Positions 1-64,000 of a stretch of 64,000 nt of DNA are shown here, piece by piece. The position numbers and the translations under genes are program-made. The notes beneath the pieces were generated by a model. It was not told the DNA's origin. It made no database searches and saw only the letters and a list, made by a program, of their open reading frames with translations. The stretch lies in contig NC_063157.1 in NCBI RefSeq assembly GCF_020921035.1, positions 20,539,015 through 20,603,014 on the forward strand, written 5' to 3'. This DNA is from Rhodamnia argentea (lineage: Eukaryota > Streptophyta > Magnoliopsida > Myrtales > Myrtaceae). Each line of letters starts with the position of its first letter. Positions within the stretch are counted from its first letter, which is position 1.

Positions 1-963
1 ATATTCCTTTCTGATAGAAGGTACATATCTGTGCAAAAATCAAGGGGATCAATAGCAAATACAGAGAATTGATCTGGGTTAATTGTAAAAGCCTGTGGAA
101 GCCGACAAATACATTGTTTGATGGAGCTGTCCAGTCATGTGAATACTCACAGTGCTCCCCTTTCAAACAAGCACCATGTGCAAAGAACTTGCAAAGAACT
201 CTGCAAGCACAACTAGAATCATAAGGCCATTTGTCAAAGAAGGCTAGATGACAGAATGGCTTCCGAAGAGTGTCGCATGGTAATTAGTCAGAGAAGAAAC
301 CATTTTCAGAACAGAATACAAAGAAGCAGATAGATTTTTTTCATAACCAGATACACTGCAGCTTCATGATCTACGCTAAATAAAACTGGCAGCGCCCTAG
401 CAATGATCAAGCATTTTCAAAAACAGTCTTTTTTCCTTTTTGTCAGTTACACGTCTAATCCACCAACAAATAAGAACGTCTCATCAAAATCCAGAAGCCA
501 TTTCATGGTCATTCAACAAAAAATTCACAATCACAGGCAACCGAAATGACTGAATTCAAGAGAACCCTATTGCGCCTCGAGCAACCTAACGTCAAGGCAA
601 AAAGATTTCCACGCCTCGACCAAACCGACGCTAAAAACCTAAGCTTCTGACATGTATCGATGCACCCATCTGAAAGAAAAAGGGCAAAAACGGATAAAGA
701 CTGCTTTTTCAAATAATTAAGGCACGTAATCATTAAGGAGAAACCAAAGAACATGAATAGGAACGCTTGTCTTTTCGTTCGATGAACAGAAATCTCGTTC
801 ATCAATGACCACCGTCGCAATCGTAAACAAAGGCTAGCTGCCCATTACCATTCACCACAAGAGAAGCCGCAACAACAACTCTGAATAGCCCCGTGATGAT
901 TAGAAAACGAATCCGCTGAAAGAAAAATAAGCAGGGAGAAAGGGAAATTCACCTCTTGGACAT
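1..963 (-). CDS. Makorin-type CCCH zinc finger / RING E3 ubiquitin ligase, 5' exons only
   Basis: Three coding exons read on the minus strand: 953-963 (11 nt, start codon at 963), 113-200 (88 nt) and 1-28, which continues past the left edge. Exons 1 and 2 join in frame to give 33 residues, with GT/AG at each junction. They contain a CCCH finger, [18 protein letters not shown] preceded by Cys7, spaced C-x7-C-x5-C-x3-H. Exon 3 starts ICTFYQKG, the beginning of the second CCCH finger of plant makorins. Makorins carry several CCCH fingers plus a RING and act as RNA-binding E3 ubiquitin ligases; the RING would lie outside the window. The 752-bp first intron follows a micro-exon of only 11 nt, so ab initio predictors may miss the true start. 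The family call rests on recognition of the first two finger sequences and is strong. Confidence 0.88.
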
Positions 964-1291
964 GGCGACGAGAATTGAACAAAAAAAAAAGAAAAGAAAA
1001 AAACAGGACGAATAAATACACAGATGCAATCTGCAGTATCTGTTATGAGCGATTTCAATCGGAAGAGAGGATTCTTTCGGATGGAAGAAGAGAAATTGAG
1101 GATGAAAATGAAACGCCCTTCACACCCCGCCTGGATTTAGGGCTTTTTCTTCATTTTGGGCGGTATCGCCCTCCGCCCCTTCAAGAACTCTCACGCGTCG
1201 CACGTGCGTGGGGGAACTCTCTTCCATCCTCTTTTTTTTTTTTTTCGGTTTCTCCTTTTGAGTTCCTCTCTTACCAAACACATAAAATACA
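964..1291 (-). promoter_or_regulatory. Upstream region of the makorin gene with a G-box
   Basis: This is the presumed 5' UTR and promoter of the minus-strand makorin gene. A perfect CACGTG palindrome (G-box, bound by plant bZIP and bHLH factors) sits at 1201-1206, about 240 bp upstream of the start codon. A-rich tracts flank the start codon. The stretch ends at the Mutator-like element that begins at 1292, so the proximal promoter is short or the element contributes to it. The transcription start is not visible. Confidence 0.4.
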
Positions 1292-2065
1292 GGAAAAAAA
1301 TCCAAAAAAGGGCATCAAGTCCTCTTGTTTTTTCAAATAAGGGTCCAAAATAAACTATGTTTTAAATAAGGGCCCAAAGTGACATAGTACGTTTCAATTA
1401 AAGGCTCGAAGTGGTTCTAATGTATCAAAAAAGGGTTTGACTCGAATGGCGTTTTCGTCATTTCACATTTTAATTTTTTCATTCATTTTTTTATTTTTCC
1501 TGATTTAAAAAAAAAAAAAAGCCACGCACAGGCGGGAGGACCGCCCCTCCCACCTATGGCCTTGAGCCCACCACCGGTTGGGGGTCGACGGGCGCGGCGA
1601 AGGCCGGTTTGGTCGCCGGCCCTCGCCGAGGCATCGGCGACCCCACCAACCTTTGCCACCCCCGCCTATCGCCCTTCGGCAATGGGACGGTGGCCACGAG
1701 CTAGAGGGCCGCCCCTCCCGCCTGTGAACATCCACTTTCTCCTTCTTCTTTTTTTTGAGAAAACAGATAACAAAAAATATAATAAAAAATAAAAAAATTA
1801 AATAAGTAAAAAGACTAAAATGTGCTTAAATCAGGCCCTTTTTTGAGATTTTATGGTCATTTCAAGTCTTTATTTGAAACGATGTTCATTTGGAGCCTTA
1901 TTTGAGAAAACATGAGGATTTCGGGCCCTTTTTTGAAACCGTATTCACTTATGGCCCTTATTTGAGAAAACATGAGGACTCTGGGCCCTTTTTCGAAACG
2001 ATATTCATTTAGGGCCCTTATTTGAGAAAATATAAGGACTTGAGGCCTTTTTTTGGATTTTTCCC
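1292..2065. mobile_element. Mutator-like non-autonomous element, 774 bp, GC-rich core
   Basis: The ends are inverted copies of each other: the left end begins ggaaaaaaatcc and the right end finishes ggatttttccc, and the similarity continues inward through repeated units of the type 'aaataagggccc'. The flanks carry near-identical 9-bp sequences, taaaataca at 1283-1291 and taaaatata at 2066-2074. A 9-bp target duplication is the Mutator superfamily signature. Sub-terminal repeats of about 60 bp (roughly 1825-2060) are arranged in tandem. The centre (about 1523-1730) is strikingly GC-rich and has its own short inverted pair, cacaggcggga near 1526 and its complement near 1717. No transposase frame is present. 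The one mismatch in the target duplication suggests an old insertion. Confidence 0.7.
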
Positions 2066-2074
2066 TAAAATATA

Positions 2075-3923
2075 TTTGAATTTCCACTCTTTCACTAATT
2101 ACTATTTGCAATTTCCTTTGTTCAACTAATTCATTTTAAGAGCTCCATTTTTTTTTTCTTATGGATTATATTCAGTTATATGAAGTGCTCGGACATGGAC
2201 ATCAATTTTGAAATGGCATGTCTAGATGCATGCATTCTTTTATACGAAGCTTAAAAATGATCGTTTGCGTCGTTTAAAATGATTAATCAATTAATTTTTT
2301 TCATTGCCATCAATAATTCATATCTAAATAATTTCATGGACAATAGATATATTTTCGAAAACTTTTTCATTTATGTAAGTTACGCAACCAATCATTCTTA
2401 AAAAAATATTTTTAAATTCATTCACTTTTGGTGAAAACAAAAGAAAAAAATCGAACGTTGTCCTTCATAGTTTTCTTTAATTTCTATCTTGCCTATGTTA
2501 ATGATCATACTCAAACAAGTGACTTTTGTTTTTTTTTTGTCGAATACTCAAATAAGTGACTTGACCAACACTTTTATGTTTCACTAGGCATTGATAGTGT
2601 TTGATACACCACATATAATGCACATAGCACGTGTTGGCTCTAGTTTTTTTTTTTTTGGGGTCAAAGTAGTGGGTATTATTTAAGTAACTCAAGAGCTCAC
2701 TAGATGGTTCATCTTAATCAAATATGGAGTAATTCTTGGGGAAAGATAGCAAGTGGTAATATTTAATACTCCATGATTGGTTGCACAATAATTCGTAAAG
2801 AAAGTTAAGAGAATTGCTTAGATATAATCATGAAGTTGGCAGTAAAATCTTGCATTATTAGTGGGATATAACTCAATTCTTCCTTTGGGAACCCCATCTT
2901 TAAATGCGCAGTCCATTAATTTTTAAGCCGATGGTTTCAAACATGGCTTTGGATCATACGACTTTTCAATTTCATTCTTGTCAATTGAAGGACAACACGA
3001 AAGTAGAGTAACGTTGATTTTGAGAGGGGTTTTCAACAAGTTTTTCAGATAAAAAAAGTTCGTGCAAAAGTTTTGCATAGAGTGTGATATTATTGTGGGT
3101 TTCCGTCATCATTAACCTACACATCTCCAACAGTTCTGAAGCCTGTATCATTGAGCAAGGACTAGAGCTGAAAGGTGGAAGGTGTTTTGCATTCCATCTC
3201 CAGGGAAGTCGTGTTAAGCCAGAAAGGATCAATCGCTGGTCTTTCTTTTCTTGAACCGATTTATGTATTGTCGTTCCGTTGTCAAGCTCATGTCAAATGA
3301 AGACAGGCAAAGTATGAAGGTTGATCAGCGATCACGAACAAACATATCGAGAGAACAGATCCATAGATTGATAGCCATCCCGGAGTCGCATTGATACACA
3401 AATTACAGGCGCAGATATAAGGTGAACATGCTGGGATCACCTAGCGGAACTCATGTGCTGAACATTTCGTGGTAAGGCAATGAATTGTCTCCACCCTGGC
3501 CAGCAAAACACTACGATGGGAATGTGATCCTGCAAAGAACCGTCGTCACTAGCCTCGGTTTGCAGCTGTCTGCTTTGTGATGTAAAACTCACTTCAACTT
3601 CCTGCATAGTTTCTTATGATGTGCAGACAAGGTCAGAAGCTCGTCACATAAACTGCGAGTGCCTATGCATACAATAGCTGCGATATGAAATGTAAAATCA
3701 GGGGACGGAGCTGAAATTTGGAAAGTACATTGCTCAACCGGTACACAGCATTTGCCGTTTCGTCAGAGAAAGGCTCCATCCAGTAGAAGGGATGACGCGA
3801 CATGCTCGGGTCTCTGTAGTTGCGTATGCATCCCAAACATTCTGGAATTGGATGGCTACCGCTGCTTCTATGTAACAATGGGGGCAAAGCAGCAGTTAGG
3901 ATTGATAGGAGACAGGCGTTTGG
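2075..3923. other. Intergenic; one unassigned minus-strand frame
   Basis: The first half is AT-rich with poly-T runs and no recognisable gene. At 2981-3232 a minus-strand frame of 83 codons has coherent composition, including LMMTETHNNITLYAKLLHEL. I do not recognise it, and no intron signals tie it to another exon. The part from about 3250 to 3923 lies directly downstream of the minus-strand gene ending at 3924 and is likely its 3' UTR and terminator region. Confidence 0.3.
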
Positions 3924-4997
3924 CTAGTACAAAGTGAAGCCATCGTCATAGGAAACATGCTGTCCTCGTCGACAAGGGGGAGCATTCTCGTCATACTCCG
4001 CGCAGCAGCTCCATCTCCTCTTCCAATTGGCCCTCCCTGTGTTTGGTCTGTCGCTCTTCTCATTCCAGCGGTACACGATTACTCCAGATAGGTCACTCCA
4101 CTCCCCATCCACGCCTTGGTGCGGCGGAGCCAATGCAAACAACCCTTTCTCCCCTATCAAGAATCGACCAAACTTCAGTCCCGCACGTTTAATTCGCAAT
4201 GCCACTACATTCCCTAGCTTAAGATGATGGGCGGGCGGCGAAAAAGAATGTGAAAACAGATTGTTAAGGACAAGGGCACAAATCCTCAAGACATACAGGA
4301 CATTTCTTGGGGATAACAACGTACTTTCAGCAGCTCTGCTACTATGTCCACTATGAACATAGCTGGTGAGTGCCCTTCTCACCGATTAAAAAACAACATT
4401 AAACTTCGACATAATGTATAACAAGCAGCACAATCTCACAGAATCATGTGGGTCTTTGATCAAAGGGTTGGTTCGAGGCCTTAAACTCGTCCTCAATTTT
4501 TTTCTTATTTTATGGAAAACAAGAAGGTTCAACTGACGAGCATTAAAGGGCTTTAAGCTCCCAAAAAAGGTCATAATCTTGACAAGAGAATGAGCAAAGA
4601 ACCTTGAGAGCACCTAAATTTTCAAAAATTTCCTTTGCGGATGACATCTATCAAACCATAAATTAGAACAGGAATGATAGAACATGGATGGGTGTATGAA
4701 GCAACAAAAAGGAGGAGTAAAAAAAAAAAAAACAGCTTCAGTTCTGCCGTGGAGCAGGGAAGTACCGGTGGTGTGGCCGTGAAAAGAGCAAGCGGTGGTA
4801 GAATTATGGGCATCCACATAGAAATTGTTGCACCTCAGGCATCTCTTCTGGGGCTGATTCCTTCTCTCTTTTTCAATGTCTGAAGAAGAACACCGAATCT
4901 TACTCTTCACACGATTCGAGTATGGCACGCCCATCACAGCCCTGCAACCAATACTGACAGGGCCATGACTGCAAGCGATGCTTAACGCCATAGCCAT
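3924..4997 (-). CDS. Conserved plant protein with CHORD-like Cys/His pattern, probable organelle targeting
   Basis: Two exons: 4766-4997 (start codon at 4997) and 3924-4153, spliced in phase 1 through GT/AG to give about 153 residues. Residues 1-45 are Ser/Arg-rich and low in acidic residues, like a transit peptide. The mature part begins with RCLRCNNFY, then TTACSFHGHTTG, and ends with WSCCAEYDENAPPCRRGQH and a terminal GFTLY. The order C..C...F...C..H...SCC...C...H resembles half of a CHORD zinc-binding module, which suggests metal binding; this is an inference from spacing. I recognise the sequence as a conserved, uncharacterised plant family but know no assigned function. The upstream in-frame ATG at 5117 would put the GA-repeat into the protein and is rejected. 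The 612-bp intron holds nothing else. Confidence 0.8.
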
Positions 4998-5055
4998 CTT
5001 CTTTCCCCCCAGCTCTGAATCACATTCAATACAAATCGAACTTGTGATGGTGGTG

Positions 5056-5058
<3 letters not shown>

Positions 5059-5092
<34 letters not shown>
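5059..5092. repeat. (GA)n microsatellite in the 5' leader
   Basis: An uninterrupted GA run of about 34 bp lies some 60 bp upstream of the start codon at 4997 of the minus-strand gene, where it reads as CT repeats. CT/GA tracts are common in plant 5' UTRs and core promoters and can bind BBR/BPC proteins. Confidence 0.85.
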
Positions 5093-5096
<4 letters not shown>

Positions 5097-5512
5097 ACGC
5101 TGAGAGTGGGCCGACACGACAAGAGGATGATAATTATGGGAAGCCCATTTTCAGTGAGAGTGAGAGGCCTTTCTATTAGCCACAGGGCCCAAAGCTATCC
5201 CCCTTGAACTGATTAATTCTGTTCCTGCAAATGCCATGCCATGCAATGGCCGCTTACAGTCGACCACACTCTCGCTCGATCGAGGCCTTTTATCATGACC
5301 TGTCGTATTCATTCTGCTTCTATTTCTATTGCATGTGTTACGTAACTGTAAGCATATGCTACGGTCTGAAGTTCATTTTACATCGTGATTGCCAAAATGA
5401 ATGAGGGCCCGACGAACAGCAAATTGAAACATCAGCGCCACTTCTTGAAATTGATTACTGTTCGTCCTCAAGTCTCTAGAGAAAAAAAAACTTAATGGGG
5501 GCATAAGGCAGG

Positions 5513-6492
5513 TCAAGTAAATGAAGGAGCATGGCCAATGCCAAAGGCCCTAACATGGTCGTTCAAGGATCTCTTGTGCTTGAAGTCCGAGCCACAGATG
5601 CAGTACCAAATCTTGCCGCAGTTTTTCTCGTGGGTTCTCCAGTCGCCTTTCACTGCGAATGACTTGTTGCTACATTTTCGACAAGTGAATGGCTTGCTTC
5701 CATAGCCATGCCTTCTCTTGAAGTGGGTCTGAAGGGTCCTGAAGTCCTTGAGTGGCCTTGCTTTCGGGTGTCGGATGTTGTGTTTGCACCCAGGTGCGCA
5801 GCAATAGCACGGCATCCTTTGCAGCATCAGGCCATCACCACCTTCTTGTGCTCGTGCTTTTCTACTCCCTGTTGTTCCTTTCAATGACTCGGGCCCTTTC
5901 CTGTACTCCGATCCGTGTCCCCACATATGCATCTGCAATGCAAACCGCCATCGATAATTCAAGCTTCCTAAGAATTTCACCCTGGTGAGAAAGCGTCAAT
6001 TAATACCTGAAGGTTATTATGTCTGTTGAAGGTCTTGTGACAAACGGGACATGAGAATTGTGGAGGACCAGCCAGACTCTGCTTAGGAGTAGGGATCCAG
6101 TAGTGACACCTGATGGCATCGGCCACATCCACGGTTGTTTCCTCTTTTCTTAGCTCTGGAGCCGGACTAGGAGTTATGGGGAGTCCTATCTGTAGAGCCA
6201 CGGTTACGCCATTATAATTATCACCGTCAGCACCGGCTTTCTGCAGAAACAGGCTCTCATCTCGTTTCGACGTGCCATGAGAGGGTGAAGGCTCGTTGGG
6301 CATATGAAGGCCTAGGAAGTTGATGAGAGGAAGAGCTTCGAACGGAGGGGAGGAAGCAGATGCATGGCAGGGAGTGCCAGCAACCAAGTTACCTGATGAG
6401 AAGTAGGAAAAGGGCCGAGAATGGTGAGGGTGAAGAGGCAAAAACATGGAGTTGGACCATTGAATCACACTATGGGAACAAGGGTCTTTCAT
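5513..6492 (-). CDS. WIP-domain C2H2 zinc finger protein, TRANSPARENT TESTA 1-like
   Basis: Two exons, 6007-6492 and 5513-5932, separated by a 74-bp GT-AG intron, encode 301 residues (Arabidopsis TT1 is about 300). The intron falls after NNLQ within the first finger, the usual WIP position. Visible features are the family motif LQIGLP, the WIP-like YWIPTPKQ, and four fingers: [15 protein letters not shown], then CYCCAPGC...[10 protein letters not shown], then CRKC...[12 protein letters not shown], then [16 protein letters not shown] proteins are nuclear regulators; TT1 controls flavonoid pigment in the seed coat. Compared with the family there are three small insertions: about a dozen residues after ESLKGT, two before KPFTC, and one within finger three (CSNKSF for the usual CGKAF). 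The frame is intact, so it is probably a divergent functional paralogue. Confidence 0.9.
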
Positions 6493-7706
6493 TCTGACAG
6501 CAGGGGGAGCAATATCAGGAGAAGTTCAGCAAGGTACTCAAGCTCGTATGAGCACTCGGGTGCGGGGTGTAACTACCAATGACATATTCTATGTTAATGT
6601 CTCTCATGTAAGAAGGTTGAGTCCACCAACAGGAATATTTAATGCAGCTCTTGGCTTGACGTGCTCGACCAGATTAACCGGAGTATGCATAGATTTTCCT
6701 GTCTGAAAACCACATGACTGATTCAAACGTGCATGACTTTTCTCTCTTGAGAGAAGATAAGGGTTCAATTATCCTCGAAAACTGCAGAACCTAAGCCACT
6801 TGTTCTTGATGAAGAGTCTTATGGGGGTTGTCAAAGAGGAATATGTTTGACTTCAAATCTTTGGAAGAATCACCCAACCCCCCGCTCGTGCAATCTCGAA
6901 TGCCACCCTTCGTGGTCGTGGGGGTAGAGTTTTATATGCCCTCGTTTGATGCTAACTCATTAAAAAAAGAAAAAAAAGAAACAGTAATAAATTCTACTCC
7001 TCCCAAGAATCATTCATTTCCATTTCTTCCTCCTACAAGCAACAGATGCAGGCACAAGTGGACAATACAGTGCATCCAAAGTTGATTCAAATCTAGATAG
7101 ATCATGAAGATTCTACATTTACGAGCTCAAATGGATGTCCTCGTCACTTGAGTGTAGTACTTAAGATGATGAGAATGGTTTTGTTCACAGTTGAATTCAT
7201 TGACAGTATGACCGTTAATCTGATCAGAAGGTCCTGACCACCTAAGGCATGTGCAATTAGATTTTCTGGCAAAAGAGAGAAAATGGACGAGTATTTGGTC
7301 AGAAACTCGAAGGAAATTAAAATTTTTGCGCGTATTTATCATTCCCAAAGACCACACTAGTGTCTCTTTTTCCAAGAATGGTTTTGTAACCCCTTAGAGA
7401 GAAATCTGCCTTGGAAAACCATCAAGAGCCCAGACTCGACATAAGAGACAACATCCCTTAGAGTAGAGGCAACCCTGCTTTCTTTCCTTTAAAACTGCTA
7501 ATATTACAGGTGAGCATCGGTCTCGATTTAACTCAAGAACTAAACCGAGCAGGCCGGTTATCAGATGAACCGGGTAGGTTCATGGACACTGGAGTTGGCT
7601 AGTTCAGTTCCCATTTTTATCCTCTGAACCGCTGGTTCTACACAATAACCAACCAACCAAGCCAGTTGCAACCATGGAGATTCAACCCCCCAGACTCGAG
7701 TATGAG
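6493..7706. other. Upstream region of the WIP gene; possible transposon remnant
   Basis: This contains the presumed promoter of the minus-strand WIP gene and no coding frame I can support. From about 7505 to 7700 it includes a stretch rich in 'accggtt' and its complement, starting ggtgagcatcggt, as seen in many plant hAT-type MITE remnants. The ends are not clear enough to place borders. Confidence 0.3.
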
Positions 7707-7711
7707 GTTTA

Positions 7712-7869
7712 TGTTGGCGTGATCTGTATTTTCTATAAATTAGGGATTTTTTTTTATTACAGTTTTTTCCTGATTTATTGAGATGCTAGGGTTAGCGTTT
7801 GTATTGTATATAAGAACGATTGTAATGCTGTATAGATTCATTCAATATAGAGGAAAATATTCTTCTACA
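7712..7869 (+). mobile_element. Solo LTR (TRIM-like), 158 bp, perfect 5-bp target duplication
   Basis: The sequence starts TGTTGGCGTGATC and ends CTTCTACA, the TG...CA borders of an LTR. It is flanked on both sides by gttta (7707-7711 and 7870-7874). A TATA-like 'gtatataag' lies at about 7806, and a 3' portion resembles the poly-A-signal end of copia-type LTRs. A second sequence starting TGTTGGCGTGAGC occurs at 54629, so the family has more than one member here. Intact borders and duplication show a complete insertion followed by LTR-LTR recombination, or a very small element. Confidence 0.8.
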
Positions 7870-7874
7870 GTTTA

Positions 7875-8710
7875 CAACCTCCCCTGACTCGCCCATTAAC
7901 CCCTAGAAGACAAGGGAGGTTCACTGAAAGGGACTATCAGTTGGAACCCTGTCTGTACTGGATGTAGCCTTTCCCCGAGCTTTATGATTATAACCCAACC
8001 AGTGCCCCCGCACGAAGCCACTTGACTACCAACGGAATGCATGACATGAGCTGTGGAAAAATTATAGAGAATAAGCTACTTTTCAAAAACAAACTTAATT
8101 CTTGAGTAGAACCGAGAACTGGCTTGAACCAACACATCCATGAATTGTTCACTCCCCATTAATGCCTATCTATAATGTTACAAAAGTATCTACAACAATC
8201 AACGCAGAAAAAGATGTCAACTTTCTATTTTAGAATAGGCATTTTCATGAAAGGGGGGAAAACTTGGTGTAATGATGGATTTGCATAACCAAGAGGACAT
8301 CATAATTCGTCTATGGCTGAAACGAGATCAGATTACTTTGCAGAAGAGCTCTGCCTTACACTAGCTAGGTATAAGAAAGGGGAAGCAAGAACCACTTCCT
8401 CAACAATGACATTCTACTAAGCAAATAGGACCCTATGGTGTAACAGCTTCCATTACTCATATCCAAGGCAAATCTGCATCTGTCTGTTTTTCACTTTTTT
8501 CGGCCAGAACAAGACATACTTCCGTTTATAATCAGAGGAAATACAATTCAAGGTGGCGGCATAGCAGTTGGCAACACTAGACATTAACAGAAATTTCAAA
8601 GTCGAGGTGGCTAAAAATCCTAGCCTTACTTAAAATTAATAGCTAACCCAACCGCAAAGTATTTCTGCTGAACATCCTCTGCAACATTCAGTTGCACAAC
8701 GAGACATTGG
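7875..8710. other. Intergenic, no gene seen
   Basis: This stretch lies between the solo LTR and the 3' end of the broken TAF9 copy. No coding frame or repeat stands out. Confidence 0.4.
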
Positions 8711-9596
8711 TCAATTTGTTTGCTTAGAAAGGGGAAATGAAACTCTCTGATGCCTATGTTGCACCAACTCCGTGCTCTGCTCTAGAGATGGGTTGAGCTT
8801 GGCTACCTCATCCTGCTCTGCTTCTTCCAAAGATTGCTTCTCTGGAATTGCAAGCTGGTAATTTGGGGAAATCAGAGTCTGTTCAGATGGGAGGAGGGTG
8901 CCGGGTCCTGCCACTGTTCTGGGGGTAATGGAATCTTGTTTCTGTTTTTTGCCAGCTCTAGCAAGACCTGATAAGCAATCTGTTTAGTTGCTGTCATTTG
9001 ATTTTCAACAAAAGCACAAAGCAAATCTAGCACACATTAACCTCGCGTTTGTTTCTTTGCTTTTTTCACTTTTGGTTAAGTGGGCAGCCAGGGAGATCTC
9101 TCTAAAGGAAATTCTTAGGAGGATGGAAATTGAACGATGTAAAGAATCACTCAATTTTCACTGATAGAGATTGAATAATAGCACCAAGCTGCAGACCATC
9201 ATATTTTGTTGTGACTAACCCCAACGAAAGCTAGGGGAATGACCGCAAAAGAGTACTTCAGGCATCATAAGATGGAAAACATAAAAGAACCATTATCAAA
9301 CTCAGTAAAAGTCAATCACTGGCTTCCAGGCAGATTAGCCTCCTGGGGGAGGAGGAGGTTATGAGAAGGTGACGTTGACCTTTGACTGAATCACAAGCTT
9401 TAATGTCATCAGAGTCGATTAAAACCTTGCCCTTGCCGGCATGCTGTGTCAATGCATCACCGGCATATTTGTACCATAGCTCTAGCATTCGGTCAACAAC
9501 ACAAGGTTCATATTCCTCAATGCCTATTGACGGCAGTAGATATTTGATGATTTTGGCATCCCTCCGGATCTGGAAATCTTCATCCTTTTCTGCCAT
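8711..9596 (-). pseudogene. TAF9-like (TFIID subunit) pseudogene
   Basis: Reading from 9596, MAEKDEDF...RRDAKIIKYLL and EEYEPCVVDRMLELWYKYA match the histone fold of plant TAF9, which pairs with TAF6 in TFIID. The C-terminal part, LISPNYQLAIPEKQS...RVSFPLSKQTN, lies at 8711-8914 and matches the TAF9 tail. Several lesions are visible. The loop after the second helix lacks about seven residues. A 1-base insertion follows DSDDIK, so the continuation IQSKVNVTFS is out of frame. The next Gln codon has become TAA. Another frame change sits between KIPLPP and the AGPG segment near 8915. About 350 bp between the parts looks like a retained intron, so this is a duplicated and decayed copy rather than a retrocopy. 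No functional protein is expected. Confidence 0.85.
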
Positions 9597-9790
9597 TTCT
9601 CTTTTATAGTCAGCCGCATCAAATAGGGAACGTGCAAGTGTCATCCAAATGTGAATTTGCAACAGCAAACTGACACTTTGCTGAGGAGCTAGATGTCACA
9701 GAATATGACGGTGGACTCTGAACAGCAGGAACAGGTCCATGCCATAAGAACCAAATGTGAGAGAGATGTGTGCATATCCTAAAAACCAGA

Positions 9791-9990
9791 CTAGCTTATT
9801 TGCGAGACGATAGAGAAGAGTTGAAGGGAAGCATCACTCGGAGACACAAATTCAGCAAATGCAGCGTCTACTGAGAACTTGCCGAAGCACATGCTGTAAA
9901 TATCAATGAACAAGCATTCTTCAGCGTATCGGATCCTCTCACACTCTACAACCCTTAAAGCTTTTTCTATTTTATCCGCTGGGCACTCAG
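9791..9990 (-). other. Unassigned exon-like open frame
   Basis: A minus-strand frame without its own start codon runs about 65 codons to a TAG at 9791-9793. It has protein-like composition, including RVVECERIRYAEECLFIDIY and FGKFSVDAAFAEF. An AG lies just upstream of the frame, so it could be a terminal exon. I do not recognise the family, and it is not clearly linked to the TAF9 remnant downstream. Confidence 0.3.
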
Positions 9991-11745
9991 TCCTATCTCG
10001 ATGTTTTCAAAGAGACTTATGCTCAAAATTTCCCATCTTCAGGTTGGTACGATGCAACAGAACATCAAGGAGTAGCTGATGGTAAGCAACCACCCAACAG
10101 TCGCCACCACTATACCAAGAGTGAAGCATGCAAAAAACGAGCAACAATTATGTTTCTCTCTCAAATAAAAACAGAAAGAGAGAAGCTATTTACAGATAGG
10201 GAGAAACTGCAGCAGAAGAAGATGGTTTGCACGAGATCAGCACTTACTTCTGCTAACTGATGTCAAGCATGGAAGCAACCCATTTTCCAAGCATAAAGAT
10301 AGCTTCATTCCTAACAAACAAGCAATTCGAGCATTTGGAATTCAGAGAGTGTTGAGGAGGATGAGGAGGACACGACTTGACTTGCTTATGGAGTAAGTTG
10401 ATAATTCCTCGTATCATTTATAAGTTAGGACGCTCCAATTTTGATGTAAATTAACATAAATTCTCGTTACACGAACACGAACAATCAAGTCTTACTTGGG
10501 ATATCCTCCAACAACGATTTTTACTCAAGAAAATAGAACAATTAATCTATACGCCATCCAAGCTACAGGGTGGGTGATTACATAAACAATATTTTGTCCA
10601 TGTCACGCTTCAGCATCCTCACCTCGATTGGATTTGGTTTGATTTTGTGCTGGAGGGACTTGATTAGATGCTTTCTATAAATACAAGAAGTTGTATAGGA
10701 CTTGAATGAACTAAAAGCGGATTTATTTTTGAAGAAAGGGAAAGAGAATATACAGCCAAAGCAAAAAGAAGGGCGTCGATGCCACTAGATTGTAGAAATG
10801 TGTCATTGCTTTCGCTAGCAAGTTGAATAGAAAAGATGAAGCATAAGATTTATGAACAATTTCGCAATAGCACTGCACAGAATGCCGGCAATAACGATGT
10901 GGATTTTGCATCAAGATATGGTTCATCATCATTTGTCCAATCAAATTGAAAAGGTCGAGCAAGTTTGTACCAAAAAGTACCCTTTTAAGATGTGATTCTA
11001 TTTATTGGACCAAAAAAAAAAGATGTGATTCTATTTAATTAAGTAAAAAAAAGTGGGAAAGGACGATTACCGTTACCACTCCCACTTCCTCTGACCATAA
11101 CCATAAGGTTTCCACACCCACTACAAATGCCCTTTTGGGCCGTAAGTACTCATTCCACTTGTAGGTATAGGAGCCTTGTCACTGAAGTTCCATTAGCATG
11201 TTAGAAGCCAGAATGGTACACAAAATAACAAATGCCTAATGCATAGGCTAGTCGAAGATTCACTCATGTCACAAAACGAACTAAGTTATCACAATAAGTA
11301 ATTTTCGGATGCGACTCGGACTCGTAAAGTGGAGGCATCGGCCTAAAGTTAGGCTAGTTTGGGTGTGAGCTTATAAGCAAGAAAATCATTAAAAGTAGGG
11401 GGGTTGGGGTCATTTAACTTTTGAGAATGAATGGGACAAGAAAGGGAGCCTAATTGGGGGTAAAGTCTCATTTGTTTCTGGAGAAAAAGACAGGGGCAGG
11501 GGTAGGTTAGGGACGTAGGGGCCGCAGCATGATCCTAAGGACTAAAGACAAGACAAATATTGTGTTTGTCAGCAGATCACCCTCAGCTCAGCTTCCTTCT
11601 CCCCTTCTTTGCTTGCTCTGCTCTGCTTGGCCTGGCTTCACACTGTGACTGCACAGGCAGAGGCAGAGGCAGCAGCAGTAGTACTGTGTAGGATGGGATG
11701 AGATGGACTCTCACTGCACGCTCACAGGCCAGGGGAAGACACAAA

Positions 11746-11775
11746 ACCACCACCACCACCACCACCACCACCACC
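11746..11775. repeat. (ACC)n trinucleotide repeat
   Basis: About ten consecutive ACC units. On the minus strand they yield a poly-valine frame, which is not a credible protein. Confidence 0.9.
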
Positions 11776-12120
11776 CCAGTGACTTTGGTTTTGTGATCTT
11801 TTTGTTTCCTTCTCAACACTGTCGTGTATTTGTTAATTGCATGAAATGTTTTTTTTACCTTATCTTATTTTAGTTTTATTACTTCAAGGCTGCTGCAGTT
11901 TAGGGGACCAAGGAGCAAGTCTTGTGGGAACAAAATGTAGGGATCAGGAGAAAAAAGAAAAACGAAAAACTGAAGAAGGTTATTTTGCTTTTTCCTTTTC
12001 TTTTTCAAGATTTGTCACTACTGTGTACGGCAATGATCTCTCTCATCCTCCTCTGCCAAATGCGGCTTCCCCCGGCTGTGGACTTGGCTTTTTCCTCTCT
12101 TGTCTTGGCTTGGTCAATCC

Positions 12121-12163
12121 CCATCCCCACCCCCACCCCCACCCCCAACCCCACCCCCACCCC
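12121..12163 (-). repeat. C-rich tract with G-quadruplex potential on the minus strand
   Basis: Six or more runs of four to five cytosines separated by single adenines occur here. The complementary strand therefore carries closely spaced G-runs with short loops, the classical requirement for a G-quadruplex. It is not inside a recognised gene. Confidence 0.75.
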
Positions 12164-13350
12164 TCTCTCTTCCTTCCCGTTGCACAGTCATCCACACCTT
12201 TCTCTTTCTTCATTATCTGCTTATTAAAACTTCTTCTCCACCATGCTAGGCATTTGCGTAGTGGCTATACTATTAAAAAAATTTAGCTTTTGGCCTCTGG
12301 GTGTGGTGATGAGGTTTATGACAATACTTTTGATTAGGTGTAACATAACTAACAAGGGCTTCTATGAACTGTGGTGTAGATGCAGAATCACTGACTAATC
12401 AATCAACAGTTGTCTGTCTTCCAACACCTCTTGAGCTAAAAGGTTGAATCTTTATATTGCACTAGTGCCAAAATGAAGGCTTTCAATCAGCACGCACCAG
12501 AAAAGATTGGGGATGACACTATCGGAGCTTTCTCCTTGACAGGACTAGCCCAGGGACACTGCATGTAGAAGCAGAACATAACAATAAAAAGGAGACAACA
12601 AGACATTGTTGGCTACAATCTACATTGTTTCTCCTATGTTCTGCTCTTCTTTCTTCCTTTCCCCGATTCATCTCCTTCAAAACAATTAAAGTACTTTTTT
12701 TTTTCCTTATTGTTTACGTTCGGTTCAGGTTAAGCCAATTGTTCTAATTAGGAAGCCATGGTAGACGAACATGCTTTTAAATATAGAAAGAAGACATACA
12801 TATAATTTAATATATTGGAAGTGGGTGAAGCTAGACTACTTTATTCATTTTTCAAATCAACATCAACGTTACTTTTATCCATTTTTCAAATGTCTGCAAA
12901 AATTACGATATTTTCATGCGCTGTACAACCGGATAAGTGCTGTGGAGGCTGACCATGCCGTTTATTTCTGCGGGCAATGGAGATTAATCAGATGATGGGA
13001 CAACGGATTCAACCAAAAGTAACTAACCTGTTGCTCTGTAGAGAGCAGCAACAGACTCATTCAATGGGTTCCAGATGGTTCCCATGTTCTCAACAAACAT
13101 TCTCTGCTCGGATTGGTACTGTAATGGGGTGTTACCCACCCTCCCCCGTGGTAATCCAGCTCTTGTCTTGACCCGAAAAACGTTGTCGTATTCATGGTAG
13201 ACAGGGACAGACAGCTGAAATCTGTTTGAGCTTCTTCTGAGAAACGACCTCCATAAATATTATTTTTTTAGGCTTATTAACTGCAGAGAAAGTAACAAAA
13301 ACAGAGAAGAAAAAAAAAAAAAAAAGTGGGGCGGTCTTCTATCCTTTTTT

Positions 13351-14408
13351 TGGCACCTACAAACAAGCAAAAGCAAGCAGGCTACAATCTCTCTTTCTCT
13401 CTCCCTCTCTCTGAATGTATAATTTTGGAGGAAACGTGTCCCTGAAACTCAGCATAAAGCGCCACAGCCCCCACTCACAGACTTGTAGAGAGAGAAGAGA
13501 GGAGCGAAGGGGGAGAGAGAGAGAGTGAGAGCGGTTCAGTTGCCTCTTCTTGTGCACCCATCTCAACAATGTGTGTCTCCTGTCTCCTCTTCACGAGTCT
13601 CGTCATCTCTATTTGTTCGAGTTTTAGGTGTCTGCTCTTCGTTCTCTCTCTGTATTTTTGTCGCTGTTAGTTATTAAATCTGGTTCTGTTGCGAAAGTTG
13701 CTATCTTTTATCTCTGGTGGAATGAAATTGCTGCAATGCGGGGCGATTTGCTTCATGGGTTTCCAATCTGTCGAGAAATTTATCGTGAAATACTGCTCAG
13801 TAAGCGAAATGACCGAACAGATTAGAAAATGCAACGATATTTGTCCATCTTGTTTTGTTCTTTTTTATGTTAACACCAAACGCCGCTGATGTGTTTGTGA
13901 AATGCTCAATATACTAATCGAAGGGGTTGTTTTGGACTCAATCTCTTGCTCTTTTATAGTTCAAAAACACAGTTTTCACATGACGTTCTTCTCTTTCCTT
14001 TTTCCATCCATGTAGGAGGGCCAACCGATGTTTCTGTAGGAACTGATGCCAAATATGCGGCTTGAACTCTCGCGAGCAAAACAACTTCATTTGCATTCTT
14101 AGTTCTTCGAGTTTTTCTATGTAGTTTCTCTTAACTCATGCCTAGATGGTTTGTCTACTACTATGTATTCTTTTGTGCAGTTATGATGTGGAGTCTGAAG
14201 CTTACTTCTTGCAGGATAAATGAATAACACTTGAATCCAAGGGAACAACTTGATCATGTAAGAACTTTATGTAGACATTGATAAATAGTTGATAAAAAGG
14301 TTTTCCTTGCTATTTTTCGGTTGCATCAGGTTTCGACTCCTTACCTTGTTTCCACTGTAGCTGTGTCCTTCTGATTTGCAATTTCGAGCTGGTAAAGTTC
14401 TTCTCGTG
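13351..14408 (+). promoter_or_regulatory. Promoter, 5' UTR and probable leader intron of the BIG BROTHER gene
   Basis: CT-rich DNA at 13386-13412 and GA-rich DNA at 13490-13532 precede the coding sequence by about 0.9-1 kb, typical of a plant core promoter and leader. Candidate acceptors 'ttgcatcag' near 14330 and 'ccactgtag' near 14359 stand upstream of the start codon at 14409, so the leader is likely spliced. Short open frames at 13628-13889 would be upstream ORFs if this part were exonic. Confidence 0.5.
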
Positions 14409-17400
14409 ATGGAATCCAATGGATGGATGCAACCACATTATGTAAATCCTGGGTACCCTTACCCCAACAATGAAAGCTTCATGAACTTCTTTGAAGGCTT
14501 TACTCATGCCCCAGTGAGCTATACTCCTCCAGCTGGATCATTGCTTGGTCAGGTGGGATGGGAGATTATGTCTTTCTCTCTGTTGTGTGTATGTAACAAA
14601 GCACTCTGTCAAAAACCAATTGTCCCTTCATGCTTTCATCACCGATTGATGCAAACCTTCCACATCCATTGATACTCCTTGATGAGCACTGGGGTTGAGG
14701 TTGTATTACTCTGCAGTCAACTATAATGTTGCTTGTTCATATTGCATATGTTTCCTTTATCTGTGCTGGATACTCGGTACTGATTTTCATTCCATGGAAC
14801 TGTATGGTTAAAAGGTGAACAATGAAATCCAGGTTAGCCAAATCGTCATCAACTGTTGGCTTGATTTACCTTTTCCAATAAAGAGAAAGGCTTTGAATTC
14901 ACATGTTTTCCTTTTAAAGCAATTAGGTGACTCCAAGGAAGATTTGTGTTTTATCCTGTTAATCTTACTTTAGGTTATGCAGGAAACTTTAAATAAATGA
15001 GATGTTGAAGGGATTTTGAAGGGCTAGGAAGTATGCCGTACCATTAAGTAGTCAGATGTTATAGAAGCTTCTCATTGCACTCTTGCTTATGCTTTAATAT
15101 GTTCTTCTCTGTCAGGAAAGCATGTACTGGCCGATGAGCATGAATGCATACAAATTTGGCTCAGCTAACGAGGGGAGTAATTCCTATTACAGTTCTTATG
15201 AGACAAATGATCAAATGCCAAGAACAGAGGTCACTGGGAGTGGCTGGGAGCAGTCTTCGAGATTTGGTGTTGAAGAGTCTGCCAGAATAGACACTCAATC
15301 TGAGGAACATGCATCCACAAGTGTGGGTGGGAATCCGGAAGAATGTTAGTGCAATCAATTACTTTTTATCTGGTTGACTGTTCAATATTGCAAATAATGA
15401 CTTCAAAGAATGGCGTCCCACTGATTAATTGGTAATGCGCGTGAGCTGAGGTCAATTGATCAGCTTTCGGGATTTCCTGTAATGCACGAGCTTAAATTGA
15501 GGGAGAAGAAAGTGTTCCTCAGCCTTGCTAAGATTCAGACTTCTGTAATTTGTCCACTCATATTTAACCAAGAATTTGCTCTATTATTTCAGGTAGCCCG
15601 AATCATCAATCTCCTGATGAGTCTCAGGTATTCATGTTGCTTGCTAAGAGGCTTTAAGCACTTGATCACTGAGAGTGGTTTTTGTATGTGAACTCTACCT
15701 TGTGGCTAGGTCTCTATGTAAAATCGAACTGGTGTGAATGAAACTATCGATGTTTGGCTTACTCTGTTACAGCTTATTGTTATTAGGACCAATTCCTTCT
15801 GCCATCCCACTTGAAAGTGCCTAATTACAGCCTTAGTCACTACTCGGTAGATTGATCAAAATTTCTCGTTTATAAAGCTAATGATGTTTGACAAACTTCT
15901 TTTATTGAGCTTTCACTGGTTAAGACAATTCTTTTTCATATCCCATCAACCTGAAATTTGACAAACTTCTTTTATTGACCTTTCACTGGTTAAGACATTC
16001 TTCTTCATATCCCATCAACCAGATAAATTCTCTTTTGAAGAAGATATATTTTTTTTTTCAGACTTTTGAAGAAGATCTAGAAAATGTAGAATTTAAAGAA
16101 AAGTCTTCTGATGCCTCTGTGAATTACTGCAGGCTGTTTGGCAAGATGACATTGATCCGGACAACATGACATATGAGGTTTGCTCTTATTAGTATATGTA
16201 ATCAGCTTACGAGACCTTTTCTTTTGCTCCGAATAATGAGCATGCACAGTTCCTTGATGGATATAGTTGCATTTGTGTGAATGCTAACTGGACAGTGGGC
16301 AATTAAATTAAGATGCCATGATGCATCAATGCTGAGGCAATTATCACAAAGTAGCTTGAAAGCACATAACCTCCATCTTATAGATGTCCAATCATAGCTT
16401 TTTTACTTCCAAGGTTCAATTACATTTGTATGTTTTCTTTATGATACCCATGTTAAAATTCAAATAAAGGGAATGTGCATTGACACCGACGAATAGTTTT
16501 GCTAGATTCTTCTATGTGTAGTCTCTGTGCTCCTTACATTAGACCTTTTTTTACACCAGGCCTTATATATTAGCTTAAACAAATTGTGGTGATCCTAATT
16601 TTCAATACCAGTTTAGCTGAGGATCTGTCCCTTCTTTGTCTCACTGTGTAATTAATTTGCATGGTCTCGGCTAATATTAAATCCCAATCTATACATAATA
16701 GTGATATGACAAGTGTCAGGGTAATAGAATTATAATGATGCGGTCATTTACAAGGTTAGGCTTTCAGATATATAGATGGAGATCTCACATTACTTCTCAT
16801 CCAATGTATGTATCTATGTCTACTTTTTACTCATTTTCCTCTTTTGTGTCTTCTTCATGACTAGAAACATATATGAAGTGAAGTTGACGTGTAATACAAC
16901 TGATATAAATTGAGTGTGGGAAGGATATCATGTCTTCCCAAGTAATAAGGAGCTCTCAATGAATTCCACTCTCTTTATACAAGTAATTTGGGAGGATTGA
17001 CTATACACGATGGCCTTTAAAACTATCCTCTTAGATGCCCCATATTTTAACATCATCACCCAGCAGGAATATGGGAAGTAAAATGTCCAGAAACGTGCCA
17101 GGAACTGGCTCCATTTCCATTTCTTCGTGTATATATTTTCCATGGAGATGTTTATCTGCACCATGAAGGGATAATAGGCATAAGCACCATGTTTTTGTTC
17201 GAAAGCTGATAGTTCTGACAATTATTAAGAAAAGAAGAATCATGTGAAACTTCTGCTTTGTAAAGCCAACGAGCTATTTGTTTTTATGCAGCGGAACCAC
17301 TGTTAAGTCCTACATATCGAGTTTAAATTCTTACTTATAAAGTCTGCCATAAAGGTTTTAATTGATGGGGACTACTACATGCCTTGTAATTGTTTAGATG

Positions 17401-18558
17401 ATAGAAGATACTGGAGAGAGATCTTGGAGGCATTTGGATTTTTTAATTTGAGAAGGATTGGTCCTCAGCGTCTATATTCAGAAAAACCAAAGTTGAATGG
17501 AGTATTTGGAAATGATTATTTTCATTGCTGAAGGTCATCTTTAGATGATGCAAATGATTATTTTCATTGTTGCTCCTATTTCCAGGAACTGCTTGATTTA
17601 GGTGAGGCAATTGGAACTCAGAATAGAGGTCTTCCCCAAGAGCTCATTAGTCTGCTTCCAACCTCAAAATACAAGCTTGGTGGTTTCTTTACCAGAAAAA
17701 AATCTGGGGAGAGGTATCATTCTGTTGTTTTGGTGCTCCAGACTCCTAGAGATAAAATGGATGGATTGTTTTAATCTTTAATGGAAAAGGTCTTTGAACT
17801 CTTTTGCTCCTTTAGATTGACCCCACTAAAGTTACTGGCGAATATCCTTTTCATGAAAATGTTGATGTGGAATTTTTATTAGAAGTTCAGGCATCATCAG
17901 CGTGAGCTAAATCATGCTAGTTTTCGTCGCTGCATATGTAACGTGCTTGTCATTTTACCAACAAATGGGTGACAAACAAGTCTGCAAAAGCTTTCTGGTT
18001 TGACCTCTGGGGAATGATCTGGTTTGACCTCTGGGGAATGACCAGAACGAGTGCCATGGACAAATTGACTAATTTTTAAGCTTAATTTTTCAGGATTCTC
18101 TTTGAGTCTATCTCAACTCTTTCCAGGAATTGTCTCTTCTTTTATTTTTTGTTTTATTTTTTCAGGTATTATCTCATTAATTATATATTTTTCTAACTTC
18201 TACAACCAGATAACATATCTCTTTTTGATGACATATATCGGTTTTTGTGGATAATGGACTTTGCCTCTTTTTCATATATATTATTGCTTCCCTAACAAGT
18301 GTAGTCCATATCTGCAACATAGATGTGTGATATGCCAAATGAGGTACAAGATTGGTGATCGGCGAATAAAGCTGCCCTGCAAACACGCATACCACGGTGA
18401 ATGCATCACCAAATGGTTGGGCATCAACAAGGTCAACGGCGTTCCACCATTTAAGATGACCCTGCTCCCTACTCTTTTTACATGTGAAAGCTGATATCAG
18501 TGTATTTATCTGACAGATATGCCCGGTCTGCAATGTCGAGGTATTTGGCAAGGAATGA
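14409..18558 (+). CDS. BB: RING-H2 E3 ubiquitin ligase BIG BROTHER
   Basis: Seven coding exons join in frame to 243 residues (Arabidopsis BB is about 248): 14409-14552, 15116-15344, 15593-15627, 16133-16177, 17586-17713, 18323-18431 and 18517-18558, all with GT-AG borders. The N-terminus has the family pattern ESFMNFFEGFTHAPVSY. The conserved centre WQDDIDPDNMTYEELLDLGE spans the junction of exons 4 and 5. The C-terminal RING-H2 begins at residue 195 with CVICQMRYK, continues LPCKHAYHGECITKW and ends CPVCNVEVFG. All eight C3H2C3 ligands are present. BB marks substrates for degradation and limits the duration of cell proliferation in organs. The splice pattern and intact ligands argue for a working gene. 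Confidence 0.93.
15887..16020. repeat. Tandem duplication, about 65-bp unit, in a BIG BROTHER intron
   Basis: The segment beginning tttgacaaacttctttta at 15887 recurs at 15957 with a 70-bp offset and only a few differences. Both copies lie in intron 3, just upstream of a cryptic splice acceptor. Confidence 0.85.
17994..18041. repeat. Perfect 24-bp tandem repeat in a BIG BROTHER intron
   Basis: Two identical 24-bp copies starting tctggtttgacctctgg lie end to end in intron 5, indicating a recent slippage event. Confidence 0.9.
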
Positions 18559-19831
18559 AAGGATGGAGGGATCAACGTACTGCTGAGAATGCCGGTGGGG
18601 ATTAGACGCTTTTTTGCAGCTGGAGGCTTCTTTCTTCTTTAGGAGGAAAACTTTGGGTTCGATTTTTGTACACGAGATATGATATAGGTATAGGGGACTA
18701 TACTAGGGTCCGGGTCTCATGCAGGTCCTACTATTGAGTTGGATCGTAATTTCCCAAGTATGTTCCAGGCTATATTAGCAAAGTGTATATGTAATTGTGT
18801 GACGGAGGATTTTGTCTAGCTTTCTTCTTTTTTCTGCATGATCTATGTCAGATCCAACAACGTCTTGGAGCATATTCACTATGCAGTAGGCTATAGTTTT
18901 GATAAATTTTTCTCTTTTCCCAGTTTCCAAGCATTCGACCCCATGAAGAGGTATGATTGTCTCAGAGAAAATCTAACTCCACATTTGATACATGGCTGGT
19001 TGATTGGTTTATTATCCTTGAGGGGATGGGATGGGATGATGGGCGATGAGTGGGATATGTACTAGAGCTAAAAGAGAGGTCAAGAAACGAAGAATGATTC
19101 GCCACACAAAATGAGTATTGTCTGTCCAAATTATGACTTTCATTTCAATGTTTGGCCTAATTCTTTTTTTCTTTTTCTTTTTTAGAAAAGCACAAATTTA
19201 TGACTATGGCCCAATCTCACATGAACTATTCATTTGTCCGAGAAAAAGAGTACAAATTTTGCATTCGGGATCCACGGTTAAAAAGCTGACATGGTGATAG
19301 GCTTGGTCCGTGCACCTTGTGCCGGTATTAACCCCGCATCTTAACCCTACACCAGACGTTATTTTTTCAACGGTAAATTTGACGAGAGTTTAGAGGGGAT
19401 ATAAATTTAGGGTTCTTTCAGCTTCAGGTCTATAGCCACATTGAATTTGGGATGGTGGTTTAACGGGTGTCGGGCCGAGAGTCGAGTCAACGCAGTAAGT
19501 TTGTACTACTGTCTTAAGGAGAACGTGGATGGTTTCAGCTCCCCTGCTGGGCGCTGTTCCTCTGGTTTTTGGAGATCGCTTTGTCTCCTAAGTAAAAACG
19601 AATGATATGCTAAATAAAGCGAATCTCCCAACGGTCACCATATTAACAAACCTCGCATAACGTTCACTTACCCATCTCTCTCTCCTCCCAACGTCTCTCT
19701 CTCTCTCTCTGTCTACCTTCCCAAGCAACTCCTACAGTGTAGTGTGATACGGTGAGCCAGAGGAGGAAATCTTGGGTCTCTCCGACGCGCCCAACGAAAC
19801 ACGCAGACACCCTTTGTGGCGGGGGAAGCAA
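18559..19831. other. BIG BROTHER 3' region and promoter of the next gene
   Basis: The first part is probably the 3' UTR of BIG BROTHER. CT-rich DNA at 19675-19712 immediately upstream of the start codon at 19832 looks like the leader of the following plus-strand gene. No other gene is seen. Confidence 0.4.
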
Positions 19832-22317
19832 ATGGAACCGGCAAAGATCGACTGGAGGAAGATCGAGTCGGTGTTCGTGGAAGACGACCTGTACGAGCAC
19901 TTCGACGCCCCCAAATGGGTCGATCTCTCCTCCTCCCCCCACCTTGACGACGACGACGCCGACGCCCGCTTCTTCTGCAGACCCGGTAACTTGAACGCTC
20001 CCGCAAGCGCTCTCTCCCCACTCTTCACTTCCACGCCTCCTCACCAGGAAAAAGGGTTTCTTTTTTACTTTCGCAGAATGCAAGCATCCGAAGACGGCCG
20101 AGGATTTCTTCAAATCAACCCCCACCTCGACCTCCAAGGTTTCCCATCTCCGTCTCTTTTCTGTTTCTTGCTATATCAGTGTAGAAGCAGGTCCGATCAA
20201 GATCTCGGCTATGAAAGCTGGTCCCTCTTACCTAAACTGGCCCTTGTAATAGGCCTATCTCAAGTGAAACTCGACTTACTAAACACAGAATCGACTGGTT
20301 TTTCCGTCCTAATGTATGCTTGCCTTTTTTTTTTCCTCCCTTTTGGGTGGTGAAGCTCCGGAGACCAGCTAATATGTACGAAATCCTTCCGCTTGGTGAC
20401 CGGAATCTAAGGTACTATTGATGACCTTCTCTCCAAACAGGTTATTGTGATAATACTCTGTACATTTAGCTGAATCCCATGCGTTTTCGTTTTCCATTTA
20501 GAGATGTTGTCTTCAAGAGAAGAGTTCCACCAAGTAAAAGTCCCAACATAGCCAATCAAGATAGTGAAAATCAGAACCCCAATTTGTCTACACCCCTCAA
20601 TCTCTATTCTATCACCAAAGAAACGATCAAATCAAGCACTGAAAAGAAGAAAGCAGCGGACGATGCGTCGGAGGCTACTGCTTTTCCAAGACTCAAAAGC
20701 ACACTCTCAGCAAGGAATTTGTTCGCTGGTCGTGACATTTTGAATCAGATTTCAGAATTTTGCAGCGAACTAAAGAAGCTGGCGACCAGGACCAAGGAGA
20801 AAGAAAATGCGGAGAAGCGGAATGCGGGGAAGGATGTAGCTCCTACAGAAAAGGACAAACCTAGTGATGTTTTGGAGGAGTTAGGTGGCGAAGGGAAAGA
20901 GAGAAAGCCGCTAATTGAAGTCAGTATTGAGAAATCCGATGGCATGAAGAAGAGCAACACCAAGGAAAAGGGCCGACGGATTAAGTAATCTCTCTCTCTC
21001 TCTCTCTCTCTCTTGCACGTGCGTGAGTGTGGGGGTGGATGTTTGTGTGCTTGTAAGAATATGTTGGGGTGTGCATGGAGGAAGGATCAGCTGGCCTGTT
21101 TTTGGTTTCATGCGCACCTTTAGTAGGAAATAGCAGTGTTGTACAAAAATCCTAGTTTTCTGTCTAGAATGACAGTTTGCTAGGTTATGGTTTGCCCAAG
21201 TTGATTTGTCGTACTCAGTGAAAGCTAATTTTCATCATATGAAAGAATCTCCAGGCCAGTTATTCAGAATTTATGCAAATTAGCCCCAGAGAGGTGCCAC
21301 GTTTATTGAGCTCCTGGTGGTTTTGAGGAGATTAGACTGCATATGATCTATCTGTTATATCATGTGCCTGGTGTTGTCACTGGGTAATTGACTTTGATGA
21401 CTTACTGTACAGAAGAGTTGAAGAGGCTGAAAATGTTCCAATCAAGCTAGACTTGGAGAATGTGAGGCACAATGGGAAGGAGAGCTTGTCGCAAATCCGC
21501 ACTAGCCCTCCCACTCCCCAGTGTTTTTCAGCCACCCGTGAACCTGGCAAACCGACTCCTTCAAAAGCTACCAGATCTAGGTTTATGGTATGTTACTGTC
21601 TCATCTTCTTTTCAGCATGTTTTTCCTGGCCTTTTTCCACCACCAGAATGTATTGGGTTGGCTCCCAACCATTTCAATCTGGTTGGTGCCTTCTAAGAGA
21701 CAATACAAAAGTTTCTGGAAGCCAAAATCCAGCTTGATGCATAACAGGGACACTAAACATCAAGATAATGTTGGAACATGCCTCCGTTAATCTTAAGTTT
21801 AAGGAGAGAATGCCAGTCTGGAAAATTGAGGGTGATCTCCTCAGTTGTTTTTCACATTTTGGGTGAACTGATGTTTTTGAAAGACGCATTGGGCTGCAAA
21901 TCAAGGGCTTGCGAAACAGAAAAAATGGTCAAGTTGAAGTTGGTGGAGGAAATTGGGACTAGATATGTCAGCCACGTAATTGGCCCGTTATGAATTGCTT
22001 AGCCATATGCATTAAACCTGTGATCTTATGGGTAGTTCTCAACAGAAACTGACCTAATATATCTCATATATCTGGATTTAAACCGGATTATTTTGCCATC
22101 CCCCCAAATCTGCACATTATGTTGCTATAAATATTAACACTTGTGATATTCTGGTTACTAGGAGAGACAAATCCTTCAAGAGGTGAAGTTGAACAGAGGG
22201 GCCGTGGCAAAGGAGGAAACGCCCGACAAAGGAAAAACCATTTCTATGGTTGATGGAAGAGACGCAAGGCAGCTCGACATGTTTTGGTTTCTGAAGCCCT
22301 GCACTCTGTCAAGCTGA
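19832..22317 (+). CDS. Plant-specific protein of unknown function, 361 residues
   Basis: Six exons keep one reading frame: 19832-19985, 20077-20138, 20356-20411, 20502-20984, 21413-21587 and 22162-22317. The protein starts MEPAKIDWRKIESVFVEDDL and continues DAPKWVDL, then CKHPKTAEDFFKSTP, then YEILPLGDRN. A long Lys/Glu-rich middle includes TFSARN-like LKSTLSARNLFAGRDILNQ, followed by KLDLENVRHNGKESLSQIRT and PPTPQCFSATR. It ends MFWFLKPCTLSS. I recognise it as a conserved, uncharacterised plant family with conserved ends and a charged centre that may form helices. The apparent stop at 20986-20988 lies beyond the splice donor 'gtaatc' at 20985 and is not used. No catalytic motif or membrane segment is seen. 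A scrambled copy of exon 5 and intron 5 lies at 52135-52300. Confidence 0.85.
20990..21013. repeat. (CT)n run next to a splice donor
   Basis: A CT microsatellite of about 24 bp starts right after the donor of exon 4 of the unknown 361-residue gene. Its length could influence splicing there; this is an inference. Confidence 0.7.
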
Positions 22318-23480
22318 AACTAGAAATTTCGAGGGAGTAGTTTCTTAGAGAGATCCAAGGGAAGAGTCTTCAAACGGTTGCTCAAGTCGCGGGTATCAAA
22401 GTGTAGTAGCAAAATATTCATTCATTCTTTCCTTCATTACTTTCCCATTTAACTTTTTCACCTGCTCTGCACAATTGGCCTTCGTATATGTTTCCTTATT
22501 GATGGGATACAACATCCAAACGTGTATTCATTGTACCGATGGACAGAATAAAAACCAAGGCAGGTCACGTTACTACTGTATTTTAGATAAGAATTCAGGA
22601 TGAGACAGCTGCACAAGCCTCCTTCCCCAATCCAGTTTGGATAACTATCTTATTCATGTACTACTATGCATGGAGTGTCCTGTAGCTAGAAAATAACTCG
22701 TTCTGAGAACTCGAGGTGTTGGACTGAGGAGGATAAGTACTGATAATTCAGAGTATGGTCCCGGGCCTTATCCTATGATGTCTTGTCAAGTTTTGTCTCT
22801 TGTATGTCTTCTTTCACTTGTTCCAGTAGATTGTTGGGGGTGACGACGAAGCGAATCCTGATTAGCAAGTGGACAATTCACAAAACCGCCCTTCCTCTGT
22901 CATTCCATCAAGTGTTCTTGCAAGAACAGGGGATAGGAAACTGGTAAAAGTGACTAGTGAAATATCGGTTCTTCTGGTGTGTTGTGAATATCGTCAGGAT
23001 CAAGAACCAAACCAAACACGATTTTCTTTTTTCCCATGATTTTCCGAATTCCACTCTGGGTTTGTTTGAAGAAAAGTGTAGGATCAAGCCATACATGCAG
23101 TCGCCAGTCTTGCAGAACTCAAGATTCTCAGATCCTTGCCAGATTCCACTCTGTGGAGAAAAATGATCCAATCTGCTCTCCACATACAGATTAAAAAAGA
23201 GAGAGAAAGAAAGAAAGATTTCTATAGGATGATCAAGAGAGGAAGATGGCCCAGATGTATTATATGCATGCCTTCAAAAGTTCTCTATTCCTGGTTTCTT
23301 GAATGGCGTGAACACGACGATGTCCATCCCGCAAATCGAAAAAGAAAAAGAGAAAGCACCACCATAAAGGAATACAGCCTCTCCCTCCCTCCTCCACCAA
23401 CCAAATGACTTCCTACCAAAAACCCAAAGGCAAAGGAAAAAAAAAAGCTTCACAGGAGAATCGGGTATGGAAGATCAGGC
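22318..23480. other. Convergent intergenic region
   Basis: It lies between the plus-strand unknown gene and the minus-strand microprotein gene and probably holds both 3' UTRs. Frames near 22908-23183 are not supported. The stretch 23403-23480 downstream of the microprotein stop is also duplicated at about 59690-59760. Confidence 0.4.
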
Positions 23481-23684
23481 TTAGGCTGTACTACAAAGAA
23501 GACAGTCCACCATCCGGACCCAGGCATGGCGAACGCGAGGATAGACTCGGTGCGTGTAGGTCCTGGACTCTCGCAGCAGATCCTCCATCGTCTCCACGAA
23601 CAGATTCAAGCTCCTTATCGGGGGCACATACAGCGTGAGAGGCACCGCCGAGAAGGCCACCGTGAAGAACAACTGCAACACCAT
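23481..23684 (-). CDS. Conserved plant microprotein, 67 residues
   Basis: An uninterrupted frame starts MVLQLFFTVAFSAVPLTLYV and continues RSLNLFVETMEDLLRES, then a basic stretch RVYPRVRHAWVRM, ending DCLLCSTA. Residues 3-22 are hydrophobic, like a membrane anchor or signal anchor; the rest is amphipathic and positively charged. I recognise this as a small, conserved, uncharacterised plant protein of similar length in other species, but know no assigned role. The start codon is well placed and no intron is needed. The last part of the coding sequence and the downstream flank have a second, truncated copy at 59606-59760. Confidence 0.7.
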   Translation of the reverse strand: MVLQLFFTVAFSAVPLTLYVPPIRSLNLFVETMEDLLRESRTYTHRVYPRVRHAWVRMVDCLLCSTA

Positions 23685-25744
23685 CTGAACTCAGGATCCG
23701 AAGAAGCTCGAAATGGGTCGTTGAGGATGAGAGCGACGATGGAAGATCCGGGAATTACAGGGCCTTTTGAGATCAGGACAGAGGACTGGGAGGGGGGAGA
23801 GGTCTGGAAATCTGAAGAAACCCTTGAAAACTGGGGATGCTGCAAGAACTGACTGGTTGTTGGCTTTTCAGGTAGGGGTTGACTCGTAAATTATATGGAT
23901 ACTAAATGTCATTCGTTTCGATCTCCCCCGTCCACGGGAAATTTTATAAAAGCTATACAAAAATTTGACGAATCGGGAATGGTCTAGATGTAACACCATG
24001 TTTGGCAAGGGGAAAAAAAATAAAAATAAAAGGGGAATCAAACACTTCCAAAGACAAACCAAACATTTTTAGATTCTCTCACATTTGACCTGACCTTTTT
24101 CTTTTCTTTCATCGTCCAAATGTAGCATTTAATGTTTTTTTTTTGTCATGATTAGATCATATTTTATTGGGTTACCATCATTTTTCAATCCACGTTTCTT
24201 TTCAAATTCACGATTAAGTCGTCCGGCTCTATGTTTGGAAACTTGATTCATCTTCATCAAGTTTTTGGCGGTATCACATGACTGATACGACATCCCGTTG
24301 CAACAATTCGGTCTAAGTTGAAAGTGAGTTTTATTCGCGAACCTAATTTGGATAGGCATTCCTAAGCTAGATCTGTTACGGACAAGTACTGTAAATAGCA
24401 AACAAATTTAAGTACATGTGAACTCTGATTCGCGCTCTTACGGCTGCTCAACAAGGTTTTTAAGAAGGGCAACAGAAGTCTGAACAACCTCGTCAGATGA
24501 ATCTGAATTTAGCTTCACTGGGATAGTCTTTCTAGTCATTTTCTCCTTCTGGGCCTAATCTTTGTAGTCATTTCAACAATTTTGGTCGACCCAACCTTTG
24601 AACTCGCAGTCTTTTTCTCCTTTATTTCTTGCAACTTGTGGTCATTATTGCTCTCGATCCACCGATACGCGATAGGGGCCACATAAAAAAACTCAGAAAT
24701 GGAAATTTGATTTCTGTACTGTTCATGAGAGACATAATTGGCGTGGTATCCCGATGAACTGGAAGGGTTGCAGAAAGATTCAAGTTTGAATGGATTTATC
24801 CAGGATTGATAATAGGATAAATGAGGATGCATCGCTTTCCCGTTCTTGCCTTTTTTCGACAAGACAAACTGATCATGCTTTTACTTCAGCTTCATTAAAA
24901 TCATGAGCACGGCCCACATTGTTTCCCAGATGTTAAGTATACGTACATGATGTACAAACTCTAGAGAATTATATTTACTTCCGTCGACATCGATGGTGCT
25001 GAATCATTAATCACTTGAACTATAACACTACATACTTGCATCCATGGTGGCGGAAGCGGCGGCCGGCTTGTGCACGACACAACTTACTTAACCAATGTGC
25101 CGACACTACACAAATTTTCTTCAAGTAATCTTTCCACAGTACAAACGAATGAACACAAACGGGTTTTGAAATCCCATTCCCATGGTCTAGTCATGTTTGA
25201 TAAGGAAAAAAAAAACCATTGATTCAGTAGGGGTGTTTAGCCCGAGTCAAGTTCAAGATCCAATAGGTAATTCTCATATGAAGTAAAGGCGGGATGTCCC
25301 AACTGATGCGGTTAAATGACTACCTCCTAACTAACACTTAACTAGCAAAATTGTTAGTTTACTTGACATATTATAGTTCGAAGAGATTACTAGATAAATG
25401 ATCTCTTAATAGCATGATGATTAATTGAAACGATTCATGTTTATTTGCTTTTATTTTTTATTCCTTTTTTACGTGGGCTTTATGTTATCTCCACCCTTTT
25501 AGAGAAACCATGCGTTTGATTGGTGGATTATGAATATAAACATCATTCGTATAAAAATGTGAATAATATATTTTGTAGTATACTATCGAGAAGTCTGATC
25601 CTCCAATCAAGGAATGGAGAAAAAATACAACTCTCGTGCAGCTTACCAGGATCATATTCTGTAGAAAAAACCACAGACATGATAAAAGTAAGTACTACTA
25701 TTAGAAAACTAAGCTCATCATGACATCAACTAATTATTTACACA
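23685..25744. other. Intergenic, no supported gene
   Basis: The first few hundred bases are the presumed promoter and leader of the microprotein gene. The 108-codon minus-strand frame at 24536-24862 has coherent composition (for example FFYVAPIAYRWIE) but matches nothing I know. The rest is AT-rich. Confidence 0.35.
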
Positions 25745-26355
25745 TAAAACTTCCTTGATAATCTGGTCCAAATTATTGGCGGATGAACCATGTGGAGCAA
25801 GCTCCTTACACTCCATGGCCCTCTTCTTCATATTGTTCCCCAGCTCTCCGTCCATCATCGACTCCCTCACAGCCCCCTCCACCTCCTCACTCTTGACATA
25901 CTCGCAAACTCCAACCCAAACTCCCGCTCATTACAAACGTACTTACATGGACCGGCCAGACACGGCCAGCAAATTGTTGATACTCTAGCCGTCGAGCTCC
26001 CGAGGGCTGATTTCCATCTGCAGTGAGTCAAGAACCCTCCGATCGACAGAAGGGCCATTCAACACCTTCTCTTGAGAGAAAACATCTGTCGCTCGTAATT
26101 TCTTCAAGAAACTCACCAGGAAGATCCATTCCACTTGTATCCATCGCCATGTCTGGCCTTATGACCCCACAAGAAATATTCCTCGGTATTGGCCACTCCC
26201 ATCGCAAACTCCACCAGTTGTTGGTGCATCACAGATGCTATGCTCCCAAAGTTGACGCAAAGCACTGACCTGGGCCTCTTCGAGTCTAGCCATTGGACAC
26301 ATCCACCATGCTCTGTCACAAATTGCATTCGACGTGCTTCAATCGTTCTAAGCAA
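25745..26355 (-). pseudogene. UDP-glycosyltransferase (UGT85-like) C-terminal pseudogene
   Basis: Minus-strand frames hold separated pieces of a family 1 plant glycosyltransferase. CVQWLDSKRPRSVLCVNFGS and QLVEFAMGVANTEEYFLWG come from the segment before the PSPG box. GGFLTHCRWKS comes from the PSPG box, where the usual HCGWNS has become HCRWKS. ICWPCLAGPCKYVCNE follows, then MKKRAMECKELAPHGSSANN from the C-terminal helix region. The pieces lie in different frames with deletions between them, including loss of much of the PSPG box. The enzymes transfer sugar from UDP-sugars to small metabolites. This copy lacks its N-terminal acceptor domain and cannot be functional. Confidence 0.85.
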
Positions 26356-26794
26356 TTTAGTTTAGGAGTAGATCCAGATCAACGAGGACTGGATGCTTAA
26401 CGCCTCCGGCTCGCGCAAGATTGCCATTAATGCTCTCCATTTAAGTTGGGGGCACCTAAAACTGTTAATTTCCAAGATTCAGATAATCACAAACATGAAA
26501 CAATGTTCATTTGATCTAATTCTTATATTGCACTTTGAGGTTATTGTTTTTTTCTTTTCTTTTTTTAATGTCATTCTTGCATCACATTTTAAAGAATTAT
26601 AGTTCCATTATTGTTTTTGTTTAGGAAAGAGAAGTAACTTACATGTGTTTCGAACATCTAAACTAGTATTAAGGACACTGGTGACAATTTGTTAAGTCTA
26701 CATTTTTTGCATGTACTAGAAAATGGGGGAGTTTTAGCCTCCTGCAGTTGAGTTGGAAGCTGTAATAATCGGACAAGTTTTGGCTGTATGAATG
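26356..26794. other. Intergenic, AT-rich
   Basis: Upstream remainder of the glycosyltransferase pseudogene; nothing recognisable. Confidence 0.35.
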
Positions 26795-28120
26795 GATGTG
26801 CACAAATTCACAAGACAATGTGAACTTAGTTGTTCTATTTCCCCTCGAGGTTTTTTATTATTATTATTATTGCATGTTATTTTTAATTTCTTGTGTTTCT
26901 TCGAATGGTTTTTCTTATATGTTTGTTCTTGTGATTGAATTTGGAGTTTTCTCATTTGTAGCAAAGTTTTGATGCATGAAAACTTTGCTCGTTGAAAGAG
27001 AAATGTTTGATGCACTAATTATCTAAATTAGTTATATTCAATCACGGCGAACGGATTATTATAGAGGAAAATATTAGTGACCGTCCATTTTAACATAAGT
27101 GACACGACTAAGCTACAAAAGGCCACTATAAAATAATGGGTTAATACCATGAAAAACCCTAAACTGGTACACCCGTGACAAATTTACCCCAAACTATTTT
27201 TTTGACCACGAAAAACCCCAAACCGGTACATATGTGACAAATTTACCCCAAACTATTTTTTTTACCACCAAAAACCCTAAACTGGTATATTTGTGACAAA
27301 TTTACCATAAACTAATTATTTTGACCACGAAATACCCTAAACCGGTACACATGTGACAAATTCACCCCCCGTTAAATCGTCACTTTGTTTTGGCTTTTGG
27401 TTCGCTACGGTATGGGAGGACACAACCCTTGGTGCTCCACCCATCCGTGCGCTATGGATGGTGTCATCGTACAAGAAGAGACTACCGAAGGAAGGAGGTT
27501 CACGATTTGACATAAATAGGTAAGCCTTATGGGCAGCCGGCGGCGAAGATCCCGACCATGGAGACCATGGGGATAACCCGGTAACAATGATACGGAAAGC
27601 AAGTCTTCGATCTTACAAAGAAAGGCGATGGCTCGAAGACCTCGTCTCTAATGCTTTTGCCTTCCACGAGACCGCACCTGTTAGATCCGAAGATCGCCTA
27701 TCTCAAATTGATAAACCTGTAACAAATAGATGGTTAAAACCCCATATTGGTATACCCGTCAACTATCACATGTCACTAAATCAACAATTTGATAGTTAAA
27801 TTTAATGAAAATTAACAGAGGGTAAATTTGTCACATGTGTACCGGTTTAGGGTAAATTTGTCACGTGTGTACCGGTTTAGGGTTTTTTGTGGTCAAAAAA
27901 ATAATTTGGGGTAAATTTGTCACAAGTGTACCAGTTTGGGGTTTTCCATGGTATTAACCCTAAAATAATTGGATTACTGGTTTTTCGTTGGGGCAAAAAT
28001 TGAGTTAATGGGAGGTCGGATGGAAAAATTATATTTGATCAAAATTTAGCCAAATTCGATAGAACCCGTGCATTGGAAGATAAAGGCATTTCTTTTTAAA
28101 TGTTTTGATGCCTCGAAAGC
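26795..28120 (+). repeat. Left arm of a large imperfect inverted repeat, split by an insertion
   Basis: Excluding the 27138-27960 insertion, this segment is the reverse complement of about 28930-29470. Matching landmarks include 'gaggttttttattatt', 'gcatgttatttttaatttc', 'aatgtttgatgca', 'tatattcaatcacggc' and 'cccgtgcattggaagataaa'. The arms are diverged by point changes and small indels. The roughly 0.8 kb between them holds a plant-mobile-domain-like fragment, which is the structure expected of a transposon with long terminal inverted repeats. Confidence 0.75.
27138..27960. mobile_element. Mutator-like non-autonomous element, 823 bp, perfect 9-bp target duplication
   Basis: Terminal inverted repeats begin gggttaataccatg and end catggtattaaccc. 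Inward, units of about 60 bp built on 'aaaccctaaactggtacac', 'gtgacaaatttacccc' and 'ttttttgaccac' are repeated four times on the left and three times in inverted orientation on the right. The flanks are identical: taaaataat at 27129-27137 and 27961-27969. A 9-bp duplication with long inverted ends is diagnostic of Mutator-like elements. The roughly 380-bp interior has no transposase. A plus-strand frame at 27587-27799 and a minus-strand one at 27405-27602 might be captured gene sequence, but I recognise neither. A degenerate relative lies at 44256-44573. Confidence 0.88.
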
Positions 28121-28199
28121 ATATCTATTCATGTAATCTCGACATCGTGCATTAGAAGATAAAGGCCTGTCGAGAATATGCAAACCATCGTGGTTGCGT

Positions 28200-28920
28200 A
28201 ATTGACACCATCCTTTGCGAGTTGACTCGAGAAGTTAAGCGCCAATCAACGAGATGCGATAATAAGTACGGGGTCCGGTAACCTGCTATTCACACCAAAC
28301 TGCAATCTTAATAAGATTACGTTAAGCGAGTTGATAGAGAGATGGAGCTACGGGAGGCATGACTTTGGATGTGCCCATAGTGAAATTTCCATGACTGCGT
28401 CGAACGTTACTTTGGTTCTAGGGCTTCACATGGGAACGTAGCCGATACCGATTTTACAAGGACCTTTCTGCTATTTGTATTTGTGAGTTTTCTTAAACCG
28501 AGTTTGAATGGGGATAGTAATTCTCATTATCTTACTCTCCTTCATAATTTCTATGAGGTACACCGGTTGGAATGGGGTCAGCTATGCTTGAAAATTTAAC
28601 AATGTTAGTGATTAGAAGAAAGAAAAAATGTGTGTGATGGATTGGAGGTTATCTTTCATTTCTTCAAGTATTTTAGACGCGCTGGTTATTCATTGTTAAA
28701 TCTTGACATACATGCCCAAAATATATATCTAATTATTTGTGTGTGAAATTTCTCCCCATTTGGCTAGTTATGACTTTTGCCCAATTAACGTATCTATTTC
28801 TAATTGATTTGTGTAGATCCGATTTCATAAGCATGTTGACATGGCTTGGCCTAATCTTCAAATAGATTACAAAACTTTTCCCCATTCATACTAATGGTCC
28901 TTTTTCTTTATATGTTCGTG
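28200..28920 (+). pseudogene. Plant mobile domain (PMD)-like fragment, copy A
   Basis: In the plus strand, ELIERWSYGRHDFGCAHSEI followed by NVTLVLGLHMG corresponds to the plant mobile domain pattern (ERW.P.T..F....GE.T.TL.DV...LGL). Further on, FHKHVDMAWPNLQIDYKTFP recurs in the other copies. Frames are broken by stops and shifts. PMD domains occur in MAIN/MAIL genes and, very often, in Mutator-like and other transposons, which fits the inverted repeats around it. Confidence 0.6.
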
Positions 28921-28929
28921 TGTTTTCCT

Positions 28930-29470
28930 TTCTATCAAGGCATCAAAACATTTTAAGAAAAATGCATTTATCTTCCAATACGCGGGTTCTATCAAATTTG
29001 GCTAAATTTTGATCAAACATAACTTTTTCATCCAATCTCCGATTAACTCGATTTTTGCACCAACGGAAGACTGGTAATCCAATTGTTTCAAAATGGTCAC
29101 AATATTTTCCTCGATAACAATTCATTTGCCGTGATTGAATATAATTAACTTAGATAATTAAGGCATCAAACATTTCTCTTTCCACGAGCAATTTTTTTAT
29201 GCATCAAACATTTCAAACATGAACATCAATCAATCTCACTTACATCATAGTCTATTTTTGCTTTGACATTGTCAACTTCATGAGCTTCTACAATTGAGAA
29301 AACCCCGAATTCAATTGGAAAAAAAAAAAAGATACAAGAAACTCCAATGGAAGAACCACAAGAAATTAAAAAACAAAACATGCAATAATACAAAAAAAAA
29401 AACCTTGAGGGAAGTAGAACAGTTAAGTTCACATCCTCTTGTGAATTTCGGAAAGAGAAATTAGTTTTAA
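28930..29470 (-). repeat. Right arm of the inverted repeat (arm copy 1)
   Basis: This is the reverse complement of the left arm at 26795-28120. The same sequence in the same orientation recurs at about 30970-31540 and 32515-33080, each time directly after a PMD-like fragment. Confidence 0.75.
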
Positions 29471-29569
29471 AGAGGTGCAAGATCTAGAAAAAGGCGTAGA
29501 AGATAGGTGAACTTTATACTACTATGAGTTTTTCATGGAGGAAAGGAAAGCTTCCTGTTAAGGATATGT

Positions 29570-30540
29570 AGCCCATCAACGTCGCGCATTCGGCATGGTC
29601 TCTTGCACTTAGACTTAAAAAGTTAAGTGCCAATCAACGGCACTCAATAATGAAGACATGGTTTGGTAACCTGTTGGTAATACCAAACCTCGTTGTCAAC
29701 GAGACTCTCTAAACTAAATTGCTAGACAAATGGAGCTGTGAGAGACATGCCTTCCAACTAGATAATTATGAAATATCCAGGACTCCCATGGACGACGCTT
29801 TGGTACTAGGCCTAAGCATCATTGGGAAATTGGCAATAATTCAAGAAGATCAGCTTCTCTAGGATTTGAAATAATTAGGCTAATCATAATACCAGAAAGA
29901 TTACTTATAGATATCTTAAGGATAGACTGGATTCGCTTGGTGACAAAGCAAATGAGGATTTTAGGAAAACCTTTCTCATGTTTGTCTTTGTGAGTTTTCT
30001 TTTCCCTTCTTCTGATGGGGATATTGATTCTCACTACCTCACCATTCTTCATGATTTGGATGAAGTACCCAACTATATTTGGGATATGGACGTGTTTGAC
30101 AATCTAACATTCTTGGTGAGTTAGAGAAAGGGGCAAGCCGTGGCAAGCGTTGGAGGCTGTCTTGCATTCATGAAGGTATTTTAGGTACACTGGTTATTCT
30201 TTTTAATTATATGTGTACGAAATATCCCCTTTTGGCTAGTGATGAATTTTGCTCGATTGACATTTTCATTTTCAATTGATTTGTATAGATTTGATTTTAT
30301 GAGCATGTTAATATGGCTCAGCCTATTTTCAAATAGATTTTCAGACATTTCCCCGTATATCCCGATGGGAAGACATTATGTCTCATGTAATATCGTGGTT
30401 CAAGGAAGCATTTGAGAAACTAAAAGATGAGTAGGTGATCAAACGGACAGTTTATTGTTTTCCTTTTTTTTTCTATGCTTGTGTGTGTTTTTTTTTTCTA
30501 TCGAGGTATCAAAACATTTAAAGAGAATTGCATCTATCTT
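29570..30540 (+). pseudogene. PMD-like fragment, copy B
   Basis: LLDKWSCERHAFQLDNYEIS and DALVLGLSIIGKLAIIQEDQ match the mobile-domain pattern, followed at DNA level by the same downstream text as copy A ('gatttggatgaagtaccc', 'tttatgagcatgtt'). Stops and frameshifts occur throughout. Confidence 0.6.
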
Positions 30541-30575
30541 CCAATACATTAGTTCTATCGAATTTGGCTAAACTT

Positions 30576-30790
30576 TGATCTTTTTTGCTGGCTGATATGG
30601 AGTTGCAATTTAGGCTTCCATGTTGGACATATATAACCACACAATACGTGATTTACTGTTATCAAGTGATGTTATTGGAAGTAAGTATCCCATTAAACAT
30701 GATGCTGATGAAGATGTCTATATAGCTAACATCATCCTAGTTGATATACACAGTATCAAAAAAGATCATCCTTATGGCATTGAAAATTTT
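30576..30790 (+). repeat. Repeated segment with a shared reading frame, copy 1 of 4
   Basis: A segment of about 200 bp starting near 'gctggctgatatggagttg' recurs at 32035-32255, 33525-33750 and 35690-35885. All copies can be read as variants of KHDADGDVYVANLTLVDIHS followed by IKEDHP. It probably comes from the part of the PMD-type element downstream of the core domain; I do not recognise it otherwise. Confidence 0.6.
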
Positions 30791-30969
30791 CATTTTTAGG
30801 CTTAATGTGGCAAATGTATTATTACTTTTTCCCGGTTAACGTATCTATTTCTAATTAGTTTGTGTAGATATGATTTCATGAGCATGTTGACATGGCTCGG
30901 CCTAATCTTCAAGATTCCACAACTTTTCCCTATGCATGCCAATAGCCCTTTTTCTTTTTATGTTCGTGT

Positions 30970-31540
30970 ATTTTTCTTTATATTGATGTATTAAAACATT
31001 TAAAGAGAAAAGTATTTATCTTTCAAGATACAGTTTCTATCGAATTTGGCTAAACTTTGATTAAACATCACGTTTTCATCCGATCTTCGATAACTCGATT
31101 TTTGCACTAATGGAAGACCGGTAATCCAATTGTTTCAAAATGGTCACAATATTTTCCTCAATACCAATCCGTTTGCTGTGATTGGATATAATTAACTTAT
31201 ATGATTAATGCATCAAACATTTCTATATTTACGAGCAAATTTTCGGTGCATCAAATATTTCAAACATGAGTATCAATCAATCCCATTTACATCATAGTAT
31301 ATTTTTTCTTTGACATTGTCAATTTCATGAGCTTCTACTTTCGAGGGAACCCCAAATTCAATTACAAGAATAAAGATACAAGAAAATCCAGTAAAAGAAC
31401 CACAAGAAATTAAAATAACATGCAATAATACCAAAGAAAAAACCTCAACGGAAGTAGAACAACTAAGTTCACATTTACTTGTGAATCTTGGAAAGAGAAA
31501 TTAGTTTTAAAGAGATAGAAGATTTAGAAGAATGTGTAGA
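30970..31540 (-). repeat. Arm sequence copy 2
   Basis: Diverged copy of 28930-29470 in the same orientation, including 'ttggctaaactttgatt', 'ccgtttgctgtgattgg' (mutated) and 'gtgaatcttggaaagag'. Confidence 0.7.
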
Positions 31541-31559
31541 AAATAAATTAGTTTTATAC

Positions 31560-32500
31560 TACTATAAATTCTTCGTGATTTGTATGAAGTACCCTATTAT
31601 GCTTGGGGTATGACTGTACTTGACAATACAACATTTTGAGTAAGTAAAAGAAAGGGGCAAACTATAGCAAGCGTCGGTGGTTGCCTTGCACTCCTATAGG
31701 TATTTTAAGTACACTGGTTATTCTTTTTAATTATTTGTGTGCAAAATATCTCCCCTTTTGGATTATGATGAGGAGTTTTACCCGATTGACGTTTTTATTT
31801 CCAATTGATTTGTGTAGATTTGGTTTTATGAGCGTGTTACATGGCTCAGCCTAGTTTTCAAATAGATTCTCGGACTTTTGCCCTGGTTAACTAGGTCGAG
31901 TGTGTTGACGTCGTTTTGGTCCTGGGCCTTCTTGTCATTGGGAAGCCAATAATAATTCGAGAAGATCATCCTCTCTCGGCGCAGGGGTGAAAATACCGAT
32001 TAGAAGTAAATTTTTGCATATTATATTATATTTTTTTGTTTGATCTTTTTTGCTGGTTGTTATGGAGTTGCAATTTAGGCTTCCTTATTGGAGATGTACA
32101 ACCATACAATACCTGATTTGTTGTTACCAAGTGGTGTTATTGGAAGAACCCCATCAAACATGATGCCGATGGAGATGTCTACGTAGCTAACCTCACCCTA
32201 GTTGATATACACAGTATCAAAGAAGATCATCCTCGCTTTTGGAGTAGGCTGTAGGTGTGTAGATAGATCCTCAATTGTTTTTGTCAAATTTAGATGTTCT
32301 TAGGCGCCTAGCAAAAAATTCTCTACATTCTATGGCATTGAAGGCGAATTTGTTAATACTTTTGCCCGGTTAACGAATCTATTTCCAATTGATTTGTGTA
32401 GATCCGATTTCATGAAAGTGTTGACATGACTATGTCTAATCTTCAAATAGATTCCAAAACTTTTCCCCATGCATGCTAATGACCCTTTTTCTTTCTATGT
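31560..32500 (+). pseudogene. PMD-like fragment, copy C
   Basis: VLVLGLLVIGKPIIIREDHP at about 31917 is the conserved core of the mobile-domain pattern (LGL...GKP). The repeated segment at 32035-32255 and the text 'cccggttaacgaatct' follow. The frame is broken. Confidence 0.6.
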
Positions 32501-32514
32501 TCATGTGTTTTTAT

Positions 32515-33080
32515 ATCTATTAAGGCATCAAAACAGTTAAAGAGAAATGCATTTACCTTTCAGTACACGGGTTCTATCGAATTTGGCTAAACTTTGATCA
32601 AACATCATGTTTTTATTCGATCTCCGATTAACTCGATTTTTACACCAACGGAAAATCGGTAATCCAATTGTTTCAAAATGATCACAATATTTTCCTCGAT
32701 AGCAATCTGTTTGCCGTGATTGAATATAATTAACTTAGATGAGTAGTACATCAAACATTTCTATTTCTACGAGCAAATTTTCGATGCATTACACATTTGA
32801 AACATGAGTATCAATCAATCACATTTACATCATAATTTATTTTTTCTTTGGCATTGTCAATTTCATGAGCTTCTACATTCGAGAAAATCTCAAATTCAAT
32901 TACAAGAACAAAGATACAAGATAATATAGTGCAAGAACCACAAGAAATTAAAAATAACATGTAATAATATGACGAAAAAAACCTCGTAGAATGGCTAAGT
33001 TCACATTTACTTGTGAATCTCGAAAAGAGAAATTAGTTTTAAAGAGGTAGAAGATTTAGAAGAAGGGTATATGATAAATT
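32515..33080 (-). repeat. Arm sequence copy 3
   Basis: Third copy of the arm, same orientation as 28930-29470, with many substitutions and a short deletion near 32980. Confidence 0.7.
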
Positions 33081-33099
33081 AGCTTTATACTACTATGAG

Positions 33100-34054
33100 T
33101 TCTTCGTGATTTGTGTGAAGTACCCTACTATGCTTGGGTATTGTCATGCTTGATAAGCGTTGGTGGTTGCCTTGCATTCCTACAAGTAATTTAGGCACAC
33201 TGGTTATTCTTTCTAATTTTTTGTATGCGTAATATCTCCCCTTTTGGCTGATGATGAGTTTTTCCCGTTGACGCTTTTATTTCCAATTGATTTGGGTGTA
33301 AATTTGATTTTATGAGTGTGTTGATATGGCTCGGCCTAGTCTTTAAATAGATTCCTAGACTTTTGCCCCGGTAAACTAGGCTGAGCATGTTGACATCAAT
33401 TTGGTCCTAGGCCTTCGCGTCGTTGGAAAGCCAGAGACAATTCAAAAAGATCATCCTCTCTCAACGCAAGGGTGGGAGTACCGATTAGAAGTAAATTTCT
33501 GCATATTATATTATATTTTTTTGTTTGATTTGTTTTGTTGGCTGATATGGAGTTACAATTTAGGCTTACATATTAGAGACATACAACCACACAATACGTG
33601 ATTTGCTATTACTAAGTGATGTTACTGGAAGTAAGTACCTCATTAAACATGTTGTCGATAGAGATGCCTATGTAGCTAACCTCACCCTAGTTGATATACA
33701 CAGTATCAAAGAAGATCATCCTCGCTTTTGGCGCAGGCTACGAGTTTTTTAGCTTTTGGTGTAGATAGATTCTCATTTGTTTTTGTCAAATTTAGATGTT
33801 CTTAGGCACCTAACAAAAACTTCTCTACATTCTATGGCATTGGAAAAATTGATTTTTTAGCTTAATATAGTGAATCTCTTGTTACTTTTGCCCAGTTAAC
33901 GTATCTATTTCTAATTGATTTGTGTAGATCTAATTTCATCAACATGTTGACATGGCTCGGCCTAATCTTCAAATAGATTCCAAAACTTTTCATGTTGCAT
34001 GCTAATGGCCCTTTTTCGTTCTATGTTCTTGTGTTTTTATTTCTATCGAGACAT
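33100..34054 (+). pseudogene. PMD-like fragment, copy D
   Basis: MVLGLRVVGKPETIQKDHPL at 33401 onward gives the best-preserved core of the series, with STQGWEYRLE after it. The repeated segment at 33525-33750 follows. At about 34055 the sequence switches abruptly to the retrotransposon fragment. Confidence 0.65.
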
Positions 34055-35550
34055 CAAAATATCTGGGAAATCATGCTTTCGAAATGCTGGTTCATGGCTT
34101 CAAACTGCTCCTTCAGAGCATCCTGGACAGCAACATTGATATCTGCTCTTTCGGGTATTTTTCTCGCTACTGATCGAGTAATGTGTAGAGAATCCGTGAT
34201 AAATTACCTGCATAAGGAGATGACATGGTGAGTACAATACCCGAGAGACGTCAAGTCTATCCATGGCGTAACTAGACTCACGGACAGTGCATGACTAGAC
34301 TCATTACCTTATTGCAGGGAATTTCAGTTTCATCGGACTTTAGAGGAAAATTCATGAAAAGTCACTTAATGGTCAAAATGATGTAAAAATTTACAACCTT
34401 GTAGCCGAGAGGCTTACGAGTACAATACCCGAGAGACGTCAAGTCTATCCATGGCGTAACTAGACTCACAGACAGTGCATGACTAGACTCATTACCTTAT
34501 TGCAGGGAATTTCAGTTTCATCGGACTTTAGAGGAAAATTCATGAAAAGTCACTTAATGGTCAAAATGATGTAAAAATTTACAACCTTGTAGCCGAGAGG
34601 CTTACGAACAACTTTCATGTTGGGTGGTCATACTAGAAATGGACGAATAAAATCAATTTAATGTGTATTTTCGAAAACTCATGTTCAGAAAACTGTTCTA
34701 TCCGCCTATTGTTGAAAGAACGGAGGGCCCACTTAAATTGTGAATTTAATTATGAAATTTTGTAGACTATTAGATGAAGTATAGACCTACAACTTTTGTG
34801 TTTGGACATTCTGCAAAAAGGGCACGTTTTCCGATACTAAACCGTAGAATGATTCTGGAGTCTGAAAACGTGTGAAATTCCAGCCCGCTCTATCTTGACT
34901 ATTAATTCCTTATTAAATGGAAAATACATTGGATTGTCACGAAAAATTTAATTCTGATATATTATGATCTTCCGAACATTTTTCATGAAGAAGAGTTTGT
35001 TGAATTGTGAACGGAAAAGGGTTAGAAAAATCACCGAATGAATGAAGGTCTGCCAGTCAAAATACATTGCAGTTTCTGTGCATCAGAAAAAACGTGAGTT
35101 CTCTTTCACTTCGTCCCAAGTAAATAAATCCCTTTAGTTCTGGATTTTTTAAATGTTGGAGATTATTACATTGCCCACAACTTTTGTTGAGAGTGTTTAC
35201 TCGAAGCTTGATCGTAGAATTTAGTAAAAATTGCGCAACAGAACAAGACAAATCAGAATTGAGGGAAACTGATGAAGTTACTATTAATGTAAAGACTACG
35301 GAATCGAAGTCATAAAGTACAAAATTAGAAACATGATAATGAAATTCCTAAACAATCGACCTATGAAAGTAAAGACATGACTCAACTTTCTAAGCAAAGC
35401 AAGAAATCAAACGGTCTTTCTTTTCTTAGAGGCCACATGCTCTATAGACGAATGGGCTTGTAAGGCGCGCCGTAATCGTGAGAACTATGATAATTCTCAT
35501 TTTATACTTAAATGAATGATTTACTAAAAATCAAAATTTAGGTGTTAACA
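34055..35550 (-). mobile_element. Truncated LTR retrotransposon (gypsy-like) in minus orientation
   Basis: Read on the minus strand the segment begins TGTTAACACCTAAATTTTG at 35550, a typical LTR head, with a TATA-like 'gtataaaatgag' shortly after (near 35505). Leader-like sequence follows. Near 34205-34055 there is a frame reading RADINVAVQDALKEQFEAMN then QHFESMISQIF, compatible with the start of a gag protein. It stops at the junction with PMD copy D, so the rest of the element and the second LTR are missing. Classification as gypsy-like is from the LTR head only. Confidence 0.5.
34230..34605. repeat. Near-perfect 188-bp tandem duplication
   Basis: The unit starting gagtacaatacccgagag at 34230 recurs at 34418 with a 188-bp period. 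I see one substitution between the copies (cacggacag versus cacagacag). The duplication is much younger than the surrounding diverged repeats. Confidence 0.92.
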
Positions 35551-36160
35551 AGGCCTTCGCATCGTTGGAAAGTCATGGATAATTCAAAAAGATCATCCTC
35601 GCCCAGCGCAAGGGTGGAAGTACCGATTAGAAGTAAATTTCTGCATATTATATTTTGTTTTTTTTTTTTGTTTGATTTGTTTTGTTGGCTGATATGGAGT
35701 TGCAATTTAAGCTTACATGTTGAAGATATACAACCACACAATATGTGATTTGCTGTTACCAAGTGGTGTTACTGGAAGTGAGTAGCACATTAAACCAGAT
35801 GTCGATGGAGATGCCTATGTAACTAACCTTACATTAGTTGATATACATAATATCAAAGAAGATCATCCTCACTTTTAGAGCAGGCTACAAGTGTGTAGAT
35901 AGATTCTCATTTGTTTTTGTCAAAGTTAAATGTCCTTAGGCACCTAGCAAAAACTTCTCTACATTCTATGGCATTGGAAAAATTGATTTTTTAGCTTAAT
36001 GTGGCGAATCTTTTGTTACTTTTTCCCAGTTAACATATTTATTTCTAATTGATTTGTGTAGATATGATTTTATAAGCATGTTGACATGGCTTGGCCTAAT
36101 ATACAAATAGATTGCAAAACTTTTCCCATACATGCTAACGGCCCTTTTTCTTTCTATGTT
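35551..36160 (+). pseudogene. PMD-like fragment, copy E
   Basis: It starts mid-domain with 'aggccttcgcatcgttggaaag', matching copy D from 33410, and continues with the repeated segment at 35690-35885. It diverges from the other copies at about 36160. Its beginning coincides with the retrotransposon border at 35550/35551, so it may be the interrupted half of an insertion target. Confidence 0.6.
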
Positions 36161-38775
36161 CGTGCGTTTTGGCTATTCTCTTTTTAGGACATGGTTATGG
36201 TTTCGGGGTTCTTTTATTCTGATGCTTTGTTCTGTAATTTTCTTATCTTCATTGTCGATCTGATTTTTTCTGTTAATCTTTTTCTCCCCTTTGGTGTTGT
36301 TGATGATAGTGATCCAAAGAGCTGCAAGTTCAGGCGATTTTCATTTCTATTTTTGCTTGGGAAGATCGTTTGAAATCTAATGCACAGCCCATCGCAAGAA
36401 GATGAGGATCCACGCCAACACATATGTTCAATATGTCATCTTCCAAGGAAAAATGGCACGCTTTTTCTTTAGTTCTATAGCAAAAGTTGAGGTTAAAATA
36501 ATGACAGAAGAACTCTTACTCATCCCGAATCAGCATACCATTCCGAAGCAATAGCAGTGACCAATCAACGAGACAAAGCAACAAGAAGCTTGAAACCCTA
36601 AAACGTTGCTACTTCACCAAAACTTCAACACCGTTAGATGCAACTTGTTTTGGAAGTACAACAACAATCAATGAGGCAAGTCTTATCCAGACTAGAGCAT
36701 GGGGCACTGGCTCTTCTATTGTCTCAGAGTAATAGGGAATCTTTCATCGTACACACCGGAATTTTCCAATTTAACAATGTGAGATTTGTAATTGTATATT
36801 CAAGACCCAGCAAAAAGTGCATGGAGTTGATTACTTGACCACAAAACAAACATAGAAACATTCTTATTCTTCCCATAGTCAAGTTAATTATTCTTCTCGA
36901 ACTAATCAAGCGTCTTCAAAGACCGAGCTTTTTCCCCTTTTCCTCTTTTGTTCGACAAACCATGCTTAAAACCCCCAAACGGATTTGGGCATGTGGTATC
37001 GATGATTAAGATTTATATTTATATCATGATGCGGCTAATATGTGCATAAGCCTTTAGCTTATATTGTAATTACCAAGTTGCTCCCAATGTTGAGCATGCC
37101 GTTTAATCTTGAGCATCATGACTGTAAAATGGGATTAGTGTCTAAGTGAATGCAAGAGACCACCGATTCATGTAGATGCACAAGTGGGTACAAAGGTGCT
37201 TCCTGCTGGCGCTTGTCCTCGTACAAGTGTCACGAGCTCATCCTACAAGTGTCACTAGCATACTTTTAAGGGTCAATCCGTGTACCACCTTAAGTTTCCT
37301 TTTTTTTTTTTTTTGGGTAAGGTAAGAGTGTAGTTTCCTTTGATCGTTGGAGCGCCTAAATTTAGCCTAACTTAGCGTAGAGAGGGAGTTCTAGAGAGAG
37401 AAGCGGATGATCAAAATGAGGGGAACACGTTTTTATATAGTGGAGGATCTCTCGTTACAACCGTTGATCCTATCTCGATCTTTATATAATGAAGGGCATC
37501 TTGTTACAATCGTTGATCCTTTGTCGATCCAAAGATTAAGATCGTATCTTCCATCTACTCAACTACGGACATTAAATGAGAAGGTTATAGAGCACGGGAC
37601 AATTACCATATTGCCCACCCTTGAGAATTCTATAGAGAACGCTAGAAAACTATAGAAAATTCGACATGTTGGGATATGTTATATTTTAAATGCATATTTT
37701 TATATATATACATAATAAATTATGATTCTTATGATTATTTCAATCAAATTAATTTGATTCAAATCCATAAATAAATAAAAAGATCTTACAATGAATTTAC
37801 ACTAAAAACATTAATCCTTCATTTATTAGTATCATTCATTGTTTTGAATTGACAAATTCAACAACATTCCATTATAATAATCCACCATTTCTTGGTGGAG
37901 TTTTTGTTTTTTGTTTTTTTACAATATTAGGTTTTTATAAATTTGCATTTTTACCCCTAAAAGATTGAAAATTTTCAAAATTGACTCGTACGTGTCGGAT
38001 TTGGCATGTCAGAAGAGTTGACCATGTGTCGAAAATCCGACACGCATTAACTCGAAGAGTGTCGATCTGCATAATGTATAGCCCAAAGTTAGGTTTAACC
38101 CAATCGGATTTGGAGTGTCATTTCTATTCGGGCCCGGTTCTCAAATGATAATCTCTTGGTGACCTAATTTAGGGCCAGAGATGAGATTAGCCAGGCTACA
38201 ACATGTTGGGACGGATTGTGAATGTTGAGGGTTCTTCATTAGGCTTCTAGTGAATATTAGTTTGACATACTTAATTTGTTCACACCAGATATTATAATCG
38301 ATGATGATTCTCATAATGAAAGGATGTATTCTTCAGTAACTATAGATTTAGCATTCAATCAATTACGATTCATTGTTTAATGGAATCATACGATTTTAAA
38401 ATCGTGGTGCTCTAGCGTGGACTAAAGTAGAAATATAAATAATTTTCGAAGCCATACTCATGTTAAATCACTTACCGGTGACCAATGAGTCGATAGAGTG
38501 CCTTAGTCTCATTTTTCAAGTCACGTGCTAGTTCTCTATTTTGCGTGAATTTTGTTCCTCCGGTGGGCCACATTTAGCAGCACCTTCCCAAACAGTAACA
38601 AAGTGAATTCAACATGCAAAAATCCATCCCAACCACAAACGAGGTCATAGTTTTTATCTCATATTCCATATTAAAGCTTAGGTTAGCAACAAGTTTGAAC
38701 TCAATAGTCACACGGGAGAGATACGAGTTTTTGCAACTCCGACCAATGCCTTGATATGTGAGAAGGAGATTGTTG
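36161..38775. other. Gene-free AT-rich region
   Basis: Several short frames are not convincing. A pair of diverged direct repeats of about 62 bp built on 'gttacaaccgttgatcct' lies at 37454-37540. The AT-rich stretch 37670-37760 resembles 55160-55250. A short inverted pair, cgtgtcggat near 37990 and atccgacacg near 38036, suggests a MITE remnant. Confidence 0.35.
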
Positions 38776-39080
38776 GGGTTTATCCCATATCGGTTGTGGA
38801 AAGAGCCGGTGGTCTATTTATAAGTTTGAGGGAAAATCTCATCCTTTGAGCTAGCTTTTGAGATTAGAATGGTCCAAGACCACCCAACAGTAAACTCGCA
38901 ACTACATTGAAAATCCAGTCTCAATCTCAACTTTAGGAAAGCTCTCGTTACTAAAGTTGTAAGAAGAAATCCAAAAATCATCTCAATCTCAACTTCGGGA
39001 AAGCTCTCGTTATTAAAGTTGTAAGAAGAAATCCAAACATGCCCAAAGTGTACTTCTGTGACTTTCATCATCATGGCCGG
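38776..39080 (+). mobile_element. LTR-like sequence with internal tandem repeat
   Basis: TGTTGGGGTTTATCCCATAT at about 38772 is the head typical of plant copia/TRIM LTRs, with 'tatttataag' as TATA box about 45 bp on. Within it a 62-bp unit starting 'tctcaatctcaactt' is repeated in tandem (about 38930-39053). The 3' border and target duplication could not be fixed. Confidence 0.45.
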
Positions 39081-39269
39081 CCATTGTATAAGGGAAAACT
39101 ATCTTGTGGCCACATCATATTAGAATAACCAATTTACGCAAGTCTCTTTTGATAAGCACTTGTTAATGGTACACATTATCATTGATAAGTACATGAGATT
39201 CTATGTTATTAATGGTACACATTATTATTCTTCAACCTAAAGTAGTATTGTTGCTGATTATCCTGAAGA

Positions 39270-39633
39270 GGCTTGACTATGAGAGGCAAGCCTTGGGAAG
39301 GTCAAAGAGAGAGCAAAATCGAAAGAGAGTGGGAACAGCTTGGTGAAACAGAAAAGGATAACTCGGAGAGAATTAGGGTTAAAGACAATCTTGTACTCCA
39401 TTACGTGTTCAAGTTCCAACGGACGCACATTCTCCCTCCATAGAAAAATGGAAATATTAGTTCACGTGGTCCTCCCACAAAGTGGGGTCATGATTCATCG
39501 ACACCACATCAGTCCACATACTCGTTCCCATAGGAATCACCATGTTGTGTACTGTAATATCCTCCGGTGCCTGTCTTAGCACATCCATCCTTGGGCTATT
39601 CAGCCGCAGAACTTCGCTGACCACCCATCCCAC
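39270..39633 (-). pseudogene. Cytochrome P450 (CYP714-like) C-terminal pseudogene
   Basis: After a GT-AG-like acceptor at 39634, the minus strand reads VVSEVLRLNSPRMDVLRQAP, which contains the K-helix ExxR motif (E-V-L-R). MVIPMGTSMWTDVVSMNHDP and LWEDHVN follow, then a TAA at 39457-39459. Past it, YGGRMCVRWNLNT matches the haem-binding loop (GRxCxG with the final Gly replaced by Arg), then LTLILSELSFSVSP matches the C-terminal strand. The PERF region between the two is deleted, and an extra TAA follows NLNT. The upstream part of the enzyme is not seen. P450s of this clade oxidise gibberellins or other terpenoids; the subfamily call is tentative, the P450 call is firm. Confidence 0.82.
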
Positions 39634-40059
39634 CTGCAGTTAATCACAAGTCAAAATAACATTACGAATCGAGAAGATGTAATTAGGCATAAATGAGTCA
39701 AACCAGCAAGGGTTATGGGCAAGTGTCCGAAAACTATTATGCAATTATGGATCTTGCGTGGACCTGTCAAGATAGACACTAACTGCTTCACTTGACAATA
39801 CCATGAAGTTTTGTTATATGGTGATCATATGCTACAATTTCAGATTCTGGGATACTTGTTTTTTTTTTTTTTGGGGGGGGAGGGGGCTACGGGCAAAGGC
39901 CCGGCAACCCATGCCAGCCACCGGGGAGGGCCATGAAGCCCTCGCCTATGGCCCGACAATCGCCAAGGAAACCTTGGCTAGCAGAGGGAAATATGGAAGA
40001 AGAAAAGGAAATGAAAAGGAAAAAAAATTCGACATTTTAAAAAAAAATTACAAAAACTC

Positions 40060-40330
40060 ATGCATCAACACTAATCGTGCCACTGTTGAACTCCACTATG
40101 ATAGTCCATCAGTTGTTGGGCTTGTTTTAGGTGTTCATCCAAGCACTTGGCAAGTCCAAAATGTTATAGAAGATTGTAAGAGATGTCTGGCCCAATTTAA
40201 AAGTGTTTTACTAGTGCGCTGTCCGAGAGAAGCAAATGAAGGGGCTGACTGGATCGCCAAAGCTACCAGTAGGAATGTTCTATCCTCTAATTGTGATATC
40301 AAACATCTACGTTGTAACTACGACACTTAA
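40060..40330 (+). pseudogene. RNase H-like domain fragment
   Basis: The frame contains PSTWQVQNVIEDCKRCLAQF then VLLVRCPREANEGADWIAKA, the C-terminal half of the plant RNase H-like domain found in non-LTR retrotransposons and their domesticated relatives (the REAN..ADW.AK signature). The N-terminal half with the first catalytic acids is missing. The frame's upstream part (39803-40060) is GC-rich filler and poly-A and is not coding. I read it as a retrotransposon-derived fragment. Confidence 0.7.
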
Positions 40331-41160
40331 AGGACAAAGTATCTTTTTCGACCAAAAAATAAAATAAAAAGATGATCGTGTCACGTAATTCAATCAAAGC
40401 TGGGCTTGGGAGACACACTGCGTGCCGTCTCTTCTGCTTCTTCTCCTTCTTCTCCAACAGCCTTGTCGTAACTACTCATTCTTCCACCACCAACGGTCTC
40501 TCCACGGACACCATCCATCTCTCCACGGACACCATCCATCTCTCTCTTTCTCTTCTACGTCTCGGAGTCAATCCCACAGCTTCTGATGTGGATAATATTG
40601 TGAGTTCTTCCGCACCAGATAGTCAATACCTAGACGGGACGTGTCCCCAAGAAGTATGTGCCCTAATACGTCTTGGGACAAGTGAAGTCAAACTTCTTAC
40701 TGTGTGCTGTCGGTTTCAGTAGAGCTCTCAGTTAATGGAGATGAGCGCACCTGAGGAAGTGCACCCATTTATGTTTTCCAATCAAGATAGAGGAGGCGCT
40801 TTGAGATTTGTCGGTCCAATGCATGGCGTGACGATGTACATGGGATGGGACGAAGTCTTAAATGCCTTTGGATCCATCTCGGGAGGCAATGTCCATCTAG
40901 TGAACAATGAACATAGCTCCTATGCCATTCACCTGGACCTTACAATCATAGAATGTACTTTAAAGTGCCCTAATAGAAAGATTATTCTCTCCCCACCTTT
41001 CTTCATTCCACTGATCCGACTACCCAATTTCCGTCCATTCATATTTTTGAGTTTCCATGGCTTGCTATAATTGAGTTGTTAAGAGGATTTAAGGGATTAA
41101 TTCTTATTGTGAACGAGGAACGAGGGAAATAATATATATGAAATTAGAAGAACAATTACG
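40331..41160. other. Unassigned frames and a 24-bp tandem repeat
   Basis: Two plus-strand frames (40372-40722 and 40735-41070) are open but unrecognised; the second includes GGALRFVGPMHGVTMYMGWD. A perfect tandem pair built on 'ctctccacggacaccatccat' lies at 40498-40541. Nothing else is seen. Confidence 0.3.
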
Positions 41161-42030
41161 AGTAGGGATAATCGGTTTTCGGTCCGGTCCAATTTCTCTC
41201 AAGAATCAGAAACCGGATCGGTGGTCTCGATTCCCACCTTTCGAACCCGGGGACGGGACCGGTTCCCTGGCGGTCCAATAAAACCGGTCCAAAGGATTCC
41301 CATATAGTTTGACATGAAGTTCATCTTTCTAGTGCGGCTGATTTCGATGCAAACTAGTCATCATATGATTTTCAAAGAAGCTGTTCCAGCGTTTTCAATA
41401 GTAAATGACTGAGGAAATCCCAGGAAGGGATTCATGAACTAGCAGCAACCCCCTTCACAAATTTTTGTTCTGCTCCTGAACAACAAGTCTGAAGAAAGAA
41501 ACGCGGCCCAAACAATCAAAACAACCAAATGAGTGCCGTTACTTGCACCAAAAAAATGGAACGAAACCAACCAAATAGAAAATAGCCTAGGAATTGAAAA
41601 GCAACCCAGATTTATTGATAGTCTCCAAAGAGACTATGTCCTGTTGACTAGACTAAAGAGACCATACATCCATACGGATCACATTTCTTTAGCCAGTGAC
41701 CCGCAGTGCAAAAATAGAGAAATTCATAGAAACACACTATAGTTTTGTACAATTTACTAGCAGTCTCTTACCTGTGAGTTCATTCAATGATGTCTTATCC
41801 ATCAGAAAGAACATTAAAGAGTAGAATTGCTAGGAAAAATTAAAATCTTTCGATCTAGTCCGGTCCGATCCTATAGCCTATGGAATTGGAAAGCAGACCA
41901 CCCGAACTCTGATTCCAATTTTAACGACTTGGAACTAGATTGCCACCCTCCGGAAATCGGAAACCGGACCACTAGTCCGCCTTAGTCCGGGGAGGTTCCC
42001 GATTCGATCAATTCAACTTGCTTACATCTA
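41161..42030. mobile_element. Possible hAT-type non-autonomous element
   Basis: Both ends are rich in 'accgg/ccggt' words in opposite orientation: 'ggttttcggtccggtcc' near 41173 and 'ggaaatcggaaaccggacc' near 41952. Such ends are common in plant hAT MITEs. The interior (41310-41830) has no transposase. Exact borders and target duplication were not found. A related end-like piece lies at about 51650-51830. Confidence 0.4.
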
Positions 42031-42849
42031 ATTAGGAGAAGTCAGCTGAAACCGAATATAATAAGCAAATAGTTGGGCTCAAGTCAGGTTTAAAGCCCAT
42101 GATGAGCAGTAAGTGAGGCCCACTATGGAAAAAAGCACCTAGAAAATGGTTACGTTTATAATTTCAAGGAAAATTTGTTGTAAATTTCTTTTTGAAAAGG
42201 AAATATTTTTTCACGGATGCATTAAACTCTTTGCAAAATGTACTAAGCCTTAATTAACTTCTATCACACGACATATAAAACGTATACTCATGCTTTTTTC
42301 TATTATGATGCTAATTTTAGCGTAAGGAACAAAAGATTATGATTAAAAAAAAACATAAGAAAATTAACTATTTACAATCTACAAAAGTATTTATATTAGG
42401 AAATATAATTGAATAAAATTTTCTTTAGAATTTGATGATATAACATCTGTAGCCCTTATATCACACAAGTAATACATGTCTCTTTTTAAATTTTTTTTTG
42501 TCGGAAATCCATGTCTATTTAAGAAAATTATAAAAAAAAAAACACACACACACACACAACTTTTCATTTTTAAAATGATTATCAGTTCATTTTTAGATAA
42601 TGATGGGGGAATAGTGCAATTCTCAATGCCTTGGAGTAAAAGCCAAAAAATTCTTTTTCACTATATTGCGCGTCGAAATCCTTCGACAGGGCTTTTTTCT
42701 GTTTATGGGTTCTAGGCCTAAAACGACTATGGCCCAAAAAGGGTTAATAACGCGAGAATCTTTTATCGAACTTAATCCGTTCGTTTTTTGAAAAGGAGTT
42801 CTGGGTCGGTTTTGGACAGAGAGTGTCAAATGCGGTAGATTCATACAAA
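42031..42849. other. AT-rich intergenic DNA
   Basis: It has poly-A/T runs, a short CA microsatellite at about 42540-42558, and no supported gene. Confidence 0.35.
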
Positions 42850-43605
42850 AGGTGTGTCACAAAACAACTTCGACGGCCCAATATGTGTAATAGTAGCAGT
42901 ATATAACAAGTCTCGACACGACCCCGGAATTAAATCGACGGGATCGGGAGATGATATAGGACACAATGCTGGAATTCAATCAACAAGACTGGACGGGGGA
43001 TTGTAGGACACAATACCGGAATTAAATTGACGGTCTTGGACAAGATGGGTGAAGGGTGCAACACCGGAATTTAATCAACGGATCTGAATCTAACAAGTAG
43101 ACGCCGGAATCTAATCGACGACACCCAACTCTGGATATGATACTCGCCGGAATTGAATCGATGATGGGGATCTAAAAACTATAGCTAGGCTAGGCTAAAG
43201 GTTAAAGGCTAAGAGCTAGTTGAAAATGCAAGTGTTTTGGATTTGTTGTGTGTGTGTGCATCTTGCTACTGCGAGGTATTTATAGGCAAGCTCTTTGGTA
43301 ACCGCTGAGCGGTTTCTTCCTTTGGCCCCACGCTTTGCTCTTTTCCATAAGCCACGTAGATGGCGGTTTCCCAGTCTTCGCGCCTTTTCTTTTTACCTCG
43401 TGGCGATTACCGCCAACTGCCTCGATCGTGGCCTCCTTCCGCACACTTTTTCTTGCTCTAGAAGGAAGTGGCGCCAGAGTTTACCCCGACACGTGGCACC
43501 TTTCTGATTGGCACGTACCTTGCTTCGGTGTTCCTTCCCGTAGCTGATTATCGCTTCCTCACGTGCTCATCACGAGTCTTTCTTGGATTATTTTAAGTGT
43601 CAACA
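42850..43605. mobile_element. Putative LTR with six degenerate tandem units
   Basis: The right end 'gtgtcaaca' at 43597-43605 is the complement of the LTR head TGTTGACAC. A TATA-like 'gtatttatagg' at about 43276 lies inside. At 42924, 42969, 43016, 43064, 43104 and 43147 the core 'ccggaattnaatcgacg' recurs with 40-48 bp spacing. The left border is not resolved, so this could be a solo LTR or the remains of a larger element. Confidence 0.5.
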
Positions 43606-44255
43606 CACTACAATATTTCTCAACCACCTGCATTGCTTCTCATCATGACCGCATGTTCAACTCTAGACTCCATCCATGGTTCATCGCTTCATGAGCAAGC
43701 AATGCTTCGACTCTTTTCTCCAAAAAAATAAAATTTAGGATCTTGTGAGCATTTTATCTTGTGGAAGAAACTTATTGGGCAAAGAAATTGGCCGGCCAAC
43801 CGTAATTTATTAGTCATGGATTCATAGTCACTACCACTATGCGTTTTTATCCATGATCAATCTGTACTGGCCCGTGCTAAAAAGATTTCTCTCCAGTTCT
43901 CAAATATCATTTCACAAGGCCTTCTCCAATGCAAGTATATACGCTCGGCCACCAAGGTTCAAAAAGCTTCCTCTAGTAAGATACAAAGGTTAGACAAATG
44001 GTGCGCGTTAATCAAAATCATCCCAAGAGGAAGTCAATGTAACGCTTTTGACGGTGTCGTTTGTTTCGATGAAAGAGCTTCCCATGAATTAGATTTCCAG
44101 CCTTTCACGTGTTTGGTTGGCTGCAAATGGTTAGTCGACGAAAAACTAATAATCTTCCTTAAAAAGATCTCCATAAAAGTTGTTTTCCTATATCATGAGT
44201 TTTACACAAAACAAACGCACCTTAAAATTGATCTTGCGGAACAGAGGCTTCATTA
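43606..44255. other. Intergenic, no gene seen
   Basis: Nothing recognisable on either strand. Confidence 0.35.
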
Positions 44256-44573
44256 TTATGTGGGTTATATCACGAAAAAAAAAATCCCAAACCGATACGC
44301 ATGTGATAAGTTTACCGAAATTTAATTTTTGACCACAAAATACAGTAGCCAATTAACTCTAAACTGGTACACCTATGACAAATTTACCCTTCGTTAGTTT
44401 TCATAAAATTAGGTTACTACCACTAAAAATCCCAAACCGGCATACTCATCAACTGCCGCGCATCATCTAACTTAGTAATTTAATGGTAATATTTAACAAA
44501 AAAAACTAACAAATGGTAAATTTATCATTTGTGTATTAATTGTTTGGAGTTTATACGTGGTCTTAACCCTCAT
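44256..44573. mobile_element. Degenerate relative of the 27138-27960 Mutator-like element
   Basis: The left end 'gggttatatcacg' and right end 'gtggtcttaaccc' are mutated versions of gggttaatacc/ggtattaaccc. Inside are units of the same type ('cccaaaccgatacgcatgtgat', split over several repeats, and 'gacaaatttacccttcgtta'). It is about 318 bp, against 823 bp for the relative. The flanks tcattattatgt and tcattatacatgt are similar but not identical, consistent with an old insertion. Confidence 0.6.
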
Positions 44574-45324
44574 TATACATGTGGAATGTGGCCTCGCAGT
44601 AAATGAATGATTGTGAATGTATCGAAAGACAATATCACCTCGGATCAAGATCCGCTTGCCCTCTCTTTGTTGACAAACCCCAACTAGTTTATTCCAATGT
44701 CGTAAAAGGAAGACAATAAAAGAACAATTTAGGAAGGCGTGATTACAAGGCCATCATGTCTCTCAGGTTGTGGAGGAAAAAAGGATAAAGGCAATTCGGT
44801 GTAAAGCGAAGGCTAATCGCTTTAGGTGGGATTAGTGCTCGAGCTGTAAATCCTAAATTTGCGGACTTTAATATAGGGTGGGGGATGTCCATAAGCTCGA
44901 GAGCTGGGGTGCATAAAGCAATTGCAATAAAGCTACATTTAGAATACTTTTCGATATTTTTTTCCTTCAACTTTAAACTAATTTTATCGTATTGTTGATT
45001 TCAACCGAATATAGTCGATTTTGAAGCAAGAATTATTATCTTCACTGTTAAATCATTTGTGAGAGTTTTATGGCCGATCATGTTGAGGCCAGCTTTTTCG
45101 ATTGATTATGTTCGGGTTACGTCGAATCATGTTACAATATTCATGATCAATTGTTATGATAACGTGCTCCCCCGTGATCCTAGCACCAACATTAAACGAT
45201 TTCTTTAGTACCACTCTAATAAAAAGTTGCAAATTGGATCCAATCTCGTGGCCAAGAAAACGGAGTGGGGACACGAATCCAGTTTAAATTCAGGGCACTC
45301 CAATGTGGAAGAAGCAAGAGAGCG
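44574..45324. other. Upstream region of the LEA_2 gene
   Basis: An unassigned minus-strand frame at 44743-44970 includes NLGFTARALIPPKAISLRF. It is not recognised. The last few hundred bases should hold the promoter and leader of the gene starting at 45325. Confidence 0.35.
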
Positions 45325-47430
45325 ATGGAGATGGAAGAGGCAGAAGGGTCGTTCCCCTTCCCAACGTACGAGTGCGGATTCTACGTGCAAAGTCCTTCCA
45401 CAGTCTCTCATGCCTACTACAGCAACCACGAGCGACTCTCCACATCCTTCCCCGGCCATCCCAATCCCACCCAACAAGCCATCTCCTCCTCCGCATACAC
45501 CCTCTCCCGCCACTCCTCCCGCGCGTCCAACTACTCCTCGGCCATATTGCCCCAACACCGGGATGATCCCGTGGTCTCCGATAATGCCGAGAAGCGCCTC
45601 ATTGCTTTCAATGGGGACATGGGCGGTGGCGATGATAAGGAGGATGACGATGAGCAAGTGTCTTTCCAAGAGAAAGTGAAGTGGTGGAGGTACTTGTCCT
45701 TCGGTTATAATCCCTCGTCCAATGGTTGGATTTTGTTGCAGATAAGTTGGAGGATGATGGTGAGCTTGGGAGTAGCATTGCTCGTTTTCTTTTTAGCCAC
45801 CAAACCCCCCAAACCTGACGTTTCCGTTAAGGTAATTTAATCGATACTCATGCGTTTAGCAATATATCCTCGCCATAAACGATTCGATTCACACACGCTT
45901 CTTCTCACGAAATCTAGTAGCTTATCATGGTACGCTTAGATTTTTGCAATGAAATATGGATTATCATGTTGTTAAACGTTTAGCCATAAAAGGTAATTTT
46001 TTTGATTTGTGAATTTAAGAGTTGAGCAACTGGGTAATTTTGGAAGGATTAAGAAACCGGATTGGCCATTTTCTCACTCTTCAATTAGGCCGTCCGGTTC
46101 GATTAAAAAAAAATTAGGCCGTCCGGTCCCTTTGTCAACGGTAATGCTAGATTAGCGTTAGTGGGTCCCATCCTTCACATGTATGGTTGTCCTAGAGCCC
46201 ACATATCTTATTACAAAGAATAAGATTTTTTTTATCGTTGGAAAAACTGAGGTTAACCGAAAGTATCATTACTATACTTAGCAATGAAATACTAGGAAAA
46301 ACCCACATACGGCGAAAATTTTTTGTTGCCAAGTAGAAGTCCCATTACCTATTAAAATAGGAACTGAAAGTGGAATGAAGGGCATAATTCACTTGAGTTG
46401 TAGTGTAAACTGTATGTGATGTAGCTCGAGTAGAAAGTAAAAAACCAATGGGAACTAGAATGAAAAGTGCAGTAGCAATAAATGCAAGAATACTTACTTC
46501 CATAATCTCATTTTTTTTTAATTTGGCAATAACTCGGGATTTAATTCCATAGAGATGATAAATCTTTCGCCTATAAATTTAATGGGATGAATTACACCTT
46601 GATGATATTGAATCGGATCAATATCATGAATAATCCTTTTCTCCTTGGAAGTGGTCGCAACGACTTTCCAAAGAAGAACTCTTCTATACGACATAGGTAC
46701 AGTCTGGGGTGGTCCAAACATAAGAGAACAAGTAGAAGCGTTCTTTCAAAAGATCAATTCATTCCATTACTAGCAGTTCCTAGATTCATGGAGGCAATAG
46801 AACAACATGTAAAGTTAGATTTCTCTATAAAAATATAAAAGTAAGATGCACATAGCATTCGGGTTTTAGGTGGACGGGATCCCAAATTTCGTATTGGGAG
46901 AGGGAGTGGACGACACGGGAGTATCCACAAAGATTTTGAGCTGCAACATATCGATGCGACTTTGGGTGGACAACAAGTCAAAGCTCTTCGGCCTTCACAT
47001 TCAACCCCCGATCATTCACCTCTACTTCGGTCGCCTACCTCTCGCCATTGCACGTCATGTGAGCTTCCCTCGCCTTTCCTTCAACACAAGTCGATTCAAT
47101 TCGAAATAAGCGTGTGGCTAATGTTGTTAAGCTTCGTAGGGTGGGGAGTTATACGCCGGGAGTGGAGGGACGACGTCGTTCGGGATGTATGTGGGGACGA
47201 GGAACAAGGCGATGTACGGGGCGGGGAGGAGCATGCAAGACATGCTGGAGGGAAGCAAGGGAGGCCTGGCTCTGAGGGTTGGGGTGAGATTGAGGTCGAC
47301 CATTCGCGTGGTGGAGGGACTGGTGCACGTCCGGTTCCACCACCAAGCCCACTGCTCGGTGTTGCTGTCCAAAGCCGACGACGCCCAGACATTCCACAGC
47401 ACCTGCATGCTCGTACCTACAGTTTCTTGA
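45325..47430 (+). CDS. LEA_2 / NHL-like membrane protein
   Basis: Three exons, 45325-45831, 46870-47058 and 47140-47430, give about 328 residues with GT-AG introns of 1038 and 81 bp. The cytosolic N-terminus has the family motif [15 protein letters not shown] and a Ser-rich stretch, then an acidic segment. One membrane helix lies at about residues 143-159 ([16 protein letters not shown]). The outer LEA_2 domain reads [36 protein letters not shown] and [20 protein letters not shown], and ends with Cys in HSTC. These proteins are single-pass membrane proteins related to NDR1/HIN1, often linked to stress or wall-membrane contact; a specific role is not known. The start at 45325 is chosen because the conserved motif follows closely. 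The frame is intact and probably functional. Confidence 0.88.
46430..46721 (-). other. Plastid-derived (NUPT) sequence with psbM-like frame
   Basis: Inside intron 1 of the LEA_2 gene, the minus strand starting at 46503 reads [18 protein letters not shown], almost the whole N-terminal half of chloroplast PsbM. After FLL the similarity is lost. Upstream, another minus-strand frame (46518-46721) is open for 67 codons and may be plastid-derived too, but I cannot name it. PsbM is a small photosystem II subunit; this piece is a nuclear copy with no expected function. Confidence 0.6.
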
Positions 47431-50328
47431 TCCATTGATGCATGCTCTAGTATCATCTGCAATGGAGGTGCAAAATCTTAAATTCTGAAACTTTCTGATG
47501 AAGTTCCTTCCATTTATTATCATCGTGTACATGTGAAAGAGCAAAATTTTGCAAGTACGTAATGTATCCTATAGCTTGAGCCTATTTCAAGGTAATATAC
47601 ACATCGAAAATCTCATATTTTTCTGCATACCATACTTTTTATCCGCCTTTGATTGATGAGTTACAAACTTAAAAACGCATGGGAATGCATTGCCCACATT
47701 TGTTTTGAGTCACATCGGTGGTACCTATTTCTACGGCCCACTCGAATTTAATTTCTCCCATAAAGTTTGACCATCTTTCAATTAGGAAAATGCTTTTTTA
47801 ATTTAATAGTCTAACGGTACTATCAGTTATTTCTGATTATTGATCCACACACCATCAATGTGTGTTATATATAAAGCATTCATTAATTGGAATATGGTGG
47901 GGTTAGAAATAATGATAGTACTTTCAGAATGTCAAGCTAGCGGCTTCCTTCAAATTAACAGCCGACCTAAAGATTCACTCGAGTGCTCTTTCAACCTCCA
48001 AATTTTCAATGTGAGATTCTAATATTACTTTGCGTATTTCGTGGACCTCCAAGAAATTAGGTTCCTTAATTATGAGAGATGATATTGTCCATTTGACCAA
48101 AAAAAAAAATATACTTTCGACGTAGTATTTCATCTATATCTCCTACCTTGTCTGTATTACGTAGAAATTAGATATCTTTACAAGTGAGATAAGGGATGCA
48201 ACATAACAATGGATCTCATTGATAAAGACTAGTTATTATCCCATGGATTAGATTAAGAGGATCGAAAAAGTACAGGCGTTCATTTTCTCATGACGTATCA
48301 TCCACCAAAAAGAATTCAGAGTTTCGGAATTAGCAGCACGATTTGAGCAAGACATTAGTCACTGTCACAAAGTACAGAAAAAGAGAGGAAAAAGAACCAG
48401 CTCAGCTAGACATCCCCCACGTGACATTGTTAGGGTTTGACAACGCGACTTTCCACCACTAGTGCTATTATTGTTCACTTTACAGGTAAAAGTCCTCACC
48501 GAACCCTGTACATAACATTTTCGAGGATAATGCGGTGGAATTTTACTAATTCCCAACGCTCAACGATAATCAACCACTTGACTCAACGTAAAACAAGGTA
48601 AGCTTACCGTCCACAATTTAGCCGTTGAATATCTACTTCTCCGTAAACTACGTGCAAAATATACATGATTAATTATTAGATTATTGTCTTCAAAATCGTA
48701 GTTTTCTGTTGTACAACAAAACGATACAATCTATATACTTCTCTTTAAAAACTATATATATTCACAATGTCATTGATTTCATTGAAATAGTATGTATGAT
48801 TTAAATAGTGCAAATAAATAGTACATTTTTCTTTTCTTTATTAGCATGATCCAGCACTTCTATTCAAACTATGTGTATTTGAATAGACACAGTCTTGTCA
48901 TTTTTTATTGTAATTTAGAAGACATTTGTTTCTGCAACGTAGAGTATTTTTCTTATGCTGGTCATAATTCACTTAAACGTTCTTAATATTCTGATATCTC
49001 TCTTCGAAGCTATACATTTAGGCCAAATAGATCTCTTAGGAGTAGTCTAGAGTATGTTATTCCATAGCAAATTTTTTCCTACTTTCATGTTTGCTAAGAA
49101 CAATCACCTCTCTTTAAACAGTAAATTGAATGGACAAAACTCCTCTATTTTTGTGCAATGCAGGTGTAATCTTTATTGTTACTAAACATAAACTGAATGG
49201 TCCAACTTCCATTTTTAAGGTAAATACATCCCTTGCAACCCAAAAATAAAAAATAAAAAATAAAAAATAAAAAACAATACTTGTATCCCAGTTTTTTTTT
49301 TTTTTTTGGTCGATGCATCACAGTATTGAAAGTGTCTAGTTTTGCATGAAACACAATATATTCAACCTCAAATGTCAAAGCCGAATATCATAGGATCATA
49401 AGTAGGTAGAGTTTTTTCAACCAATCCATTTCGATATATTTGATAGGAGAAATTTATAAACGAGTAGGGTTAAAAGATTCTTGAGATCCCATTTCCTTAG
49501 TCCAGTCGGGTTTGTACATAATCTAGACTATTTTAGTTGGGTTGAAGATATTTGTATAATGATATTCGCGTATGTGCAAGGAAAAAGATGAATCAGTGCA
49601 AACCCCTACTGGTGTAACCCTATTGGAGTTGCCTCCTTCATCATAGTACAAAATTACAAGCAAATTTGTTAATTTCTTTTCAAACATGCCTTAATGACAC
49701 GTATGAAATCATCTGTAGATGTGTTGGAAAAATATTAAAATAAGATGAAAAATAACAACTATAGAAAATATGTTGGAAAAGACGAGAAAAGTAAGAATAA
49801 TTGTCCGAGATGTGCAAGCACTGCCCTTAAGGATAATTTCACCCCTCGGAGTATGAAACTCGATGAGTAAGGCTTCTAGCGCTATCTTCCCAAGATACAA
49901 CAGACCTTATTCTATACCCCGCATTGAATATTAGAAGGAACAGGAATAACGTTATGTGTATAATCCAGCAAGGAAAAATAAAGCTTTTAGAAGAAAAAGA
50001 ATCTCTCTTTGTAAATTCGTTGTATCGTCAAGATTGTCTTTTGAAGTTCTATTTTTATATGCAACCAAAAGAGCCATTAAGAATCAATTGATAATTAATT
50101 GACGGTTATTATATTGCTGTTACAAAATAATACAATGTTTATGAAGTCATAAATCAAACATTACAAAACCGTTATGTGATTGTTGTACAGCCATTAGAAA
50201 ATCGTTAGAAAGCCATTATAAGACCGTTGCAAAACCGTTATTTATTAATGATGGACAAAAAACATTACGAATTGATGACAGTAAAAAACCATTACAATAA
50301 TAATAGTTTTTAATATTTCAAAACTTAT
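47431..50328. other. Gene-free AT-rich region
   Basis: Includes 'aaaataaaaaat' tandem runs at 49243-49274 and poly-T stretches. From about 50100 to 50250 a degenerate repeat of the type 'accgttatnaaagccatta' occurs several times. No gene is supported. Confidence 0.35.
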
Positions 50329-50514
50329 TGAAATATCCAACAAGATGTACTTATATTGTTGGAGTAATGACTCGAAATATTCCAGGTACAAAGGAGATAT
50401 TACACAGCTTTTACCAAAGTTGATTTTGCAATTTTTCAAATTTTTACGAATTTTTTTATGAATTTCTCAAAAATAAATCGGAAAAAATGTTAGATTAAAA
50501 ATCAGGTGTCAACA
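50329..50514 (-). mobile_element. LTR-like segment, possible gypsy/Tat head
   Basis: Read on the minus strand from 50514 it starts TGTTGACACCTGATTTTTA, the usual head of Tat/Ogre-type plant LTRs, followed by an A/T-rich 'tgagaaattcataaaaaaa'. The sequence cttat lies directly outside at 50515-50519 and also at 50324-50328, just before a TG. If these are the target duplication the element is only 186 bp; a 5-bp match by chance is possible. Confidence 0.45.
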
Positions 50515-52134
50515 CTTATTCCTCCCTAGAATTCAATGTGTTAATGAGAGTCCGAATGCTACAAGTCCAAACTAGTTAGAAACGTAAATTAATCCCTTCT
50601 TCCACCATGGAGCAAGCAATGAAAAAAGCACAGACGAACAGGATGAAGTAAGTCAAATGTCAACTTGCTCCACTTTGCAGAGGCCAAAACAGAAGCAGTG
50701 AGCCTACTTGCAGTGGCGGAGAGATTCGTAGCGCTCCTGTTCATTCATGACGGTCTTCCCCATATTCTTGTGAGTGAGCTCATCATTACAGCATCCAACG
50801 AGCTGGTAAGTATTAGGAAACCTACAAAAGCATACAATTGGGGGAAGAACTCAAGAACTGGGAAGACATTTGCAAAGCACCCAGAAGCATAAGAGCACAA
50901 AACCACAAGACGGCAAGTTAAAGCAGATGGGTCCCGGTAGCCTAAGACATTAAGCTTCTTCCATGCCAAGCGCACCCAATGATACTCCATACTCAGACCA
51001 TCAACTGTGATATGATGACCCATCCAAAATGAACCTACAAGACTACGAAGAACTAGCCAAGAAAGCGGATCATTTACAGAGACGATGAGCAAACTCGTGG
51101 GACATTACGGCACATGGGTACGAGCTAATAGAAATGTAGCTCAGGAACACGCGAGTCTGTCCACATGCAGAACAGAAACGCGCAAACAGGGAGGTGAAAA
51201 TACAGCTTCTTGGCCCGCTCGAGGGAATGGGCGAACGGGACGGTCCTCTGTACCGTTGCTCTGTTGCTGCTGCTCCTCTTCTTCTCCTCCCATGGCCGTC
51301 ACCTTCCTCCTGCTTCTTCTCCCTTCTTTCTCTTTGTCAAAGCAAACGTCGCACCCACCCTCTCGTCTCGCTCTAGCTCGCTCTCGATTGACGCGGAAAT
51401 GGAATATTCCTCTGCACGTACGGTGCTGCTTCGATTGACTGCTTGACTCAGCTCAGGCTTTATGAAATTAGCCGTCCGATTCAGAGCCAAAAGATCTCAT
51501 CCATCCAATCCAAACAATCTTAAAATAAATTATCAGTCAGGGAATTGTAAATTTTTACAAATCGATCGAGAAAAATTATGATTATCAAGGAAGTCATTTT
51601 AAAATACGTTCTATTAATTTATTAACCTTAAAAAATTAATGTTAGAATCGGACAGGACCAGATGGAATCCTGGTTTTGGGTGGTTCTCGATGCCAAATTT
51701 TTGGGATGGGAATAATCGGTTTGGCTGCCGACTCAATATGCGAAATCGAACCGCTCGAACCGATCGAGTGGGAAATAGCTCAAATCCTAGATTCAATTCT
51801 CAATTCTAGGGCAGAACCATCCCAACCCAGCCCAAGAACGGATCTCCTAATAGTTGCACAGCAAAATATCTTTGATTTCTTCCTCAAAACATAAGAACTT
51901 TTTGTTAATTTATGGCAACATCATGCGCACCCATAAAATTACAGGTTTATGGTTAGCAAGCCCTTGAATTGCATCTTCGAAAAACATCAACCTACTTCAA
52001 TTGGACCTTAGCATAGCAAGCCCTTGAATTGTGAAAAACAATGGAGAAGACCACCCACAATCTTCCAGACTGGCTTCCCTGTTTCTACTTAAGACTAAAA
52101 AGAGGCGTGTTCCTACATTACATTGATGTTTACC
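50515..52134. other. Gene-free region with repeat remnants
   Basis: Open frames at 50665-50892 (+) and 50745-51092 (-) overlap each other and are not recognised. A hAT-end-like stretch rich in 'cggt/accg' lies at about 51650-51830. The word 'agcaagcccttgaattg' occurs twice (51956 and 52016). Confidence 0.35.
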
Positions 52135-52300
52135 GTCCCCGTTGTGCATCAAGCTGGACTAGTAAGTAAACCACGGAACAACCCACATAAAGGCTAAAAG
52201 CAAAAAGAAGATGAGATAGCAACACACCATGATCCTGGATTTGCGACAAGCTCTGCTTCCCATTGTGCCTCACATTCTCCAAGTCTAGCTTGAGGAGCTG
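52135..52300 (-). pseudogene. Scrambled fragment of the 19.8-kb unknown gene (exon 5 plus intron 5)
   Basis: The minus strand reads KLDLENVRHNGKQSLSQI, matching KLDLENVRHNGKESLSQI of exon 5 at 21450-21510. After a deletion it continues with intron 5 sequence (tctcatcttctttt, as at 21599), and after another deletion ends with 'ccagcttgatgca', as at 21729. About 310 bp of source are compressed into about 165 bp. Because intron sequence is retained, the copy came through DNA, not RNA. Confidence 0.85.
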
Positions 52301-54628
52301 TACAACTTTAATGCACGAAATATATGTTGAATTCTCCGGGCCATCACATATTGTGGGCCTTGCAATGTCATTATCGTGGTGGTCCACATTTAAAAGTGAA
52401 CAAAAGTATACTAATCTAACATATTGAAGACTTATCCACCGAAGCAAATCACGTCGATCCGCATCTTTTTGATACTGGACAATCACTGACGTTTATAGAC
52501 TGCATTTGGATAGAGCGTAACCATATATGTTCGCAAAACAAGTCCATTGATATCCACATTATTTTGACTAATGTGCGTAATATCATAAGTGATAGGGCTT
52601 CGATCTACCAACACTTTGGACATTCATAGGCAAATGTTTGTGCTGGCTATTATGTAAAGGCTTCCTTTTTCCATTTTCTTGCATTATTAGTTCTATCTCT
52701 AATGCATATAGGAATCCAACTCACAGTCAAATTTTGATTAGAAGAAGACCACACCGAACTTCTTGGAAACTAAAATCCAGCCAAAATTTTCCATGAACGC
52801 CTAAATGTTCCCGCAATACGAACATCCTTTAATCGGATTGGGTATCATACGCCGACTCAAACTTGAAATATATTTTGAACGATCAACACCTACAAATGCT
52901 AATGTGATACTTCAATCGAAACAAGAGAAAGATCTCAAAGACACGACCATGTATTGCCAATTGATCAACATCATAACATAGGCCCACAAAAGATCTCAAG
53001 ATGTGCGTCGTGACCTTATTGGAATATAAAGAGGATGTCCATCGCTCTGACTAAATATTTGATTTCCTCGTTTCCTTTGATTTCCAATGCTTTTTTGAAA
53101 AATCAACTTCATTTTTAATCATTATTTTCATATTACCTACACAATTAGTTAAGTTCCAGCATCAATTGTTAGATGACCGGCGAGCTTATAACAGAACTTT
53201 TCCGTCTTAAATGGTTCAACATCTATATGCCCACTACACTTCTTTTAAGCCTCAGTTTAAAGTCATTCTATAGGCTTAACCTAATGAATAGATTATGTCA
53301 ATTTTGCATGAGAGAACAACCTCCGGATAAAAATATCAAAAAAATTATAAACTTATTGCAATTATGCTAATTAAGTCCTAAACCTTTTTTTTTTTTGCCA
53401 GTTCAATCCCCAACCTTTTGTTTGGCCGGAAATTACAAACGTGGTGCGGCTGGCGCAAACGTGGCAATTTTTTGAACATTTTTTTTTTGGAATTTATTTT
53501 GTAGTCAATTTTGAAAAAATACTTCCACCGAAACAAACGCACCCGTTGAAAGGAAATTTACAGATTGGATGTTTGCCCTAATGTGTGCAAATCTTTTTCT
53601 AAAAGCTTGCTCGTAGGATACAACAAGCGCTTTCAAAAGCTGTCAAATGAAGATGCTTTTTCTCAAGGGACCCCACTCAACTCTATTACACATATTAGTG
53701 ACCCAATCATACTTGGATCGACAATTTGTGTATATGTAACGTATATTAAGTCTAGCTTGAATAGGAAGCATTCATTAATCTTGTCACAGTTTTAAAATCA
53801 AAGCACAACATATTTACTGTAGGTTACTCGATATAATATAACTTGCTTAGTACATCAAAGAAAAGAACTCTACAGTGTAAACGTGTAAAAATTTGTTTAG
53901 ACATGTATAGAGTTGCTTAAATACATGTTGGCCTACGCAACGTGCCATAAACAGAGTAAAATTACTAGAAAACAACCCTATCTTTGATGTAAAATAACGA
54001 AGAATGGACATGAGAAAGGGGAGAAAAATGCAAGAAAAGATTAGAAACTTGGAAAGGATTGGCAAATAAGAAATTCAAAGAAAAGCAAGAAAAAATGAGT
54101 AAAGAAGGTTAGAGATAAGGCGACTCAATATCAATTCAATATTCAATCAATTATAACGTCCTTCCGTCTTATGGTATAACACATTATTTTCATTAGTAAT
54201 ACATGCATATATTCTTTCATTTTTTTGCAATTAGGTTCATCTAATTTTGCAGTGTTTAATGTTGGGTCACTAAGACCTGCTCATTTGAGCGTTTCTCTTA
54301 AATCTTCCAAAAAGAAGCTTCTTTGCTTTAAATTATTTGATAGTCTTACGCTATTTTGGGGAAAGTAATCTTTACATTCTGCCATGTGATTTCACGACTC
54401 TACTGGTGAAGCCTCAGTTCTATGATTCATTCACCAGGGGCCTCAATTCCATGTAGGTTGAAGCACTACTGGTCCATGAAGGGCGGCGACAAGTGCCGAT
54501 CCCTCGAATTTTTGCCGTGGATTAGGGCAATAGCCACAAGCAAAATGTAAATATTTTCACTAGCAGCTACAACCGAATCCCATGATGAGCGTGCTGGCCT
54601 AACGTGCACGATCTTAGATGGGACTTAC
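52301..54628. other. Gene-free AT-rich region
   Basis: No supported coding sequence. At 53361-53420 the text 'taagtcctaaacc' ... 'ttcaatccccaacc' looks like the end of a Mutator-type MITE, but the partner end was not found. Confidence 0.3.
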
Positions 54629-54790
54629 TGTTGGCGTGAGCTGTAATTCCCTTTTTTGTAGAAGATTTGATTTTTCCGCGTGATTTGTAGAGGATTCTTT
54701 TTCCTATTTTGTAAAGACTTGACTTGTAGAAGAAGTCGGTCTGATTGTATATTTATGAGTCTATACATATTTGATGAGATAAAGAAGAGG
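54629..54790 (+). mobile_element. LTR head related to the 7712 solo LTR
   Basis: Starts TGTTGGCGTGAGCTGTAATT, closely matching the first bases of the solo LTR at 7712, with 'gtatatttatgag' as a TATA-like box and a 3' part resembling it loosely. The right border is unclear and no target duplication was found. Confidence 0.45.
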
Positions 54791-55924
54791 AAAAAGAAAA
54801 AAAAGAGAGAGGGTGAGGTGTTTGACCGAGGACGTAGACACATCCGAATTCGAAGGATTTTGAGCCTCCAAAGCCTTTTAGGAAAAATATGACGTGTTTG
54901 GCAAGTGTTTTTTGAACTCTATTGGCCAAATGCTAGCATTAACAAAGTTGAAAGCCTAAGGCAGCCTTAGCTTTCAGCATTTTAGAAATGCTGAAGCATT
55001 AATTAATGATTTTTTCTCGATTGCTTTTTTTTCCCTCAAAGTTTTATTAAAAGCCCATTTGCCCTTCTTAAAAAAGAAATCCCACACCAAAGTAATACCA
55101 ACACTAATACGCGACACGACTCGATACGATACGCCGATACTTCATTTAAAAAAAAAAAGAGAATTTTGACATGTTATAACACGTTGCATATTAAATAGAT
55201 ATTTTTATATATGCATGACAAATTATAATTTTTATGAATTTTTTTCTTAAATAAAAAATTTACAACATGAGGTCTTGTAATAAGACAGGATCCCTATATT
55301 ATGGGCACTTCCATAATTTGACCTCAAAAGCCAGGCTTCCTAGCAAAAACAAATAACAAATTAAAATGAAAATTAAATTGCAATCGTTGGAGGTTGTGTC
55401 TTGGACACAAATCGAGAAAATATTGGGCGCGACTAGAGTGCCAGCGCATCTCCGAGTCGCACCATTCAGCAGCTGCTATGTGGCACCCCGGGCTCCATGT
55501 GCAAAAAATTTTCAAACGCTCAAAATCTTGCCGTCTCTGTCACTCCCGTTAACGCCCAACTGCTTCCCCCCTCTCTCTCTCTCTCTCTCTCTGCCTCTTC
55601 TCTTCTCTTCCTGATGATTGCTCTGCACGCCCATCCCATCGGCGAAGTAAAATCTGCTCTTCACTCTCTCACTCTCTCTCTCTCTCTCAAAGTCCAACCA
55701 AAGGGTACCAAGGGTAGACGAACGCCATTTTTGCCCCAATATTTTCTCCCTCTCAAGGTCCAACCACAACCCACGCACAGAGCAGATGAATACCATTGTT
55801 GCCGACGTTCGTGACGAAGCTCTTGCGGTGCTGCCGGCAACGGACGAAGAGATGATGTTGATGGCGAAGTGGAGCAGCAAGGAGTGATATTAAGAGAGAC
55901 AGACTCTTCCCCACTTCAATAAAG

Positions 55925-55986
<62 letters not shown>

Positions 55987-56862
55987 TCTATATTCTGTGT
56001 GTGGATGGTTAGATCTTTAGCGATCCAGCTCCGAAGCTGCGTTGTGGTGCCAATTTCGAGCTATCTTTGCATCCGCGCGATTTGTTGTTCTTCCCATGCG
56101 AGATCGGAGCTGGTTTGCGGCCGTAGTTGTCCTCGAGGTTTTGTAGCTCCGATAGTCATTTTCCCGACTGTTTGTTTGTTCCTCTTTGTAGCCGTTAGCG
56201 ATAATTCCCTTTTACGAGCGGTATAGTGCCGGTATCTCCGGGTTACGCTTCTCTTTGATCCCAGGTTGATTCTTTTGTGTAGTTCCTTGTAGGAGTGGCG
56301 GCACGGAAAGGAGTGCTTTTGGAGTTCTGTGAAATTTCCTTTGTTAAAATTAGATAGACCGGGAGAAAATCAAGGAAAAAACCCAAATCAGGAATGCTCC
56401 CACAAACCATAGACTCTACCCAAAATCCGCCTTGCCGAGTCCGCATCAATCTCTCTCTGTCTAGATTTCTCTGTTTGGATGAGATTTTGCACCCGAGCTC
56501 ATGTGGTATCAATTTCGTGTGTATGTGCTTCTTTTAATTGTGTCCCTTTTATCGGTGATGATGCCCGATTGTCGATTTTATGGTTCCCAATAGTTTTTGG
56601 AGTCTGTCTCTGGGTGCTTTGAAAACAATATAGAATGAAAGTAGAAACTTGGGATATATTGCAATCAGATGGAAAACTACCAATACTAAATGATTTCTCT
56701 AAGTTTTAGTAATGGCAGAGAGCAAATTTTAACGTATCGAATCAAAATGCTCCACAGTTGATTCTTCGAAATTTCGGAATATAATTATCTTTGTTTACTT
56801 CATGTCATCTTATTTGCATTAGTTGTACTTGTATTATCATATTGTCAAACTAATTCTCCGAA
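54791..56862 (+). promoter_or_regulatory. CT-rich leader region upstream of the GRF frame
   Basis: The stretch 55560-55990 is strongly CT-rich and includes a pure (CT)n run at 55928-55985. A 33-codon frame, MNTIVADVRDEALAVLPATD at its start, lies at 55787-55888. It could be an upstream ORF or the first exon of a gene I cannot follow. AT-rich DNA at 55160-55250 resembles 37670-37760. A spliced leader for the GRF gene is plausible but unproven. Confidence 0.35.
55928..55985. repeat. (CT)n microsatellite, about 58 bp
   Basis: Uninterrupted CT dinucleotides from 55928; one of the longest simple repeats in the window and likely polymorphic. Confidence 0.95.
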
Positions 56863-57273
56863 ATGAAAAAAAGGTGTTGTCTTGCGGGTATGATGTCTTC
56901 ATCCAGCGTGAATGAGACTACTTCGAGTGAATGGACTTTCCAAAATGAAAAGTGTAAGTGTGGTAAGCGTGCTGCTGTGAAAATATCGGGATCAACAAAG
57001 AACAAAGACAAGCTCTACTATAATTGTGTGGATAGAAGGCGTGACTTCTTTTTTTGGTGGTTGCCTACAAGCGATGTGCGTCATCCTATCACGAAGGTTC
57101 CACCTACTAAAGACGACATGAGAAAGATTGAGTATTTGCTTCCGCATATGAAAGACAAACTCTAGAAGATTGATGAGAAGGTGGAGAGATTTAGGCATGA
57201 TATGCACATTTTAATGGGCATATTGTTAGTTTGTGTTTTATTGGTTTTAGTAGGACTAGTCTTGAAAAAATAG
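56863..57273 (+). pseudogene. GRF-type zinc-finger protein, broken by an in-frame TAG
   Basis: The frame from 56863 (more likely start 56890 or 56893, giving MMSSSSVNE) contains KCKCGKRAAVKISGSTKNKD then KLYYNC, the plant GRF zinc-finger pattern, followed by RRDFFFWW. The fourth zinc ligand, normally Cys before FF.W, is replaced by Asp, so metal binding is doubtful. A TAG at 57163-57165 ends the frame after 100 codons. The same frame then continues KIDEKVERFRHDMHILMGIL and a hydrophobic helix ending LVLKK before a TAG at 57271. Small plant GRF proteins typically end in just such a coiled coil plus membrane anchor. I infer a formerly membrane-anchored protein truncated by a nonsense mutation. 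Confidence 0.7.
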
Positions 57274-57579
57274 ACAATTGGAACTTGTAATTTTGGTAGT
57301 TTGAGTGATGAAGATTCAAAATCTGGCTAGCTGTTCCTGCTGTTATGACTGCTCGGATAGCTGCTTAGACTATATATTCTACAACCTTTGCTAGTCCGGA
57401 TGACGGATATGGAAGGCTTACCATTTTATTTTGATCTGCGGTTTCTTTTCATTAGCAAATATTGTAGAACTCGTTGAGAGAAAAATTGGGTGCTGTTTAT
57501 TGGGTTCTATTTGAATTGTTCTGTGATGTTTATGAAGCAATGCATTTTAGATATATAGTAATTTTTTCCTCTCTTGCTT

Positions 57580-58260
57580 TCTAATGCGAGGATTTTTTTT
57601 GTTTTGCTGTTTTTTTTTTATGTCCCTTTTGTTTATTTATATAAAAAAACACGTTTCTAATTCTATGTTATTTTTCATAAATAATTTGAGGATCTTTATT
57701 CAGAAATTAAAAAAAATAAATAGAAACATCAGTCAAATATTTGAAACGGCCATTTACTTACGAAAAATTAAACATGCGGACCAATGAGAACGGATTTCGA
57801 ACTTGAATAATTGAACATGCGACATGGTCGGATACATAACGAATTAGATTGGAATGGACATCGGTCACCCTCCATTTGGGAAATAACTACTAAAAAAATT
57901 AGGTTGAACACAAATGAAATGGTTGTCCACCTTTTCCGAAATTCTTTTTTGCCGTTTCTTTTGTTTATGCCCCTTTCATTTTTTATATAAAAAAAAAGGC
58001 GTTTCTAATTCTACATTACTTTTCATAAAGAATATGAGGCTCTTTATTCATAAAATGAAAAATTTAAATAGAAACATCAAATGTTGGGTATTTTCGAAAT
58101 TTTTTTTGCCGTTTCTTTTGTTTATGCCCTTTTCGTTTTTTTATATACAAAAAAAATGTGTATATAATTCTACGTTACTTTTTGTAAAGAATACGAGGCT
58201 CTTTATTCACAAAATGAAAAAGTTAAATAGAAACAACAAATGTTGGGTAGACATATATTT
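57580..58260. repeat. Three diverged tandem units of about 165 bp
   Basis: Units start near 57590, 57935 and 58098 with 'ttgccgtttcttttgttta' or a variant, then an A-run, 'gtttctaattcta', and 'aggctctttattca'. The last two adjoin. The reading frame through the last two units (57914-58291) is open by virtue of repetition and is Phe/Lys-biased; I do not call it a gene. Confidence 0.75.
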
Positions 58261-58337
58261 GTATCAAATTTTTCTACTCTGCATTTTGTAGTAGTAATCA
58301 AGGAGAGTTTCTGACACATTTTTTTTACATCTTTCTG

Positions 58338-59105
58338 CTTTTGCAGTAGACCAGTGGAAGAAGATGCCAACGTAAGTGATGTTATCAACATATGTTATCT
58401 CATGCATTGCTATTCTTTAAGGGTTTTCTGGTTACTGTAAAATGCTTCTGCACAGAAATGGTTTATGAGGTGATTTTGTGATCTACAGCAGAAGTAAATA
58501 ATGAATCATGACAGGATTCGTGTGTACTTTTTTTTTTTTGCATAAGATTCGTGCGTACTTTGAAATGAACATTTTCTAGATTGAATGCTAGTTGGAAATC
58601 ATGAGCTTTAGCTTCATGCTGGGTGTGCATTATAATTCCATTTGATGGATATAACTGGTGATCTGAAGAAAACGGAAGTTTGTGAGTTCCCCTCCTGGTG
58701 AATGTTATAAAGGAATTTCTTTTATGGACGTCGGCCTGACAAAAGTTTTTAAAACTTTTTGCGGTTACTAGAATTTTGTTATATGATATGATGACTTGGT
58801 GTTGAGCATACTGTTGGGGAAAATACTTCAACTGTTTCATCTTTGTATCCTTATATTTGCAGTTTTAGTTTTGTGCTTCATTTGACTTTTGAGTGTACTC
58901 ATTATAATGAATACCATTTCATAATGCCTGAGCCCTTATCTATACCTTCTGGTATAGGGTGGCAAGATTGAGGAAGAGGAACTTAACACAGGCCCAATGT
59001 CAGTGCTGATGATGAGTATTAAGAGCAATACACATGTACGATATCGTAGTGGCCGCACAAGCATACTTCATCTGCGGAGATTCTATCATAGACTGGATAT
59101 TTTTA
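58338..59105 (+). pseudogene. SmD2 spliceosomal protein gene fragment
   Basis: An exon at 58347-58371 encodes RPVEEDAN after a split Ser codon. A second exon at 58958-59035 encodes GGKIEEEELNTGPMSVLMMS then IKSNTH. Both match the N-terminus of plant SmD2, a core Sm-ring protein of spliceosomal snRNPs, with its intron positions retained. Directly after, around 59065-59095, 'tctgcggagattctatcata' resembles the C-terminal RGDSVI region, so most of the Sm fold is deleted. The exon carrying the start codon was not found upstream. This is a DNA-level partial copy and cannot make SmD2. Confidence 0.75.
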
Positions 59106-59448
59106 TGGAGTACTGATCATTAAACTTTTCTAAACGTTTTAATGGAGAGTCTTTTGTGCGACAACTAGGATGGTAGTGAACCTAATGTTGTAAGACTGCA
59201 ATACAATTTATTTTCTCTTTTTTTCAGCAAGAAGTGCTTTAAAGTAATTGGTAGCTTCACGTGGGTTCCTCCACAAACAGTAGACAAGCATTTTTACCCT
59301 TTTGATCGTAATTGCTCGTGGCACTTCTTATCTTTTCAGTTATGCACATCTAATATAAAAAATGTAGTAAAAGATATGTAAATGATTTGCTTCTTTTATT
59401 TGTCTATAGATTCATTTTATATAAGCTTCTGGTTGTTTTGATTTCCAG

Positions 59449-59613
59449 GAAGATGACTTGCCACAGAAGATTGAGAATTTGATGAAAGAAGTTGCCGATT
59501 TGAGGGAAGAAAATGCTCGCCTGAGAGCAAAAGATCGACTGCGAAGCTTGGCTAACAAAACTCTCATGGACCAACTTCTTGCTGCAACTTCAATATCTGG
59601 TCAAAGAAGATAG
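59449..59613 (+). other. Unassigned terminal coiled-coil exon
   Basis: A good acceptor 'gatttccag' at 59448 opens a 54-codon frame with IENLMKEVADLREENARLRA, a heptad pattern typical of a coiled coil, ending ATSISGQRR and TAG. It would splice in phase 0 to the SmD2-like exon ending 59035, which could yield a chimeric protein. The stop codon sits within about 5 bp of the breakpoint with the duplicated microprotein-gene fragment, so the original C-terminus may be lost. I do not recognise the parent gene. Confidence 0.45.
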
Positions 59614-59760
59614 TCCTCGCGATTGCCATGTCTTGGTTCGGATGGTCGACTGTCTTCTTTGTAGTACAGCCTAAGCATGATCCTCCATACCCGATTCTCT
59701 TGTGGAGTTTCTTCCTTTTTAGCTTCTTTTTCTTGGCTTTGGGTTTGTGGTAGGATGATG
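59606..59760 (+). pseudogene. Duplicated 3' end of the 23.5-kb microprotein gene
   Basis: Plus-strand sequence from 59606 matches the minus strand of 23560-23403. It carries the last codons, VRMVDCLLCSTA, with the stop and about 110 bp of downstream flank, including a run similar to 'gagaatcgggtatgga' on the complement. The N-terminal two-thirds of the microprotein are missing. Identity is high but with scattered differences. Confidence 0.82.
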
Positions 59761-60595
59761 TCAATTAGTCGGAGGGACGGAGCGGCTGTTTTTTTTATGG
59801 TGGTATTCTGAGTTTTGTAAGATTTGCTACTTCATGTATGCTAATTACTCTCAAAAAGGAAAAGTGATAGTTGAGTTACCCTAATTTCTCTCAAAAAGGC
59901 CTCAACTTTTCTTTACTATTGTCATATGCTGAAAAGAGCTAAAGTGTCCAAGCCACCCCTTCCACTTCCACTTCCACTCACAACCCCCGTGTCCTCTAAC
60001 TTACACCTCCAAAGATGGTCAGACCAGCATTCTAGGATTTGGGGGAAGACTTCTAGTCTTTCTCTGTTTTGACCCCATTTACTGATTTACAGGAAGTGGC
60101 GAAAAAGGACACGGAGGCCTCACGTTAACCAGAGAGATCAAAGAGATAAAGATAAATACATAGTCGCATCCCTACCACTTTACCCAATTTTTCCAAATGA
60201 GCTGGAGTTTGTATGGAATTTTGGTTCCGTGACTCTATGAACCGTCTCCCGAAATTAGCGGGTTACATTTTATACCCTTGATCGATCGAGCTATCCATAG
60301 AGGAAGTAGGCTTTTAATACAATGGAGTTGACTCGAATCTCTAAGGCTTGAATAGATAAAATAAGTGATGCTTGTTAAGTGTGCTCGAAAATAGAATATT
60401 CACTTTTTAAAGTATCTTTTGGTATGTGTCGCACGAAAAGTCGAACTTTGTGTCTTTTTCAATGTAGTCGTAACTCGGACTGAGTTTATGCAAAATCCTT
60501 ATGAAAAGAAAATGCTTGACAAGTCCTTTCAACGGAGGAATTATGAGGAGAACCAAGAAGGAAAGTCCTCGTCGCCTTGTCCTACCTACGGAATT
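59761..60595. other. Intergenic, no gene seen
   Basis: Short direct repeat 'ctctcaaaaagg' near 59848 and 59888. Nothing else recognisable. Confidence 0.35.
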
Positions 60596-60835
60596 GGATC
60601 CCCTACCATAACGGTAGGGGTGACATTGAGGGATCCGGATCGTTCATTTCAAAATAGACGGCCCGAATTCATCCACATCACCTTTTAAAAGCAGAGGAAG
60701 TTTTTTGGCGAGAAATTTCAAAATTTTAAAAATAGTGATGTGAATCAATCCGAGCCGTCCATTTTTTATTTAAACGGGCCGAATTGATCATAACACCCCT
60801 AACATTGGGGATCCGGTTCCCCTACCATATATTGC
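60596..60835. mobile_element. Hairpin-type MITE candidate, about 240 bp
   Basis: Inner arms at about 60638-60683 ('gacggcccgaattcatccac') and 60735-60790 are inverted and could fold into a long hairpin. The outer words 'ggatcccctaccata' (60596) and 'ggttcccctaccata' (60815) are directly repeated, as are 'acattgagggatccgg' and 'acattggggatccgg'. No coding potential. The superfamily is not assigned. Confidence 0.5.
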
Positions 60836-61561
60836 CATGGCAAAGCAATGGTGCTGGCCCTTTCTCTTTTGCTGATTAGCAGAACCCTACAAGCAACTCC
60901 TAACTACGTAGCGATCATAGTGGCCGTACTAACCCATGAGAATATTAATAATAAAAATAAGGTCAAACATGGCAAGGTTACGCTTTCTGACGGAGAGAGT
61001 TTCAGTGTGCGGTATAAGTTCTAAGCTAAAGTTCATCCGCTTCAATGCTGGGGAACCCAATGCTTCCAGCACTTGATCTTTAGTATAATGTTACTGGAGT
61101 AAGGAGGCATCACCTCCAATCTGTTTTCTTAGATTTACCATGTCAAGCGTGTACTGTTTTGTACCGCTCAGAATGTGATGTTAGCTGTAGGTTCGGATGA
61201 ATTGATGTTAGAGCCATCCACGGTATCAAAAGTTGCGATCGAGTGATGTGACAGGAGTTGTGGCACTTGTGGTGCTCCCGGGACTGCAGCGGCTTAGCCC
61301 TTGTTGAAGAGATGAGAGTTCGAACTTTGGTCTTCAGGATTCTCCTCTGTTCCAAGTTTAGTACTCACAACCAATCATTCCTTTAGATTGGAAACCGATG
61401 GACTCATTTAGACCGATACCTACTGACCAAACCTTCAGCAGCACATCAGGACATACACGGAAGAGTAATAGCAGAGACTTTGCTAAATAAGAGATAGTAA
61501 ATGCAGCTTAAGAAATCCTGTTAGATTAATCAGATTGCGCTGTACATGGTTGAATACTTCT
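60836..61561. other. Downstream region of the allantoate amidohydrolase copy
   Basis: Around 61200-61240 'gttagagccatccacggtat' resembles the region after the primer-binding site of copia-type elements, but no LTR is next to it. Otherwise nothing is seen. Confidence 0.3.
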
Positions 61562-64000
61562 TTACATGTGGGTTTCGAGGAAAGCCAAGACCGAGAGGCC
61601 AGCAGCCCAAACATCACCCAACACGTGCTCCTCCGGCGAATGAGACACACCTCCATGACATCGTACAAAGATCATTCCAACCTGTAGATACATACATGTA
61701 TACCTCCACATAAGTTACCAATTCATCCTTTCAAATCACCACTACCGACCAAAGTGCAGGAAAACACAAGGGATGCAGAGGCCGTAGCTTCGTTAGATAT
61801 GAGATGGCCATGGCATCATGTCCGGCTCCGCTCATTAGCACTGGAACTTCATCTAGGAACTGATTATCCGACATTCTCTTGAGCGCAGAGTGAGCCGCAA
61901 ACTTAAGCTGTCTGCGCAACTCATCATCACATAACTGCACCCGCATCATGCTTTTCATCCCCAAAACATAAGTACTTGCAGATATATTGATAAAAACTAA
62001 AAGAGTAAATGCACAATGCAATTAGACATCCCCACCTTGCGCTCAATCATGCAGGAAACAGAACGTCTGTCACATATCTGATACATCCTGTTAGATAATT
62101 CATAGATCACTGCTTCGCGTCCCATATCATCTATTGCACGTACATCCACTGTGAATATCGCCTGCCACCGGGCAAATTAAAATCGCTACGCATGAATCAA
62201 GAATTCTGAGCTATCTCTAGACAGCCTTGCCATAACAACCAGAAGGCAGATGAACAATTTCTTACTTGGCCTGGAATGACATTACTTGCACTTGGCCAAG
62301 ATGATATCTCTCCAACAGAGCAAACCGGTGAAGTGGAAAGTGACTGCACTGTCGACGCTTTGCAGTGATCATCAAAGGAGAGAAAATCTTCAGACCGTTT
62401 ACAAAGATTTTCCAGTAACACAGTGAGTTCAGCTGCAGCTGACATAGGGTCCTGCCACATAGACATTGGAACCGTACCGGCATGCCCCTGAGAACCTCTG
62501 ACAGTTACCTGCAAAATACCGTGGCAGGTAGAGAGCTTCACAGTCTATAATTTATTCTGGAAGTGTCACTAGCGAAACTCAATAACTAAATATAAGACGT
62601 TGCACTTTGGCATATGAATAATCCCTAGGAATATGACCCAAGAAGAGATTTTCCTAGATTTAATTGTTGAAGGCCTATTGCCTCTCAGCTTATTGACGAA
62701 TTATGTTACTCAGATGGATGATATGAAGCCTCTGTGCGATCATATTCCCTAATTAATGCACACTATGAGCTATGTGAAGAAACTACCTCTAATAGAAAAT
62801 ACCAAACTCTCACAGGAATAATCCAGTTCCCTTATGCACAAGATCTTCTCATATTAGCTGATTAAACAGGGTGCAGGATTAATTTCAAACATCCATTATA
62901 CCTTCAATCTTGTCTGTCCAGCTATTCCTTTCACCACACCAAGAGGCAAACCCCTCCATGCCAGTACAGGTCCTTGTTCGATGAACCTACAGGAGCAGAA
63001 TAGACCACACAAGAAGTTAGACAATCGCTGTCCTCAGCTGGTTTAGCAAGGCAGAAAAGTAATATACCTCAACATAACCCCAAACAGAATCTCGGTCATA
63101 CTTGAGGTTGTATAAATTTTCCTCACTGGTTTGTATGGAGTTCTCTTTAAGAGCCTCTTGTGCAGTTACACCGCTGCATAAACATTGGCATAACTACATT
63201 TTGATATCGAATGCAGAGGGTAAAAAGAAAAGGCTGGGAGTCACTCAAGAAACCTTTTATCAGAAGATTGCAAGGCTGAAGCTGGCAATATTCCAGCAAC
63301 AGCAGCACAACCTAGGAAGGTAGATTGGAATCTAACTCCCCGTTCATCGCTAAAAGCGATTACCTGAAAAGTTCCAATATGAAGGTGGAAGATTGATTAG
63401 ATTTCAGATATGGTCAGTCCAATCATCATTGAGGTAGCAACAGATACAGGAAATCCGTGACGACCCTTGGATAAATAGTTGGCTGCATTCAATGCAAATC
63501 TATAAACTGGAGAGCATCACTACTGGAAATAAATGATCTAATCAATTGTGGAGTCAAAGAGTGAACTTCTTCTGGATTACCATCCATTTCATTCTGGCAC
63601 CATTAAAAAAACTTTCAGTTTGACCTCTGAACTGAGCATTTCAGAAATCCCACTCTAATACACGTTATTTCCTTCATGAATTGAATTGTCGAAATCTGTC
63701 ACCTCTAAGGAGAAAGTTTTCCCACACAGTTAACTGCAAATACATATAACATAATTTTCTAAATGACTGTGCCTTCAGGTGCTAGATATCCTACTCCAGA
63801 TAACTCCTAAAGGACTAGACTAAAACGAAAAAATCACACCTTCTAGAGAATTGACCAGATGTCAATTCTAGACATTTCAATGACAATGCACATATGCTAC
63901 TCCATGGGGGAAACACTACATGGTGAAAGCCGTGAATGAAGCTTTAAGAACAATAAGCAGCAAAATTTTCAAATACCTTGACAGGCCACAATAGATTACC
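61562..64000 (-). pseudogene. AAH: Allantoate amidohydrolase (allantoate deiminase) copy, decayed, runs off the right edge
   Basis: Eight minus-strand exons are visible: 63977-64000 (partial), 63254-63363, 63068-63173, 62902-62986, 62266-62508, 62036-62161, 61788-61950 and 61562-61681. They match plant AAH (M20 metallopeptidase fold), which releases ammonia and CO2 from allantoate in ER ureide catabolism. Recognisable parts are VIAFSDERGVRFQSTFLG, VRGSQGHAGTVPMSM, SWPSASNVIPGQ and DEVPVLMSGAGHDAMA. Lesions: exon 62902-62986 is 2 bp short (VHIEQGP broken) and exon 61788-61950 is 2 bp short after HDAGAV. The donor after LTK reads CT instead of GT. The active-site DEEG is DERG. PMSMRQDP has Trp for Arg, and LDDDVW is shortened to LGDVW. 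Such damage cannot be repaired by alternative splicing. Confidence 0.9.

Follow-up and report, generated by a model that had tools for sequence, protein, structure and literature searches.

A 3-kb mosaic of gene pieces in Rhodamnia argentea, probably a decaying intergenic pseudogene patchwork

Layout of the mosaic and its surroundings

The window analysed here, meaning the whole stretch of 64,000 nucleotides, corresponds to G000:C8:20539015-20603014, and all positions below are window positions unless they carry a prefix. Towards its far end lies a mosaic of about 3 kb, in which a GRF-type zinc-ribbon frame, a piece of an SmD2 gene, a coiled-coil exon and the 3′ end of a microprotein gene follow one another. 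The first-pass annotation had placed these four stretches in a single orientation, and all four indeed lie on the plus strand in the order it gave. The features that the argument needs are the following.

56863-57273, plus strand: reading frame for a GRF-type zinc ribbon, interrupted by a single in-frame TAG and hydrophobic towards its C-terminus (Pfam PF06839; translation)
57598-58249, plus strand: AT-rich 159-bp unit in two adjacent copies (57933-58090 and 58091-58249) and a more diverged third (about 57598-57731)
58245-58249, unstranded: GGGTA microhomology, a 5-bp overlap where the 159-bp unit ends and the SmD2 piece begins (array end and alignment start)
58245-59267, plus strand: copied central section of an SmD2 gene, running from the last part of intron 1 through exon 2, intron 2 and exon 3 into intron 3, identical to its source, G000:C1:6842051-6843042, in 885 of 1,039 alignment columns
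58347-58371, plus strand: SmD2 exon 2 copy, 25 nt, with acceptor AG and donor GTAAGT preserved
58958-59035, plus strand: SmD2 exon 3 copy, 78 nt, ending in T where the source has G, which turns the donor CAG|GT into CAT|GT
59449-59613, plus strand: coiled-coil exon, 54 amino acids, with a TAG right before the microprotein piece (weak Pfam matches below cut-off; open frame; plausible acceptor)
59614-59804, plus strand: copied 3′ end of the microprotein gene, comprising its final codons, the stop and 3′ flanking sequence, with 105 nt at 87% and 77.5% identity over 200 columns against 23358-23541, minus strand
23481-23684, minus strand: intact microprotein reading frame, 67 amino acids, whose 3′ end matches the piece at 59.6 kb (translation)

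The assembly that was searched comprises 346,658,060 bases (346.7 Mb) in 74 contigs, eleven of them large (23.9-37.3 Mb). A separate genome sample of 122 kb from 13 loci contained no match to 54.5-61.5 kb. Scanned against Rfam at gathering scores, the window yielded no family anywhere, and the sole weak match inside the mosaic was to mir-2943 (58239-58285, 27.5 bits with 76 required, E 0.072).

Several features of the window lie outside the mosaic. Just downstream, a MITE-like stretch (60596-60829) has a 15-nt direct repeat at about 60596 and about 60815 and an internal hairpin at 60651-60765 that is 70.6% self-complementary over 119 columns; on its minus strand, sub-threshold Rfam matches are seen to MIR8675 (60654-60763, 31.7 bits against 90.8) and MIR2670 (60615-60801, 28.3 bits against 117). 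Further on, minus-strand open frames at 61731-62544 resemble parts of what we take to be an allantoate amidohydrolase-type gene, and a Pfam search with two of these pieces found no family. At the other end of the window, minus-strand frames encode a STOP2-like and a BIRD-IDD-type zinc finger (5516-5995, E 4e-18 and 1.6e-10) and, at 9315-9695, a domain of the TFIID 31-kDa subunit (E 7.3e-10). Zinc-finger domains of a plant type, together with the presence of introns, indicate plant DNA. A diverged direct-repeat array with spacings of about 1.5-2.1 kb, and with inverted copies at its low end, occupies 26800-36200, and an open frame at 39776-40327 carries an RNase H-like domain (RVT_3, E 2.4e-5).

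The SmD2 and microprotein copies and their sources

The locus had been described as a mosaic of gene fragments whose parent loci were still to be found. For two of the pieces, SmD2 and microprotein, this description now stands as copying at the DNA level, and genome searches located both sources, the first on C1 and the second within the window itself.

The SmD2 copy is 1,023 bp long and 85% identical to its source, with 63 gap columns in the alignment, and it is the only part of 54001-62000 that aligns with the C1 SmD2 locus at about 6.842 Mb. A genome search with 58250-59060 returned, besides the query itself, G000:C1:6842056-6842825 at 86% identity, the number of matches being a lower bound. 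As predicted from its sequence, the source locus holds an SmD2 gene whose five coding exons, separated by introns with GT-AG borders, make up an open frame of 109 amino acids. Within the copy, exon 3 alone (26 amino acids) matches human SmD2 with an E value of 5.6e-5. The piece had been read as the 5′ exons of SmD2. Alignment to the C1 gene confirms exons 2 and 3, but exon 1, which holds the start codon (ATGAG), is missing from the window copy, as are exons 4 and 5.

The same alignment bears out the earlier remark that introns are retained. Since introns are present and align through with the source gene, the copy must have been templated by DNA and not by spliced RNA. A processed (retro-) pseudogene was accordingly rejected: intron 2 is still present in the copy, as are portions of introns 1 and 3. 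What we find is an exon-plus-intron copy of an intact gene elsewhere that has acquired disabling changes, as in a DNA-level pseudogene fragment. Intron 2 of the copy also contains about 31 additional bases, near 58530-58562, which resemble a small duplication of the adjoining sequence.

Exons 2 and 3 of the copy differ from the source at 9 of 103 nucleotides, with 8 replacement changes and 1 silent one, while random changes in the source exons would be expected to cause replacements in 80% of cases. The K2P distance is 0.093 in the exons and 0.118 in the remainder of the SmD2 piece (873 sites). Because exons and introns have thus diverged at similar rates, the copy appears to evolve as if unconstrained, small as these numbers are. 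The exon changes look unconstrained also by their 8:1 ratio, which is based on just nine changes.

At its upstream end, the SmD2 piece meets the array of 159-bp units that sits between it and the GRF frame. The two overlap by GGGTA, which is present both in the 159-bp unit and in the SmD2 intron. Junctions with such microhomology are characteristic of end joining and of template switching. By a rough reckoning, the chance of a match of at least 5 bases at one given junction is about 1 in 100.

The mosaic had also been said to end with the 3′ end of the microprotein gene found intact at 23.5 kb, and this proved correct: positions 59614-59718 match 23437-23541 on the minus strand at 91 of 105 nucleotides, with 14 differences and a K2P distance of 0.150. 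Six of these differences fall in the 61 nt of coding sequence, where third positions are not in excess, and eight in the 44 nt of 3′ flank. A genome search with 59440-59720 found only the query itself and the microprotein gene at 23.4-23.5 kb, counts again being lower bounds. The source thus lies about 36 kb from its copy and in the opposite orientation. Distances of 0.118 for the SmD2 piece and 0.150 for the microprotein piece do not settle whether the two would have arrived jointly or separately.

A second inverted duplicated pair is present in the window, 21442-21859 with 52027-52293 (57 nt at 98% and 133 columns at 81%). We considered a paralogous block between 22 and 59 kb, arisen as a single collinear duplication, as an explanation of both pairs; it was rejected, because the order of the second pair is swapped relative to the microprotein pair.

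The GRF frame and the coiled-coil exon

The GRF frame matches Pfam PF06839 with an E value of 1.7e-5 and 25.3 bits, just below the curated cut-off of 25.9. It is interrupted by a TAG at 57163-57165, and the same frame continues to 57273. The first-pass annotation had regarded this stretch as a gene fragment. The frame runs on past its single stop to a hydrophobic end, so that it could instead be a nearly complete, decayed GRF-type gene. Plants have GRF proteins that carry a membrane segment at the C-terminus. Among 11 candidate protein relatives that were scored, none reached an E value of 0.01 or better, in a database that is perhaps poor in plant sequences (a guess on our part). A structure model of the GRF part before the stop had a mean pLDDT of 47.1, too poor to use.

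The coiled-coil exon encodes 54 amino acids (59449-59610), followed by the stop TAG at 59611-59613, and a plausible acceptor lies just upstream. Pfam returned weak coiled-coil matches, the best to TSC22 (E 0.0011) and all under their cut-offs; a protein search with the exon found no relative, and the genome DNA search with 59440-59720 found no second copy of it, counts being lower bounds. The match to the microprotein gene begins at 59614, directly after the TAG, and for this reason the stop may have been created by the joining.

Joining of the pieces and possible products

On the evidence above, the mosaic is probably an ordinary, decaying intergenic pseudogene patchwork, built by copying and joining at the DNA level. 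The copying of two pieces, their sources, the one junction with 5-bp microhomology and the neutral-like change of the SmD2 exons are observed. From these, the following course of events can be proposed. Genomic pieces, introns included, would have been copied from the SmD2 gene on another chromosome and from the microprotein gene about 36 kb away, and would have come to lie beside the 159-bp repeat, an orphan coiled-coil exon and the GRF-type frame. Joining may have occurred through repair of a DNA break with ectopic copying, be it by template switching or by end joining with inserted DNA, and the array would then have decayed. The break-repair step, which we infer from a single 5-bp microhomology, is favoured over its main rival, a decayed transposon, though whether it was in fact the mechanism of joining is about an even call. 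There is a parallel in maize, where double-strand breaks can contain filler DNA after repair (e.g., at the p2/p1 gene) and chimeric junctions likewise arise from DNA copied from elsewhere, no transposon being invoked in the account of these fillers (PMC2686159). However, the maize fillers described there measure 1-131 bp and are of nearby origin, whereas the SmD2 piece here measures 1,023 bp and comes from another chromosome (PMC2686159). Two observations sit uneasily with a pseudogene patchwork: both splice sites of exon 2 are intact, and the frame of the coiled-coil exon is open.

The rival to break repair would see in the mosaic the interior of an old Helitron, Pack-MULE or CACTA element with captured gene pieces, whose ends have been lost or blurred. 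Elements of these types contain fragments from more than one host gene, and the Helitrons and Pack-MULEs with captured genes described in the literature resemble the present case in that copies of host gene fragments are gathered together (PMC13317346). Our scans for their defining ends turned up none in the present case, and each of the two searched stretches had one other match. Specifically, Helitron-type 3′ ends (hairpin, CTRR, then T) numbered zero on both strands of 54.5-61.5 kb, while the same rule picked up four between the start of the window and 56 kb. A search for Pack-MULE ends gave 195 exact 9-bp pairs spaced 0.7-6.5 kb apart, the best with 9 of 20 terminal bases matching. When looser terminal repeats were allowed (at least 12 of 15 bases, with duplications of 3-10 bp), the 25 listed of 32 candidates were mostly A/T-rich and none was convincing; no member of these 25 starts with CACTA, as would be expected of a Pack-CACTA element, which has CACTA...TAGTG ends and a 3-bp duplication. 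Among the candidates listed there was no good pair of inverted repeats with a flanking duplication. CACTA does occur at five sites in 53232-55102 and TAGTG at four in 59047-60918, such that the motifs at 53.2-55.1 kb and 59.0-60.9 kb bracket the mosaic. Motifs of 5 bp such as these are common by chance. An amplified element is further disfavoured because the source gene is the sole match, besides self, of each of the two searched stretches, 58250-59060 and 59440-59720, counts being lower bounds. On the other hand, the ends of an old transposon could have decayed or could lie beyond the scanned span, which would weaken the case for break repair. Altogether we judge a transposon interior unlikely, and the Helitron or Pack-MULE origin that the first-pass annotation had put forward finds no support in termini with target duplications or in further copies of the two searched stretches.

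A different division of the same pieces would make the coiled-coil exon, perhaps together with the GRF frame, part of an ordinary gene native to this locus, with the SmD2 and microprotein pieces as later insertions. Such a reading shares much with the pseudogene patchwork and differs from it only in which pieces are native. In its favour, the DNA search of the assembly gave no further match to the coiled-coil exon (counts being lower bounds), and the GRF frame appears almost full length. However, short of a systematic scan, no upstream exon of the coiled-coil exon was recognised, and the coiled-coil frame stops exactly at the microprotein junction. We consider a local gene of this kind rather unlikely.

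The earlier proposal of a chimeric transcription unit derives from the exon phases. SmD2 exon 3 has phase 0, as does the coiled-coil exon, such that they could be joined on paper; with the coiled-coil frame open and the splice sites of exon 2 intact, SmD2 exons 2 and 3 spliced to the coiled-coil exon would, given a start from further upstream, encode a short hybrid of about 90 residues. Against this, the start exon is missing from the SmD2 copy, and the sole ATGAG|GT in 53.0-58.36 kb, at 55267, comes without any sign of an exon there. Furthermore, the donor of exon 3 is altered from CAG|GT to CAT|GT, and the exon changes, with 8 replacements to 1 silent, are neutral-like. We therefore hold such a hybrid transcript to be very improbable. 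A precedent exists in soybean, where the CACTA element Tgm-Express1, which lies within an expressed gene and carries five gene fragments, has its captured pieces spliced into the transcripts of that gene (PMC1947982); for this reason, the mosaic could still be transcribed. The soybean element (PMC1947982) and the present mosaic have in common that pieces of several unrelated genes, exons and introns included, lie side by side, but Tgm-Express1 is a transposon in an expressed gene, whereas in the present case no element ends were found. The boldest version of the idea is a young hybrid gene that would take its start from upstream, perhaps from the GRF frame, and would combine the acidic N-terminal part of SmD2 with the coiled coil and a 3′ end derived from the microprotein gene. 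Its small protein product might disturb the assembly of the Sm ring, and we consider this the most far-fetched of the readings discussed.

As far as function as a hybrid gene is concerned, there is no sign in the letters of the locus of a product that would be under selection. The mosaic would matter more only if transcripts crossing its junctions existed. Its practical use may lie mainly in annotation, since pipelines could take such a mosaic for a chimeric gene. Beyond this, it may serve as one further resolved case of DNA-level shuffling of gene pieces in plants, with two pieces whose intact sources are present in the same genome.
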